Source: Sulfurihydrogenibium azorense Az-Fu1
GTDB taxonomy: Bacteria > Aquificota > Aquificia > Aquificales > Hydrogenothermaceae
Assembly (NCBI RefSeq): GCF_000021545.1
Contig: NC_012438.1
Location: 1,114,003 to 1,178,002 of the forward strand
Direction: 5' to 3'
DNA: 64,000 nt
Every line of letters begins with the position of its first letter. Positions within the stretch are counted from its first letter, which is position 1. Below the pieces are notes generated by a model. That model did no database searches. It had not been told where the DNA came from and worked only from the letters and a program-made list of their open reading frames with translations. Below, piece after piece: positions 1 through 64,000 of the stretch. The translations under genes and the position numbers were made by a program.

Positions 1-612
1 TATAAAGGATACATTATAAAAGAGTTTTTTGCAAACTATTTTCTTTATACATCTGATGTAACGATCGACCTTAAAGACAACAAAATAGAAGTTCACAGTG
101 TAAAAGCTGAGCCTTGGAAAGTTACACTTGTAGACACTGGATTAAACACTATGACAGGTGGAAGAATAAAGAGAATAAAGCCATTTGTTGAAAATCAAAC
201 TTTTATGTTAACGTACGGAGATGGTGTAGGAAATATAGATATTAAAAAACTTTTAGAATTCCATAAAAGTCATGGGAAATATGCAACTTTAACAGCTGTT
301 CAACCTTCTGGAAGATTTGGTGCATTACACTTAGAAGGAGACAAAGTTAAAGAGTTTGAAGAAAAGCCTAAAGGAGATGGTGCTTGGGTTAATGGTGGCT
401 TTTTTGTTTTAGAACCTCAAATTTTTGATTATATAGAAGGAGACGAGACGATATGGGAAAAAGAGCCTCTTGAAAACTTGGCAAAAGACGGTCAGCTTAT
501 GGCATACAAACATACAGGTTTTTGGAAACCTATGGATACACTAAGGGACAAAAGAGAGTTAGAACTTCTATGGCAGTCTGGAAACCCACCGTGGAAAATA
601 TGGGAAGATTAA
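1..612 (+). CDS. rfbF: Glucose-1-phosphate cytidylyltransferase (3' part)
   Basis: The reading frame is already open at base 1 and ends with TAA at 610-612, so the N-terminus lies outside the window; 203 residues are visible of a family usually near 257. The enzyme makes CDP-glucose from glucose-1-phosphate and CTP, the first step to CDP-3,6-dideoxyhexoses. Family-typical stretches seen are MTGGRIKRIKP, a YGDGVGNID metal-binding region, NGGFFVLEP, and FWKPMDTLRDK near the C-terminus. The N-terminal GxGTR nucleotide loop is not in view. It is followed 10 bp later by a short-chain reductase gene and then rfbG, rfbH and rfbE, which fixes the pathway. An internal ATG at 151 is not the true start, because homologous protein sequence continues upstream of it. 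Confidence 0.93.
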   Translation, partial: YKGYIIKEFFANYFLYTSDVTIDLKDNKIEVHSVKAEPWKVTLVDTGLNTMTGGRIKRIKPFVENQTFMLTYGDGVGNIDIKKLLEFHKSHGKYATLTAVQPSGRFGALHLEGDKVKEFEEKPKGDGAWVNGGFFVLEPQIFDYIEGDETIWEKEPLENLAKDGQLMAYKHTGFWKPMDTLRDKRELELLWQSGNPPWKIWED

Positions 613-622
613 AAGGAGTAAG

Positions 623-1546
623 ATGAAAATCCCATCTAAGACGGTATTAATAACAGGTGGTACAGGTTTTCTAGGGAGTTTTTTAGTAAAAAAATTTATA
701 GAAGAGGGTCATAAAGTTATAGTATTAAAAAGAAGTTTTTCAAATCTATGGAGACTTCATAATTTGAAGCAAGAAATATTATTTTACAACATAGATAAAA
801 CTGACTTAGAAACTCCATTTAAGGAAAACAAAATTGATGCTATAATTCACACTGCAACTTTATACGGTAGAAAAAATGAAAAAACATCTGATATAGTATA
901 TACAAATCTATTGTTTCCTCTAAAACTTTTAGAAATTGCCACATTTTTCAATACAGACACATTTTTCAATACAGACACATTTTTCAATACAGACACATCA
1001 TTATTTGGTTATTTAAATCGTTACACACTTTCAAAAAAACAGTTAATAGATTGGCTTAAAGTTTATTCTAAAGATATAAAAATTTTTAACTTAAAACTTG
1101 AGCATATGTACGGTGAGAAAGACGATACTACAAAATTTGTACCTTGGTTAATAGTCAACCTTTTAAAAAATCATAAAAAAATCCAACTTACAGAAGGAAA
1201 ACAAAAAAGAGATTTTATTTATGTTGAAGATGTATGTAATGCTTACTATACCATTTTTAACAACAGTGATAAGTTTAATAAAGGTTTTTATGAGTATGAA
1301 GTTGGAAGTGGAAAAGCAATTGAGATAAGAGAGTTTGTTCAGATAGTAAAAAGATTAACAAATAACGAAAACACGTACTTAAACTTTGGTGCCATTCCTT
1401 ATAGAGAGAATGAAGTAATGTACTCACAAGCAGATATATCAAAACTACAGACAGATTTTAACTGGAAACCTTATTACTCTTTAGAAGAAGGTCTGAAAAA
1501 AACGGTACAGTGGTATAAGGAAAACTTAAATGAAAGATTTATTTAA
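623..1546 (+). CDS. NAD(P)-dependent SDR, CDP-paratose/abequose synthase-like
   Basis: This 307-residue extended short-chain dehydrogenase has TGGTGFLG at residues 11-18 for NAD(P) and YTLSK at 134-138 as the YxxxK catalytic pair. Lying between rfbF and rfbG, it is the best candidate for the NADPH-dependent reductase (RfbS/RfbJ type) that converts the CDP-3,6-dideoxy-4-keto sugar to CDP-paratose or CDP-abequose. The presence of rfbE downstream favours paratose. Three tandem copies of the hexapeptide TFFNTD occupy residues 107-124, just before the catalytic Tyr. Relatives as I remember them have one FxNTDT segment there, so two copies look like an insertion. The start follows AAAGGAG. The gene overlaps rfbG by 17 bp. 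Family membership is sure; substrate is inferred from neighbours. Confidence 0.85.
   Translation: MKIPSKTVLITGGTGFLGSFLVKKFIEEGHKVIVLKRSFSNLWRLHNLKQEILFYNIDKTDLETPFKENKIDAIIHTATLYGRKNEKTSDIVYTNLLFPLKLLEIATFFNTDTFFNTDTFFNTDTSLFGYLNRYTLSKKQLIDWLKVYSKDIKIFNLKLEHMYGEKDDTTKFVPWLIVNLLKNHKKIQLTEGKQKRDFIYVEDVCNAYYTIFNNSDKFNKGFYEYEVGSGKAIEIREFVQIVKRLTNNENTYLNFGAIPYRENEVMYSQADISKLQTDFNWKPYYSLEEGLKKTVQWYKENLNERFI
941..994 (+). repeat. Perfect 18-bp tandem triplication inside the reductase gene
   Basis: The unit ACATTTTTCAATACAGAC occurs three times in a row without a mismatch, in frame, each copy encoding TFFNTD. Perfect identity suggests recent slippage expansion. The copy number can change in whole codons without shifting the frame. 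Confidence 0.97.
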
Positions 1547-2663
1547 CGGTGTATACAAAAACAAGAGAGTTTTAATTACCGGACATACCGGCTTTAAAGG
1601 GTCATGGATGGCCTTGTGGTTAAAAGAAATGGGTGCTCATATAATAGGTTATTCTCTTGATCCACCTACAAATCCAAGTTTATTTGAAACATTAAAACTA
1701 GAAAAAGAAATAATCCACATTGTAGGAGATGTAAGAGATGAAAAAAAACTAAAAGAAACATTTAAAAAGTACCAACCAGAAATCGTTATACACATGGCAG
1801 CTCAACCATTAGTTAGATACTCTTACATTAACCCAAAAGAAACCTATGAAACAAACGTAATAGGTACTCTTAATGTTTTTGAAGCTGTAAGAGAAACTGA
1901 CAGTGTAAAAGTGATTATAAATGTTACAAGTGATAAGTGTTATCAAAATAAAGAATGGGTTTACGGATACAGAGAAAACGACCCTATGGGTGGATATGAT
2001 CCATACAGTTCAAGTAAAGGATGTGCCGAACTTCTTACAACTGCATACAGAAATTCTTTTTTCAATCCTGAAGGTTATGGGAAAACACACAGTGTAGCTT
2101 TAGCATCTGTTAGAGCAGGAAACGTTATTGGAGGTGGAGACTGGGCAGCGGATAGACTTATTCCTGATTGTATAAGATCACTATCTAAAAAAGAAAAAAT
2201 ATATATAAGAAACCCACAAGCTATTAGACCGTGGCAATACATATTAGAACCTTTATCTGGTTATCTTTGGCTTGGAGCTTTATTGTGGATTAACCCAACA
2301 AAGTATAGTGAAGGTTGGAACTTTGGTCCTGATGATGAGAATATACTTACTGTAGAAGATATTGTTAAAAAAGTAATACACCTATGGGGAGAAGGAGAGT
2401 ATGAAGTAATTTTAGATAAAAAGTTTTACGAGTCAAAGTTATTAAAGTTAGATACAAGTAAAGCTCGTTTTTACCTAAAGTGGAGACCTGTTTATAACAT
2501 AGAAATTGCTTTAAAAGAAACTGTAAACTGGTACAAAGAATATTTTAATAATCCCGAAAATATTTATAATTATACATTGAAACAACTTTATAACTACATT
2601 AACTCTGCAAAAAAAGAAAATCTAATTTGGGCAACAGGAGTTGATCATGGAAAACTACCTTAA
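1530..2663 (+). CDS. rfbG: CDP-glucose 4,6-dehydratase
   Basis: This 377-residue extended SDR converts CDP-glucose to CDP-4-keto-6-deoxyglucose using bound NAD+. The nucleotide loop is TGHTGFKGSW near residue 17, followed by the long acceptor region with DPPTNPSLFE that marks RfbG. The active site has VTSDKCYQN and YSSSKGCAE (YxxxK), and the C-terminal half has RAGNVIGGGDWAADRLIPD and RPWQYILEPL, both hallmarks of this dehydratase group. Length matches the family (about 360). The start lies inside the end of the preceding gene and the stop lies 17 bp inside rfbH, so these genes are translationally coupled. Confidence 0.93.
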   Translation: MKDLFNGVYKNKRVLITGHTGFKGSWMALWLKEMGAHIIGYSLDPPTNPSLFETLKLEKEIIHIVGDVRDEKKLKETFKKYQPEIVIHMAAQPLVRYSYINPKETYETNVIGTLNVFEAVRETDSVKVIINVTSDKCYQNKEWVYGYRENDPMGGYDPYSSSKGCAELLTTAYRNSFFNPEGYGKTHSVALASVRAGNVIGGGDWAADRLIPDCIRSLSKKEKIYIRNPQAIRPWQYILEPLSGYLWLGALLWINPTKYSEGWNFGPDDENILTVEDIVKKVIHLWGEGEYEVILDKKFYESKLLKLDTSKARFYLKWRPVYNIEIALKETVNWYKEYFNNPENIYNYTLKQLYNYINSAKKENLIWATGVDHGKLP

Positions 2664-4068
2664 TCTTCTTAATGAAGAAAAGATAAAAAATTTAAAAGAT
2701 ATAAAAGATAAAGATAAATTAGATAAAATTTTAAGGAACAACATAAAACAACTTGCCAAATTGTATTTTCAACTCTGTAAAAAAGAAAAAAATAAGGATT
2801 ACATACCACCTTCAGGAAAGGTGTTAGATGAAGAAGAAGTTTATAATATGATAGAAGCTTCTTTAGATATGTGGTTAACAGCTGGAAGATTTAACGACGA
2901 ATTTGAGAAAAAAATAGCAGATTTTTTAGGTGTAAAGTATGCCTTAACCACTAACTCCGGTTCTTCTGCAAATTTACTTGCCATATCATCTTTAACTTCT
3001 TACAAATTAGGAGAAAGAAAATTAAAAGAAGGAGATGAGGTTATTACTGTTGCTGCAGGTTTTCCAACTACCATTGCACCAATTATTCAAAATAATCTAA
3101 TTCCGGTTTTTGTTGATGTAGAGATAGAAACTTACAATATAGACGTAAATCAAGTAGAAGAATCTATCACAGAAAAAACAAAAGCTATTTTTGTAGCTCA
3201 TACACTTGGAAACCCGTTTAACGTAGATAAAGTGTTAGAAATAGCTCAAAAGTATAACCTATGGGTTATAGAAGACAACTGTGATGCACTTGGGTCTACC
3301 TACAATGGAAAGTTTACAGGTACATTTGGACATATATCAACCTTGAGTTTCTACCCTGCACACCACATAACCATTGGAGAAGGAGGAGCTGTCTTAACAA
3401 ACGATTATGAACTTTATAAGATAATTATGTCCTTTAGAGATTGGGGAAGAGACTGTTGGTGTCCACCCGGTAAGGATAACTCTTGTGGAAGAAGATTCAA
3501 GTGGAAGTTAGGTAAACTTCCTAAGGGTTATGACCACAAATACACATACTCACACCTTGGTTATAATCTCAAAATTACAGACTGGCAAGCAGCCTTAGGC
3601 TTGGCACAATTAAATAAATTACCTAAGTTTGTCCAAAAAAGAAAAGAAAACTTTAAACTCATATACGAAGGATTAAAAGATCTTGAAAAATACTTCATAC
3701 TTCCTAAAGCTACAGAAAAAAGCGACCCTTCGTGGTTTGGGTTTCCTATAACTCTAAGAGAAAATCTACCTTTTTCTAAATTAGACCTTATTAAATATTT
3801 AGAAAGAAATAAAATAGGTACAAGGCAGTTATTTGCAGGAAATATATTAAGGCAGCCTATATTTACAGAAAGTAGTATAAAATTAAGAATTAGAGACTCT
3901 GGTATAATAATATCAAATGAATTATCAGAAGAACACTACAGATTATTACCAAACACGGAAAAAATAATGAACGACACCTTCTGGATAGGTGTATGGCCCG
4001 GAGTAGAAGAGGAAGATATAATATACATTATTGACACATTCAAAAAGTTTATAAGGAGCTATGGTTAA
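2647..4068 (+). CDS. rfbH: CDP-4-keto-6-deoxyglucose 3-dehydrase (E1), PLP/PMP and [2Fe-2S]
   Basis: This DegT/DnrJ/EryC1-fold protein catalyses C-3 deoxygenation of CDP-4-keto-6-deoxyglucose. Two features separate it from ordinary sugar aminotransferases. First, the PLP-lysine position reads His (FYPAHHITIGEGG, residues 235-247). Second, it has a C-X57-C-X1-C-X7-C spacing with Cys212, 270, 272 and 280, the [2Fe-2S] ligand pattern known for E1 enzymes. I chose ATG 2647 because AGGAG ends at 2640, six bases before it; a TTG at 2641 is in frame but touches that site. The result is 473 residues, a little longer than usual because of a Lys-rich N-terminus. No dedicated E3 reductase gene is visible in the window. 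Confidence 0.94.
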   Translation: MENYLNLLNEEKIKNLKDIKDKDKLDKILRNNIKQLAKLYFQLCKKEKNKDYIPPSGKVLDEEEVYNMIEASLDMWLTAGRFNDEFEKKIADFLGVKYALTTNSGSSANLLAISSLTSYKLGERKLKEGDEVITVAAGFPTTIAPIIQNNLIPVFVDVEIETYNIDVNQVEESITEKTKAIFVAHTLGNPFNVDKVLEIAQKYNLWVIEDNCDALGSTYNGKFTGTFGHISTLSFYPAHHITIGEGGAVLTNDYELYKIIMSFRDWGRDCWCPPGKDNSCGRRFKWKLGKLPKGYDHKYTYSHLGYNLKITDWQAALGLAQLNKLPKFVQKRKENFKLIYEGLKDLEKYFILPKATEKSDPSWFGFPITLRENLPFSKLDLIKYLERNKIGTRQLFAGNILRQPIFTESSIKLRIRDSGIIISNELSEEHYRLLPNTEKIMNDTFWIGVWPGVEEEDIIYIIDTFKKFIRSYG

Positions 4069-5097
4069 ATGAAATATCTCATTACAGGTGGATGTGGATT
4101 TTTAGGGTCTAACTTAGCAGCCGAAGTTTTAAAAAGAAATGAAGAGTTGATTATATTTGATAATCTTTACAGAGTAGGTTCTTATGCAAACTTAGAATGG
4201 CTAAAAACACAAGGAGAATTTAAGTTTATTCACGGTGATGTAAGAAATAGAGAAGATATAGAAGTTTTGATTAAAAACGAAAAACCAGATGTAATTTTTC
4301 ACTTAGCAGGCCAAGTAGCTATGACAACTTCATTAGAAAATCCAAGATTAGATTTTGAAGTTAACGCATGGGGAACTTTTAACTTACTTGATGTAGTAAG
4401 AAAATTTTCTCCGGAAAGTATAGTTATCTATTCTTCATCTAATAAAGTTTATGGGGATTTAGAGTGGGTCGAATATGAAGAGACAGAAACAAGATATATA
4501 GCCGTAGATTTTCCCAATAGGTTTCCTGAAAGTATTCCTCTTGATTTTCGTACACCGTACGGTTGCTCAAAAGGTGCTGCAGACCAGTATATACTTGACT
4601 TTTATAAAACTTATGGAATAAGGACTGTTGTTTTTAGACATTCTTCTATGTATGGGGGTAGACAATTTTCAACTTACGACCAAGGATGGATTGGCTGGTT
4701 TTGTTTAAAGGCTATTGAGATTAAAAACTCTAAGTTAAAAGAACCTTTTACAATTCATGGAAATGGAAAACAAGTTAGAGATGTTTTACACGCTCGGGAT
4801 ATGGTATCTTTGTATTTCAAAACAGTAGAGAACATTGAAAAAGTAAAGGGTGAAGCTTTTAATATAGGTGGTGGTATTGAAAATAGTTTATCTTTGATAG
4901 AGCTTCTTGATGTGTTGGAAAAAATGTTGGATATTAAAATGAATTATGAAAAACTTTTCCCACGAAAAAGTGACCAAAAAGTTTTTGTAGCAGATATAAC
5001 GAAAGCTAAAAAACTAATAGGTTGGCAACCAAAAGTCTCAAAGGAAGAAGGAATTAAGTTAATGGTTGAATGGATAGAGTCAGCTTATAGTAAATAA
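4069..5097 (+). CDS. rfbE: CDP-paratose 2-epimerase (tyvelose epimerase)
   Basis: This 342-residue extended SDR begins directly after the rfbH stop (TAAATG) with AGGAG upstream. It has [10 protein letters not shown] at residues 6-15, AGQVAMTTS around residue 87, SSSNKVYG and [11 protein letters not shown] (YxxxK). These stretches match RfbE, which epimerises C-2 of CDP-paratose to give CDP-tyvelose. The long [19 protein letters not shown] segment before the catalytic Tyr is typical of this epimerase. As last enzyme of the rfbF-reductase-G-H-E set it predicts that the final sugar is tyvelose, or a paratose/tyvelose mix. Confidence 0.9.
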
Positions 5098-5114
5098 TTT
5101 TTTGGAGTTGTTTT

Positions 5115-6029
5115 ATGAATAATGAAAGTAAAAAAGTTAGTATATTAATTCCTGTTTACAACAGAGAAAATTTAATAGAGGAAACAATCCAAAGCGCATT
5201 GAATCAAACGTATAAAAACTTTGAGATTATAGTGGTTGACAATAATAGTTCAGACCGTACATATGAAATCGTTAAGAATTATACTGAAAAATATGAAAAT
5301 ATTAAACTGTACAGAAATGATAAAAATATAGGTCCGGTTAGAAACTGGCTTAAATGTATAGAGTACGCTACAGGAGACTATGGAAAAATACTATGGTCTG
5401 ATGATTTAATTGCTCCAACATTTTTAGAAAAAACTGTTCCTCATCTAAAGAATGAAGATGTTGGTTTTGTGTTTACAGGCACAGAGATTTTTGTAGACGG
5501 AACGAGTAATAAAATGAATGCTTATTTTATAGGGGAAACAGGAATTTATGATATTGATAATTATATTGAAGGTGTGTTGTTTGGCTCAAACTATCCAGTT
5601 TCACCTGGATGTGCACTTTTTAGACTAAAAGATTTAAAACAAAGTTTAGTCATAAACATACCAAACAAAATTAACAGTGATTTTTCAATGCATGCCATAG
5701 GAAACGATGTACTCATCTATCTTATTACAGCAACAAGATATACTAAGTTTGCTTTTATTAACGAAAAGTTATCTTTTTTCAGAGCTCACAATGATTCTAT
5801 TACAATAAAAACGGAAGAGGGTATATTAGCACTTTTATACGATATTGCAAAAGCTTATTTCGTTGAAAATTATAGACCAGATTTAATACCTAAATTAAAT
5901 TCTCTTTTACTGTTTCATCTTTTTAAGTATAAAAACGATGCTAAAAAGTTAGGTATAAGAAAGGTAAGTGATTTTTATATGAGTAAACCTATAAAGATTA
6001 AAAATGAGGTAAAAAAATATGAATACTAA
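5115..6029 (+). CDS. Glycosyltransferase family 2
   Basis: This 304-residue GT-A transferase starts at ATG 5115 behind GGAG. KVSILIPVYNREN at the N-terminus, VVDNNSSDRTYEI near residue 40 and the metal-binding WSDDLIAP near residue 95 are the usual GT2 elements. No membrane segment is evident, so it probably works at the cytoplasmic face on a lipid-linked acceptor. Following rfbE directly, it is a good candidate for the transferase that adds the dideoxyhexose, but the donor cannot be read from sequence. It overlaps the next gene by 11 bp. Confidence 0.88.
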   Translation: MNNESKKVSILIPVYNRENLIEETIQSALNQTYKNFEIIVVDNNSSDRTYEIVKNYTEKYENIKLYRNDKNIGPVRNWLKCIEYATGDYGKILWSDDLIAPTFLEKTVPHLKNEDVGFVFTGTEIFVDGTSNKMNAYFIGETGIYDIDNYIEGVLFGSNYPVSPGCALFRLKDLKQSLVINIPNKINSDFSMHAIGNDVLIYLITATRYTKFAFINEKLSFFRAHNDSITIKTEEGILALLYDIAKAYFVENYRPDLIPKLNSLLLFHLFKYKNDAKKLGIRKVSDFYMSKPIKIKNEVKKYEY

Positions 6030-7104
6030 GCTTAAAGTCAAGCTTTTAGAAGATAGATTTTTAGGAGCTGACGGAAAAATATTACCAGATTACAAGTTTA
6101 ACATTAACCTTCCAGAACTAAAAATCCAAAACTCAAAACTTATTAAAAAACCTGAGGATAAATATGAAACTACACTCTTTCTTTTAGAAGGTGAAGGTAG
6201 AAAAGAAGAAGGCGGATTAAGAACAAAGGGATATTTCAAGTTTAGCTATGTATGGAATGAAGGGAAGTGGTGGATTACAGACCTTGAAGGTAATCCTACT
6301 ATGACAGCTCCAAAGGAGCTTGAAGAAGATATAAATAATTTTATAAACACTTACTTAGATTATTATGAAAAGAATGTTCCCTTTGATTTGAAGTTAAAAA
6401 TTCAAAATAAAAAGAAATCTATACATCCTTACATTACAAATTTACCTCTTATAACCGTTATATTAGCAACTTTTAACGCAGAAGAGCATTTGGAGAAAGC
6501 TTTACAAAGTGTTATCAATCAAATATATCCTAATATTGAGTATATAATCATTGATGGTGGTTCTACTGACGGTACAATTGATATTATCAAAAAATATGAA
6601 GATTTTATAGACTATTGGGTAAGCAAAAAAGACGAAGGAATATACGATGCGATGAATAAAGGAATTATATGTTCTTTAGGAGATTATCTTTACTTCTTAG
6701 GATCAGACGATGAAGTTATTCTAGAAACTGTATTTTCATCTATTTTCATTGAAGAAATAGATAATATAAAAAACAGCAAGTTAATTTATGGTAATGCAAT
6801 CTTTAGGGATAGTGCAGAAATTTATGATGGAAAGTTTTTATCCTATAAGTTGCGTTTTAAGAATTTATGTCATCAAGCTACTTTTTATAAATCAGAACTG
6901 TTTAGAACTTACGGTCTTTATAATACTAAATATAAGATATGGGCAGACCATGAAAGAAATATTAGATTTTGGAAAGTTTCTAACCCAAAATACCTTAACA
7001 AAGCTATAGCTGTATATAGAAGATCAGGCGTATCGTCATCTGGTGAAATTGATAAAGATTTTCTTTCCGATTATGAATATATCATGTCTTGGATAGGAAG
7101 CTAA
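6019..7104 (+). CDS. Glycosyltransferase family 2 with N-terminal extension
   Basis: The GT2 domain begins only at about residue 142 (PLITVILATFNAEEHL) and contains IIDGGSTDGT and the acceptor-side motif KDEGIYDAMNKG, typical of WcaA/WbbD-like transferases, with GSDDE as metal site. The first 140 residues are an unassigned, Lys- and Glu-rich segment with a KWWITDLEGNP stretch, which I do not recognise. The gene overlaps the previous one by 11 bp and is followed by a 100-bp gap. Confidence 0.86.
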   Translation: MNTKLKVKLLEDRFLGADGKILPDYKFNINLPELKIQNSKLIKKPEDKYETTLFLLEGEGRKEEGGLRTKGYFKFSYVWNEGKWWITDLEGNPTMTAPKELEEDINNFINTYLDYYEKNVPFDLKLKIQNKKKSIHPYITNLPLITVILATFNAEEHLEKALQSVINQIYPNIEYIIIDGGSTDGTIDIIKKYEDFIDYWVSKKDEGIYDAMNKGIICSLGDYLYFLGSDDEVILETVFSSIFIEEIDNIKNSKLIYGNAIFRDSAEIYDGKFLSYKLRFKNLCHQATFYKSELFRTYGLYNTKYKIWADHERNIRFWKVSNPKYLNKAIAVYRRSGVSSSGEIDKDFLSDYEYIMSWIGS

Positions 7105-7154
7105 ACTCTAACTTGGAATTTAAGCGATGAAGGCACTTTTTTCTTTTTAGGATT

Positions 7155-7174
7155 AAAACTTTTTATAAAGTTTT
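7155..7174 (+). terminator. AT-only hairpin between glycosyltransferase genes (weak terminator or processing site)
   Basis: AAAACTTT and AAAGTTTT form a perfect 8-bp inverted repeat around a 4-base loop. The stem is nearly all A-T and no long U tract follows, so termination would be weak at high temperature. It sits in the only sizeable gap of the glycosyltransferase array. Confidence 0.25.
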
Positions 7175-7204
7175 CGATAATAAGTATGTATACGAGAGGT
7201 GTAA

Positions 7205-8248
7205 GTGAGTGTAAAACTTTTTCTAGAAACTAAAATTTTTGTAGCATACCCTGCTAATTTTGCATCAGGAGGGCCTGAGATTTTACATCAGTTAGTATAT
7301 CATCTTATAAATGATTTAAAGGTTGATGCTTACATGTATTATTTCAATTATGATAAAAATATGTTTAAAACTCCAGTTCATCCTGATTATGAAATGTATA
7401 ATGTTCCTTATGTACTAAAAATAGATGACAAAGATGATGATAAAATTAATATTTTAATTGTACCAGAAGTTATAGAAACTCTTTTATTACTTCCCAAATA
7501 TAAAAAAATTAGGAAAGGTGTGTGGTTTTTAAGCGTAGATTATTATTACATCAGTAAATATCGTTATTTTAATAAAAGTAAGAAGGGGTCTTCTTTCTCA
7601 GATATATATTTAGAATATAAATTAGAAAAATTGGCAAAAAAGTATGATTATAGAAATGATGATTTGTTAAAGTTAGCCAACTTTTATATAAATAACTCCT
7701 ATAGAGGAATGCTTTGGTTTAAAGATTTGGAGCCAAATTATTATTTACCTGACTATTACATAAACTTAAAATTTATCGAAGAATCAGTTAATGTAGAATT
7801 GAGCAAAAAAGAAAATATAGTTGTTTATAATCCCAAAAAAGGATTCTTTTTTACAAAAAAAATAATAGATTTTGACAAAAGTATTCAATTTATACCTATA
7901 GAAAACATGAAAAGAGAAGAAGTAATAAAAACTCTTAGAAAAGCAAAGGTTTACATAGATTTTGGTTTCTTTCCAGGTCCAGAAAGAATTCCAAAAGAGG
8001 CTGCAATGATGGGTTGTTGTGTAATTACTGGGAAAAGAGGTTCAGCTGCATTTTTTGAGGATGTATCAATCCCAGACAAGTATAAATTTGAGGATAAAGA
8101 AGAAAATATACCAAAAATTGTGAAAAAAATAAAGGATTGCTTTGAAAACTTTGAAGAAAGATATAAGGATTTTGATTATTATAGGCAAGTGATTAGAAAC
8201 GGACCAAAAAGATTTATTGAGGATTTAAAGAATATATTTCAGTACTAA
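7205..8248 (+). CDS. Putative glycosyltransferase, GT-B-like
   Basis: This 347-residue protein starts at GTG 7205 behind GAGAGGTG. The N-terminal half has a glycine-rich FASGGPEILHQLV stretch, as in GT-B enzymes. The C-terminal half has FFPGPERIPKEAAMMGCCVITG, resembling the E-x7-E donor-site region of retaining GT-B transferases. No CAZy family can be named by eye. Its position between GT2 genes supports a role in the same glycan. The next gene follows after 34 bp with AAGGAG. Confidence 0.65.
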   Translation: MSVKLFLETKIFVAYPANFASGGPEILHQLVYHLINDLKVDAYMYYFNYDKNMFKTPVHPDYEMYNVPYVLKIDDKDDDKINILIVPEVIETLLLLPKYKKIRKGVWFLSVDYYYISKYRYFNKSKKGSSFSDIYLEYKLEKLAKKYDYRNDDLLKLANFYINNSYRGMLWFKDLEPNYYLPDYYINLKFIEESVNVELSKKENIVVYNPKKGFFFTKKIIDFDKSIQFIPIENMKREEVIKTLRKAKVYIDFGFFPGPERIPKEAAMMGCCVITGKRGSAAFFEDVSIPDKYKFEDKEENIPKIVKKIKDCFENFEERYKDFDYYRQVIRNGPKRFIEDLKNIFQY

Positions 8249-8282
8249 GAAAATGTAATATAGTTATTTAAGGAGTTTTTAG

Positions 8283-11204
8283 ATGGAGCAAATACCAAAA
8301 ATATCCGTCTTAATACCAACATATAACAGACCTTACTTTTTAGAGCAGGCTTTGGAGAGTGTTGTAAATCAGACTTTGAAACCTTATGAATGTATAGTGG
8401 CAGATGATAACCTAAACCCCGAAGAAAGTCAGAAAAATTATGAAGTTGTAAAGAAATTTTCAGAAAAGTATCCATTTGTGATTTATCATAAAAACGAGAA
8501 AAACTTAGGACCAGCTGGGAATTATAAAAATCTTTTTTATCTTGCTTCAGGAGATTTTATTCACTTTCTTGGAGATGACGATATTCTAAGTCCTAAAACT
8601 TTAGAACTTTTAGTTAAACCTTTAGTGGAAGACCCTACAGTAAAAGTGTCAGCCGGCAGGACTTTATTCGTAGATGAGAATTTAAACCTTGTTAACTTTC
8701 CTGTCTTTTTAAATCATTATAAAATCCAGAAAAAATACTTTAAAAATCAAAAAGTAAATGGAAAAGAATTTATAGAGTACAGTTTAAAAATCCTTGCCAA
8801 TGCTTTAGGTTCATTCTCTGGATTTATGTTTAGAAAAAAAGATGTAAACTTTGAACTATTTAAACATAAAGACTTTGAGTTTGTAGCGAATGCAGATTGG
8901 TTTTTGTGGATGAGCTTAATAAAAGATGGGTATATATTTTTATACGATGAATTTACAAATATGTATAGGATTCATCAAGCTCAAGACAATTTACAACTAT
9001 CTACAAATGTTAAAGGACAAAAAGAACTCTTATACTTTTTATCTACAGGATTCTTGGAAGATTTAGGTATAGACAAAAGTAAGATAGAAAGAAGAGTCAA
9101 CATAGAAAAAGTTATATTAGAAACAAAGAGAGATTATCTTGATTATGTCTTAGATTTCCATAAAGAAAACTTTCTAAAAAATATTAAATACTTAGACTTA
9201 CCAAGACCGGGATTTAGTATAATTATCATTACATATAACTCCAGTCAAACTATATTACAATGCTTAGACTCTATAAATGGCAGCTTCCTAACTACAGAAG
9301 ATGAGATAATTATATTTGATAATAACTCAAAAGACCAAACAGTAAAGATAGTAGAAAACTATATTAAATCAAACAAACAACTTAACATCAAATTAGTTAA
9401 AAATCCGGAAAACATAGGATACTCAAAGGCTGTAAACAGAGCTGCAGACCTATCTAAAAACCAGTATTTAGTTTTTTTAAATCCTGATGCAAAAGTCATA
9501 TCCAAAGACTGGTTAAATCAGTTTTATAATGTCTTAAAGAATAAAGATGTAGGTATGGTCGGAGCTGTATCTGATGTTGCTATGTATAAAAACAATGTAA
9601 ATGTATATACAAGCTTTTTAAATATGTTAAATGACGAAACACTTGAAAAACACTTAAAACTTTTTTACTCTAATAAAGAAATAGAAACGGAGCTGCTATC
9701 GGGGTTTTGTATTGGTATAAAGAAAGATACTTTCTATAACTTTGGAAAGTTTGATGAAAATCTAATTTTAGGTTTTGATGACTTTGATTTTTCATTAAAG
9801 ATGCAGAACGCTAATTTAAAGCAGATAGTCTTACCGGCTGTTTATGTAAAACATTTTAATCACAAATCCTTTGAGACGGACAAGAAAAACGCAGAAAACC
9901 TAAATAAAATTAGTTTATACAACTTTATAAAAAAACTGGTAAAAACATACGGATACGGCAATGTCCCAACCCCTATTGAGTTATTCTTTAAAGATGTTGG
10001 ATTAAGAAATCAACCTTTTTATGCTTTTCCTTTATCAGATGGAAGATACAGATTTGTTTTTGACTTGTTCAATGAAGGTAAAAATGAAAACTTTTTTAAA
10101 GAGAAAGCAAATATAATTAAAAGAAAACCGTATATAACAATCATAACAGTTAACTACTTTTCTTCAGATTACTTAGGTAATCTGGCTAAATCTATAGTAA
10201 AAAATCCTTATCCAAATATAAACCTTGTAGTAGTTGACAACTCTGAGGATGAAGTAGAGTATTCAAAGTTAGACCAAACTCTTAAAGATGTTTTTAAAAA
10301 TGAAACTACAAAAAAGTTTTATCTAATAAAAAATAAAAATACGGGCTATGCTGGCGGAAACAATGTTGGAGTAGAGTTTGTAAAACAAAATCTCCCTGAA
10401 ACACAGTACGTATGGATACTAAATCCGGATACAGTTATATCCTACAACACACCTTTGGAGCTGATAAAAACGGTAGAATATACAAACTCTGATGTTGCAA
10501 CTTGTAAGATTTTAATGTATGACAACGACAAAATTCAGTACAACGGAATGAGAGTTTATACTCAAGGTATTGATAACAATCAAGATTACGGTATTTTTAT
10601 ACCTTCTGCACTAAGTGGTTCAAACATATTTATAAAAAAACAAATCTTAGATAAACTTCCAAATCCACTTTTTAACGAAGAGTACTTTTTATACTTTGAA
10701 GACAACGAGCTGTTTATTGAAATGCAAAAAAGGGGTGTAAAAGTTGTATATACACCTTTCACATTTATAAGACATAAAATAGGAGGAACTACACAAGGAT
10801 ACTACTATAACCCTGTTAGTTACTATTACATCTGTAGAAATCAGTTGTATATATACGATAATTATGAAAAAGACGGGTTTGGTAATTATATTACATTAAG
10901 TTATTACTTACATAATGAGCTTATAAACTCAATAAATTTGGGAACTGATTACTCATTAGGCTTTTTAAAGGCAGTTTATGACTATCATAAAGGTATAAAA
11001 GGAAAACAAGAAAACATTTTTTTAGATAAGAAAATAGTAAAAGATAGATTAAAAGAGTTAGAAAAATCTTCTCTAAAAGAAGTAAATTCTGATACAAAGT
11101 TTGATTATCTATTTTTAAAAGCATATTTAAAACCAAAAAATCAAAAAGTTATGTTAGAATTTGTAAGTGAAATTTTAAATAAAAAATTTTTAAAACTGAT
11201 ATAA
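8283..11204 (+). CDS. Three-domain GT2 glycosyltransferase
   Basis: This 973-residue protein carries three complete GT2 modules. Module 1 (about residues 5-250) has ISVLIPTYNRP and HFLGDDDIL. Module 2 (about 310-560) has FSIIIITYNSSQ, FDNNSKDQT and LNPDAKV. Module 3 (about 615-900) has ITIITVNYFSSDY, VVDNSEDE and LNPDTVI, with the ENxxGYAGGNN-like NTGYAGGNN stretch of rhamnosyltransferase relatives. Modules 2 and 3 resemble each other more than module 1. Such fusions usually add successive sugars to one chain. It has no membrane segment. The following gene starts 14 bp downstream behind GGGAGG. Confidence 0.88.
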   Translation: MEQIPKISVLIPTYNRPYFLEQALESVVNQTLKPYECIVADDNLNPEESQKNYEVVKKFSEKYPFVIYHKNEKNLGPAGNYKNLFYLASGDFIHFLGDDDILSPKTLELLVKPLVEDPTVKVSAGRTLFVDENLNLVNFPVFLNHYKIQKKYFKNQKVNGKEFIEYSLKILANALGSFSGFMFRKKDVNFELFKHKDFEFVANADWFLWMSLIKDGYIFLYDEFTNMYRIHQAQDNLQLSTNVKGQKELLYFLSTGFLEDLGIDKSKIERRVNIEKVILETKRDYLDYVLDFHKENFLKNIKYLDLPRPGFSIIIITYNSSQTILQCLDSINGSFLTTEDEIIIFDNNSKDQTVKIVENYIKSNKQLNIKLVKNPENIGYSKAVNRAADLSKNQYLVFLNPDAKVISKDWLNQFYNVLKNKDVGMVGAVSDVAMYKNNVNVYTSFLNMLNDETLEKHLKLFYSNKEIETELLSGFCIGIKKDTFYNFGKFDENLILGFDDFDFSLKMQNANLKQIVLPAVYVKHFNHKSFETDKKNAENLNKISLYNFIKKLVKTYGYGNVPTPIELFFKDVGLRNQPFYAFPLSDGRYRFVFDLFNEGKNENFFKEKANIIKRKPYITIITVNYFSSDYLGNLAKSIVKNPYPNINLVVVDNSEDEVEYSKLDQTLKDVFKNETTKKFYLIKNKNTGYAGGNNVGVEFVKQNLPETQYVWILNPDTVISYNTPLELIKTVEYTNSDVATCKILMYDNDKIQYNGMRVYTQGIDNNQDYGIFIPSALSGSNIFIKKQILDKLPNPLFNEEYFLYFEDNELFIEMQKRGVKVVYTPFTFIRHKIGGTTQGYYYNPVSYYYICRNQLYIYDNYEKDGFGNYITLSYYLHNELINSINLGTDYSLGFLKAVYDYHKGIKGKQENIFLDKKIVKDRLKELEKSSLKEVNSDTKFDYLFLKAYLKPKNQKVMLEFVSEILNKKFLKLI

Positions 11205-11218
11205 AGGGAGGTGTTTTT

Positions 11219-12454
11219 ATGAAAATTACACTTGGAATTTTAAACACAATCAAAGGAGAAAACCCTGTTAAAGAAGAAGTTTTAGAGGGTATTCAGGATA
11301 ACTTAGAGTATTTTGACCAAATCATATTTACAGGTGATGAGAGCTTCTTTGAAGATTCGGATATACAAGCCCAGTGTCTAAATTTAGAGACTGATAATAA
11401 AGCAGTAATGAGAAACGCCATATTAGAAAATGCAAAGAATGATTACATTCTTTGGATATCGGATACAACAGTTTTAGAGTTTGATATGATTCCGGAGATG
11501 ATGGAGCAGTTTGAAGATTACGAAGATACAGATATAGTGTACCCAAATATGGTAATAGTTGATAACACTGGTTTAGAGTCAACGTTCATCCTTCAAGACC
11601 TTTATAAAAAAGAAACTGACTTGCTTATGAGTTTAAAGATTGAAAATTACTTTCCTGAATACGGAATAATAACAAAAAAAGATTTATTTAACAAAACTGG
11701 AAAGTTTGATGAAGAGTTTGAAGATTATGAGTTTTACAACTTTTTGTATCAAAATATAGATAACCTTAGATTAAAACTTTCAGAGTTTAACTATGTTGTT
11801 ATCCATTACCCTGAGACTTTTATAGATACTTCCTATAGAAGTTATGCACTGAGAAAAGCTATTAAAAAGTATCCTTTAAAAAAGTTTTTCCCAAGACTCA
11901 ACTGGGAAAATGAAAATTTAGCATTAGCAACTGCTTACACGTCTATAGGAGACATTTTATCAGATTACTTAGATTACTTTAATGCATCACAGCACTACAG
12001 ACAGGCAGCTCTAAGTCTTCACAACAAAGTATCTATGTTCAAGCTTGTAAATACTTACTACAACATGGGACTATTTGATGAAGCTAAAAAACTTTTAACA
12101 CAAGACCAAGGTTTTTCCCAAGATGAAATAAAAGACTTACTTTATCAGATAGACAAAACTCAAGAATTAATAACAGCTATAGAAAAAGCTATAGAAGAAG
12201 GGAAAGCTCAAGAAGTGATGGTATCTATTAATGATGTGGCATCTTTCTACTCTGGAGCTCCTGTTTATAATATCTTAGGAGTTATAGAGTTTTACGGTGG
12301 TAATAAAGAGAATGCATACAGGTACTTTTACAAAGCTGCAACAATGAATCCTATAGATGAGAATATAATTCATAATCTAACAGATATGGCTAATATGCTC
12401 GGTAAACAAGAAAAAGTTAAAGGACTGTTTAAAAGAATACTTGGAGAAATCTAA
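11219..12454 (+). CDS. GT-A-like protein with C-terminal TPR-type helices
   Basis: This 411-residue protein starts at ATG 11219 with a strong GGGAGG site. The first 215 residues look like a divergent GT-A fold: a start like GT2 proteins, YILWISDTT in the usual DxD place and FDEEFEDYEFY. From about residue 235 to the end it is helical, with TPR-like patterns (ATAYTSIGDILSDYLDYF, AYRYFYKAATMNPIDENI). The next gene has the same transferase-plus-TPR design. A clear catalytic DxD is missing, so it may be a partner or an inactive homologue. Confidence 0.6.
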   Translation: MKITLGILNTIKGENPVKEEVLEGIQDNLEYFDQIIFTGDESFFEDSDIQAQCLNLETDNKAVMRNAILENAKNDYILWISDTTVLEFDMIPEMMEQFEDYEDTDIVYPNMVIVDNTGLESTFILQDLYKKETDLLMSLKIENYFPEYGIITKKDLFNKTGKFDEEFEDYEFYNFLYQNIDNLRLKLSEFNYVVIHYPETFIDTSYRSYALRKAIKKYPLKKFFPRLNWENENLALATAYTSIGDILSDYLDYFNASQHYRQAALSLHNKVSMFKLVNTYYNMGLFDEAKKLLTQDQGFSQDEIKDLLYQIDKTQELITAIEKAIEEGKAQEVMVSINDVASFYSGAPVYNILGVIEFYGGNKENAYRYFYKAATMNPIDENIIHNLTDMANMLGKQEKVKGLFKRILGEI

Positions 12455-12463
12455 GGTTTAAAT

Positions 12464-15211
<2,748 letters not shown>

Positions 15212-16201
15212 TTACTTTGTGTATATATCTGTAATAAATTTTATCACTTTATCTTTTAAAGGTAAAACTTTCATAAACTTTTTCTTGAGTTTTTCAAACT
15301 GTTCTTTGTATTCTTGATATTCTGGCTCTTTTACTAAAAGTTCAAGTTGGTCTATTATGTCGTTTGCTTCTTTAAAGTTTTTCTTCTCAATTAACTCTTC
15401 TGCAGCTTCTATAAGCACAGGTATATATTTAGGTTCTATTTTTAGGTTGTAATCTATTTGTAGTCCTTTTATAAAGTTCTCAGCTGCTTGGATTTTTTTA
15501 CCTTCATTTAACTGTTTCTTTGCAAGTTCAAAGTGGTATTTAGCCATGTCTAAAAAGTATTCTATCTCTTCTGGAACAAGTATAACGGCTTTTTTTAGAT
15601 TTTCTATTGCATCTTCATAAAGTCCTAAATGGGCTAAAGAGTGGGCTTTGTAAACGTATGCATCTACAAAATACTTGTTTTTTTCTATAACCTTGTTAAA
15701 CTGTTCTATGGCTTGCTGATACTTTCCTGCGTTGTAAAATATTTTTCCTAATGAGTAGTAGTACCTGTCATCTCCTTCTTGTCCTGATATTTTATTAAGG
15801 TATTCCATTGCTTTCTGGTCGTTTCCGTGCATAAGCTCTATTTGGGCTAAAAGTGAGTAGGCTTCTTTTATTTTGGGGTCTATCTTTACAGCTTCTTCAA
15901 GGTCTTTTTTTGCTTCTTCAAACTCTCCTTTTTGGATGTAAACTTTTCCCCTTTCAAAGTAAGCTTCTGCATAGGTAGGTTTTAGTCTTATAGCTTCTGA
16001 AAGGTGAACTATTGCTACTTCAAGGCTTTCTTGGTTTAGATCATGGGTTGCAACCTTCCCTCTCCAAAAGTGAACTTCTGGAATGTCAGGATTAAGAAGA
16101 AGAGCTTCATCTAAAAGAGTGATAGCCATCTCAAAATTTTCATTTTCATAGTGGTAGATGGCTTTGTTAAGAAGATGGTAAGCTTCACCTGCTGAAGTCA
16201 T
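15212..16201 (-). CDS. TPR-repeat protein
   Basis: This 329-residue protein is made mostly of tetratricopeptide repeats. Examples are AIYHYENENFEMAITLLDEA near residue 14, AEAYFERGKVYIQKGEFEEA near 78 and VDAYVYKAHSLAHLGLYEDA near 160, each followed by a Pro at the turn. No signal peptide is present, so it is likely a cytoplasmic scaffold. The start is supported by AAGGAGG seven bases upstream. It is the first gene of the serS transcript and is divergent from the TamB-like gene. The partner is unknown. Confidence 0.85.
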   Translation of the reverse strand: MTSAGEAYHLLNKAIYHYENENFEMAITLLDEALLLNPDIPEVHFWRGKVATHDLNQESLEVAIVHLSEAIRLKPTYAEAYFERGKVYIQKGEFEEAKKDLEEAVKIDPKIKEAYSLLAQIELMHGNDQKAMEYLNKISGQEGDDRYYYSLGKIFYNAGKYQQAIEQFNKVIEKNKYFVDAYVYKAHSLAHLGLYEDAIENLKKAVILVPEEIEYFLDMAKYHFELAKKQLNEGKKIQAAENFIKGLQIDYNLKIEPKYIPVLIEAAEELIEKKNFKEANDIIDQLELLVKEPEYQEYKEQFEKLKKKFMKVLPLKDKVIKFITDIYTK

Positions 16202-16229
16202 AGTTAATGCCTCCTTACTTTTGTAGTTT

Positions 16230-16257
16230 TATATAAGATAACACATTTTTATGTTAA
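16230..16257 (-). promoter_or_regulatory. Sigma-70-like promoter for the TPR-serS pair
   Basis: On the minus strand TTAACA (16257-16252) and TATATA (16235-16230) are separated by 16 bp, about 30 bases upstream of the start codon. The matches are good, but AT-rich DNA yields chance hits. Confidence 0.4.
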
Positions 16258-16269
16258 AATTTAAGTTAA

Positions 16270-19200
16270 ATGGGAAAGTCTTTTAAAGAAAAAGTCTTAA
16301 ACAATAAGTTTGTAAAAATTTTACTTAAAGTATCTATAGAAACCTTTTTCGTAGTGTTTCTCTTTTTTCTAATAGTTTTAGCTGTTTTTTATGTTATATC
16401 AAGTTATCAGGATATACTGAAAAAGTTTGGTATTTACGTTGAAGATAATTGTAAAGTAGAAGAAGGTAGATTAGTATGTAGTTTTATACACATTACAGAT
16501 AAAAAAGAGTTCGATGTAAAACTTGAAAATATTAATGGGGAGTTTAATTTTTACAATTTTTTAAAATTTAAACCTATTGTTAATCTAAAGGTAGATAAAC
16601 TTACAGGAAAGTATATAAATGATTTGACAGCTCCCCCTTCTGAAAGTTTTAAGTTTATATTTCCTCTATATCTTTTTACATCGTATGTAAATCTTGATTT
16701 AAAAGATGGAAACTTTTTTGTGGAAAATGTAGAAAAAGGTTTAAACTTAGATATAAAAAATATATCCCTCTACAACAACCAAAATCTTGTCTATCTTAAA
16801 TCTCAGCCAGCTTTAATACTTATTAAAGACAGTAGTCGCTACAACCTAACCCTTACATCTATAGGAAGCTATCAATTAAAAATTCTTCCTAAAAAAATGG
16901 TTGTTGAAAATGTAAAACTTTCATACGATTCTATCTATTTAGATGTAAAAAATATTTCTCTTTTTGAAAATAAAGTTATTAATCTATCAGCAAGTTTAAA
17001 TACTCCAAGTTATTCTTATAATAATATTAACTTGTCGGGATTGAGAGCGGACTTAAACCTTAAAGTTAAAAAGGATACAGACTTAAAATTTAATGGATTT
17101 TTAACTCAGCTGAATTACCAAAACACAAAACTTTTAAACAGTAAATTTAAAGGAGAAATTAATTTTAAAGAAGGAAAGTTAGACGGTGAAGCTCAGGTTA
17201 ATATAGAGTCTCTACTGTCAGAAGGTATTGAACTTAAAGATTTGTCCTTATTTACTGATATAAAAGATAAAGACGGGCTTGTACTAAAAGGAAGGTATGA
17301 CTTAAAGTTAGCTACTGGAGATTTTGAATACATTGATAAAATCAAAAAATTAAACTTAGAAGCTGACATCCCTTCAATTAAAAAAGTTTTATCCGTTTTA
17401 CCGGTAAAAAAAGATGAAATCTTAGATTCATTAGACGGTAAACTTACCCTGTCAGCTGACTACTTTATAGATAAAGGTTTTTCAGATATACAGGTTAATT
17501 CTAAAAACTTTACAGTCTTAGGTCTAAATTACGATTCTTTATCTGGAAAAGTGAATATCTCTTTAAAAGATTACTTTATTGACGCAGATTTAAAGGGTTT
17601 GAGTAAAAATCAGACTATCAGTGTAAAAGGACGTTTAAAGAATTTTCACGATTTAAAAAATCTATCTTACGATTTTAATCTTAATACAACAAACTTTATC
17701 CTTGAAAATCTTTCATACCTAAAAGACATTCCTATAAAAGCTAACTTAAACGCAAGCGGAAGGATTTACGGTGATTCAAGTAATCTACATATAAAACTTA
17801 GCGGTAATGCTCAAACTTTCTCTTACGAAGACATAAACCTTAAGAATCTAACATACGATTTTTCTTTTGAGAATGATTTAATTAAAGTTAATGCAAACAG
17901 CGGAGAAGCTTTAAAATCTAACCTTACATACGACTTAAAAAATGAAAAACTAAATCTAACTTTAAACGTAAACAGACAGTTTGATCTTACGCCAATATAT
18001 CCATTTTTATTAAAACACTCTAAGGAAGTTTTTGAAAGAGTACTTCCTAAAACAGCAGAAGGAAGTATTTACATAACATCAGTTAAAAAAGATTGGAACG
18101 TAGATTTAAACTTAAACTACTACCAAGCATACTTAAAAGATATTGAGAACTCAATTGAAGGTAATCTGTCAGGAAAGCTAAACGAAAAAGATATAAATCT
18201 TACTGTTAACTTTAACAAAGATAACTTAACATTTAAAAACTATACATTAAAAAAGATTATAGGAAATGTAAACCTTCTAAACAAGAACCTTAAATTTTCC
18301 TTAAAAGGAGAAGGACTGGAAGGATATAAGAGATTTAACTTATCAGCTTCTGGAAGCTACAACTTAGATAAAGAGATTTTTAATCTGTCTGTATTATCAA
18401 ACTTAGAAAATGAAAATCTACAGCTTAAAGCAGATTTAAGCGCAGAAGGAAGCCTTAACGACTACAAAGGTAAATTATCTACAATTATCAAAAATCAAAA
18501 ACAGGTAAATCTTATCTACGATTTTAAAGGAAATAAAGATAGGCTTGTTGCTTACGGTAAAGATGTTAAAATCTCCCATAAAGACTTAAATTTTAATATG
18601 GGAGAGTCTATACTCACAGTAAACTTTAACAAACAAGACATTCAAAAAAGCTCTGCTGTGGCTGTTTTGAAAAATATTCTTGTAAAAGAAAAAGAGATAA
18701 CTTTATTTAACTTCTCCGATTTAAAGATTAACTACTTAGATAAGAAGATTTTTACAGATAAACAGGTCTTTACTGGAACGTTTAAAGGGGTTGTAGAAAA
18801 GTTTTTATTTGATTTAGAAAATAACCTTTTAGAGATTGCAGTAAGTGGAGAGATGGATAAAAATTATGTAGCTCAGATTATTCAGTATGTAAACTTAGAT
18901 GGAAGAGTTAAGTTTGTAATGGCATATAAAGGTAAACCTGAAGACATCCTTGAAAAAGCATCTTTTAAACTCTATGGAGATAATATACGTGTTAGAACAC
19001 CTTACACTTTAAACGTGATATCATTTGATAAATTTGATATAACCTTAAAAGACAACCTTTTAATAGACATAAAAGGCAGTACAAGGTCATATTACGGAGA
19101 TAGTAGTATAACAATAACAGGCAAATACAACTTAAAGAAAAGAGAGGGTAATATCTCTATCTTTTCTGAACTTCTCCCTGTAAAGTATGAAAACATATAC

Positions 19201-20073
19201 AACGGTGTTGTCTCTACTAACACTGATATAAAGCTTGTCCAAGATAAAGTTTATATAAACTCTAATCTACTTACAACAGGTAAAGCAAAAGTAGAACCTG
19301 AGTATTTTAATAAAGAAGCAGGAAGTAAACCTGAATTTTTAAAAAATATAAATCTTAACTTAAAAGTTTCTACTTTATCACCTATATTTATGGAAGGAAG
19401 CTGGGGAAGGGCTTACGGAGAAGGGAGATTTGATGTAAAGGGAACTGCAGACAAACCTATAGTTAACGGTAATTTTAGAATTTCTTACGGTAAGGTAGAC
19501 TTTCTCAAAAACAAGTATAACATTGATTTTATAGATGTAAAACTTACAGACAGTAAAACTTACGTAAACGGAAAACTGTCAACTAATGTAGCAGGTATTT
19601 ACATATACGTTAACGTATCTGGACCAGCTGATAACTTAAAGTATGACTTTTTCTCTACTCCACCAAAATCAAAAGATGAGATACTATCTTTACTGCTTAT
19701 TAAAAAAACTCCTGAGCAACTCGCATCATCTGGACTTTTTTCTGTAGTTGGAAACGTGGCAAAACTACTTGTACCGTTTAAAGCTTCAGGGGAAGAAGAA
19801 GAAGGACTTTTTGGAACAGGATTTAACGTAAATGTTTTGCCAACGTACAACCCTGTACAAGGTATTACTTTTAGTGTTTACGTTCAAAAATACCTTACAA
19901 GGAAGATATACTTAGGTTTTTCAAAACCTCTCTCTACTACAACTATTATAAACCAGTATGGATTTTACGAAGGAGGATACAGACTAACAGAAAGAAGTTC
20001 CTTTGTTTTAAGACTGTACGATAACAAAGCAAAATCAGTAGATTTAACCTTTACCCTTCCTTTTGATTTTTAA
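16270..20073 (+). CDS. TamB/DUF490-like AsmA-superfamily protein
   Basis: This 1267-residue protein has one N-terminal membrane segment (about residues 17-45) and then a very long beta-rich region with repeating amphipathic strands (patterns such as LNLKVKKDTDLKFNG). It ends in a DUF490-like domain with SGPADNLKYDFFSTPPKSKDEILSLLLI and GITFSVYVQKYLTRKIYLGFSKPL. Proteins of this kind bridge inner and outer membrane and serve lipid transport or outer-membrane protein assembly. The length fits TamB. No TamA neighbour is in view. The start ATG lacks a clear Shine-Dalgarno site, so the exact start is less certain. Confidence 0.82.
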   Translation: MGKSFKEKVLNNKFVKILLKVSIETFFVVFLFFLIVLAVFYVISSYQDILKKFGIYVEDNCKVEEGRLVCSFIHITDKKEFDVKLENINGEFNFYNFLKFKPIVNLKVDKLTGKYINDLTAPPSESFKFIFPLYLFTSYVNLDLKDGNFFVENVEKGLNLDIKNISLYNNQNLVYLKSQPALILIKDSSRYNLTLTSIGSYQLKILPKKMVVENVKLSYDSIYLDVKNISLFENKVINLSASLNTPSYSYNNINLSGLRADLNLKVKKDTDLKFNGFLTQLNYQNTKLLNSKFKGEINFKEGKLDGEAQVNIESLLSEGIELKDLSLFTDIKDKDGLVLKGRYDLKLATGDFEYIDKIKKLNLEADIPSIKKVLSVLPVKKDEILDSLDGKLTLSADYFIDKGFSDIQVNSKNFTVLGLNYDSLSGKVNISLKDYFIDADLKGLSKNQTISVKGRLKNFHDLKNLSYDFNLNTTNFILENLSYLKDIPIKANLNASGRIYGDSSNLHIKLSGNAQTFSYEDINLKNLTYDFSFENDLIKVNANSGEALKSNLTYDLKNEKLNLTLNVNRQFDLTPIYPFLLKHSKEVFERVLPKTAEGSIYITSVKKDWNVDLNLNYYQAYLKDIENSIEGNLSGKLNEKDINLTVNFNKDNLTFKNYTLKKIIGNVNLLNKNLKFSLKGEGLEGYKRFNLSASGSYNLDKEIFNLSVLSNLENENLQLKADLSAEGSLNDYKGKLSTIIKNQKQVNLIYDFKGNKDRLVAYGKDVKISHKDLNFNMGESILTVNFNKQDIQKSSAVAVLKNILVKEKEITLFNFSDLKINYLDKKIFTDKQVFTGTFKGVVEKFLFDLENNLLEIAVSGEMDKNYVAQIIQYVNLDGRVKFVMAYKGKPEDILEKASFKLYGDNIRVRTPYTLNVISFDKFDITLKDNLLIDIKGSTRSYYGDSSITITGKYNLKKREGNISIFSELLPVKYENIYNGVVSTNTDIKLVQDKVYINSNLLTTGKAKVEPEYFNKEAGSKPEFLKNINLNLKVSTLSPIFMEGSWGRAYGEGRFDVKGTADKPIVNGNFRISYGKVDFLKNKYNIDFIDVKLTDSKTYVNGKLSTNVAGIYIYVNVSGPADNLKYDFFSTPPKSKDEILSLLLIKKTPEQLASSGLFSVVGNVAKLLVPFKASGEEEEGLFGTGFNVNVLPTYNPVQGITFSVYVQKYLTRKIYLGFSKPLSTTTIINQYGFYEGGYRLTERSSFVLRLYDNKAKSVDLTFTLPFDF

Positions 20074-20105
20074 AACCTGTTTTTTAACATAGTTTTTTAG
20101 ACTGT

Positions 20106-20123
20106 AAAGATTGTAAAATCTTT
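20106..20123 (+). terminator. Possible weak terminator after the TamB-like gene
   Basis: AAAGATT and AATCTTT form a perfect 7-bp stem with a GTAA loop. One extra T and then A bases follow, so the U tract is poor. It lies in the 73-bp gap before the next gene. Confidence 0.3.
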
Positions 20124-20146
20124 TAAAACCCTTAAAGGAGTATTGG

Positions 20147-20788
20147 TTGAAGCTTATAGAAACTGATTTAGTTTTTTATTTTCAATACGATGGCAAAAAG
20201 TCAAGAGATTTTGGATATGTTTTTAATGTAGGATTACCAAAGGGAGAGTCTGAATACTTTTTAGCAACAGAAGAGATTGTAAAAGACAAAATAGATTATC
20301 TAAAACATCTAAAAAATGTAAAGTGGGCTATTTACGATAAAAATTTTGAAAGAAAGACAGATTACCACAGCTGGATACATACAGCTGGACTGGTAAAAGG
20401 CCAATCAATTTACTATAAAGTTGAAGAAGGTGGTAAAGAAGCTCTCTTTACTTTACAAGGTCAAAAGACAGAATTCTTTGAAAAGATAAGAGATAGAGGA
20501 GCTCTTACAGGAGAGAGTAATTACTTTTGGGGAAAGAAAAACGGGAAGTTTGCTATTTATGATGTAAACACTGGAGAAAAACTTACAGAGGATTTTAAGT
20601 CATCTGTTTTAGCAGGAGTAATTCTAGGAAGAGGGACTTACTTTGTAGGAAGTTATGGAGAGGAGATTTTTTACATATTTGATTTAAAAACTGGAGAGAG
20701 ATTGACAAAAGCCTTTGATGAGCATAAACTTATTGAGATTTTAAAACATGGAGATTTAGAAAGAGCGGTAGATGAGATTGGAAAGTAG
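20147..20788 (+). CDS. Protein of unknown function with GxSxYF repeats
   Basis: I do not recognise this 213-residue protein. A short motif recurs: KGESEYF at residues 32-38, KGQSIYY at 84-90, TGESNYF at 121-127 and GRGTYF at 161-166. In the last two units it is followed by a second block, KFAIYDVNTGEKLTEDF at 134-150 and IFYIFDLKTGERLTKAF at 174-190; a weaker match, WAIYDKNFERKTDY, follows the first. The pattern suggests a small repeat-built beta structure. The start is TTG, fixed by AAAGGAG at 20134-20140 with a 6-base spacer. No signal peptide is seen. It overlaps mtaB by 17 bp and may be coupled to it. Confidence 0.75.
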   Translation: MKLIETDLVFYFQYDGKKSRDFGYVFNVGLPKGESEYFLATEEIVKDKIDYLKHLKNVKWAIYDKNFERKTDYHSWIHTAGLVKGQSIYYKVEEGGKEALFTLQGQKTEFFEKIRDRGALTGESNYFWGKKNGKFAIYDVNTGEKLTEDFKSSVLAGVILGRGTYFVGSYGEEIFYIFDLKTGERLTKAFDEHKLIEILKHGDLERAVDEIGK

Positions 20789-22109
20789 AAAGTTAAAGGT
20801 GGCTTTTGCAACCCTTGGCTGTCGTATGAATCAGTTTGAAACATCCGCATTGGAAGACCAGTTTAGCTTAAAAGGGTATGATATTACGGACTTTGAGTCT
20901 GTTGCTGACATATACATAGTAAACACCTGCACCGTTACAAACGATGCAGATAGAACCTCAAGAAAAACTTTAAGACAGGCAAAAAGAAGAAATCCTAACG
21001 CTATCGTCGTTGCAACAGGATGTTATGCTCAAGTCTCTCCCCAAGAACTTGCGAAAATACCAGAGATAGATTTAGTTATAGGAAATTCCCATAAAACAGC
21101 TGTTTTAGAAATTGTAGAAAATTACATAAATGAAAAGTTTGAGAATAAAGTCTTTATAGACAACATTTTTAGAGAAAACGACTTTAAAACATTCTTTATA
21201 TCAACCTTTTACGAAGGGTCAAGACCTATACTAAAAGTCCAAGAAGGTTGCAACAGTTTCTGCTCCTTTTGTATAATCCCTTTTGCAAGGGGAAAAGTAA
21301 GAAGTGCAAAGATACAGGATATTGTTAATCAAGTTAAATTCCTTGTAGACAAAGGATATAAAGAGATAGTTTTAACAGGAACCCAGCTGTCTCAGTTTGG
21401 ATACGACCATAAAGAAGGTTATCTTTTAGACCTTTTAAAACAGCTTGTGAATGTTGAGGGACTTTATAGGATAAGACTTTCATCTATGGGAATAAACGAG
21501 CTTGACGATTATTTAATAGACTTTTTAACAACCCAAGAAAAAATAGCTCCACATTTTCACCTGTCTATCCAGTCAGCTGACGACAGAGTGTTAAAAGATA
21601 TGAAAAGAAACTACTCAGTAAAACAGTATGTAGAAAAGGTTGAAAAGATTTTAAAAAACAGACCAGACACAGCTATCGGGACAGATATAATAACAGGCTT
21701 TCCTACAGAAGATGAAACAGCATTTAAAAACACTGTAAAAAATGTAGAAGAGATACCATTTGCATACATTCACGTATTTACCTACTCTATGAGAGATAAC
21801 ACATCAGCAGTAAAGTTTGGAGATAGAGTTTCACCTCAAGTTAAAAAAGAGAGAACAAAGATACTAAGGGAGATAGGAGAGAGAAAAAGTATAGACTTTA
21901 GAAAGAAGTTTTTAGGTAAAGATATGGAGTTTTTAATCATAACGGAAAAAGAAGATTACAAAATAGGACTTACAGGAAACTATATCCACGCGAAAATAAA
22001 AACAGACCAGCCTTTAAACTCAATAGTAAAATCTAAACTTACAAAAGTAGGCTATGAAAGAGAAGATAATTTAGCTACTATAGGAGATAGCTATGCCGAT
22101 ACTAACTAA
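20772..22109 (+). CDS. mtaB: tRNA t6A37 methylthiotransferase, MtaB type
   Basis: This 445-residue radical SAM enzyme would convert t6A37 to ms2t6A37 in ANN-decoding tRNAs. The N-terminal UPF0004 domain has Cys17, Cys53 and Cys84 for the auxiliary [4Fe-4S] cluster. The radical SAM triad is C160-x3-C164-x2-C167 (GCNSFCSFCIIPFARG). A TRAM-like C-terminal segment follows after residue 370. RGKVRS after the radical SAM motif and the overall length favour MtaB over MiaB. Its start is inside the previous gene and its end overlaps the next gene by 17 bp, so the whole row is an operon. Confidence 0.92.
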   Translation: MRLESRKLKVAFATLGCRMNQFETSALEDQFSLKGYDITDFESVADIYIVNTCTVTNDADRTSRKTLRQAKRRNPNAIVVATGCYAQVSPQELAKIPEIDLVIGNSHKTAVLEIVENYINEKFENKVFIDNIFRENDFKTFFISTFYEGSRPILKVQEGCNSFCSFCIIPFARGKVRSAKIQDIVNQVKFLVDKGYKEIVLTGTQLSQFGYDHKEGYLLDLLKQLVNVEGLYRIRLSSMGINELDDYLIDFLTTQEKIAPHFHLSIQSADDRVLKDMKRNYSVKQYVEKVEKILKNRPDTAIGTDIITGFPTEDETAFKNTVKNVEEIPFAYIHVFTYSMRDNTSAVKFGDRVSPQVKKERTKILREIGERKSIDFRKKFLGKDMEFLIITEKEDYKIGLTGNYIHAKIKTDQPLNSIVKSKLTKVGYEREDNLATIGDSYADTN

Positions 22110-22515
22110 AGATGAGGAGATAAAGAATATTTTAGAAAGTAGCAAAAATGTTGCAGTTGTAGGCATATCAAATGACCCATCTAAACCAAGTTATTTTGTA
22201 AGCGAAGTGGTTAAATCTTACGGCTTTAAAATGTACTTTGTAAACCCTAAATACGAAGGGCAGGAGATTTTAGGAGAGAAGGTTTACAAATCAATACTAG
22301 ATATTCCAGACGAGATAGATATTGTAGATGTTTTTAGAAGGCCTGCAGATGTTGTTTTTACAGCCGAGGAAGCATTAAAGAAAGGTTTTAAAACATTCTG
22401 GTTTCAACCTGGAACATATAACCCAGAAATTGCAGAAAAGTTATCAAATTTAGGTTATAACGTTATTTACGATAGATGTATGAAAGTAGAATGTCAAAGA
22501 TTACTAAGAAAGTAG
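22093..22515 (+). CDS. CoA-binding protein, YccU type
   Basis: This 140-residue single Rossmann domain has VAVVGISNDPSKPSYFV near residue 20 (nucleotide loop), YFVNPKYEGQEILGEKVY near 50, VDVFRRPADV and a conserved C-terminal DRCMKVECQRLL. That is the complete CoA_binding_2 family pattern, similar in fold to the succinyl-CoA synthetase alpha N-terminus. The physiological role of stand-alone members is not established. It overlaps mtaB and is followed 10 bp later by folE. Confidence 0.85.
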   Translation: MPILTKDEEIKNILESSKNVAVVGISNDPSKPSYFVSEVVKSYGFKMYFVNPKYEGQEILGEKVYKSILDIPDEIDIVDVFRRPADVVFTAEEALKKGFKTFWFQPGTYNPEIAEKLSNLGYNVIYDRCMKVECQRLLRK

Positions 22516-22525
22516 GAGATGAAAG

Positions 22526-23089
22526 ATGGCTATAGATAAAAATAAGATTGAGCAAGCAATTAGATTGTTTTTGGAAGGAATAGGAGAAGACCCAAACAGA
22601 GAAGGTCTTAGAGATACACCTAAAAGAGTTGCAAAAATGTGGGAAGAGTTTGAAAGCCACGGAGAGTTTAATATGACCGTATTTGAAGATGTAGGAAGTT
22701 ATGATGAGATGGTTGTTGTTAGGGATATACAGTTTTTCTCATTTTGTGAACATCACTTATTACCATTTTTTGGAAAAGCCCACGTTGCATACATACCTGA
22801 TAAAAAAGTTTGTGGGTTGTCTAAAATAGTTAGAGTTGTAAATAAATTTTCATACAGACCTCAGGTTCAAGAAAGACTAACAGCAGAAATTGCAGAATTC
22901 TTAGAAAAAGAGTTGCAACCAAAAGGAGTTGCTGTTGTAATGGAAGCTATTCATTTGTGTATGGCTATGAGGGGAGTAAGAAATCCAGATTCAGTTACAG
23001 TAACAAGTAAATTGACAGGAAGATTCCTTGAATGTCAAAAAACAAGGGAAGAATTTTTAAACTTGATAAACTCCCATAAAAAGTTATAA
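22526..23089 (+). CDS. folE: GTP cyclohydrolase I
   Basis: This 187-residue enzyme converts GTP to 7,8-dihydroneopterin triphosphate, the entry to folate and queuosine precursors. [14 protein letters not shown] carries the zinc Cys and the catalytic His, and HLCMAMRGV carries the second zinc Cys. [20 protein letters not shown] near residue 22 is the family signature. The start has AGGAGATGAAAG upstream. A PTPS-family gene with an altered active site (62371-62718) and tgt are elsewhere in the window; both relate to the same metabolite branch point. Confidence 0.98.
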
Positions 23090-23090
23090 T
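23063..23090 (+). promoter_or_regulatory. Sigma-70-like promoter for the 23121 gene and the nucleotidyltransferase
   Basis: TTGATA (23063-23068), a 16-bp spacer and a perfect TATAAT (23085-23090) straddle the end of folE. Initiation would be near 23097, about 24 bases before the next ATG. It would let the downstream genes be expressed apart from folE. Confidence 0.6.
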
Positions 23091-23120
23091 TGTTAAATAA
23101 AAAATTTGAGAGGTATTAAA

Positions 23121-23558
23121 ATGCTAAACGATAAAGATTTAATGAAAAATCCTTTTATGACAAATGAAAAATTTGCACAGCAGTTTGACTTTCTAAAAGA
23201 AGAAGGAGAGTTTGACAGAATACTAAAAATTCTTACAGTTCCTTCAAGAAGTGGAATATATCTATCAAGATTTGATATTAGAAATATAGGTTTAACTTTG
23301 GGAGTTGATGTTCCAGTTAGAGAGAGAAGAGAGATGTTAAAAGACCTTTTTTACTACTCTAAACAGATAGACAAAATGAAAGAATTTTTAGATTTACTAA
23401 TTCAGTACACAAACTCAAAGATAAACCAGTATAGAGAGCTCCAAGAAGCCTTCCCAAAAACAAGTCAAATAATACAAGGATGGATTGATAAAGCAGAAAA
23501 GTTAATTTCATTTATAGAAAACCTCAAAAGAGAAATTGATATATACAAGGCAGTTTAA
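23121..23558 (+). CDS. Helical protein of unknown function
   Basis: This predicted all-helical, highly charged cytoplasmic protein has 145 residues. The start is taken as ATG 23121, because GAGAGG (23108-23113) lies seven bases before it; an in-frame TTG at 23106 would include the binding site. Its centre has RFDIRNIGLTLGVDVPVRER and its end is a probable coiled coil (IDKAEKLISFIENLKREI). I recognise no family. It overlaps the nucleotidyltransferase gene by one base (TAATG) and may be coupled to it. Confidence 0.75.
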   Translation: MLNDKDLMKNPFMTNEKFAQQFDFLKEEGEFDRILKILTVPSRSGIYLSRFDIRNIGLTLGVDVPVRERREMLKDLFYYSKQIDKMKEFLDLLIQYTNSKINQYRELQEAFPKTSQIIQGWIDKAEKLISFIENLKREIDIYKAV

Positions 23559-24457
23559 TGCTTGGTATAGATAGGCTTTTACAAAAGATTTTTAGTAAGA
23601 AAAAAGAAGAAGATTTAGACCTACAGATTAAAGAAAACTACATACATGGTCTTATATTTTATAACTCATACTTTGATATTCTATCAAAAGCCCTTCCAAG
23701 AGGCTCTTTCTGTTTTATAGTAGGAGGATGGGTAAGAGACAGACTTATCAACAGACCACTTGGAAAAAATATAGACATAGACTTTATAGTAACAGCACCT
23801 CCAATGGAAGTAGCAAAAAATTTAAAAAAATACATAAACGGCTCTATCTTTCAGTTTGAGAAAGAAAAAACAGTTGTTAGCTTCATCTTTCAAGAGAACG
23901 ACTACAACTACAGATTTGATTTTTCTTACCTTGATATATCAGACATTATCTCATCTGATTTAAGTTATGAAGAAAAGGAAGAAAAAATATTAGATAGACT
24001 AGTTCAAGACTTACTTAGTAGAGATTTTACTATAAATGCAATAGCTGTTAACTTTGATGATACTTCTGGACTCAGTGCTTCCCATACTACCCTTATAGAC
24101 CCTTCAAACGGCTTTAAAGATATTCAAGAAGGTATTGTAAGACCGATATCTTTAGAGAATATAGTAAAAGACCCAGTAAGAATACTCAGAGGATATAGAC
24201 TTTCATTAGAGTTAGACTTTAAGTTAGATAAAGAGTTTGAAAAGTTTGTAAAAAATAATGTAGACCTTTTAGAAAAAAGCCCAAAAGAACGTATCAGAGA
24301 TGAACTTCTAAAAATAGTATCAAATGAAAACTCTTACTCTACATTAGAAAAACTTAAAGAAAATAAAGTTTTATCAAAAGTAGTTTCTCAAGGCTTAGAA
24401 GAACTGTCAACCTACAAAAATGTAGAAGAAATCTTAAAAAAAAACTTGATTTTATAG
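23558..24457 (+). CDS. tRNA nucleotidyltransferase / poly(A) polymerase family, N-terminal part, frameshifted
   Basis: The 299-residue product contains the full class II nucleotidyltransferase head: VGGWVRD near residue 57, NIDIDF (catalytic DxD), LSRDFTINAIA, DPVRILRGYR and KERIRDELLKI. Members add C, CC or A to tRNA 3' ends or act as poly(A) polymerases. The frame ends soon after an A9 tract with TAG at 24455. The rest of the protein continues in the next frame to 24984, which would give about 475 residues. CC- and A-adding functions are split between two proteins in Aquifex; I cannot say which this is. An essential role argues against simple loss, unless a paralogue exists. Confidence 0.8.
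   Translation: MLGIDRLLQKIFSKKKEEDLDLQIKENYIHGLIFYNSYFDILSKALPRGSFCFIVGGWVRDRLINRPLGKNIDIDFIVTAPPMEVAKNLKKYINGSIFQFEKEKTVVSFIFQENDYNYRFDFSYLDISDIISSDLSYEEKEEKILDRLVQDLLSRDFTINAIAVNFDDTSGLSASHTTLIDPSNGFKDIQEGIVRPISLENIVKDPVRILRGYRLSLELDFKLDKEFEKFVKNNVDLLEKSPKERIRDELLKIVSNENSYSTLEKLKENKVLSKVVSQGLEELSTYKNVEEILKKNLIL
24436..24444 (+). other. A9 tract at the frameshift point
   Basis: Nine consecutive A bases occupy codons 293-296 (TTA AAA AAA AAC). Ten A bases would join the two frames as L-K-K-K-L-D-F. Options are a real mutation, a sequencing or assembly error, or transcriptional slippage adding one A. Confidence 0.9.
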
Positions 24458-24984
24458 ATGAAAGACTTAAAGAAGATTTTGGAAAAATTTACTTTTATCA
24501 AAATTTTACAGATATAACCTTTTTAAAGTTAAACGCACTTTTGTTTAACCTTGATGAAAATGAGTTTGAAAAAGTGTGTAAGGAGAAATTACTTCTACCA
24601 GAAAAACCATTTAAGTTTATGAAGAGTACAAGGAAGGCAGCTGTAGAAATTTTAAAAGGTCAGTATAGAGACTTTTTTCAAATGAACCTTTTTTGGTATA
24701 ATTACAAAGATGTGGCAATTTATAGTTTTATAATGGTTTTAGCTGTTAAATCTCAATTTAAAGACTTTATTCTCAATATCCAAAAACATTATTTTGAAAA
24801 TTACTTAGGTAAAGTGGTAGATGAACCCCTTTTATCAGGAAGTGAGATAATGAGAATTTTAGATTTAAAGCCTTCCAAAGAAGTAGGAATTATAAAAGAA
24901 AAATTAATTTTAGCTCAACTTAAAGGAGAAGTAAAAACAAAAGAAGAAGCAATACAATACGTAAAAAATTTTTGTAGGAGGTAG
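24445..24984 (+). pseudogene. C-terminal remainder of the nucleotidyltransferase, out of frame
   Basis: After the A9 tract this frame stays open for 179 codons and reads LDFIDERLKEDFGKIYFYQNF onward. It continues through helical segments to a C-terminal SGSEIMRILDLKPSKEVGIIKEKL, a stretch found in the tail of tRNA nucleotidyltransferases (GxDLMxxG-P-GPxIGxxL-like). There is no convincing own start or ribosome binding site near 24445; a TTG at 24541 is the first usual start. It therefore looks like the displaced second half of one gene. Five bases separate its stop from the next ATG. Confidence 0.8.
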
Positions 24985-24988
24985 AAAC

Positions 24989-25579
24989 ATGAAAAGATTA
25001 TCAGTTGTTGCAATGGTAGGATTACTACTTGGTTGTAGTCAAGTTCAAAAGGTAGAAGTACCAAAAGAGAAAGAACAGAAAATAGCTCAAGTAGGAGAAG
25101 AAGCTTCTATGAAACTTCTTAAAGGTTTAAGAATGGAGCTGATGAATGCTATGCAGAAAGGAGGTCTTGATGAAGCTGTAACTGTATGTAACAAAAAAGC
25201 TATGGAAATTACTTCTCAAGTAGAAAAAGAAACAGGATACTCAATGAAAAGAACTACTTTTAAGTACAGAAATCCATCTAATGCTCCTGATAAATACGAA
25301 GCTGAAGCTCTAAAATACTTTGAAGAAAGCATAAAGCAAGGTAAAATGCCATCTTACTACATTCAGGCGTTAAACGAAAATGGAAAGGTTGTATATAGGT
25401 ATTACAAACCTTTAAAAGTTGAAGGGGTTTGTTTAACATGCCACGGAGACCCTAACCTAATGGATAAGAAGTTGTTAGAAAAAATTAAAACTCTTTATCC
25501 TAACGATAAGGCTGTAGGATATAAAGAAGGTGATTTTAGAGGAGTGGTTAGAGTAACTATTCCAGCTGATAAAATATAG
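24989..25579 (+). CDS. DUF3365 / Tll0287-like haem-binding lipoprotein
   Basis: This 196-residue exported protein has a lipoprotein signal: a Lys-Arg start, a hydrophobic core and the lipobox LLLGC with Cys16. One c-type haem motif, CLTCH, lies at residues 148-152 near the C-terminus, after RYYKPLKVEGV. The domain order (helical region, then a PAS-like fold with a CxxCH) matches DUF3365. Such proteins are anchored at the periplasmic face and may sense redox state or carry electrons; the function here is unknown. It is preceded by GGAGG (24976-24981) and is last in its operon. Confidence 0.85.
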   Translation: MKRLSVVAMVGLLLGCSQVQKVEVPKEKEQKIAQVGEEASMKLLKGLRMELMNAMQKGGLDEAVTVCNKKAMEITSQVEKETGYSMKRTTFKYRNPSNAPDKYEAEALKYFEESIKQGKMPSYYIQALNENGKVVYRYYKPLKVEGVCLTCHGDPNLMDKKLLEKIKTLYPNDKAVGYKEGDFRGVVRVTIPADKI

Positions 25580-25585
25580 TGTATA

Positions 25586-25603
25586 GGGGGCTTTAAAGCC
25601 CCC
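25586..25603. terminator. Bidirectional palindromic terminator
   Basis: GGGGGCTTTAAAGCCCCC is a perfect 18-base palindrome, the most GC-rich hairpin in the neighbourhood. It sits between the convergent DUF3365 and ferredoxin genes. It is followed by ATTTATG on the plus strand and flanked by A-T bases on both sides, so it can stop both transcripts. Confidence 0.8.
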
Positions 25604-25618
25604 ATTTATGTCAAATAA

Positions 25619-25843
25619 TTACTCTTCTATTACTTCTGTAACTAATGCACCAGATGGACACTCTTCAGTTACTTCGAGAACTCTTTGAGCTAAATCTCCT
25701 TCTATGATAGCACCATCACCACCTACTTCTGCTTTAACTTGAGCTATACCGTCTCCAGAATCTTCATATACTTCTGGAACTTCATCATAGCAAAGAGCGC
25801 ATGCTGTGCAGAGATCTTTGTCAACTGATACTTTTACCTTCAT
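25619..25843 (-). CDS. Small [4Fe-4S] ferredoxin
   Basis: The protein has 74 residues when started at the ATG preceded by AGGAGGT with a 5-base spacer; an upstream in-frame start at 25909 would put the promoter inside the gene. Cys12, Cys15, Cys18 (CTACALC) and Cys62 followed by Pro (EECPSGAL) bind a single [4Fe-4S] cluster. The acidic tail and EVPEVYED are typical of monocluster ferredoxins of the Thermotoga/Aquifex kind. It is probably a general electron carrier. It has its own promoter and is separated from tgt by 78 bp. Confidence 0.94.
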   Translation of the reverse strand: MKVKVSVDKDLCTACALCYDEVPEVYEDSGDGIAQVKAEVGGDGAIIEGDLAQRVLEVTEECPSGALVTEVIEE

Positions 25844-25880
25844 AACAAACCTCCTGTAATAAAATTTATTAGGCTCAAAT

Positions 25881-25909
25881 AGTATAACCCAATCTATGCC
25901 AATTTTCAA
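25881..25909 (-). promoter_or_regulatory. Sigma-70 promoter of the ferredoxin gene
   Basis: On the minus strand TTGAAA (25909-25904), a 17-bp spacer and TATACT (25886-25881) are close to consensus. Initiation near 25874 leaves a leader of about 30 bases that includes AGGAGGT. Confidence 0.65.
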
Positions 25910-25921
25910 TTATAACAATGT

Positions 25922-27061
25922 TTAAATATTTGAATTATATAAGTCTAAAAACTCTTTCTTAAATATTGAAAAACTTTCATTTTTTATAGCGTTTCTTACA
26001 TCTTCCATCAATTTTAGATAAAATCTTAGATTGTGTATTGTTCCTAAAATGTAAGCCGTTATTTCTTCAGCGTTGTAAAGGTGTCGTAGATATCCTTTTG
26101 AAAAGTTTTTACAGGTATAACAATCACATAAGGGGTCTACAGGAGTATCGTCAAATTTGTACTTTGCTGATTTTATATTTATCTTTCCAAAGTGGGTAAA
26201 GAGTGTTCCATTTCTACCGTTTCTGGTTGGTATCACACAGTCAAACATATCAATGCCTCTGTCTATAGCTTCAAGAAGGTCTTCTGGAGTTCCAACTCCC
26301 ATTAAGTATCTGGGCTTATTCTCAGGAAGTAAAGATGTTACCACCTCTGTCATAGAGTACATAAACTCTTTTGGTTCTCCTACAGATAAACCTCCTATAG
26401 AATAACCGTCCATATCAAGTTCCACGGTTTTTAATGTACTTTCTTTCCTTAAGTCTTCATACACAGATCCTTGAATTATTCCAAAAAGTGCTTGATTTGG
26501 ATTTTTCTTGGCTTGTTTAGACCTTTTTAGCCATCTAACGGTTCTTTCCAGACTTTCTTTTGCATACTGATGGCTACAAGGGTAAGGAGGACATTCATCA
26601 AGGGGCATCATTATATCACTACCTATAATTTCTTGAATCTCTACTACAAACTCAGGTGTAAAAAAGTGCCAAGACCCATCAAGATGAGATTTAAACTTTA
26701 CTCCTTCTTCCGTTACTACAACTTGTGCTTTTTGTTTTCCTTCTTTTTCTTTTCCAATAGATAAGGAAAATACTTGAAAACCTCCACTGTCTGTTAAGAT
26801 AGGTTTTTTCCAAGAAGAAAAGTTATGAAGTCCGTTAAACTTTTTTAAAACCTCTAAACCAGGTCTAAGGTAAAGATGGTAAGTATTTCCCAAAATGATT
26901 TGGGCTTTTATATCTTCCTCAAGATGTTTAACAGTAATGGCTTTAACAGTTCCTTGAGTTCCTACTGGCATAAATATAGGTGTTTCTATCTCACCGTGAG
27001 GTGTGTATATCTTTCCAAGTCGTGCATTACCTTCTTTTTTTATAAGTTGAAATTTAAACAT
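25922..27061 (-). CDS. tgt: tRNA-guanine transglycosylase (queuine/preQ1)
   Basis: This 379-residue enzyme exchanges guanine 34 of GUN-anticodon tRNAs for the queuosine precursor preQ1. PILTDSGGFQVFSL near residue 90 holds the active-site Asp, LMGVGTPEDLLEAIDRGIDMFDCVIPTRNGRNG holds the second catalytic Asp region, and CDCYTCKNF plus a later His form the zinc site. Length and order match bacterial Tgt. It begins 3 bp after the hisS stop, so it belongs to the mtnB-to-tgt operon. Confidence 0.97.
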   Translation of the reverse strand: MFKFQLIKKEGNARLGKIYTPHGEIETPIFMPVGTQGTVKAITVKHLEEDIKAQIILGNTYHLYLRPGLEVLKKFNGLHNFSSWKKPILTDSGGFQVFSLSIGKEKEGKQKAQVVVTEEGVKFKSHLDGSWHFFTPEFVVEIQEIIGSDIMMPLDECPPYPCSHQYAKESLERTVRWLKRSKQAKKNPNQALFGIIQGSVYEDLRKESTLKTVELDMDGYSIGGLSVGEPKEFMYSMTEVVTSLLPENKPRYLMGVGTPEDLLEAIDRGIDMFDCVIPTRNGRNGTLFTHFGKINIKSAKYKFDDTPVDPLCDCYTCKNFSKGYLRHLYNAEEITAYILGTIHNLRFYLKLMEDVRNAIKNESFSIFKKEFLDLYNSNI

Positions 27062-27064
27062 TCT

Positions 27065-28306
27065 CTATATTTTGTCCTTTACAGCTTCTAAAGTATCTTC
27101 TGGAGTGTAGAAGATTTCTTGATTTCCTGATTTCATCTCTTTAAGTTCGTATTTATCTGATATGAAAACTACATAGTCAGACTTGAGTTTGTCTGCAGTT
27201 TTCATCATGGACTTTAAACTTCCCTCTTTTAGTAGAGTTTCTGTTTTTATTCCACTGTTTCTAAGACTTTCTGAAAAAGAAAGTGCTTGGATGTTGTAAT
27301 CAGGTGTTAGAGGTATTACAGTTATAAGAGGTTTTTCTGAAGGTAAATCTTTTACAAGTAAGATAAGTCTTTCTATACCAGCTGCAAAACCTAAGGCAGG
27401 TGTAGGAGGTCCTCCAAGTTGTTCTACAAGGTTGTCGTAGCGTCCTCCTGCTGCTACTGTCCCTTGAGCTCCTATCTGGTCTGTTGTAAACTCAAAAACA
27501 GTGTCTGTGTAGTAATCAAGTCCTCTTACCAGTCTTGGATTTTCTACAAAATCTATATTTAAGGCTTTTAAATACTCTTTTAACTGTGTAAATCTTTTTT
27601 CTGATTCTTCTGAGAGATAATCTATTATTTTGGGTGCATCTTTTGTTATCTGTTTACAGCTTTCTACTTTACAGTCTAAGACTCTCAAGGGATTCGTGTT
27701 TATTCTGCTTTTACATGTTTCACATAGGCCATTTTCATACTGTTTTAAATATTTTATAAGCTCCTGTGTGTAAGTCTTTCTTGATTGGAAGTCTCCAAGA
27801 GAGTTTATCTCAAGTTTAAAATCTATTTTTAATTTTTTTAAGATTTTATAAACCATACTTATAAGCTCTGTATCTGCTAAAACGGAAGATACTCCAAATA
27901 TCTCAGCTCCTATTTGGTGAAACTGTCTGTATCTTCCTGCTTGAGGTCTTTCGTACCTAAACATAGCTCCTTCATAAAAGAGTTTATGGTATCCTCCTTC
28001 TGCGTACATCTTTTCTTCTATGTAAGCCCTTACACAGCTTGCAGTTCCTTCAGGACGTAGTGCTACTTCCCTACCACCTTTATCTAAAAAGACGTACATC
28101 TCTTTTTGAACTATATCTGTAGCTTCCCCTACTGACCTTTTAAAAAGTGATATATCCTCTACAAAGGGAAGTATTATCTCTTTAAAGTTGTACTTTTCAA
28201 AAGTTTCTCTAAATGTGTCAACTATGTACCTATACTTTTTTGCGTTTTCTCCGTAGATATCCTGAAATCCTCTGACTTTCTGTATCTTACTCAATTTATC
28301 CTCCAC
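27065..28306 (-). CDS. hisS: Histidyl-tRNA synthetase
   Basis: This 413-residue class II synthetase has RPEGTASCVRAYIE (motif 2 approach), RYERPQAGRYRQFHQIGAEIFG (motif 2 and loop), LVRGLDYYTDTVFEF (histidine-specific HisA region) and AAGGRYDNLVEQLGG with GFAAGIERL as motif 3. A C-terminal anticodon-binding domain follows from about residue 320. It overlaps thiS by 11 bp and is spaced 3 bp from tgt. Confidence 0.98.
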   Translation of the reverse strand: MEDKLSKIQKVRGFQDIYGENAKKYRYIVDTFRETFEKYNFKEIILPFVEDISLFKRSVGEATDIVQKEMYVFLDKGGREVALRPEGTASCVRAYIEEKMYAEGGYHKLFYEGAMFRYERPQAGRYRQFHQIGAEIFGVSSVLADTELISMVYKILKKLKIDFKLEINSLGDFQSRKTYTQELIKYLKQYENGLCETCKSRINTNPLRVLDCKVESCKQITKDAPKIIDYLSEESEKRFTQLKEYLKALNIDFVENPRLVRGLDYYTDTVFEFTTDQIGAQGTVAAGGRYDNLVEQLGGPPTPALGFAAGIERLILLVKDLPSEKPLITVIPLTPDYNIQALSFSESLRNSGIKTETLLKEGSLKSMMKTADKLKSDYVVFISDKYELKEMKSGNQEIFYTPEDTLEAVKDKI

Positions 28307-28499
28307 CTACAAAATGGACTATCTCTACTTTATCTCCTTCTTTTAGTTTGTATGTGTTAAACTGATCTTTTGGTATTACATCGTAACCTACAGCCACAGC
28401 AATAGCAGGAGATTTTATCTCTAGTATCTTTATAAGGTCTGTAATTGTCAACTCCTCTTTATTAAACTCCTTTTCTACACCGTTTACTATTAACTTCAT
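28296..28499 (-). CDS. thiS: Thiamine sulfur carrier protein
   Basis: This 67-residue beta-grasp protein ends in VGGG, the tail that ThiF adenylates and that carries the thiocarboxylate for thiazole formation. The N-terminus MKLIVNGVEKEF and the AIAVGYDVIPKDQF stretch are standard ThiS sequence. It lies between fabI and hisS, with no other thiazole gene adjacent. Within the window thiC and an MTH1187-type thiamine-binding protein also relate to this vitamin. Confidence 0.92.
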   Translation of the reverse strand: MKLIVNGVEKEFNKEELTITDLIKILEIKSPAIAVAVGYDVIPKDQFNTYKLKEGDKVEIVHFVGGG

Positions 28500-28508
28500 T
28501 TTAAACCC

Positions 28509-29279
28509 TCACATTCCTATGATGTTATAACCTGCATCTACGTATAATATTTCTCCTGTTATTCCTGAAGCAAGGTCTGAACATAGAAATAGTGCGGCGT
28601 TTCCTACCTCTTCTATACTTACAGCTTTTCTTAAAGGAGACCTTTCTATAGCAACCTTTTGAATATCTCCAAAGTCAGATATTCCCATTGCAGCTAAGGT
28701 TTTAATAGGTCCTGCAGATATACAGTTTACTCTAACTTTCTTTAACACTCCCAAGTCCCTTGCCAAATACTTAACAGAAGCTTCCAAAGCTGCCTTTGCA
28801 ACTCCCATAACGTTGTAGTTGTAAACTACTTTTTCAGCTCCGTAGTAAGATAAAGTAAGAAGACTTCCACCTTCGTTTATCACAGGAAGAAACTCCCTTG
28901 CTATTGCTGTAAAAGAGTAAACACTTATATCCATAGCTTGTAAAAATGATTGTCTATCTACTTTGTAGTAGTAATCTTTTAAATACTCTTTATTGGCGTA
29001 AGCGATAGAGTGGACAATTATATCAACACTTCCCCACTTTTCTTTAACGGTATTTACCAAGTTTGTAATGTCTTCATCTTTTGATACATCACATTTTACA
29101 ACCAAGTCTGAGTTAAACTCTTGTGCTATTGGTCTTACCCTTTTTTCTATCCTTTCATCTAAGTAATTAAACCCTAAAGTAGCTCCATTTTCGTAAAATA
29201 CTTTTGCTATACCGTAGGCTATACTTTTGTCGTTAGCTACTCCAAGGATTAATGCTTTTTTGTTCTCTAAAATTTTCAC
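28509..29279 (-). CDS. fabI: Enoyl-[acyl-carrier-protein] reductase (NADH)
   Basis: This SDR-family reductase completes each cycle of fatty acid elongation. It has 256 residues when started at GTG 29279, which has AGGAGG six bases upstream; the upstream extension MITVYRRTT is thus untranslated or not part of it. GVANDKSIAYGIA near residue 12 is the FabI nucleotide loop. Tyr-x6-Lys appears as YNVMGVAK, preceded by LTLSYYGAEK. The C-terminal ITGEILYVDAGYNIIGM is typical. The start lies inside the end of the DUF2628 gene (47-bp overlap). Confidence 0.95.
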   Translation of the reverse strand: MKILENKKALILGVANDKSIAYGIAKVFYENGATLGFNYLDERIEKRVRPIAQEFNSDLVVKCDVSKDEDITNLVNTVKEKWGSVDIIVHSIAYANKEYLKDYYYKVDRQSFLQAMDISVYSFTAIAREFLPVINEGGSLLTLSYYGAEKVVYNYNVMGVAKAALEASVKYLARDLGVLKKVRVNCISAGPIKTLAAMGISDFGDIQKVAIERSPLRKAVSIEEVGNAALFLCSDLASGITGEILYVDAGYNIIGM

Positions 29280-29751
29280 TGTTGTCCTCCTGTAAACCGT
29301 AATCAATAATTGATGAGGCTATAAGGTACATAAGTCCTATAGCTATAGCAGTTGATAGGCTTGTTCCACCAGCTCTGACTATCTCCACTGTTTTTTGTCT
29401 TTCATCTTGAATACTTTCTTTTATCTGTTTTATCTTTGACTTTGCATACTGGTAATAAAGGTAGTTTCCAAACATTCCTATAAATATAGATATTAAAATA
29501 TTGGTTATACCTATCACTAAAGGATGGGTTTTCATAACTATCTGTATATATTGAAGTATAAGACTAAACACTATAAAACCAAAGGCATAGGGATACATCT
29601 TTCTATAAGCAAACCAAAGAAGTCCAAAGAAAAAGGCTGACCAGTTCCAGCTTATCTTATTTTCTTCTCCTAACTCTTCCCATTTTGCTATATAGTAATC
29701 TGCGTTTTTACCTACAAACAGCCGTAGCTCTTCCCTTTCCTCCATCGTCAT
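29233..29751 (-). CDS. DUF2628 membrane protein
   Basis: This 172-residue protein has the DUF2628 signature: a short charged N-terminus, SWNWSAFFFGLLWFAYRKMY near residue 35, then several hydrophobic segments (about 40-60, 65-85, 90-110 and 140-155). It is presumably an inner-membrane protein; its function is unknown. It begins immediately after the mtnD stop (TAAATG) and overlaps fabI, which is unusual for unrelated functions and may reflect compaction only. Confidence 0.8.
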   Translation of the reverse strand: MTMEEREELRLFVGKNADYYIAKWEELGEENKISWNWSAFFFGLLWFAYRKMYPYAFGFIVFSLILQYIQIVMKTHPLVIGITNILISIFIGMFGNYLYYQYAKSKIKQIKESIQDERQKTVEIVRAGGTSLSTAIAIGLMYLIASSIIDYGLQEDNSENFREQKSINPWSS

Positions 29752-30291
29752 TTAACTTCCCATAGTTGCTTTTTCGTTTTCGTTGTATATTGCTTCCCAA
29801 CCTGCAGGTGTTTTAAAGACTCTTATACATTTTATTTTTTTATTTTCATCAAGTTCAAACCAATGTCTTGCTCCCGCTGGTACGACTATCAACTCTCCGG
29901 CTTCTACGTGAATATCTACTATATCGTCTTCTATTTTTACAGGGAATATTCCACTACCATCAACTACAAACCTTACTTCATCATCTATATGGTGGTGTTC
30001 TCTTTTAAACTTTTCCATAAGTGCATCTAAATTTGGTGTTTTTTCTGATAGGACAACTATATCTTCTGTTATGTATCCCATCCTCTGTTTTAACTCATCT
30101 AACTCCGGTTTGTAAGCTTCAATTATTACTCTTTGGTTTTCTTCGTCTATATCGTAATTTTTTCTTACTTCTTCATCGAGTCTGTCTATTCCCCATCTAT
30201 CGTAAATTACTCCGTACCTTTCTAAAAATGTTTTTATCTCTTCTGGATTTTCTATAACTTTACCACTTTTTCTAAAAACTAACTTTGCCAT
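29752..30291 (-). CDS. mtnD: Acireductone dioxygenase
   Basis: This 179-residue cupin acts late in the methionine salvage pathway, oxidising acireductone to formate and the keto acid precursor of methionine (Fe form). The metal ligands are visible as His99, His101, Glu105 and His143, in HHHIDDEVRF and PAGARHWFEL. The spacing HxH-x3-E-x37-H equals that of characterised members. It is 12 bp downstream of mtnB, so the two salvage enzymes are cotranscribed. Confidence 0.93.
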   Translation of the reverse strand: MAKLVFRKSGKVIENPEEIKTFLERYGVIYDRWGIDRLDEEVRKNYDIDEENQRVIIEAYKPELDELKQRMGYITEDIVVLSEKTPNLDALMEKFKREHHHIDDEVRFVVDGSGIFPVKIEDDIVDIHVEAGELIVVPAGARHWFELDENKKIKCIRVFKTPAGWEAIYNENEKATMGS

Positions 30292-30303
30292 ATATAAACC
30301 TCC

Positions 30304-30951
30304 TTACCAGATATCTTTAGTTGATTTAAATAGTATAAGATTTTTCATAAGTTCAAACATAAACTCAAAGGCTTCTACGTGTCTTTTTGCCTCAAACTCG
30401 TTTCTTCCCCAGCAGTAGATACCATGGGTTTTTATTAAGACTGCCGGAACTTTTGGATTTATAACTTTCCCTGTCTCTTGGGCTAACTTGTTTAAATCAA
30501 AGTAATTTTCTACTATTGGAACTTCTATCTCCGAGTTTTCTTCCCATATATCTAATGCTTTTATCATCTCTAAATCTTTTATTTTCACTTTTGAATCTTG
30601 AGCGTATACGTAAGATATAAAGTTGTTGTTTGGAGTGTGTATGTGGATAATACAACCTGCGTCGGTCTTTTTGTAGATGTAAGAGTGTATCATTGTCTCA
30701 GCTGACGGTTTCATTCTTGTTTTTTCTATGGGTTTTCCATCTTTATCAACAAACATAACATCTTCGTGGCTAACTGTTCCTTTGTCTTTTCCTGAGGTTG
30801 TAACTGCAAAAATAAGAGGGTCATCGTGAAGTTTGTAGGAAAGATTTCCACTTGTTGCAGGAAACCAGCCTTTGTTGTAGAGTTTTATTTTTAAATCGTT
30901 TAAAACGTTTACAGCTCTTTGTTTTTCTTCTTGATAAAGTCTCTCTGGCAT
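30304..30951 (-). CDS. mtnB: Methylthioribulose-1-phosphate dehydratase
   Basis: This 215-residue class II aldolase-fold enzyme dehydrates 5-methylthioribulose-1-phosphate. ATSGNLSYKL near residue 37, VTTSGKDKG, KPSAETMIHSYIY, CIIHIHTPNNN (zinc His pair) and KTHGIYCWG are in the expected order. It heads the operon mtnB-mtnD-DUF2628-fabI-thiS-hisS-tgt. An upstream AGAGG supports the ATG. The rest of the salvage pathway is not in this window. Confidence 0.92.
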   Translation of the reverse strand: MPERLYQEEKQRAVNVLNDLKIKLYNKGWFPATSGNLSYKLHDDPLIFAVTTSGKDKGTVSHEDVMFVDKDGKPIEKTRMKPSAETMIHSYIYKKTDAGCIIHIHTPNNNFISYVYAQDSKVKIKDLEMIKALDIWEENSEIEVPIVENYFDLNKLAQETGKVINPKVPAVLIKTHGIYCWGRNEFEAKRHVEAFEFMFELMKNLILFKSTKDIW

Positions 30952-31008
30952 AAAAGACCTCTAAGTGCAATAGTAAAAATATATTTTATCATATTATTTA
31001 TTTTTTAT

Positions 31009-31945
31009 TGGAAAGTAAGATAAAAAACACATCAGACTAACACAAATAATGCTATCATCTTTGAAAAAATCCTACAAGAGCAAAACAGAGGGAAAAAATT
31101 AAAACCGACTTATTACTAAAACACCTATTTAAAAACCCAGCAACAAAACTCATAGAGATAATCCTCGGTAAAAAAGTAAACTGGCAGCTCCTTCAAGATA
31201 CTGACCTTAAAATAGTTAAAACCAGAGAAGCTGACTTGGTTGTTAAATTGGAAGATAATACCATTCTACACATAGAGATACAAAGCACCAATGACCCTTC
31301 TATGCCATACAGAATGTTTGAGTATTTTTATCTTATCACTGACAAGTATAAACCAAAAGACTTAATTCAAGTATGTATCTACATAGAAAAGAGCCGTTAA
31401 AAATGTCAGACAAGATACAGTTTTCAGATTGGACTTACAGGTATAGACTGATAGATATGAAGGATATACCATGTAGAGAGTTAGTAGCAAGTCCAAATAT
31501 CACAGACAAACTACTTGCAGGACTGTGTAAGATAGAAGACCCTAAGTTTTATGTAGAGAATGTGATAAAAGAGATAAAGAAAGCAAATCCAAAAGACAGA
31601 AAAGAGTTATTTACACTGTTTCTTGAAATAAGTAAAATAAGGAATAATATAGAGGAAGAGATAAGAAGTTATATAACACAGGAGGATTTTGAGATGCCAA
31701 TTACAATAGAGTGGACAAGGGAAGAGATAGAGAGTTATCCAGTGTTAAGAGATGTTTTAAAGATTGGGAAAGAAGAAGGTTTAATAGAAGGATTAAGACA
31801 GAGTGTGATTGATGCTATAGAGTTTAAATTTGGTTATGTGGGAGAAGATGTAAGGGAGAAGGTAAATCAAATATCTGATGTTAACCAGTTAAAAGAATTG
31901 CACAGAAAAGTTGTTCTTGCAAATAGTTTAAATGATATAATTTAG
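31009..31945 (+). repeat. Rpn-gene repeat block, copy 1 (direct repeat of 46659-47664)
   Basis: From GGAAAGTA at about 31009 the DNA matches the block at 46659 almost base for base, including some 80 bases upstream of the gene, and the match ends close to the stop codon. The two blocks are in the same orientation about 15.6 kb apart. Copy 1 lacks a 60-bp internal segment. I saw no terminal inverted repeats or target duplication. Confidence 0.9.
31089..31945 (+). pseudogene. Decayed Rpn-type PD-(D/E)XK nuclease gene
   Basis: Compared with the intact copy at 46738-47664, three lesions are visible. The start codon ATG reads AGG at 31089. One G is missing near 31386, so the frame meets TAA at 31398-31400. 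A 60-bp repeat segment encoding the EGxxxG run is absent near 31780. The stretch from 31373 to 31945 stays open and could give a 190-residue C-terminal fragment, with no clear ribosome site. The nuclease core (residues with EADLVV and IEIQS in the intact copy) lies in the part lacking a start. Confidence 0.9.
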
Positions 31946-31993
31946 TAAGTAAAATTGATATCCAGAGGTGAAAATTAAAATAAAAGTACTTAA

Positions 31994-33217
31994 TTATCTA
32001 CCATAAAGGTTCAGTAAGTCGAAGACCCGGAGGTTGTACTGGTATAGGGTAGAGATGTAAGACAGCTGAGTGTTTAGGTAGTTTGATTGGGATTCTAATA
32101 CTTCTAAGGTGTTTGTGATGTTTGCTTTAAACCTCTCTGTAGATAATCTCATAGACTCTTTTGCAACTTTTAAGTTTTCTTCTTCTGCTTTTAGCTGATT
32201 TTCAAGGGCTTGTAGGTCTATCTTTGCCTTTTTTATTTCCGTTTCTACTTGTTTTATTTTATCTTGGAGCTGTATCTCATACTTTGATTTGTCTGTTTTT
32301 GCCTGTAGAACTCTACTATCTTTTGCCATTCCGTCAAAGATGCTCCAGTTTAAAGAAAGTCCTAAGTTATAGCCTTTTTTCCATACTTCAGAGGTTGAAG
32401 GGAATTTAAATTGGTTGTTGGTTTGATAGTTTACAAATAAGGATAAGTTAGGATAGTTGGCTGACTTTTGGTACTCTATTTGTTTTTCAGCTGTTTGTAT
32501 TTGGGATATTAAAACTTTTATTTCTGTGTTGTTTTTAATATCTTGGTTTTCTTTTGGAATATCTAACTTTTCTAAACTACCTTCAGGTGGTGTAATATCC
32601 TCTAACATTAAAAATCTTTTTAGGTCTTCTATGGATTTTTCATAGTTTGCTTTTGCAAGCTGGTAGTCTGATATTGCAGTTTGAAGCTGAGATGAAGCTC
32701 TCATGTAATCATACTTTGCAAGTAAACCTGCTTTGTATTTTCCTTCAACGTATTTAAAGTTTTCTTCCCAGTATTTAAGGTTTTCCTGTTTTATATCCAT
32801 AACTTGTTTGTAGTATAAACTGGCTAAAAATAGTCTTCTTGCTGTATCTTTTACTTTTTGGATTACATCTTGCTTTACTACTTTTTGAAGCTCTAAGTTC
32901 TGTTTTGAAAGTTGTAAAAGATTAAGAACTTGGTAATCAAATATCTTTTGAGTTAAACCTATTTTTGCTGAGTATTGATTTTTAGGTGTAAAGCCAAAGA
33001 TGTAGTTAGGGTCCCATCTTGTATAGGTTCCTGTTAAGTTTACTTGAGGATAGATATTACTGTATGCTTCTTTTATTTGGTATTCTACTTTTTCTATATC
33101 TTTTTCAGATAACTTTATGTTAGTAGCGTTCTTTTCAGCGATAGAGAGGACTTCATCGTATGTAATTGCAAAGGAGCTTGAAAAGGATATTAAGAATGTA
33201 AGTAGTATTTTTTTCAT
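31994..33217 (-). CDS. TolC-family outer-membrane efflux protein
   Basis: This 407-residue protein has a Sec signal peptide (MKKILLTFLISFSSSFA) and two long helical repeats with TolC-type spacing. YSAKIGLTQKIFD lies in the first half and NLGLSLNWSIFDG in the second. It forms the outer-membrane channel of a tripartite pump. Its stop-proximal partner is the MFP gene just upstream (4-bp overlap), and the RND transporter is divergent across the shared promoter. Length is typical for the family. Confidence 0.9.
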   Translation of the reverse strand: MKKILLTFLISFSSSFAITYDEVLSIAEKNATNIKLSEKDIEKVEYQIKEAYSNIYPQVNLTGTYTRWDPNYIFGFTPKNQYSAKIGLTQKIFDYQVLNLLQLSKQNLELQKVVKQDVIQKVKDTARRLFLASLYYKQVMDIKQENLKYWEENFKYVEGKYKAGLLAKYDYMRASSQLQTAISDYQLAKANYEKSIEDLKRFLMLEDITPPEGSLEKLDIPKENQDIKNNTEIKVLISQIQTAEKQIEYQKSANYPNLSLFVNYQTNNQFKFPSTSEVWKKGYNLGLSLNWSIFDGMAKDSRVLQAKTDKSKYEIQLQDKIKQVETEIKKAKIDLQALENQLKAEEENLKVAKESMRLSTERFKANITNTLEVLESQSNYLNTQLSYISTLYQYNLRVFDLLNLYGR

Positions 33218-34317
33218 TTTGCTACCTCTGGTTGTTGTATTACTTTAACTGGCATTCCGTGTTTTACGTTCATAAGGTTAGACACTATAACTTTATCATC
33301 TTGTTTTAAATCCCCAGATACGTAAACATATCCATATTCTTGCTTTAAAACGTTAACTAATACTTTTTCAGCTTTTGAGTCTACAACTTTATAAACAAAA
33401 TTGTCATTACCTGCAAGTTGTACTGCGTCTTCTGGAAGTTTATAACCTTCCACTTTATCAACTAATATTTTTGCCTTTCCATACATATTTTCTCTAAGTA
33501 AACCATCTTTGTTGTCAAGTAAGACTTTTACAACGATTAAGTTGTTTTCATTTAAAGAAGACGAAATGTAATCTATCTTGCCTTTTACTGCTCCTATACC
33601 ATCTACATCTATTTCAACTTCTTTACCTAAAGATAGATTTTTTACATACTGTTGAGGAAGTTCAAAGACTGCCCATATAGGATTTAGTTTTAAGATGTAA
33701 AACATGTCTTTTTGGCTATCAACGTAATCTCCTATGCTAACGTATCTTTTATCTAAGTAGCCGTCAAAGGGAGCTCTTATAACTGTTTCATTCTTTTGTC
33801 TTTTATACTCTTTTAAGGTTGCTTTGGCAGAGTTTAACTGATTTAGAGCCACTTCCATATCTGTTTTTGCGTTGTCTAACTCTTCTTTGGCTATTAGTTC
33901 TTTTTCATATAGCTGTTTTCTTCTTTCGTATATTGATTTTTTGTTTAGGTAGTTTGCTTCAAGTTGGTTTATAACTGCAAGTTGAGATTCTATCTGGTAT
34001 TCTTCCTTTTCTGGTTGAATTACTGCAAGAGGTTGTCCTGCTTTTACGAAGCTTCCTTCTTCTGCAAATATCTTTTCAACTCTTCCACTTACTTGCGGTT
34101 TTAGTTTTGCAGAGGTTTTTGCTTGTAAAACTGCGTTTGCAGTGTAATATATAGGCACTTCTTGTTTTTCTGGTATGATAACTTTAACTGCAGGAGCTGG
34201 TTTTTGAGGTCTTTGATCTGTTTGACTTTTTGATTTTTTTTCTATAGATTTAAGTATAAAGAAAGCTACTGCAATAATAACTACAACAGATATAGCAGTA
34301 ATAACTTTTTTATTCAT
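33214..34317 (-). CDS. RND-type membrane fusion protein (HlyD/AcrA family)
   Basis: This 367-residue periplasmic adaptor has an N-terminal membrane anchor (about residues 5-22) and a lipoyl/barrel-sandwich half with LKPQVSGRVEKIFAEEGSFV. A coiled-coil hairpin (about 100-170) follows, then the second half-motif RAPFDGYLDKRYVSIGDYV. It links the RND pump at 34389 with the TolC protein at 31994. It is the first gene of the minus-strand transcript that starts at the TetR-type operator. Confidence 0.93.
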   Translation of the reverse strand: MNKKVITAISVVVIIAVAFFILKSIEKKSKSQTDQRPQKPAPAVKVIIPEKQEVPIYYTANAVLQAKTSAKLKPQVSGRVEKIFAEEGSFVKAGQPLAVIQPEKEEYQIESQLAVINQLEANYLNKKSIYERRKQLYEKELIAKEELDNAKTDMEVALNQLNSAKATLKEYKRQKNETVIRAPFDGYLDKRYVSIGDYVDSQKDMFYILKLNPIWAVFELPQQYVKNLSLGKEVEIDVDGIGAVKGKIDYISSSLNENNLIVVKVLLDNKDGLLRENMYGKAKILVDKVEGYKLPEDAVQLAGNDNFVYKVVDSKAEKVLVNVLKQEYGYVYVSGDLKQDDKVIVSNLMNVKHGMPVKVIQQPEVAK

Positions 34318-34328
34318 AACTTCCTCTC

Positions 34329-34356
34329 TTGACTGATTTGTCAGTCATATTATAAA
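34329..34356 (+). promoter_or_regulatory. Promoter for the RND-to-EmrB operon
   Basis: TTGACT (34329-34334), a 16-bp spacer and TATAAA (34351-34356) lie just upstream of the RND start. The operator at 34330-34347 overlaps the -35 box and spacer, so a bound repressor would block RNA polymerase. Confidence 0.6.
34330..34347. promoter_or_regulatory. TetR-type operator (perfect inverted repeat)
   Basis: TGACTGA-TTTG-TCAGTCA is a perfect 7-bp inverted repeat with a 4-base centre, a common TetR-family operator form. It covers the plus-strand -35 and the minus-strand initiation region. A further half-site CAGTCAAG is at 34371-34378. The only regulator in the cluster is the TetR protein at 38594-39172. 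Confidence 0.7.
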
Positions 34357-34377
34357 ATAAAGAGACAAAACAGTCAA
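34349..34377 (-). promoter_or_regulatory. Promoter for the MFP-TolC operon
   Basis: On the minus strand TTGACT (34377-34372), exactly 17 bp, and TATAAT (34354-34349) give a near-consensus sigma-70 promoter. Initiation would fall at about 34342, inside the operator. It faces the plus-strand promoter, and the -10 elements overlap. Confidence 0.75.
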
Positions 34378-34388
34378 GGAGTTTATAG

Positions 34389-37300
34389 ATGTATAAGTTT
34401 TTTATAACAAGACCGATAACAACTTGGATGTTTATCTTATCCTTTATAATAGCTGGAATTTACGCTTTAAAGTACATACCAGTAGATAGAAACCCGGATG
34501 TTGACTTTCCAGTTGTATCAATAAGTACTACCTACGCAGGAGCAAACCCTTATGTTATAGACACTAACATAACAAGGAAGATAGAAGATGAACTTGCTAC
34601 TATAAGTGGTATAGAGGCTATAAACTCTTCAAGTTATACAGGAGTATCAAGGATAACCGTAATATTTGACCTTGATAAAGATATAAACATTGCAGCACAG
34701 GAAGTTAGGGATGCAGTTAACAGGGCTCAAAGACAGTTTCCTCCTAATACTGACCCTCCAGTAGTTAGAAAGGTTGATACATCTTTAGCTCCTATTATGG
34801 CTATCTTACTTCACGGTTATGCAGATTACGGTACTATGTCTTACCTTGCAGATAAAGTTTTAAAAAGGGAGTTTGAAAGAGTCCAAGGTGTTGGTGAGGT
34901 AGATTTAGGAGGATTTAGGGACTATGTAATGTGGGTCAGGATAGACCCTCTAAAGCTTGCAGGGTTTAAGCTCACTCCTATGGACGTTATAAATGCATTA
35001 AAATCAAACAATGTGGAAATTCCATCGGGAAGAATTGACAGTAAGGATAGGGAGTATGTCTTAAGAGTCTACGGGAAGGGAAGGTCTCCCCAAGAGATAG
35101 AAAACATAATAATAAAAAATAATGTAAGGATAAAAGATGTAGGTAGAGCAGAGTTTACCTTTGATGAAAAAAGAGGAATAGTTAGATTTAAAGCTTTTGA
35201 TTCTAAAGAGGCAGAACCGGGTATAGCTATAATCGTATACAAACAGTCAAAAGAAAACACCGTTGCAGTAGCAAAAAGAGTTATAGATAAGATGAATGAA
35301 CTCAATAAACAGCTCCCACAAGGTTTAAGACTTGATATAAACTATGACGCATCTACTTTTATAGAAAGAAGTGTAAACGATGCTCTTCACGAGATTGTCT
35401 TGGGGTCCATACTTACAGCCTTTATGGTTTTCTTATTCTTGGGAAGTTTTAAAATGACTTTTATACCTTCTATGGCTATTCCTGTATCAATCTTAGGTGC
35501 CATAGCGGCCTTATTTTTCTTTGGACAGTCTTTAAATACTTTTACGCTTTTGGCTTTAGCTGTTGCAGTTGGACTTGTTATTGACGATGCTATTGTTGTA
35601 ATGGAAAGTATATACAGGAGAAATGAAGAAGGTTTAAGGGGTATAGAAGCAGCCGAAAAGGGAACAAAAGTTGTTATATTTGCCTTACTTGCTTCTACAG
35701 CTTCCTTAATTGCTATATTTATTCCCGTTTTATTTTTAAAAAGTGTTATAGGAAAGTTTTTCTTTGGGTTTGCTTTAACACTGATTGTTGCAATTGCTAT
35801 ATCCTACATAGTGTCTTTAAGCTTTACTCCAATGATTTCAGCAAGGTTAGTTGAAGCAGGAGAGAAAAACATCTTCCAAAGAGCTTACGATAGGTTTGAA
35901 AACTGGTTTGACAAAGCTTTAAGATGGTCTTTAAATAATAAAGTTATAGTTTTAGCAATATCTTTGGCAACGATAATAATAGGTTTTAAGCTGGCATCTA
36001 TAACTCCAAAAGAGTTTACACCTATCGTTGATGAAGGAAGGTTTTTAGTAAGGTTTGAGACGCCTACAGGGTCTTCTTTTGACTTTGTTGATAAAAAGGC
36101 TAAGGAGCTTGAAAAAATTGTATCGAGTAATCCTTACGTACTACGTTATGGTGTTGCTTTTGGTGAAGGTATAGCAGGAAGACCTACAGTGAATGGTGGT
36201 ATATTTTTCATAACCCTTAAAGATAGGTCAACAGGCAGACCCCATCAAAAAGTTATAATGGACCAATTTAGAAAAGAGTTTGCAAAAGTAAGTGATGTTA
36301 GAGCTATTATAGATATTCCTTCAGCTGTCGGACCAAGGGGTGGAAGGTCAGCTGATATTATGTACATAATAAAAGGGACGGATTTAAACGAACTTGCAAA
36401 AATATCTTCTCAACTTGAAACTAAACTCAGACAAACTCCAGGGTACACAGATATAGACACTGACTTAAGGATAAACCAGCCTGAAGTGAGGGTAGAGATA
36501 GATAGAGATAAAGCTTTAAATTTAGGTGTGTCAGTAGAAGATATAGCAAACACACTTAACTTTTTGTTTGGCAAATACAAAATAGGAACTTATGAAAAAG
36601 GCTCTGAGAGTTATAACTTCTATGTGAAAGCTGATGAATCCTTTTTAACAAGTTTTGATAATCTATCAAAGATTTACGTAAAGGCAAAAGATGGGTCTTT
36701 AATACCTCTATCCTCTCTTATAACATATCAGCTTGCACCAGGTTATAACGTTATAAACAGATACAACAGACAGTATGCAGTTACACTTTACGCAAACGTG
36801 ACAGGTGGAAAGTCAGTAGGAGAAGGTGTTATAGAAGTTGAAAACATGATAAAACAAGCACTTCCATCAGGGTATACCTATGAAATAGGAGGTCAGACGA
36901 AAGAGTTTAAAAGAACCTTCGGTTATTTAGCAGTTGCTTTAATAGTAGCATTGATAGCTGTTTATATGGTTTTAGCTTCTTTATTTGAAAGTCTAATTCA
37001 TCCTTTTACAGTTTTACTTACACTTCCTTTTGCTGTATCAGGTGTTTTTGGTTTGATTTTAATTACAGGGCAGACCTTAAACGTAACTTCATACTTTGGA
37101 ATAATTCTTTTGATAGGACTTGTAACCAGAGACAGTGTTTTATTTATAGAGAGAATAATTCAGCTGAAAAAAGAAGGATTAGACACAATAAACGCAATCC
37201 TTCAGGCTAGGAAAGAAAGACTAAGACCAATCCTTATGACAACTTTAACCATATTTGCATCTTTGATACCTGTATCTTTAGGGCTAACAGAAGGTTCAGA

Positions 37301-37430
37301 GATGAGACAACCACTTGCTATAGCTGTTATAGGTGGATTAATAACAGCATTACCTCTTAGTCTTTTCGTAATACCTATAATGTACGTAATCATTGATAAA
37401 ATCAGATTTTTAGTAAAAAGGGAGGTGTAG
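34389..37430 (+). CDS. RND multidrug efflux transporter (AcrB/MexB family)
   Basis: This 1013-residue inner-membrane proton-driven exporter has twelve transmembrane segments: one near residue 12, six around 330-540 and five around 850-1005. Two periplasmic loops separate them. In TM4, GLVIDDAIVVMES holds the Asp-Asp pair of the proton relay. The usual TM10 Lys region reads GLVTRDSVLFIERI, so Arg replaces Lys. It works with the divergent MFP and TolC. It opens a six-gene plus-strand operon. Confidence 0.95.
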   Translation: MYKFFITRPITTWMFILSFIIAGIYALKYIPVDRNPDVDFPVVSISTTYAGANPYVIDTNITRKIEDELATISGIEAINSSSYTGVSRITVIFDLDKDINIAAQEVRDAVNRAQRQFPPNTDPPVVRKVDTSLAPIMAILLHGYADYGTMSYLADKVLKREFERVQGVGEVDLGGFRDYVMWVRIDPLKLAGFKLTPMDVINALKSNNVEIPSGRIDSKDREYVLRVYGKGRSPQEIENIIIKNNVRIKDVGRAEFTFDEKRGIVRFKAFDSKEAEPGIAIIVYKQSKENTVAVAKRVIDKMNELNKQLPQGLRLDINYDASTFIERSVNDALHEIVLGSILTAFMVFLFLGSFKMTFIPSMAIPVSILGAIAALFFFGQSLNTFTLLALAVAVGLVIDDAIVVMESIYRRNEEGLRGIEAAEKGTKVVIFALLASTASLIAIFIPVLFLKSVIGKFFFGFALTLIVAIAISYIVSLSFTPMISARLVEAGEKNIFQRAYDRFENWFDKALRWSLNNKVIVLAISLATIIIGFKLASITPKEFTPIVDEGRFLVRFETPTGSSFDFVDKKAKELEKIVSSNPYVLRYGVAFGEGIAGRPTVNGGIFFITLKDRSTGRPHQKVIMDQFRKEFAKVSDVRAIIDIPSAVGPRGGRSADIMYIIKGTDLNELAKISSQLETKLRQTPGYTDIDTDLRINQPEVRVEIDRDKALNLGVSVEDIANTLNFLFGKYKIGTYEKGSESYNFYVKADESFLTSFDNLSKIYVKAKDGSLIPLSSLITYQLAPGYNVINRYNRQYAVTLYANVTGGKSVGEGVIEVENMIKQALPSGYTYEIGGQTKEFKRTFGYLAVALIVALIAVYMVLASLFESLIHPFTVLLTLPFAVSGVFGLILITGQTLNVTSYFGIILLIGLVTRDSVLFIERIIQLKKEGLDTINAILQARKERLRPILMTTLTIFASLIPVSLGLTEGSEMRQPLAIAVIGGLITALPLSLFVIPIMYVIIDKIRFLVKREV

Positions 37431-37433
37431 AAG

Positions 37434-38597
37434 ATGCAGGATTTTGAATTTCACAACCCAACCAAGATAATCTTTGGAAGAGGAAAAGAAAACCTTATAG
37501 GTAAAGTACTTAAGGAAGACGGTATTAAAAAAGTACTTTTTGTGTATGGACAGTCTTCTATAAAAAAGACAGGTTTATACGATAGAGTTGTAAACAGTCT
37601 TAAGGAAAACGGTATAGAGTTTGTAGAACACGGTGGAGTAAAACCTAACCCTGTTTTATCTCATACAAGAGAAGGAATAGAAAAAGCAAAGAAAGAGAAA
37701 GTAGACGCAATTTTATCAGTAGGTGGTGGGTCAGTTTTAGATGAAGGTAAAGCCATAGCAGTTGGAGCTGTAGCAGATAAAGATGTATGGCAGTTTTTTA
37801 AAGGAGAGCCTATAACAGATGCTTTACCAAACTACACCATACTTACGTTAGCAGCAACTGGCAGTGAGATGAATGGTTATGCTGTTATAACAAACGAAGA
37901 TACACAGGAAAAGTTGTCCATCTCATCCATACTAATATACCCAAAAGTCTCAATCTTTAATCCGGAGCTAACTTTTAGTGTATCTCCACAGTATCAAGCC
38001 TACGCAGCTGTAGATGCAATAGCCCATACAATAGAGTGGTACTTTACCTGTAATGTCTGCCCTAACTTACAAAACAGGCTTGTAGAGAGCATAGTAAAAA
38101 CAGTTATGGAAACTACAGAAAAGATACTTGAAAATCCTTACGATTACAATGCAAGAGCTGAGTTTATGTGGGCTGCTACCCTTGCACTTAATGGCATCAC
38201 AAGGACAGGCTATGGAGGAGGTGTTTATGTAAACCACATGATTGCCCACTCTCTTGGAGCTCTCTACGACTTACCTCACGGAGCTTGTCTGTCTATCGTA
38301 ATTCCTGCTTGGATGTGGTGGTATAAAGATAAAAACCCAACTCAGTTTGAAAGGTTTGCAAAAGAGATTTTTGGGTTAAACAAAAAAGAAGAAGGAATAA
38401 AAGCATTAAAAAGTTGGTTTAAAAAGATAGGAGCTCCCGTATCACTTCAAGATGGAAATATACCTTCATCAGACATAGATAAGATAGCAAACCACGTTTA
38501 TCATACAACGGCAGTCCTTTGGGGATTAGATAAAGTTTACACCGTTGATAAAATAAAAGAGATTTTATACCTTGCTTTAAGGAGTAATATAGAGTGA
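37434..38597 (+). CDS. Iron-containing alcohol dehydrogenase (BDH/YqhD type)
   Basis: This 387-residue group III dehydrogenase has FGRGKENLIG near residue 16 and GGGSVLDEGKAIAVGA near 95 for NAD(P). The metal-binding region has DAIAHTIEWYF and HMIAHSLGALYDLPHGACL with the conserved Asp and His ligands. Relatives reduce aldehydes with NADPH. The ATG follows GGAGGTG located inside the end of the RND gene. Placement between a pump and its regulator suggests detoxification of a reactive aldehyde or alcohol, which is inference. Confidence 0.93.
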   Translation: MQDFEFHNPTKIIFGRGKENLIGKVLKEDGIKKVLFVYGQSSIKKTGLYDRVVNSLKENGIEFVEHGGVKPNPVLSHTREGIEKAKKEKVDAILSVGGGSVLDEGKAIAVGAVADKDVWQFFKGEPITDALPNYTILTLAATGSEMNGYAVITNEDTQEKLSISSILIYPKVSIFNPELTFSVSPQYQAYAAVDAIAHTIEWYFTCNVCPNLQNRLVESIVKTVMETTEKILENPYDYNARAEFMWAATLALNGITRTGYGGGVYVNHMIAHSLGALYDLPHGACLSIVIPAWMWWYKDKNPTQFERFAKEIFGLNKKEEGIKALKSWFKKIGAPVSLQDGNIPSSDIDKIANHVYHTTAVLWGLDKVYTVDKIKEILYLALRSNIE

Positions 38598-39172
38598 AGT
38601 TAGAAACAAGGGAAAAACTTTTACAGTCTGCCAAAGAGCTTTTTTCAAAAAAAAGCTACTACGAAACAAAAGTCTCAGATATAGTAGAAAAATCAGGAGT
38701 GGCTCAAGGGACTTTTTACATTTACTTTAAAAGTAAAGAAGAGATATTTTTAGAGCTTGTAAAATCTCTCCACCTAGACCTTATGGAAAGACTTGGAAAG
38801 TATATAAAAATAGAAAAAGATTGCCAAAGTCTTATAAAAGACTTCGTAAAAGAGTTTTTAACAGAAGTTTACAACAACAGAGAGATAGCAGAGATATTCT
38901 TTTCCCAGCTTTTTGGATTAAACCAAGATTTTAAAAAACTTTACCTAAAGAAGATATCAGACATACAAAATCTTATCTTTAGAGTTGTAAATAGATACTT
39001 CCCAGAGGAAGAAAGTCAGATTTTATCAACGTTGATACTTGGATTTGTTAGGCAGATATTTTTTAACTGCTTAACAAATAAAAATTTAAGTTTAGACCAG
39101 ATGTTATCAAAAGCCGAAAAAGGAATTGATATAATTTTTCAAGGAATATACTCGGAGGAACGAAAAAGTTGA
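38594..39172 (+). CDS. TetR/AcrR-family regulator
   Basis: This 192-residue repressor has an N-terminal helix-turn-helix: KVSDIVEKSGVAQGTFYIYFKSKEEIF, about residues 22-48, a textbook TetR domain. The helical C-terminal domain binds the inducer and is not conserved enough to name a ligand. The start is GTG overlapping the dehydrogenase stop (GTGA), and the end overlaps the TolC start (TTGA). It probably binds the operator at 34330-34347 and thus represses its own operon. Confidence 0.93.
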   Translation: MKLETREKLLQSAKELFSKKSYYETKVSDIVEKSGVAQGTFYIYFKSKEEIFLELVKSLHLDLMERLGKYIKIEKDCQSLIKDFVKEFLTEVYNNREIAEIFFSQLFGLNQDFKKLYLKKISDIQNLIFRVVNRYFPEEESQILSTLILGFVRQIFFNCLTNKNLSLDQMLSKAEKGIDIIFQGIYSEERKS

Positions 39173-40431
39173 AAAAGTTAATATTTTCTTTAATCTTTAT
39201 CTCATCTGCAAATGCCATAACACTACAGGAAGCTGTTAATAAAGCACTGGAAAACAACAAAGAGATACTATCTTATAAGCAGCAGATAAAAACAGCAGAA
39301 TTTCAGCTAAAAGTAGACCAAACTCTTTATCTTCCTACTATTTATACCCAAGTATCCCAGAGCTTCTACAACCAAACACCAATGACAAAGATACCTAACT
39401 TTCCTGTATCCTTTAAACAGTCTAACAGAGATTTTTTAAAGTTTGATATAGGATTTTCTCAAAGTTTATATACAGGAGGTTTAACTCAAGCTAAGATAGA
39501 AGCTTCAAAGTATAACCTAAAAGCCACACAATCCTTTTACAAAGAAAAAGAAAATCAAATAAAAGCAGAGGTTATAAAGGCATACATAGATGTTTTTATA
39601 TCAAAATCTCTTATAGATATATACAAAAAAGAGCTTGAAGCTGTGGAGTCTATATACAAACAACAAGAAGCATTTTTCAAAGAAGGTATAATAACAAAAG
39701 TAGACTTACTCCAATCTAAGGTAAGACTTGCAGAAGTAAAGAGAGACCTTCAGCAAGCAGAAGGTAACTATAAAATAGCACTATCAAGACTATCACAGTT
39801 AATAGGAGAAGATTTAAAAGATGAAAATTTTGAACCTCTTAATATAGAGATAAAGGACATTCCAAGTTTAGATACACTGATAGAAACAGCTTATCAGAAA
39901 AGAAAAATACTAGATTTTTATAAAGAAAACATCAATCAAGCAGAAAAAGTTGTAGAGATAGAAAAATCAGCATTTTTACCCAAAGTCTTTCTACAGGGAG
40001 ATTACATTTACACAAACCAAAGCCCATACTTAGACCCAAAAGGAAACTTTCTTTTAACATTGGGAGCTTCCATAGAATTTCAGACAACACAACCTTACTA
40101 TAAGATACTTCAAGCAAAGTCAAACGCCAAAAAGTTAAGGTTTGATTTACAAGATACAAAAGAGAAAATCAAGTTAGAGCTAAAAACAGCCTATGAAAAT
40201 TATATTACAGCCAAAGAAAATTACAAAGTTGCCTTAGAAAGCCTTGATTATGCTAAAGAGTACTTTGAGTTGGTAAAAGAACAGTATACTAACCAGCTTG
40301 CCACAAACACAGACCTTTTAAACGCAGAAAGTGCCCTTACAAGAGCCTTAGAAAGCAAAGAGATAAACTATTACAACCTTTTAAAGTCTTACATAGATAT
40401 TAAAAAAGCTGTGGGGGAAGATATTCCATGA
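39169..40431 (+). CDS. TolC-family outer-membrane efflux protein (second)
   Basis: This 420-residue protein has a signal peptide (MKKLIFSLIFISSANA) and two TolC-like repeats. These include KFDIGFSQSLYTGGLTQAKI and the later half with LTLGASIEFQTTQPYYKI. It starts with TTG, supported by CGGAGG ten bases upstream. It is probably the outer-membrane channel of the EmrAB-type pump encoded just downstream (4-bp overlap). Its similarity to the first TolC is only at family level, so it is not a recent duplicate. Confidence 0.9.
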   Translation: MKKLIFSLIFISSANAITLQEAVNKALENNKEILSYKQQIKTAEFQLKVDQTLYLPTIYTQVSQSFYNQTPMTKIPNFPVSFKQSNRDFLKFDIGFSQSLYTGGLTQAKIEASKYNLKATQSFYKEKENQIKAEVIKAYIDVFISKSLIDIYKKELEAVESIYKQQEAFFKEGIITKVDLLQSKVRLAEVKRDLQQAEGNYKIALSRLSQLIGEDLKDENFEPLNIEIKDIPSLDTLIETAYQKRKILDFYKENINQAEKVVEIEKSAFLPKVFLQGDYIYTNQSPYLDPKGNFLLTLGASIEFQTTQPYYKILQAKSNAKKLRFDLQDTKEKIKLELKTAYENYITAKENYKVALESLDYAKEYFELVKEQYTNQLATNTDLLNAESALTRALESKEINYYNLLKSYIDIKKAVGEDIP

Positions 40432-41564
40432 ATGGAAAAGGAAAGAAGGTAGGACTGATTATAACTGTACTTTTAATCGTAGTTTTCCTAATCTATGCAG
40501 TTAAATGGATAAACCATAGAATGAAGTATGCTATATCAGATGCAGTTTTTGTTGAGTCTGACTATCTTTCAAATATAGGTTTTAACAGAGTCTCAGGAAG
40601 AGTAGTTCAGCTTTACAAAAAAGAGTCTGACGAAGTAAAGGCTGGAGAAGTGATAGCAAAGATAGATGATACAGACTATAAACTACAAATAGAGGCTTTA
40701 GAAAAAGAGATAGAAGCTTTAACCTACCAAAAAAAACAACTTGAAAGTCAGCTCCAAAGAGTAGCAAGAGAGACAGATATAAACGAGAGTATATCAGCCT
40801 TAACAGTTGAAGAAATAAGTAAAAAGTTAGAGAGCCTAAAAGCTCAAAAAGACCAGATAGAATCTCAAATCAAGTTGGCTAAAAAAGATGAAGAAAGATA
40901 TAGAAACCTTTTAGAAAAAGGATTGGTAGCCAAAAGAAAGTATGAAGAAGTACATACAAACCTTGAAGTTTTAGAAAAACAGAAATTAGCAATTGAGAAA
41001 AATATAAGTGAGCTTAAAGTTTCTATGGAAAAGTCTAAAAAGTCTGTAGAGTACGCAAAAACACAAAAAAGTATAACTGAAGAATTACAAAACCAGATAA
41101 ACGCTATCAGCAGTCAGATAGAATCTTTACTTAAGAAAAAACAAGACCTTGAAAATCAGCTCCAATACACAGAGTTAAAAGCTCCTTTCAATGGTGTTGT
41201 TGCAAAAAAGTTTGTCTCTATCGGTGATGTAGTAAAGGCAGGACAGCCTGTGTACGCTATTTTAAAGTCTGACAGCTTCTACGTAAAAGTGCTACTTGAA
41301 GAAACCAAGTTAGAAGGTGTAAAAGTAGGTAATAAAGCTTATATTAAGTTAGATGCTTACCCTGATAAGACCTTTGAAGGTGTCGTTGAAAGTATAGATG
41401 TTGCCTCAGCTGCAAAGTTTGCCTTGGTTCCAAGGGATATATCAGCAGGAGAGTTTACAAAACTTGCCCAGAGAATACCGGTAAAAATAAGAATAACTAA
41501 GGGAGATATATCTTTACTCAGAGTTGGATTAGGCGGTGAAGTTGAGATAGAAAAAAGCAGGTAA
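40428..41564 (+). CDS. EmrA/HlyD-type membrane fusion protein
   Basis: This 378-residue adaptor has one N-terminal membrane segment (about residues 8-28), a barrel-sandwich half (NRVSGRVVQLYKKESDEVKAGEV), a very long coiled coil (about 85-235) and the second half ELKAPFNGVVAKKFVSIGDVV. Its anchor and long hairpin match EmrA adaptors that serve MFS pumps. It overlaps the TolC gene by 4 bp and is 2 bp from the MFS gene. Confidence 0.92.
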   Translation: MNGKGKKVGLIITVLLIVVFLIYAVKWINHRMKYAISDAVFVESDYLSNIGFNRVSGRVVQLYKKESDEVKAGEVIAKIDDTDYKLQIEALEKEIEALTYQKKQLESQLQRVARETDINESISALTVEEISKKLESLKAQKDQIESQIKLAKKDEERYRNLLEKGLVAKRKYEEVHTNLEVLEKQKLAIEKNISELKVSMEKSKKSVEYAKTQKSITEELQNQINAISSQIESLLKKKQDLENQLQYTELKAPFNGVVAKKFVSIGDVVKAGQPVYAILKSDSFYVKVLLEETKLEGVKVGNKAYIKLDAYPDKTFEGVVESIDVASAAKFALVPRDISAGEFTKLAQRIPVKIRITKGDISLLRVGLGGEVEIEKSR

Positions 41565-41566
41565 AG

Positions 41567-43141
41567 ATGGAAAATACAAAACCAATTTACGAAAGAATAA
41601 CAACCTTAGAAAGAGCTCTAATAACCTTTATTGTTATGAGTGGAGCCTTTATGGCTATACTTGATACAACTATCGTTGATGTTGTAGTTCCTAAAATGAT
41701 GGGACCTCTTCAAACAGACCTTTACGGTATTCAATGGGTTATAACAGCTTACATGATAGCCTCAGCTGTGATGCTTATTCTATCAGAATGGCTTGATAAA
41801 GTGATTGGCCTTAGAAAGGTTTATATAGCCGGAATAGTTCTCTTTACTTTTTCTTCATTTATGTGTGGTCAAGCTCAAAACTTAGATTGGATGATTACTG
41901 CAAGGGTTTTCCAAGGTATCGGAGAAGCTCTAATAATGGCTACAGCTCAAACGATACTTTTCTCAGTGTATCCTGAGGAAAAGAAAGGAATGGCTATGGG
42001 TATATTTGGACTTGGTGTTAGCTTTGCACCTGCTTTGGGACCTACTTTGGGAGGTTATATCACAGAGTACTTAAACTGGAGATGGGTATTTTTTATAAAT
42101 ATACCTTTTGGTATTTTAACAACGATTTTAGCCATATTCTATTTACCTGAGACAAGTATGATAAGAGAAAAGGCAAAACTTAACTTTGTATCTTACTTTT
42201 TCTTATCTGTTTTTACAATATCCCTTTTGATTTTTCTATCTAAGGGACAACAGCTTGGCTGGTTTATGTCAGACGTAATTGTTTACCTTTTTATAGTATC
42301 TATACTGTCTTTACTTCTATACATCCTGTCTGAAATCTTGTCAAAAGAACCTTTGATAGACTTTAGAATATTCCTGATAAAAGAGTACTTTGTAGGATTT
42401 TCTGTTTTCTTTTTACTCCTTGGATTCTCAATGTATCAGGTTTTTTATCTAATACCTCTATACTACGAAAATCTAAAGGGACTTTCAACCTTTGATGCAG
42501 GACTACATATACTTGCTTTTGCAATGTTTATAGCTATTTTTTCACCAGTTGCAGGAATACTTTCAGACAAATGGAACGAAAGGTACGTTTTATACATAGC
42601 AACAGCTATATACCTTATATCTTCAATCTTCATCCTTCCAAATCTTGATTACTACACACCAAAAGTTAGAGCTGCCTTAATGACTATACCACTTGGGATA
42701 GCAATGGGAATGTTTTTTGCCCCCGTGACTACTTTAGCACTTAGGAAGCTTGGAGAGAAGACATCTTTAGGAACTGGACTTATGCACTATGGAAGGTTTG
42801 TAGGAGGCTCTTTTGGGACGGCAATAGCAACAAACGACCTGTATAAGCACCAGTGGGAACATTTTGAAGGTATTAACGCAATGCAAAACAACACCTACGT
42901 TCAAAGTTTTATAGATAAAGTAAAAGAAAGTATAGTATCTTTACCAGACCAGATAGCTGAAGCAAAAGCAAAAGCACTGCTTTACAGTGTTGAGTATTTA
43001 CACAGCTTAAACTTTTCTTTTCAAGATACTTTTTTCATAGCTGGACTGTTTGGTTTAGTCGGCTCATTACCTGTTATATATATGTTTATATCGGATATAA
43101 TTCACAAAAATTCAAACAGTGATAAATCTATAAATGAATGA
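41567..43141 (+). CDS. EmrB-type MFS multidrug transporter (DHA2)
   Basis: This 524-residue membrane protein has the 14-segment DHA2 layout. TM1 contains SGAFMAILDTTIVDVVVPKM (motif D1-like). QWVITAYMIASAVMLIL and the motif C region GLGVSFAPALGPTLGGY follow, then LNWRWVFFINIPFGIL. It would form a tripartite pump with the EmrA-like adaptor and the second TolC. Its 3' end overlaps the convergent DUF488 gene by 14 bp, with no terminator in between. Confidence 0.95.
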   Translation: MENTKPIYERITTLERALITFIVMSGAFMAILDTTIVDVVVPKMMGPLQTDLYGIQWVITAYMIASAVMLILSEWLDKVIGLRKVYIAGIVLFTFSSFMCGQAQNLDWMITARVFQGIGEALIMATAQTILFSVYPEEKKGMAMGIFGLGVSFAPALGPTLGGYITEYLNWRWVFFINIPFGILTTILAIFYLPETSMIREKAKLNFVSYFFLSVFTISLLIFLSKGQQLGWFMSDVIVYLFIVSILSLLLYILSEILSKEPLIDFRIFLIKEYFVGFSVFFLLLGFSMYQVFYLIPLYYENLKGLSTFDAGLHILAFAMFIAIFSPVAGILSDKWNERYVLYIATAIYLISSIFILPNLDYYTPKVRAALMTIPLGIAMGMFFAPVTTLALRKLGEKTSLGTGLMHYGRFVGGSFGTAIATNDLYKHQWEHFEGINAMQNNTYVQSFIDKVKESIVSLPDQIAEAKAKALLYSVEYLHSLNFSFQDTFFIAGLFGLVGSLPVIYMFISDIIHKNSNSDKSINE

Positions 43142-43565
43142 TTTTTATTTCTTTTTCAGGAAAGTTTTCTTTTAAATATTCTGCCGTGAGTCTTCTGTGG
43201 CATTTTTCTGCTGTTGGCTCACTACACAATAAGACAGCATTGTCAAAATCTTCTATTTTAACCTTTTCTAAAATCTTCCTCTTTTCAAGTATTTGTAAAA
43301 ATATTTTCTCATAATCTTCCCAATCAATCTTTTTTTTATCATAACTATATAACAACTCTTTAGTAGGTGCAAAGATTGGAAGATACATATATTCAATATT
43401 ATGTAGCTTTAAAAAGTAAGGTAAATGTTTTATGTTAGTAAACCCTGCCAGTTGAGATTTGTTGTTCAATCTTATATCTATTAACTTTTTAACATTATGC
43501 TTTCTAAGTGTTGTGAAAAACTCTTCAGCTGTTTTGCCACTAAAACCAATTGTATATATATTCAT
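43128..43565 (-). CDS. DUF488 protein
   Basis: This 145-residue protein has the complete DUF488 pattern: MNIYTIGFSGKTAEEFFTTL, KLIDIRLNNKSQ near residue 30, and the C-terminal VLLCSEPTAEKCHRRLTAEYL with the conserved Cys-x-Glu and Cys-His-Arg. The biochemical role of the family is not settled. It overlaps the upstream DUF488 paralogue by 4 bp, so both are made from one message. Confidence 0.88.
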   Translation of the reverse strand: MNIYTIGFSGKTAEEFFTTLRKHNVKKLIDIRLNNKSQLAGFTNIKHLPYFLKLHNIEYMYLPIFAPTKELLYSYDKKKIDWEDYEKIFLQILEKRKILEKVKIEDFDNAVLLCSEPTAEKCHRRLTAEYLKENFPEKEIKIIHL

Positions 43566-44125
43566 TCTTCATCTCCTACTTTTGTATAAGCATTATAAGC
43601 TATATCTTTGTTTCTAAGTATAAAAGCTTTTTTTACTATGTCTTTATCATTTTCTAAGTCTTCTGCTGTTTTGAATAAAGATTTCTGCATTAATTTATGT
43701 TTATACATATTTATCATTCTACTAATAAGATCATTTTGCGAAAGAAGATATTCAGGATATATATGATAAACTTGATACCCTCTTTCAGCTAAAACTGGTG
43801 ATATTAAAACAAACCTATGACAATTTAATGCTTCTTCTTCTGAACACATTAAAGCAATTGTATATCCTTTATCTACTCCATTTTGTATTCTTAAAATTCC
43901 TTCTTGAAATTCTTTTGTTTTTTTTACCTTTTCAAAGTTAACTTTTCCGTCTTCAAATAGTAGATTTTTTTGAAACCACCTTGCTCCAAGATTTTTTCCC
44001 ATATAAATATAATAAATTCCTCTCTCCTTCAGGAATAACTTTAAGTTGTCTGAGTTGAACTGATTAGCATATTTAGAAAAAGGAACACTTCTAACATCAA
44101 TTAAAACATTTATATCATAAACCAT
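43562..44125 (-). CDS. DUF488 protein, N-terminally short
   Basis: This 187-residue paralogue of the next gene contains LIDVRSVPFSKYANQFN near residue 8, KNLGARWF and ALMCSEEEALNCHRFVL. The usual first 20 residues (YTIGHS-like) are missing; the ATG places the protein start just before LIDVRS. The DNA upstream does not show the missing motif in any frame I checked. It has about 50 extra C-terminal residues of charged helix. Either the family member is naturally short or its 5' end was lost. Confidence 0.75.
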   Translation of the reverse strand: MVYDINVLIDVRSVPFSKYANQFNSDNLKLFLKERGIYYIYMGKNLGARWFQKNLLFEDGKVNFEKVKKTKEFQEGILRIQNGVDKGYTIALMCSEEEALNCHRFVLISPVLAERGYQVYHIYPEYLLSQNDLISRMINMYKHKLMQKSLFKTAEDLENDKDIVKKAFILRNKDIAYNAYTKVGDEE

Positions 44126-44239
44126 ATTGGGATGAATAAGATAGGTATTTAGTTAAATACAACTTAAGAAACAGAATGAGGAATAATTTAGTGTTATATA
44201 GATGGAATTTACAACTGTTTAGGTAATTTTTAACTGAAT

Positions 44240-44400
44240 ACCGAAATATATACAATTATAGAATATCTTAAACCATACAATAGAATAGAAATAGAAGGTG
44301 AAGTATTTTCATAGTAGGAAAAGTTATAAAAGATAACTGTAATAATACCTACAAAGAGGATTTTGAAGTTGAAGTAATATCACTGATAAAAAATCAGTAA
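44240..44400 (+). pseudogene. Short frameshifted coding remnant
   Basis: One frame reads TEIYTIIEYLKPYNRIEIEGEVF and then meets TAGTAG at 44312. The neighbouring frame from 44302 continues FIVGKVIKDNCNNTYKEDF to TAA at 44398. Both parts have protein-like composition and join smoothly around 44305, as after a single-base indel. No family is recognised. Chance open frames in AT-rich DNA remain possible. Confidence 0.35.
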
Positions 44401-44439
44401 GGGCATTTTTAGCTAAATATCCTTCAAGCTACTCCCCTA

Positions 44440-44448
44440 TGTTATAAT
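44440..44448 (+). promoter_or_regulatory. Extended -10 promoter for the HerA-like gene
   Basis: TGTTATAAT combines a TG dinucleotide with a perfect -10 hexamer 38 bases before the ATG. No good -35 box is present, as is normal for extended -10 promoters. The same 9-mer precedes metG. Confidence 0.6.
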
Positions 44449-44486
44449 GAATGAAAAATTATACTACTTCATAAAGAGGATAAAAT

Positions 44487-46052
44487 ATGGAAAAAATAGG
44501 TATCTGTGTAGGGACAACAAGCCCAAACAGAGTAACTTTTATATCCCAAAAACCTGTAAAGTTAGGTCAGTTTGTAAACGTAAAGTACACAGAAAATGGT
44601 AAAGAAAATAAACTACTTGGAATGGTTATAAACGTTCAAAGGAAAAATACCTACATTCCAGAAGACCTACCAAGTATAAATAACTATGAAAGACTCTTTA
44701 AAGAGAGTGAAAAAGATACAAAAGTAATAGGAGAAATCCAGATATTAGGAGAAATTATAGAGACCCAAGACCAAGTTTTCTTACAGCTCCAGAGAGTTCC
44801 GCCCCTTCCAGCATCAGAAGTCTTAAAACCAGACCCTAAAGTGTTAGAAAAACTTTTTGGTGCAAAAAGTAAAAGCCATATAAGAATAGGAAGACTACTG
44901 GCAGAAGATAAAGAAATTCCTGTGTATGTAGATGTAAATCAGATAGTTTTAAGACATCTGGCTATTTTGGCAATAACCGGAGCTGGAAAATCTAACACAG
45001 TATCAGTTCTCCTTGAGAATATAGTTAATTTAAAAGGTACAGTTGTAGTGTTTGACTTTCATGGAGAGTATACAAAGTCAGATTTTAAAAGAGATGGTAA
45101 AAGTGTTGTAAATGTAATAAAACCAGTAGTTGACCCTACGACTCTTGACATAAGAGACTTTGCAAAACTTATAGGAATAAAGTATAACGCTACGGTTCAG
45201 TTTAGATATTTTAAAGTAGCTGTAGATAAGGTAATCCAAAGTATAAGAGATGAAAAAGGAAATGACTGGAAAAGGTGGATAGATACAGACCAATTTTTTA
45301 ATAGATTAGAACAAGAGCTTGAAAGTTGGTTAGATGATGATAATGATAACGTACCTATTAAAGGTAAGATAAGGGAAGACTCTTTGTATGAAGTTATAAA
45401 CAAGTTAAACGACACTCAAAATGAACTTAGCCATATAATAAAGATAGGTGCAAAAGATTTAATAGAAAATATACAAGCTGGGAAAATAAACGTATTTGAT
45501 TTATCAGAAGTAGACGAGGATGTAGCTGACGCTATAGTGTCAAACGTGTTAAAACATGCATTAGAAGAAAGGAAAAAAGCCGTAAGAGGTAAAAATTCTA
45601 AACTTGAAAAACCTATACTTGTAGTAGTAGAAGAAGCTCACATACTTGCAGGAGATAAGAGAGATACAGACTCAAAGTACTATATGATGAGAATAGCAAG
45701 GGAAGGAAGGAAGTTTGGTCTTGGACTTTGTGTAGTAACCCAAAGACCAAAAGGCTTAGACAAAGAGATACTATCTCAGATGAATAATATGATTATACTA
45801 AAGTTAGTTGAACCAGAAGACCAAAAACATGTCCAAAGTGCAAGTGAAGCCTTATCGTCGGAGCTGATGAGTTATCTTCCATCTTTAAACCCGGGAGAAG
45901 CCATAATAATTGGAAATATGACAAAACTACCTTTACTAGTAAAAATAGACAAAGCAAAAGGAAAAGTCCAAGGAAACGATATTCAAGTAGTAGACTTATG
46001 GACTACCACAGAAGAAAAAAGGTCCGATTTAAAGGCTTTAGATGAGTTTTAA
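44487..46052 (+). CDS. HerA-like hexameric ATPase (DUF87)
   Basis: This 521-residue protein has an N-terminal beta-barrel region (HAS-barrel, about residues 1-110) and a RecA/FtsK-like ATPase. Walker A is AITGAGKSNT at residues 162-171, Walker B is PILVVVEEAHIL, and the sensor/arginine region is GLGLCVVTQRPKGLDKEI. HerA proteins are DNA translocases, in archaea paired with NurA in end resection. No NurA gene is adjacent. It overlaps lipB by 11 bp. AAGAGG lies before the ATG. Confidence 0.9.
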   Translation: MEKIGICVGTTSPNRVTFISQKPVKLGQFVNVKYTENGKENKLLGMVINVQRKNTYIPEDLPSINNYERLFKESEKDTKVIGEIQILGEIIETQDQVFLQLQRVPPLPASEVLKPDPKVLEKLFGAKSKSHIRIGRLLAEDKEIPVYVDVNQIVLRHLAILAITGAGKSNTVSVLLENIVNLKGTVVVFDFHGEYTKSDFKRDGKSVVNVIKPVVDPTTLDIRDFAKLIGIKYNATVQFRYFKVAVDKVIQSIRDEKGNDWKRWIDTDQFFNRLEQELESWLDDDNDNVPIKGKIREDSLYEVINKLNDTQNELSHIIKIGAKDLIENIQAGKINVFDLSEVDEDVADAIVSNVLKHALEERKKAVRGKNSKLEKPILVVVEEAHILAGDKRDTDSKYYMMRIAREGRKFGLGLCVVTQRPKGLDKEILSQMNNMIILKLVEPEDQKHVQSASEALSSELMSYLPSLNPGEAIIIGNMTKLPLLVKIDKAKGKVQGNDIQVVDLWTTTEEKRSDLKALDEF

Positions 46053-46623
46053 GATAATAGATTTAGGAATATTAGATTATTTAGAAGGTTATAAAGAAAT
46101 GAGAAATATTCACTCTAAAGCCGTAGAATCAGGGGAAAACTACCTTATCTTATGTCAACATTACGATGTTTACACAGTAGGAGAGAATGAAAAAGAAGAG
46201 AACTTTCCAGTTCCTGTGGTAAAAACAGACAGAGGAGGGTCTATAACTTTCCATGGAATTGGACAACCTATCTTTTACTTTGTTTTTAGAGTAAACAGTC
46301 CAAAAATCTTTTACAGGAAAGTGGTTAAGTCCTTTGATGAAGTTTTTAAATCTCTATCAGACAAAATTTACCACGATTTTAAAAATCCGGGTTTTTACAT
46401 AGAAAAAAGAAAGTTAGCTTCCCTTGGTTTTAGATACTCAAAGGGTTATTCACTTCACGGAGTAGCTGTAAACCACAGTGTAAACCTTGAAAAGTTTAAC
46501 CTTATTAAACCTTGCAATTTAGATGGTTACACTGCCACTTCACTAATAGCAGAAGGAATAAACATAGATATAGACAATTTAAAAAATGAAGTGATTAAGA
46601 AACTATACAAAAATTTTAGCTAA
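46042..46623 (+). CDS. lipB: Octanoyltransferase
   Basis: This 193-residue enzyme moves octanoyl from acyl carrier protein to lipoyl domains. Family motifs are RGGSITFHGIGQ (residues 64-75, with His71), KLASLGFR with the catalytic Lys124, LHGVAVN near 139, and KPCNLDGYTATS with the catalytic Cys158. The usual PCG reads PCN here. Despite these small deviations both catalytic residues are present. Its start overlaps the HerA-like gene. Confidence 0.9.
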   Translation: MSFKIIDLGILDYLEGYKEMRNIHSKAVESGENYLILCQHYDVYTVGENEKEENFPVPVVKTDRGGSITFHGIGQPIFYFVFRVNSPKIFYRKVVKSFDEVFKSLSDKIYHDFKNPGFYIEKRKLASLGFRYSKGYSLHGVAVNHSVNLEKFNLIKPCNLDGYTATSLIAEGINIDIDNLKNEVIKKLYKNFS

Positions 46624-46658
46624 CACTGATTTCCAATCAATATTAAGAGTTTGGAATC

Positions 46659-47664
46659 GGAAAGTAGGATAAAAAACACATCAGATTAACATAAATAATG
46701 CTATCATATTAGAAAAAATCCCCCAAGAGCAAAACAGATGGAAAAAATTAAAACCGACCTACTACTAAAACATCTGTTTAAAAACCCAGCAACAAAACTC
46801 ATAGAGATAATACTCGGTAAAAAAGTAGACTGGCAGCTCCTTCAAGATACTGACCTTAAAATAGTTAAAAATAGAGAAGCTGACTTGGTTGTTAAATTGG
46901 AAGATAATACCATTCTACATATTGAAATACAAAGCACAAATGACCCTTCTATGCCATATAGAATGTTTGAATACTTCTACCTTATCACTGATAAATACAA
47001 GCCAAAAGACTTAATTCAAGTATGTATATACATAGGAAAAGAGCCTTTAAAAATGTCAGACAAGATACAGTTTTCAGACTGGACCTACAGGTATAGACTG
47101 ATAGATATTAAAGATATACCGTGTAAAGAGTTAATAACAAGTCAAAATATCACAGACAAACTACTTGCAGGTCTATGTAAGATAGAGGACCCTAAGTTTT
47201 ATGTAGAAAATGTGATAAAAGAGATAAAGAACGCAAATCCAAAAGATAGAAAAGAACTATTTACACTGTTTCTTGAAATAAGTAAAATAAGGAATAATAT
47301 AGAGGAAGAGATAAGAAGTTATATAACACAGGAGGATTTTGAGATGCCAATCACTGTAGAATGGACAAGGGAAGAGATAGAGAGTTATCCAGTGTTAAGA
47401 GATGTTTTAAAGATTGGGAAAGAGGAAGGTTTTAAAGAGGGAATAGAGAAAGGTATTCAAGAGGGTTTACAGCAAGGATTACAACAAGGTTTAATAGAAG
47501 GATTAAGACAGAGTGTGATTGATGCTATAGAGTTTAAATTTGGTTATGTGGGATATGATTTAAAGGAGAAGGTAAATCAAATATCTGATGTTAACCAGTT
47601 AAAAGAATTACACAGAAAAGTTGTTCTTGCAAATAGTTTAGATGAGATAGTTTCTTATTTTTGA
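46659..47664 (+). repeat. Rpn-gene repeat block, copy 2
   Basis: This direct repeat of 31009-31945 has about 80 bases of shared upstream DNA and the intact gene. It begins at GGAAAGTAGG and diverges from copy 1 within the last codons. Confidence 0.9.
46738..47664 (+). CDS. Rpn-family PD-(D/E)XK nuclease / transposase-like protein
   Basis: This 308-residue protein has KTDLLLKHLFKNPATKLIE at the N-terminus and the nuclease core EADLVVKLEDNTILHIEIQS near residue 48. There the Asp and the Glu-x-Gln replace the classical D-ExK. MPYRMFEYFYLITDKY follows. The C-terminal part has a Gln/Gly-rich repeat run, EGIEKGIQEGLQQGLQQG, near residue 240, then GLRQSVIDAIEFKFG. Rpn proteins promote recA-independent recombination and vary in such repeats. 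A decayed copy lies at 31089-31945. Confidence 0.88.
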   Translation: MEKIKTDLLLKHLFKNPATKLIEIILGKKVDWQLLQDTDLKIVKNREADLVVKLEDNTILHIEIQSTNDPSMPYRMFEYFYLITDKYKPKDLIQVCIYIGKEPLKMSDKIQFSDWTYRYRLIDIKDIPCKELITSQNITDKLLAGLCKIEDPKFYVENVIKEIKNANPKDRKELFTLFLEISKIRNNIEEEIRSYITQEDFEMPITVEWTREEIESYPVLRDVLKIGKEEGFKEGIEKGIQEGLQQGLQQGLIEGLRQSVIDAIEFKFGYVGYDLKEKVNQISDVNQLKELHRKVVLANSLDEIVSYF

Positions 47665-47683
47665 ATTGGAAGTTAGAGTATTT

Positions 47684-49645
47684 TTAGCTAATTCTATCTT
47701 TAGGCTCACTTATGTAATAACCTTGAGAGTAATCTATACCTAACTCTTTCACTTTTTCAAAGACTTCTTTACAGTGGACAAACTCTGCGATTGTTTTTAT
47801 ACCTAACTTTTTGGCAAGATTTACTATGTTTTCTACTATTATTTGAGAGTTTATATCTTGATGTATATTCTTTATTAAAGAAGCATCTATTTTTATATAA
47901 TCTACATCTAATTTTAGTATATAAGCAAAGTTTGAATACCCAGACCCAAAATCATCTATAGCTACTTTAGCACCAAAACTTTTAACGTTTTTGATAAATC
48001 CTGAAACATCTTCATAGTTCTCTATACCTTCTGATTCTAATATCTCAAACGTTATCTTTAAATCGCTCTCTTTTAAAGTTTTAATAATTTCAGTAGATAT
48101 TTCCTCGTTAAGTATATCTAAAACGGATAAGTTTATAGAAATTTCATAATCTTTTGCATGTTTTATGGCTTCTTTAAATACTTTCTTTGTTATGGCTAGA
48201 TACAGTTTAGATTTTTTTGCAATCTCTAAAAAGTAAAAAGGAGAGTAAACCGTGTTGTCTATTTTCACTCTTACAAGGCTTTCATACTTTTCTATCTTGT
48301 TCGTTTGATTGTTTAAGATAGGTTGGTAGTAAACTAAAAATCCATCTTCATCTATCGCTTTTTTAAGATTCCTTACCCAAGAGATATTGTTTTGATAAAT
48401 CTCTTGAATTTTTAAAGTCTCATCATAACATACAAAATTTTTCTTACTTTGTTTTGCATACTTTAAAGCCATATCAGCCTTCTCTAACGCTTTTGTTTCA
48501 TCTTTACTTCCTTCTGCAGCTCCTATTGTAATGTCTATAGGGATAGATAACCCTTCAATTTCAAAAGGTTTTGATTGAACCTCATAAAAAATCTCGTTTA
48601 CAAGAGACTCAAGGAAAGTTTTTGGATAGAATCTATCTATCAGTATTAAAAACTCATCACCAGATAGTTTATAAACGTTAAAGTTGTGTTTTTTTCCTAT
48701 ATCTTTTAATCTATTTCCCAAAGCATTTAAAAGCATATCACCTATTTTTATTCCATATACATCATTTATCTCTTTAAAGGAATCTATATTTACAATAATA
48801 ACTTTGTATTCTTTAAGATTTTTTAAATCTTCCATAAGCTTAATTCTGTTTGGAAGGTTGGTTAATTTATCTAAGTAGATTAACTCTTTCTCTAAAGATC
48901 TATCCTTCTTTATTCCAATAATGTTTGATATTTTTCCATTTTCGTCATACAAAGCAAAGGCAAAAAGCTCTACATCTTTGTGTTCACCAGATTTTGTTTT
49001 AATTTGAATCTCACCTAGATAAGAGCCTTTTGATTTAATCTCTTGAAATATCTTTTCTAAATCATCCTTTTTCATATGAATATTAGGAGTTTTTCCTATA
49101 AGTTCTTCAATAGAGTATCCTATTAGATTTTCATGGGATTTGTTCTGCTCTAAATAATATCCATCTTTATCTAAAATAGCAACAGCATCACTGATATTCA
49201 AGAAAATACTGTATATAAGCTCATACCTTTTTTCTAACTGTTCTTTTAGTGTTTGAAGTTGTTTGTTTAAGTTATCTAAATGGGTTAAATCTCTTGCATT
49301 TACTATAAGATACTCTATATCACCTTTTTCATTATAGAGAGCATTTACGTTTTTAACTACATGAACTAGTGTTCCATCTTTCTTTCTAAAAATAGTCTCT
49401 TGGTCTAAACATTTTCCAGTTGATTTTACAGATATCATACAAGCGTTATAGATACTTTCCTCAGTGGCTATCTCCATTATATGTTTTCCTATAACTTCTT
49501 CTTTACTATAACCTAAGATTTCAGAGAAAGTATCATTTACATATAGGATTTTACCGTCTAAATCTATTGTAAATATAATATCTGGTGATTTATCTATTAT
49601 TCTACGTAAAAGCTCAAAGTTTTGTGATGTTTCTTTTAAAAACAT
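47684..49645 (-). CDS. PAS-PAS-GGDEF-EAL cyclic-di-GMP protein
   Basis: This soluble sensor has about 653 residues and two PAS domains (about residues 10-125 and 145-260; ILYVNDTFSEILGYSKEEVIG and YLEQNKSHENLIGYSIEEL). A GGDEF domain whose motif reads SGDEF and an EAL domain with YESLVRV follow. The EAL side keeps the catalytic set: NLSVLD, IAIDDFGSGYSNF, DYIKID and the late SQGYYISEP. I predict phosphodiesterase activity; cyclase activity is doubtful with Ser in the first motif position. ATG 49645 is chosen with GGGGT upstream, though a TTG at 49657 is possible. It has no membrane segment. Confidence 0.88.
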   Translation of the reverse strand: MFLKETSQNFELLRRIIDKSPDIIFTIDLDGKILYVNDTFSEILGYSKEEVIGKHIMEIATEESIYNACMISVKSTGKCLDQETIFRKKDGTLVHVVKNVNALYNEKGDIEYLIVNARDLTHLDNLNKQLQTLKEQLEKRYELIYSIFLNISDAVAILDKDGYYLEQNKSHENLIGYSIEELIGKTPNIHMKKDDLEKIFQEIKSKGSYLGEIQIKTKSGEHKDVELFAFALYDENGKISNIIGIKKDRSLEKELIYLDKLTNLPNRIKLMEDLKNLKEYKVIIVNIDSFKEINDVYGIKIGDMLLNALGNRLKDIGKKHNFNVYKLSGDEFLILIDRFYPKTFLESLVNEIFYEVQSKPFEIEGLSIPIDITIGAAEGSKDETKALEKADMALKYAKQSKKNFVCYDETLKIQEIYQNNISWVRNLKKAIDEDGFLVYYQPILNNQTNKIEKYESLVRVKIDNTVYSPFYFLEIAKKSKLYLAITKKVFKEAIKHAKDYEISINLSVLDILNEEISTEIIKTLKESDLKITFEILESEGIENYEDVSGFIKNVKSFGAKVAIDDFGSGYSNFAYILKLDVDYIKIDASLIKNIHQDINSQIIVENIVNLAKKLGIKTIAEFVHCKEVFEKVKELGIDYSQGYYISEPKDRIS

Positions 49646-49738
49646 ACTACCCCACAAGTTAAAAATTATCTACTATATTATAGTCATTTTTTCAAAAAAA
49701 TTTAGTTTTATGAGCAAGGATAAGTAGAGAAGTTTTAG

Positions 49739-51667
<1,929 letters not shown>

Positions 51668-51700
51668 ATTTATAAGTATCATCTTTAAGAGGTAAACTCT

Positions 51701-52696
51701 ATGGCTACTGTAGAAGAGAGAGTAGATAGACTTGAACATCTTGTAGAAGATTTGGCAAAAGTTTTAGAAGCAAACTTTGAAAGAGTTTACGATATACTAC
51801 TTAAAAACGAGCTTTTAACCAAAGAAAGATTTAGAGAATGGGAAAAACGTTTTGAAAAAGAACGATTAGAGTGGAACGAAAGATTTGAAAGAGAGAGAAA
51901 ACAGAGAGAAGAAGAGCGAAAAAGAGACTGGGAAGAATGGAACAGAAAGCTAGAAGAAAGCTTGAAAAAGTGGAACGAAAAACTTGAAGAAGAAAGAAAA
52001 CAACGAGAAGAGGAGAGAAAGAAAGACAGAGAAGAATGGCTAAAAAAACTTGAAGAAGAAAGAAAACTTAGAGAAGAAGAACGGAAAAAAGACTGGGAAG
52101 AGTGGAACAGGAAGCTGGAAGAGGACTTTAAAAAATGGAATGAAAAACTGGAAAAAGAGAGACAAGAATGGCTGAAAAAATTAGAAGAAGAAAAAAGAGT
52201 GTGGGAAGAAAAGTTTGAAAAAGAAAAAGAGATTGCAAACAAGAGATGGGCTGAGATTAGTGATAGACTTGGAACTTTAGTAGAAGATATAGTAGCACCA
52301 AACATAAGAACTATCGCTCAGAAATATTTTAGCTGTGTCGATGTTGAGTTTGAAGGTATAAGAGTCAAAAAGCAAAATACTATAGATAAAAGTAAAAGAA
52401 GAGAGTTTGACTTTATAGTAGTCTGTGAAGAAGTTGTAGTGTTAAATGAGACAAAATCAAAACCAAGAGCTGAAGATGTAATAAAATTTGCAGAATTTAT
52501 CAGTAGTAAAAAATTTTTTGAATACTTCCCTGAGTATAAAAATAAAAAACTTATCCCAGTATTTTCTTCAATATACTTAAGTGAAGATATAGTAAACCTT
52601 TTGACAAAAAATGGTATATACGCCCTTGCTTTTAAAGGGTCTGAAATGGATTTACTAAACTACAGTGAGGTAAAAAAAGGCTTTGAGAAAAATTAG
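51701..52696 (+). CDS. Coiled-coil protein with C-terminal PD-(D/E)XK-like domain (DUF3782 type)
   Basis: This 331-residue protein has two parts. Residues 40-185 are an extremely charged helix, rich in Glu, Lys, Arg and Trp. Inside it a 32-residue segment (69-100, REEERKRDWEEWNRKLEE onward) recurs at 124-155 after 55 residues. Residues 185-331 form a nuclease-like domain with FDFIVV (Asp237) and VLNETKSK (Glu250, Lys252), the D-x12-ExK arrangement of PD-(D/E)XK folds. Activity is unproven. It starts behind AAGAGG and overlaps nadE by 14 bp. Confidence 0.78.
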   Translation: MATVEERVDRLEHLVEDLAKVLEANFERVYDILLKNELLTKERFREWEKRFEKERLEWNERFERERKQREEERKRDWEEWNRKLEESLKKWNEKLEEERKQREEERKKDREEWLKKLEEERKLREEERKKDWEEWNRKLEEDFKKWNEKLEKERQEWLKKLEEEKRVWEEKFEKEKEIANKRWAEISDRLGTLVEDIVAPNIRTIAQKYFSCVDVEFEGIRVKKQNTIDKSKRREFDFIVVCEEVVVLNETKSKPRAEDVIKFAEFISSKKFFEYFPEYKNKKLIPVFSSIYLSEDIVNLLTKNGIYALAFKGSEMDLLNYSEVKKGFEKN

Positions 52697-54407
52697 AGTA
52701 GCACTTGGACAGATAAACCCAATTGTTGGTGATTTTGACTATAATCTGCAAAAAATTTTAGACTACATAAAAAAAGCTAAAGATTTACAGGTAGATATTA
52801 TAGCATTTCCAGAACTTGCTTTAACAGGATATCCACCAGAAGACCTTATTTTAAAGCCTTCCTTTATTGAGAAAAATCTACAATACATCAAAAAATTAAC
52901 AGAAAATGTTGAAGACATCGTAGTTATAGTTGGCTTTATTGATAAAAAAGAGGACATATACAACGCAGCTGCAATTATACACAATAAAAATATAATCGCC
53001 ACATACCACAAACAGTTTTTACCCAACTACGGAGTTTTTGATGAAAACAGATACTTCCAAAAAGGAAATGGGTTAACAGTATTTGAGATAGAAGGTTATA
53101 AATTTGGAGTATCTATATGTGAGGATATCTGGTATCCAGAAAACCCTATAAACACTTATGCAGTAGAAGGTTGTGAAGTTATTTTTAATATTAATGCATC
53201 ACCATACAGTGAAGGAAAAGTTAAAAAGAGAGAAGAACTGTTAAAAGTAAGGTCAAGGGATAACCTTGTATCGATTGCTTACGTAAATCTCGTAGGTGGA
53301 CAAGACGAACTTGTTTTTGATGGAAACAGCTTTTTTGTGAATCCAAACGGAGAAATCCTTGGAAAAGGAGAGTCATTCAAAGAGGATTTAGTGGTTGCAG
53401 ACATAGATTTAGATGAAATTTTTAGATACCAGCTAAAAGACAACAGACTAAAAAACCTTAGGTCAGAGTACAGAAGATCAGATAAAGTAAATTATATAAA
53501 AGTTGATTACCAAATAAAAGAAAAGACAGTAAACATAGAGCAAAAGATAGTCCTTGATAAACCAGATATAGAAAACACTTACAATACCCTTGTTTTAGGA
53601 CTTAGAGACTATATAACAAAAAATGGATTTAAAAAGGTAGTGATAGGTCTTAGTGGAGGAGTGGACAGTTCATTAGTTGCAACCATTGCTGTAGATGCCC
53701 TTGGTAATGAAAATGTAAAAGGTGTACTTATGCCTTCTCCTTACACATCAAAAGAGTCAATAGAAGATGCCCTTGAACTTGCTAAAAATCTAAATATAGA
53801 AACTTTCATTATCCCTATAACAAACATCTTCCAAACATACTTAGACGAATTTAAAGAGATTTTTAAAGGACTAAAACCAGATACAACGGAAGAGAACCTT
53901 CAAGCAAGGATAAGAGGAAATATACTTATGGCTCTTTCTAACAAGTTTGGCTGGATAGTTTTGGCAACAGGAAATAAAAGTGAGATGAGTGTAGGGTACT
54001 CAACCCTTTACGGTGATATGGTAGGAGGGTTTGCGGTTATTAAGGATGTGTTAAAGACAAAGGTTTATCAGCTTTGTGAGTATAGAAACAGCATTTCAAA
54101 AGTTATTCCTGATAGAGTTTTAATAAAACCACCTTCAGCAGAACTTAGACCAAACCAAACAGACGAAGCAGAACTTGCACCTTACCATATCTTAGATGAG
54201 ATAATAAAAATGTACGTAGAACAAGATTGCTCTGTAGAAGAGATTATAAAAGCTGGATTTGATGAAAAGACTGTCAAAAAGATAGTAAAACTTATAGACA
54301 CAAACGAATACAAAAGAAGACAGTCTCCAATAGGTATAAAGATAACAGAAAGAGCTTTTGGAAAAGACAGGAGAATGCCTATAACAAATAGGTTTAAGGA
54401 GATATAA
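52683..54407 (+). CDS. nadE: Glutamine-dependent NAD+ synthetase
   Basis: This 574-residue two-domain enzyme makes NAD+ from deamido-NAD+, glutamine and ATP. The N-terminal nitrilase-like glutaminase shows the Glu-Lys-Cys triad in AFPELALTGYPPEDL, HKQFLPNYGVFDE and SICEDIWYP. The synthetase domain from about residue 290 has GLSGGVDSSLVATIA (SGGxDS P-loop) and ATGNKSEMSVGYSTLYGDMVGG. It starts with TTG 52683 inside the end of the previous gene and ends with TAATG overlapping the next. Confidence 0.96.
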   Translation: MRKIRVALGQINPIVGDFDYNLQKILDYIKKAKDLQVDIIAFPELALTGYPPEDLILKPSFIEKNLQYIKKLTENVEDIVVIVGFIDKKEDIYNAAAIIHNKNIIATYHKQFLPNYGVFDENRYFQKGNGLTVFEIEGYKFGVSICEDIWYPENPINTYAVEGCEVIFNINASPYSEGKVKKREELLKVRSRDNLVSIAYVNLVGGQDELVFDGNSFFVNPNGEILGKGESFKEDLVVADIDLDEIFRYQLKDNRLKNLRSEYRRSDKVNYIKVDYQIKEKTVNIEQKIVLDKPDIENTYNTLVLGLRDYITKNGFKKVVIGLSGGVDSSLVATIAVDALGNENVKGVLMPSPYTSKESIEDALELAKNLNIETFIIPITNIFQTYLDEFKEIFKGLKPDTTEENLQARIRGNILMALSNKFGWIVLATGNKSEMSVGYSTLYGDMVGGFAVIKDVLKTKVYQLCEYRNSISKVIPDRVLIKPPSAELRPNQTDEAELAPYHILDEIIKMYVEQDCSVEEIIKAGFDEKTVKKIVKLIDTNEYKRRQSPIGIKITERAFGKDRRMPITNRFKEI

Positions 54408-55600
54408 TGGATTTACACTATCTATTTTTATCCTTGGCAGCAATAATATTCGTTGGAAGGGTTTTAGGAGATTTATTCAATAAATTTGGCATCCCAGCTG
54501 TTTTGGGTGAGATTTTTGCAGGGATTGTACTTGGGACAAGTGTTTTAGGTCTCATTGAGGTAAACGATGCAATAAAGGTTCTGGCTGAAATAGGTATAAT
54601 CCTTCTTTTGTTTAAAGTAGGTCTTGAAGCAGACATCCATCAACTTAAAAAAGTTGGAATTCCTGCTTTTATTGTTGCAACAGTAGGTGCAGCTCTTCCA
54701 ATGTTATTTGGAAGTTTATTGAGTTATTACCTATTCAACCTTCCCCTTACAACATCCTTATTTATAGGAGGAACGTTAACTGCTACAAGTATAGGTATAA
54801 CAGTAAAAGTTTTAACAGACCTTGGTAAGATGAATCAAAGATTTGCCCAGATAGTTTTAGCTGCAGCTGTGTTAGACGATATTTTTGGAGTGATAGTTTT
54901 AGCGGTACTTTACGAGTTTGCGAAAAAAGGAACAGTTGATATAACATCCACTATTACCATGATTTTCTACATTGCTACATTCTTTGTACTTGCACCTGTT
55001 TTAGCTAAAGTTTTTGCCAAGTTGATTAATGTATTTGCTATAAAACTAAAAAGTGAAGATTTTATTCCAGTTGCTGTGATGTCTTTAATTTTTTTATTTG
55101 CCTTTTTATCCCACGAAGTTGGTTCACCTGAGATATTGGGAGCATTTACAGTAGGCCTTGCACTTTCAAGAAGGTTCGTAATTCCATTTGCAGTATTCTT
55201 AAAGATAGAAGAAAAAGAAAAAATGGTAGAAAAGGTAGAACATTCAATAAACCCTCTTGTCTCAATACTTACACCTATCTTCTTTGTATCAATAGGACTT
55301 AGTTTAAATTTAAAAGCAATTGACTTTACATCTTTAGATTTTTGGAAAATATCTATTGTTTTACTTATAGTTGCAATACTTGGAAAAGTCTTGTCAGGAT
55401 TCTTTGTAAAAGGAACTTCAAAAGAAAAATTACTAATAGGTTTTTCAATGCTTCCACGGGGAGAAGTAGGTTTAATATTTGCAGAACTGGGAAAACAAGC
55501 TAAACTTTTTGACGACCTTCTTTACGCTGTCATAATATTTGTAGTAGCCTTCACAACTTTAATATCTCCAATAATATTAAAAATTCTTGTAAAGGGTTAA
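54407..55600 (+). CDS. CPA2-family cation/proton antiporter
   Basis: This 397-residue membrane protein has about 12 hydrophobic segments. GIPAVLGEIFAGIVLGTSVLG near residue 28 and LAEIGIILLLFKVGLEADI near 60 are family signatures, and VLDDIFGVIVLAVLYE near 150 has the Asp pair of the ion site. It ends with the membrane domain and lacks the RCK/KTN tail of KefB/C. It probably exchanges Na+ or K+ for H+. It starts one base before the nadE stop is complete, so it is coupled to nadE. Confidence 0.92.
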   Translation: MDLHYLFLSLAAIIFVGRVLGDLFNKFGIPAVLGEIFAGIVLGTSVLGLIEVNDAIKVLAEIGIILLLFKVGLEADIHQLKKVGIPAFIVATVGAALPMLFGSLLSYYLFNLPLTTSLFIGGTLTATSIGITVKVLTDLGKMNQRFAQIVLAAAVLDDIFGVIVLAVLYEFAKKGTVDITSTITMIFYIATFFVLAPVLAKVFAKLINVFAIKLKSEDFIPVAVMSLIFLFAFLSHEVGSPEILGAFTVGLALSRRFVIPFAVFLKIEEKEKMVEKVEHSINPLVSILTPIFFVSIGLSLNLKAIDFTSLDFWKISIVLLIVAILGKVLSGFFVKGTSKEKLLIGFSMLPRGEVGLIFAELGKQAKLFDDLLYAVIIFVVAFTTLISPIILKILVKG

Positions 55601-55603
55601 AAG

Positions 55604-56002
55604 ATGGAAAACTACTACTTACTTAAAACAGAGCCCTCAGAGTACTCATACGACGATTTAGAAAAGGAAGGTAGAACAGTTTGGAACGGAGTCAAAAACC
55701 CACTGGCTCAAAAGTTTATAAAAAGTATGAAACCAAAAGATAAAGTGTTTATATACCACTCAGGTAAAGAAAAAGCAATAGTAGGACTTGGAGAGGTCAT
55801 CTCAGAACCTTACTTAGATGAAAATAATCTATACGTTGTAGACATAAAACCTTTAAAAAGGTTAAAACTTCTAACATTGAAAGAAATAAAATCTATTACA
55901 GACTTTAAAGATTTTTACTTAGTAAGAATGCCAAGATTAAGTGTTATGCCAGTCCCAGAAAATTTGGTAAAATTAATATTAGAAAAAAGTGATGGAGGTT
56001 GA
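55604..56002 (+). CDS. EVE-domain protein
   Basis: This 132-residue EVE (PUA-like) protein has YYLLKTEPSEYSYDDL at the start, TVWNGVKNPLAQKF near residue 27 and KVFIYHSGKEKAIVGLGEV near 48. These residues line the pocket for modified bases or nucleotides. It lacks other domains. Stand-alone EVE proteins have been linked to modified-base recognition, but no target can be assigned here. It begins 3 bp after the antiporter stop. Confidence 0.92.
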   Translation: MENYYLLKTEPSEYSYDDLEKEGRTVWNGVKNPLAQKFIKSMKPKDKVFIYHSGKEKAIVGLGEVISEPYLDENNLYVVDIKPLKRLKLLTLKEIKSITDFKDFYLVRMPRLSVMPVPENLVKLILEKSDGG

Positions 56003-56005
56003 ATC

Positions 56006-56320
56006 GTGTCGTTTTTAGTTGAGTTTTCAATGTTTCCTACAGACAAAGGAGAAAGTGTAAGTCAGTACGTAAGCAGAATAATAAAGATGATAGATAGCTC
56101 AGGAGTACCTTACAAATTAACACCTATGGGAACAGTTTTTGAAACAAACACAATGGAAGAGGCTTTAAACATAATAAACCAAGCATACAAACAACTTGAA
56201 CCGGACTGTAATAGGGTTTACACAGTAATAAAAATGGATATAAGAAAAAACGCAGAAAATAGAATAGAAGGAAAAGTAAAATCAGTAGAGGAAAAGTTAG
56301 GTAAAGAAGTGAAGAAATGA
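56006..56320 (+). CDS. MTH1187-family thiamine-binding protein
   Basis: This 104-residue ferredoxin-like fold protein carries FSMFPTDKGESVSQYVSRII near residue 7, PYKLTPMGTVFETNTMEEAL near 33 and RVYTVIKMDIRK near 72, all typical of the MTH1187/YqgV family. Members bind thiamine and its precursors. It starts at GTG 56006 behind GGAGGTT and overlaps the Rad50-like gene by 4 bp. Confidence 0.88.
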   Translation: MSFLVEFSMFPTDKGESVSQYVSRIIKMIDSSGVPYKLTPMGTVFETNTMEEALNIINQAYKQLEPDCNRVYTVIKMDIRKNAENRIEGKVKSVEEKLGKEVKK

Positions 56321-58971
56321 TAATCACAAAGTTAACTTTAAAAAACTTTTTAGCCCATGATAACACACAAGTAGAGTTTTCTCCTTCTGGAATTACTGCC
56401 ATAATAGGGGAAAACGGGTCTGGTAAAACATCTATCTTAGAAGGAATAATGTTTGCCCTTTTTGGAAAATCATCTAAAGGGAACCAAATAGACCTAATAA
56501 AATGGGGAAGAAATAAAGCCTTAGTTGAACTTGAGTTTATAAAAAACGGTACTACTTACAAAATAGTAAGAGAGTTAGATAAAAAAGGTAGAACTGTCTC
56601 TTCAACTGCATTACTATACAGGATAGAAAGCGGTAGACAAGTCTTAGAAAGACAAAAAAATCTAAAACAAGAACTCCCCAAAATAACCGGAATATCAGAA
56701 AAAACCTTTTTAAACTCTATTCTAATAAGACAAGGGGAGATAGAAGGCTTTATAAAACAAAAACCAGCAGACAGAGAAAAAACTATAGAAGAAATTTTAG
56801 ACCTTCATATGTACGCTAAACTTTTAGAAAAGTACGCAGACAAAAGAAAAAATTACGAAAAACAGTTAGAGATACTAAAAACAGAAAAAGTAGATAAACA
56901 GTCTTTAGAAGACCAGATAAAAACCATAACAGATCAGATAAACCAGTTAGAAACTGTTTTAAACCAGCTAACCCAAGAAAAACAAAGTTTAGAACAACAG
57001 CTAAATCAAACAGAAGAAAAAATAAACCAGTACAGTCTTCTAGAAAATGAAAAAAGATTATTAGAAACAAAGATTGATAACATAGAGCAAAAGATAGAAG
57101 AGATAAACAAAAAAATAAAAGAAATAGAAGGTCTTAAACAGCAGCTTCCTGAGTTGCAAGAAAAAGTTAAACAGCTCCAAGATATTGAAAAGCACTACGA
57201 AAAACTTAAAAATTTAGAAAATCTCTACATTAAACTGTCTCACGTTGAGAAAGATTTAGAAGAAATTCAAAAAAAAATAGAATTTAAACAAAAATTCCAG
57301 CCTATTTATCAAGATATAACACAAAAACAAGATCAGCTAAAACAAATATCCCAAGAAATTATAAGACTAGAGAAAATTAAAGGAGAGATAGAACAACTTG
57401 AAAAACAATTAAAAGAAAAACAAAAAGACCTTGCGACAAAAAAACAGAAATACGACCAAATTGTAAAACAGTTATTACATTATTATTCAAAGTTTCAGCA
57501 ACTATTTTTAAATCCTTTTATGATAGATGAACATATAAATCAAAACAGATATAAAATGGAAAATCTTTCCAAAGAGCTTGATAAAGTTAAACAAGAAAAA
57601 GCAGATATAGAAGCTGAAGGTAAACAACTAAAAGAAAAATTATCAAACCTATCATCAATACATGGAGACTGTCCAACCTGTGGAAGACCCCTTGAAGAAC
57701 ATCAAAAAGAAGAACTTATAAACGAAATAAACAAAGTGTTAGAAGAAAAGAGAAATAAACACAAGCAGCTAACACAAAAACAAAAAGAAATTGAAGAAGA
57801 GTTAAAAAAACAAAAAGAGATAGAACAGCTCCTAAACCAGTTAAAACCTATTTATGATAGTATTAAGGAAGTTGAAAAGGAAATATCAACTTACGAATCT
57901 AAAATAAAAGCAAAACAGCACCAAATAAAAGATTTAGACCTGCTAAAATCTCAAAAAGAAGATATAGAAAAGTTTATATTATCTCACAGTCAAGACTTTG
58001 GATACTATCAAAAGATACTTCAAGAGAACCTTGAAGAAATTAAACAAAAATTAATAGAAGAGCAAAACATGATTTTAAAAGATATAGAAAGTATTGGACT
58101 AAAAGTAGAACCTTTACAAATAAAGCAAGAAATTTCTGAAGCCAGTAATAAAATCCAGCAGTTAAAACCTTTTAATGATAGCTACAATCAAATCCTACCT
58201 AAACTAAAGGAAGAAGACAGTTTAGAAAGGCAGCTTCAAGAAAGTGAAAACACTAAAACTCAGTTAGAAAATCAGCTCAATGATATTGAAGAAAAGTTAA
58301 AAGATTTAGACATTGAAAAATTCAAAGAAGAAAAAGAAAAGATTAAAGCTCAAATAGAAGAAAAAAACAAAGAGATATCAGAAAAAAATCAGCAACTTGG
58401 ACATCTAAAAGGTCAAAAAAGTATTTTAGAAGATGGGTTAAAAAAAGCTGAAGAACAAGAGGAAAGAATAGAGCATTTATCAGGTAAAGTTAAAAAATAC
58501 TACAAAGTGGAAAACGCTATACAGCAGATACAAAAACTTTTAAAACAAAACGCTATGTATAACCTTCCAAAAATCACAGAAGAGATATTCAACAGATTTG
58601 GATTTAATCAATTTATAAATCTTAAGTTTTCAGAAAAGTACGATATTGTCTTGACAGCAAATACAGTTTCTTCCTCTAACGTAGAAGTAAATATAGATGC
58701 ATTAAGTGGAGGGCAGAGAGTTGCCCTCTCAATAGCTTTAAGACTTGCTATAGCAAAACTCCTTAACGAAAAGGCAGACTTTTTAATATTAGATGAACCT
58801 ACAATATTTTTAGATGATGAAAGGAAGAAAGAGCTTGTTGATCTCTTTGGAGAGCTTAAAGAGAGTAATTTTATCAAACAACTTATAATAACAACCCACG
58901 ACGAAGAGTTAGAAGGCTGGGCTAACGTAATATACAAAGTAAAAGATGGCTCTGTAGAGCTAATAAGTTAA
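56317..58971 (+). CDS. Rad50/SbcC-type SMC ATPase
   Basis: This 884-residue protein has the Rad50 plan. Walker A is IIGENGSGKTSI (residues 30-41) and a Q-loop follows (SILIRQGEIEGFIKQKP). A long coiled coil has the zinc hook CPTC at 452-455 in the middle, then LSGGQRVALSIALRLA (signature) and LILDEPTIFLDDERKKEL (Walker B, D-loop). With Mre11/SbcD it processes DNA ends. No Mre11 gene is adjacent in the window; the HerA-like gene is 10 kb away. The length is closer to archaeal Rad50 than to the longer SbcC of proteobacteria. Its 3' end is 1 bp from the convergent flgL stop. Confidence 0.93.
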   Translation: MIITKLTLKNFLAHDNTQVEFSPSGITAIIGENGSGKTSILEGIMFALFGKSSKGNQIDLIKWGRNKALVELEFIKNGTTYKIVRELDKKGRTVSSTALLYRIESGRQVLERQKNLKQELPKITGISEKTFLNSILIRQGEIEGFIKQKPADREKTIEEILDLHMYAKLLEKYADKRKNYEKQLEILKTEKVDKQSLEDQIKTITDQINQLETVLNQLTQEKQSLEQQLNQTEEKINQYSLLENEKRLLETKIDNIEQKIEEINKKIKEIEGLKQQLPELQEKVKQLQDIEKHYEKLKNLENLYIKLSHVEKDLEEIQKKIEFKQKFQPIYQDITQKQDQLKQISQEIIRLEKIKGEIEQLEKQLKEKQKDLATKKQKYDQIVKQLLHYYSKFQQLFLNPFMIDEHINQNRYKMENLSKELDKVKQEKADIEAEGKQLKEKLSNLSSIHGDCPTCGRPLEEHQKEELINEINKVLEEKRNKHKQLTQKQKEIEEELKKQKEIEQLLNQLKPIYDSIKEVEKEISTYESKIKAKQHQIKDLDLLKSQKEDIEKFILSHSQDFGYYQKILQENLEEIKQKLIEEQNMILKDIESIGLKVEPLQIKQEISEASNKIQQLKPFNDSYNQILPKLKEEDSLERQLQESENTKTQLENQLNDIEEKLKDLDIEKFKEEKEKIKAQIEEKNKEISEKNQQLGHLKGQKSILEDGLKKAEEQEERIEHLSGKVKKYYKVENAIQQIQKLLKQNAMYNLPKITEEIFNRFGFNQFINLKFSEKYDIVLTANTVSSSNVEVNIDALSGGQRVALSIALRLAIAKLLNEKADFLILDEPTIFLDDERKKELVDLFGELKESNFIKQLIITTHDEELEGWANVIYKVKDGSVELIS

Positions 58972-58972
58972 A

Positions 58973-59914
58973 TTACTTGAAAAAATCCAGTAAAGAGAGC
59001 TGTCTATTTTGGTTGAATACGGATATAAGTGCTTGGTATGCAACCTGTGCCTTTTGTAAGTTGGTTATTGCTTCTGCAACATCTACATCTTCAAGTTTTG
59101 AGATAAGGTCTTTGTTAAACACTTTGTTTTGATCGTTTATTGTTTTTAAGTCTTGAATAGTTTTTACTTGAGTTCCTATTACAGACCTGTACTGCATAAC
59201 TGTATTTAAACCAATATCAAAAGCTTCTAAAAGTTTTACATTTTTACCATTTACACTAATGGTAGCAGTGTTTAAATCTCCAAGGCTTCCTGTACCACTT
59301 ATAGCGTTGTCTATGATGTTAACTATTTTATCTATAGTTTCTGTCAGTATCATTTTATTTGTATCGTTGTTTACACCTAAATAAACTCTCCCGTTGAAAG
59401 TAGTGTTAAGTTCTACACCCGGAGCTGTTGGCACTTTTGTTTCTACTGTTTCACCTTGGTAAGTGCCATCCGGTGCAAACGGGTCAGTTTGAGTTTTAAC
59501 ACCACCAAATAAAGCTGTATCTCCTATTTTAAAGTTTGCCTGCTTTATAATGTAATCTTTCATATTTACAAAGTAATCCCTTAACACTTTTGCATCTTCT
59601 TTATCTAACACACCTGTATTTAAGAGCCTTACAATCTCAACTCTAACTTCCTGTCCAGCTGCTGCTATAGAGTTAAGTTGTGTTTCTGCAGAATCTAAAA
59701 TGGTATTGACAAAGTCCATATTTCTTCCATATCTCTCTATATCCTCATTTATTGTTTTTAGACGGAGTGCACTTACAGTACCTACAGTATCGTCAGATGG
59801 AGATAGTAATTTAATTCCTGTGGCTATTTGTCTAGTGTATTTTTCTATCTCATTTTGTCTTATTTGGTCGTTTTTTATATAGTTATCATATTTTATTAGG
59901 TCAGCGATTCTCAT
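58973..59914 (-). CDS. flgL: Flagellar hook-associated protein 3 (HAP3)
   Basis: This 313-residue flagellin-fold junction protein connects hook and filament. The N-terminus MRIADLIKYDNYIKNDQIRQ and KYTRQIATGIKLLSPSDDTV are the conserved D0/D1 helix. The C-terminus VAEAITNLQKAQVAYQALIS is the matching helix. No signal peptide is present, since it is exported by the flagellar type III system. It lies 64 bp downstream of flgK and has its own sigma-28-type promoter. Confidence 0.92.
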   Translation of the reverse strand: MRIADLIKYDNYIKNDQIRQNEIEKYTRQIATGIKLLSPSDDTVGTVSALRLKTINEDIERYGRNMDFVNTILDSAETQLNSIAAAGQEVRVEIVRLLNTGVLDKEDAKVLRDYFVNMKDYIIKQANFKIGDTALFGGVKTQTDPFAPDGTYQGETVETKVPTAPGVELNTTFNGRVYLGVNNDTNKMILTETIDKIVNIIDNAISGTGSLGDLNTATISVNGKNVKLLEAFDIGLNTVMQYRSVIGTQVKTIQDLKTINDQNKVFNKDLISKLEDVDVAEAITNLQKAQVAYQALISVFNQNRQLSLLDFFK

Positions 59915-59950
59915 AGCCCACCTCTTTTATAAGGCTTAATCTTACTATTA

Positions 59951-59977
59951 TTATCGTGTAATTTTAAAAAATTTTTA
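59951..59977 (-). promoter_or_regulatory. Sigma-28 (FliA)-type promoter for flgL
   Basis: On the minus strand TAAA (59977-59974), exactly 15 bp, and CACGATAA (59958-59951) match the flagellar consensus TAAA-N15-GCCGATAA in ten of twelve positions. It sits in the flgK-flgL gap. Confidence 0.7.
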
Positions 59978-59978
59978 A

Positions 59979-61430
59979 TCATTTTCCTAAATTAAGTATA
60001 GTCTGCATAAGTTCATCTGTAACTGTTATTATTCTTGCAGAAGCCTGATAAGACCTTTGAAGTTTTGAAAGGTTTATAAGTTCCTCATCCATATTTACAC
60101 CAGCAATATTCTTCATCTTTTCTGTAATTGCATCATATAGATATTTGTTGTTTTGCTGTTGTTGTTTTATGTAAGAAGAGGTAGAAGATATGTCTGCAAC
60201 TAACTTTGTGTTATAAAACTCTGCAAATGTATGGTCTTTTATATATGTGTAGTTGGTAGAATCGTTAAGGGAGGATTGTAATGCAGCTTCTTCAGCAGGT
60301 GTTAAAACTGGTTGGGATGGGTTTGTGTATAAAACTCTTATGTTATTTTTTAATCCAAGTAGGTCTTTACCGTTTGTGTTGTCTGAGTTTAGGTAAGTAG
60401 AATTTTGTGCAAGGGCTACTTTTTTTGGGTCTGTTATGTTTAAGTATATGTTTGATGCATCTATTTTAGTTGAAGATTTTGATGGGTCTATAGTAAAGAA
60501 GTCTAAATTCGTACTTCCATCTAGTCCGTAGCCTTTTTTGTGTACTTTATTGAAGACTGTTGCAAAAACTGTTGTAAAGTCGTTGAGTTTATTTAACTGG
60601 TCGTTTATTGATTTTATTCCTTTTAGGTTTCCTCCTAACTGACCATTTTGAATTTCGGTAGTTATATCAGCAACACCGTTCCACTTTACTACAGGATTGC
60701 CGTTTGTATCAGTTTCAAAAGATAAAGGTGTACTTTGTATGCCTACTACAAGTCCGTATCCTTTTGCTGTAAATACGTTTACCGTATTGTCTTCGTTAAA
60801 CACAACTTTAGTATCTATTAAATCACTTAACTGTTTTATAAGTCTGTCTCTTTCGTTTAAATACTCGTTGTTTGCTTCAATATCTAACGTTTTTGTTTTT
60901 ATCGTTTGGTTTAGTTTTGCAAGTTGGTCTGTTATTTGGTTTATCTGCTTTACTTGGTCTCTTACTTTTAAAGTAATATCTTGTTTTTGATTGTCTAAAC
61001 TATCATTTATACTTCTTATTTTTCCTACTAAAGTCTGGGCATTTGCTAAAAACTGTGACCTTGCTGCTATATCATCAGGTTTTATAAGCATATCGTTTAT
61101 TGAGTTAAAAAAGTTGTTTAAATCTGATGAAAAACCACTTCCTAAAGTATCGTTAAACATAGTCTCTATGTTTGATAAAATCTCAGAAAATGAGTTGTCA
61201 GAGTTTAACTGCTGATTCAGTTCGATGGACCTGTTAAAAAGAGACCGGTCAAATACTCTTATTATTTTATTCATAAAAACGCCACTTCTTGGAAAGTCTT
61301 GGAAAACAGGTACTTCTCTGTTGTAGCCTTCTGTAGTAGCGTTTGATATATTTTTATTTGTTGAGTTTATACCTCTTTGAAATGTTAGTAAACTCTGTCC
61401 TGCTGTTGATAAAATTCCAAGTAAAGACAT
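59979..61430 (-). CDS. flgK: Flagellar hook-associated protein 1 (HAP1)
   Basis: This 483-residue hook-filament junction protein starts with SLLGILSTAGQSLLTFQRGI and NSTNKNISNATTEGYNRE, the N-terminal rod/hook signature. The C-terminus has GVNMDEELINLSKLQRSYQASARIITVTDEL, the typical flg_bbr_C end. The central part is variable and Asn/Asp rich. The ATG follows AGGAGG. It is divergent from the ROK kinase. Confidence 0.95.
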   Translation of the reverse strand: MSLLGILSTAGQSLLTFQRGINSTNKNISNATTEGYNREVPVFQDFPRSGVFMNKIIRVFDRSLFNRSIELNQQLNSDNSFSEILSNIETMFNDTLGSGFSSDLNNFFNSINDMLIKPDDIAARSQFLANAQTLVGKIRSINDSLDNQKQDITLKVRDQVKQINQITDQLAKLNQTIKTKTLDIEANNEYLNERDRLIKQLSDLIDTKVVFNEDNTVNVFTAKGYGLVVGIQSTPLSFETDTNGNPVVKWNGVADITTEIQNGQLGGNLKGIKSINDQLNKLNDFTTVFATVFNKVHKKGYGLDGSTNLDFFTIDPSKSSTKIDASNIYLNITDPKKVALAQNSTYLNSDNTNGKDLLGLKNNIRVLYTNPSQPVLTPAEEAALQSSLNDSTNYTYIKDHTFAEFYNTKLVADISSTSSYIKQQQQNNKYLYDAITEKMKNIAGVNMDEELINLSKLQRSYQASARIITVTDELMQTILNLGK

Positions 61431-61460
61431 AGTTTTCCTCCTGATAGTCTTATAATATTA

Positions 61461-61487
61461 TTATCGCATTTTTTTAGATATTTTTTA
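61461..61487 (-). promoter_or_regulatory. Sigma-28 (FliA)-type promoter for flgK
   Basis: On the minus strand TAAA (61487-61484), exactly 15 bp, and TGCGATAA (61468-61461) match TAAA-N15-GCCGATAA in ten of twelve positions, about 31 bases before the flgK ATG. The same layout precedes flgL. Confidence 0.72.
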
Positions 61488-61498
61488 AAAGGAGAAAG

Positions 61499-62383
61499 AT
61501 GAGTAGATTTTTAGGTGTAGATATTGGTGGGACTTTCTTAAAGGTTGCCTTCAAAGAAGATGATGAGATTAAAACAGAAAAAGTAGCAGTTAAAGACATT
61601 CAAAAAAAAGATTATTTTTTAAGGAGTTTAAGCCAAGTCATAAAGAAGTACAATCCCCATAGAATAGGAATCGCTATAGCTGGTCTTGTTGATAAAAAAA
61701 CAGGTCTTTTAACAAACTCTCCAAACCTTAAATTTTTAGAAGGGCTAAACCTTAAAGAGTTTATAGAAAGAGAGTTTAACGTTGAAGTATTTGTAGAAAA
61801 CGATGCAAATGTTGCAGCTTATGGAGAGTATGTATACGGCAACGGTAAAGACAGTAAAGTTTTAGTTTGTCTAACATTGGGTACTGGTCTTGGTGGTGGA
61901 TTAGTGATAGATGGAAAGATTTTTTCTGGTGTATCAGGAAGTGCTATGGAGATAGGTCATATAACTATTGAAAAAGATGGGTTTTTATGCCACTGTGGAA
62001 GAAAAGGTTGTCTGGAGAGTTATGTATCTTCTTACGGACTTGAAAGACTTTACTGTCTTATCTCAGAAGATAGAAAAACCTCTTTTGATATAATAAACCT
62101 TGCAAAGCAAAATGATGAGAAAGCTGTTCAAACTTTTGAAGTTTTTACAGACTACCTTGCAATAGGAATAATGAGTATTGCCCACATATTTAATCCGGAC
62201 ACAGTTTTACTCGCAGGTGGAATTATTGAAAACTATCCAATGGTTTTAACTCTTACTAAAAGTAAAGTTGAAAAGCTTGTGTTTCCTCTTCCACTTAGAG
62301 ATTTACATATTGATACTGCAAAACTTGGAAGTTGGAGTGGTGCTTACGGAGCTCTCGCACTGGCAGAAATTTACTCTTCATAG
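61499..62383 (+). CDS. ROK-family sugar kinase (glucokinase-like)
   Basis: This 294-residue kinase has the phosphate loop GVDIGGTFLKVAF near residue 5, the catalytic Asp in VENDANVAAYGEYV near 98, and LGTGLGGGLVIDG. The ROK zinc motif is GHITIEKDGFLCHCGRKGCLESY, with CxCGx4C-type cysteines. Phosphorylation of glucose is most likely, but other hexoses cannot be excluded. It starts behind AAAAGGAG and overlaps the convergent PTPS-family gene by 13 bp. Confidence 0.9.
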   Translation: MSRFLGVDIGGTFLKVAFKEDDEIKTEKVAVKDIQKKDYFLRSLSQVIKKYNPHRIGIAIAGLVDKKTGLLTNSPNLKFLEGLNLKEFIEREFNVEVFVENDANVAAYGEYVYGNGKDSKVLVCLTLGTGLGGGLVIDGKIFSGVSGSAMEIGHITIEKDGFLCHCGRKGCLESYVSSYGLERLYCLISEDRKTSFDIINLAKQNDEKAVQTFEVFTDYLAIGIMSIAHIFNPDTVLLAGGIIENYPMVLTLTKSKVEKLVFPLPLRDLHIDTAKLGSWSGAYGALALAEIYSS

Positions 62384-62718
62384 TATTCAGCTCCTCCTTC
62401 TTCCGTTTCCCACACTACAACTTTCACAAGTGTTGGGTACTTTTTCTTAACTTGGTCGTAGATGTACTTTGCTACGTTTTCAGCACTTGGAGAAAAGTCG
62501 TATATATCATTCATACACTTGTAATCAGGTAATATTTCTTTTAGTAAATCCTTTATCTCTAAAAAGTCGTATCCCATTCCACCGTTATCTAACTTGTCTG
62601 CCTTTATGTAAAGTTCTACCATCCAAGTATGACCGTGTAAAGGTTCTGGTTTTCCGTGGTAGTCTGTTAAAAAGTGAGCTGCGTTAAACTTTTGTTTTAC
62701 TCTTACGATATATGGCAT
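62371..62718 (-). CDS. 6-pyruvoyltetrahydropterin synthase family protein (QueD or PTPS-III type)
   Basis: This 115-residue protein keeps the zinc ligands His15, His28 and His30 (FNAAHF and LHGHTW) and the C-terminal VVWETEEGGAEYY. The catalytic Cys of QueD (Cys-x3-His-Gly-His) is Pro24 here, followed by Glu25, so the motif reads P-E-P-L-H-G-H. The Asp-His pair of the family reads Asp65-Tyr66. In PTPS-III enzymes a Glu replaces or accompanies the Cys and the product is 6-hydroxymethyl-dihydropterin for folate. This protein is therefore more likely a folate enzyme than QueD, by inference. The ATG follows AGAGG. Confidence 0.85.
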   Translation of the reverse strand: MPYIVRVKQKFNAAHFLTDYHGKPEPLHGHTWMVELYIKADKLDNGGMGYDFLEIKDLLKEILPDYKCMNDIYDFSPSAENVAKYIYDQVKKKYPTLVKVVVWETEEGGAEYYEE

Positions 62719-62767
62719 GATTTTTACCTCTTTAAATGTTTTTATGACAATTTACATAAAACTTAAC

Positions 62768-62796
62768 TTGAAATATTTATAACATAGTTATATATT
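62768..62796 (+). promoter_or_regulatory. Sigma-70 promoter for thiC
   Basis: TTGAAA (62768-62773), 17 bp and TATATT (62791-62796) predict a start near 62803, just upstream of the TPP aptamer. Confidence 0.65.
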
Positions 62797-62808
62797 TATT
62801 TGCAATAA

Positions 62809-62900
62809 GCACCGCGGGGGGTGGTTATCCGTTTTTATGGATAGCCTGAGAGTATACCCCTTGAACCTGATGCAGGTAATCCTGCCGTAGGGAAGCGGGC
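62809..62900 (+). promoter_or_regulatory. TPP riboswitch (THI element)
   Basis: The conserved aptamer parts are in order: GGGGTGG, a variable hairpin closed by TATCC/GGATA, CTGAGA, ACCCCTTGAACCTGAT, GGTAAT, and GTAGGGAAG. CCGC (62812-62815) and GCGG (62895-62898) can close stem P1. It senses thiamine pyrophosphate and lies directly before thiC, its usual target. Confidence 0.97.
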
Positions 62901-62907
62901 GTTGGAA

Positions 62908-64000
<1,093 letters not shown>

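Follow-up and report, generated by a model that had tools for sequence, protein, structure and literature searches.

The question raised by this locus is whether two tripartite efflux pumps, one of the RND type and one of the MFS type, could share a single TetR-family regulator and a single operator with an alcohol dehydrogenase encoded among them, as an earlier reading made from the sequence alone had suggested. The window (the whole stretch of DNA analysed, 64 kb in length) lies within the single-contig 1.64-Mb genome of a hot-spring bacterium, its closest named relatives being Sulfurihydrogenibium, and the features that bear on the question are collected in Table 1. The answer reached here is that one TetR protein and one operator very probably do control the RND pump, the dehydrogenase (ADH), tetR itself and the EmrAB-type pump together, a view that rests on comparison of sequences.

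Table 1 Features of the efflux locus, with the basis on which each was assigned
Feature	Positions	Strand	Basis
TolC-like outer membrane channel (OEP), RND side	31994-33217	-	PF02321, 164.5 bits
Periplasmic adaptor (MFP), RND_mfp type	33214-34317	-	TIGR01730, 237 bits (above cut-off of 94.9)
RND-ward promoter, TTGACT-18-TAAAAT	34329-34358	+	10/12 consensus matches
Candidate operator, TGACTGA-TTTG-TCAGTCA	34330-34347	unstranded	Palindrome kept in relatives at the same place
MFP-ward promoter, TTGACT-17-TATAAT	34349-34377	-	11/12 consensus matches
RND permease, HAE1/multidrug-like	34389-37430	+	PF00873, 881 bits; NF033617, 863 bits (below cut-off of 1250)
Fe-ADH, butanol dehydrogenase/YqhD clade	37434-38597	+	PF00465, 157.5 bits
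TetR-family regulator	38594-39172	+	PF00440, 56.9 bits (above cut-off of 24)
TolC-like outer membrane channel, MFS side	39169-40431	+	PF02321, 208.8 bits
EmrA-type periplasmic adaptor	40428-41564	+	TIGR00998 best match, 292 bits (below cut-off of 390.8)
EmrB-type (DHA2) MFS permease	41567-43141	+	TIGR00711, 488.7 bits (above cut-off of 230.2)
Candidate terminator 3' of emrB	43182-43202	+	Weak: 6 such sites against 6.2 expected

Gene layout and the candidate operator

Gene content and order can be read directly from the DNA, as can the position of the operator, its conservation and its movement together with the genes. For all eight genes on the two arms Pfam and NCBIfam agree with the identities given in the sequence-only reading, EmrA through a best match that stays below its cut-off, and the tripartite set for the RND pump is complete (an ACR_tran permease, PF00873; an adaptor, TIGR01730; and a channel, PF02321), its halves lying on opposite sides of the operator as that reading had it, an arrangement seen also in Aquificaceae. 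The description of the genes as overlapping holds for most junctions, there being 4-nt overlaps at four of them (MFP/OEP, ADH/TetR, TetR/TolC and TolC/EmrA), but not for RND/ADH or EmrA/EmrB, where gaps of 3 nt and 2 nt respectively are found.

Some observations concern the surroundings and contents of the cluster more generally. It is flanked by two copies of a gene, apparently of Rpn/PD-(D/E)XK type (31007-31943 and 46656-47653; DNA 92-95% identical), and the ORF at 31373-31945 is the shorter one and is possibly broken. A plasmid origin of the cluster was rejected, as plasmid matches were all below 60% identity. The RND permease contains the DD motif. The relay residues of AcrB are D407, D408 and K940 (the last occurring as Lys940-Asn), and at the position presumed to correspond to K940 all RND orthologs with a readable motif have Arg-Asp (GLVTRD/GIIVRD) in a by-eye alignment; variation of the proton relay in these permeases is possible.

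Both promoters and the operator sit within the 71-bp intergenic region 34318-34388. The operator has perfect 7-nt arms around a 4-nt centre, 14 of its 18 bases being constrained, and several relatives have TGACTGATTTATCAGTCA in its place, in which there is one extra paired position. That this inverted repeat overlaps two facing promoters, as originally proposed, is borne out: it covers the final five bases of the RND-ward -35 together with the spacer of that promoter, and its other end stops 1 bp short of the MFP-ward -10, which puts it on top of the position where the MFP-ward transcript is predicted to begin. Judged from this placement, one bound dimer could block both promoters. The near-consensus promoter that had been picked out earlier is likewise present; it points towards MFP and OEP, and is the best of 39 promoter-like matches in the surrounding 14 kb.

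Chance alone would give about 0.0075 such repeats per 71-bp gap, and 64 kb of sequence holds 13 perfect 7-4-7 repeats against 8.9 expected; in isolation the palindrome is no more than mildly unusual, and its significance derives from its conservation in relatives. A search for the same operator elsewhere, as the sequence-only reading had envisaged, was run genome-wide and found the exact motif only once in 1.64 Mb, between MFP and RND; the next best site, at 1047241, has two mismatches and falls inside predicted ORFs, and a wider regulon across the genome was rejected on these grounds. Also rejected was a second operator formed by the looser pair 34328-34342/34364-34378, which corresponds to the facing -35 boxes and is conserved only at TTGAC. 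That the palindrome might be an RNA hairpin or terminator instead of a protein site is scarcely credible: arms of 7 bp with a 4-nt loop would be able to pair in RNA, but an Rfam search of 30000-45000 gave no match, and a structured RNA was rejected for that reason; moreover, the palindrome doubles as the spacer of one promoter and the start region of the other, in other genomes it overlaps the start codon of tetR, and its half-sites vary with residue 38 of TetR.

In the scheme preferred here, TetR would bind the 18-bp palindrome as a repressor, covering the predicted MFP-ward start region and, on the other promoter, the spacer and most of the RND-ward -35. In this way it would hold down both halves of the RND pump, the ADH, its own gene and the whole EmrAB-type tripartite pump of the MFS side. 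Release would come from a toxic, hydrophobic ligand (of a kind suggested by the protein family), whereupon the RND and MFS pumps would be made together. In this scheme we infer repression, binding by this particular TetR, a single plus-strand transcript and induction by a pump substrate.

Conservation of the operator and its movement with the genes

Among the 41 Hydrogenothermaceae genomes searched, the operator pattern occurs at 27 sites in 24 genomes, and when these are placed against gene starts every one falls at a promoter of this system, whether that of MFP, of RND or of tetR, while a reversed control pattern gave no sites at all. Four ARRANGEMENTS (A-D) can be distinguished among the relatives. 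In type A (the window, G001, G003, G006, G012, G019 and G015) OEP-MFP faces RND-ADH-TetR-TolC-EmrA-EmrB; in type B (G002 and G004, and G005 as judged from fragments) the latter arm is retained with MFP-OEP elsewhere; in type C (Aquificaceae) RND faces MFP-OEP-TetR-TolC-EmrA-EmrB and there is no ADH, the RND gene not being found on the stretch read in some cases; and in type D (Persephonella-like and other genomes, and Aquifex) TetR-TolC-EmrA-EmrB stands alone. The Emr module is therefore part of the RND arm in type A and of the MFP arm in type C. The operator lies between RND and MFP in most A and C genomes, including the six A-type genomes other than the window (the copy in G001 differing at one base of an arm), and the operator of Aquificaceae is related to that of the window, the core common to the order being ACYGA-N4-TCRGT. 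As for the promoters, the RND-ward one is retained by six relatives of type A and two of type B, and the MFP-ward one is strong in A-type relatives and also in relocated MFP arms (TTGACA-18-TATAAT).

The most informative cases are those in which the locus has come apart. In the 1.84-Mb chromosome of G004 the MFP-OEP arm maps to 74 kb and the RND arm to 1.42 Mb, roughly 0.49 Mb away, and exact TGACTGATTTATCAGTCA is found directly upstream of each; in G002 the arms are on separate contigs, each with an exact copy of the operator; and in G005 a copy is seen at the MFP arm, the RND contig being broken. In these split loci the promoter facing the absent arm has decayed: at the RND copies its -35 (MFP-ward) is gone, and at the MFP copies its -10 (RND-ward) is weaker. 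This would be expected if both promoters are genuine and each locus retains the one it can use. Retention of an operator copy at each separated piece makes the proposed control circuit believable, and together with the 27 family sites it argues for the earlier suggestion of one operator common to both arms. Similarly, one operator variant, TGATTGATGAGTCAGTCA, is present in G017 at both the RND divergon and the tetR-emr operon, which there occupy different contigs; this, with the arrangement in Aquificaceae, supports the idea that the RND and MFS pumps are controlled jointly. Nonetheless, the operator is missing from the RND divergon in G010, G018 and G024, implying that such co-control is not universal, so that in these genomes the coupling was either lost or never there.

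An alternative is that the operator controls the RND divergon only, TetR-TolC-EmrAB being merely co-located and driven by an internal promoter of its own. This seems improbable, even though in relatives TetR-TolC-EmrAB does occur by itself behind a separate promoter, and 0.45-1.8 kb of DNA has been inserted between RND and ADH in G001, G005 and G006, so that the downstream genes in those three may need another promoter. Against it, where tetR leads an operon in relatives its promoter itself carries the operator, while in the window there is no operator near tetR, junctions overlap by 4 nt, and promoter-like matches are fewer than chance would give (39 against 49.9 expected), on which basis internal promoters in the cluster were rejected. 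Even given an internal promoter, the dose of TetR would still link the RND and Emr units. Both the tight gene junctions and the way in which the operator follows the genes were counted in favour of shared control.

Several further features of the rearranged loci may be recorded here. The interruptions between RND and ADH (L075 6994-8769, L077 8301-8755 and L082 272-980) comprise three ORFs, of which one resembles TnpB and one a nucleotidyltransferase when their translations are inspected by eye. In Aquificaceae genus g11 the divergent RND/MFP region is split by a hicAB-like insert with operator copies on both sides; its hicB-like ORF (family assigned by eye) is at 11394-11816 in L089, 7116-7651 in L090, 5152-5827 in L157 and 10961-11491 in L159, and the insert in L157 also has a hicA-like ORF that by eye appears intact. 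In Persephonella-type relatives (L088, L092, L094, L096-L101, L143 and L146) the tetR start codon is within the operator, as TGACTG-ATG-AGTCAGTCA, and lies about 8 nt past the -10, from which a leaderless mRNA whose opening codons contain the operator is predicted. A tetR close to this type in L021 is on a contig labelled Flavobacteriales, probably through mis-binning.

The probable regulator and its match to the operator

The structure model of TetR (pLDDT 89.9) has as its best fold match 2EH3 (TM 0.77/0.85), and a TetR_C_42 domain was detected at 34.4 bits. There are three TetR genes in the genome, of which this is the only one that moves together with the operator. Its helix-turn-helix residue 38 corresponds with base 3 of the operator: where the residue is Gln, half-sites are exclusively ACTGA/ATTGA (25/25 genomes), and where it is Lys there is at least one ACCGA half-site (19/19), giving agreement in 44/44 genomes. 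However, it must be remembered that on the EmrB tree residue and base switch together only twice, with one independent pair on well-supported branches, so that this agreement amounts to two coincident switches and is not statistically significant alone; as a sign of recognition it is suggestive.

It is highly improbable that the operator is read by some other regulator, for instance one of the two further TetR proteins of the genome, since these are located elsewhere and are only 21-28% alike, while the operator keeps company with the tetR of the cluster: in genomes where that gene heads its own operon, those of Persephonella type among them, the operator sits at its start, in G017 operator and regulator change in step, and base 3 fits residue 38. 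The TetR of the cluster is thus the likely reader of the operator, in keeping with the single regulator first envisaged.

The dehydrogenase, the signal and comparison with known systems

The ADH has 1VLJ as its best solved relative (421.5 bits), followed by BdhA (255) and YqhD (213), against at most 140.5 bits for methanol dehydrogenase and propanediol dehydrogenase, and on these scores it is placed in the YqhD/butanol dehydrogenase clade, though the equivalog model for YqhD itself scores it below the cut-off (NF011717, 250 bits against 645). It occurs in 10 of 136 genomes of the phylum, always between RND and tetR, in genera g1, g7 and g10; this restriction means that the regulator and the pumps do not need it. 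A dedicated aldehyde/alcohol defence, in which TetR would sense an aldehyde or alcohol, the ADH would reduce the aldehyde and the pumps would export the product, is compatible with shared control, to which it would simply add a ligand. YqhD and butanol dehydrogenase are known aldehyde reductases, and the ADH by its position belongs to the operon, is 71-94% identical among carriers and has no second close copy. All the same this reading is unlikely, because most of the order has TetR, operator and pumps without this ADH, which consequently does not define the signal, and because the fold matches of TetR are scattered over several ligand classes (fatty-acyl, drug and EthR-like regulators), so that no verdict on ligand class could be reached from the fold. 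The earlier idea that the ADH reveals an aldehyde, alcohol or solvent signal accordingly finds no support here.

RND operons under TetR control through a palindromic operator are known for TtgR, SmeT and CmeR, in addition to AcrR. In AcrR-acrAB a local TetR acts at a palindromic operator in an intergenic promoter (PMC8277102); in systems of this type the regulator gene usually faces the pump, whereas here the RND halves face each other, the regulator is downstream in one arm, and there is a second tripartite pump. In VceR-vceCAB of Vibrio cholerae a TetR repressor acts over an operon of outer-membrane channel, adaptor and EmrB-like MFS pump (PMC6780985), the same functional content as TetR-TolC-EmrA-EmrB of the window, but that operon is described without an RND pump or dehydrogenase, and in the window the regulator gene lies inside the operon. 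The BjG30 locus of Bradyrhizobium japonicum, where an RND pump, TetR genes and metabolic enzymes are induced together by genistein (PMC4070704), differs in having no described MFS tripartite pump, in its unrelated enzymes and in its lineage. A literature search that took in few subscription papers found neither a description of this cluster nor a TetR operator between RND halves that also governs a dehydrogenase as well as a tripartite MFS pump. TetR control of channel-adaptor-MFS sets and TetR control through an intergenic palindrome are already known, and the present locus looks like a further variant of such systems.

The closest solved relative is aq_1058 of Aquifex aeolicus (2EH3), the best match of the window TetR in sequence as well as in fold (about 29-30% identical). 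The Aquifex ortholog is identical in sequence to this PDB entry, an identity on which the assignment of its genome (G057) to Aquifex aeolicus depends, and it is an ortholog by position, lying directly before TolC-EmrA-EmrB with ACCGACCGGTCGGT just upstream, although RND genes are not adjacent there; since the PDB title says only transcriptional regulator, this orthology allows an operator and a regulon to be proposed for a regulator of solved structure. A more ambitious reading, and a rather doubtful one, would be that of a regulon extending throughout the Aquificales, in which one TetR acts over RND and MFS tripartite pumps, operator copies are carried through rearrangements, and one branch has recruited a reductase for reduction and export of a reactive carbonyl.

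The analysis supplies a TetR family distributed across the Aquificales, among whose members is the protein of crystal structure 2EH3, with a concrete operator and a set of genes. The split loci look like the outcome of selection for common control of the two pumps, and the system lets the question of co-expression of RND and MFS pumps be tested directly.
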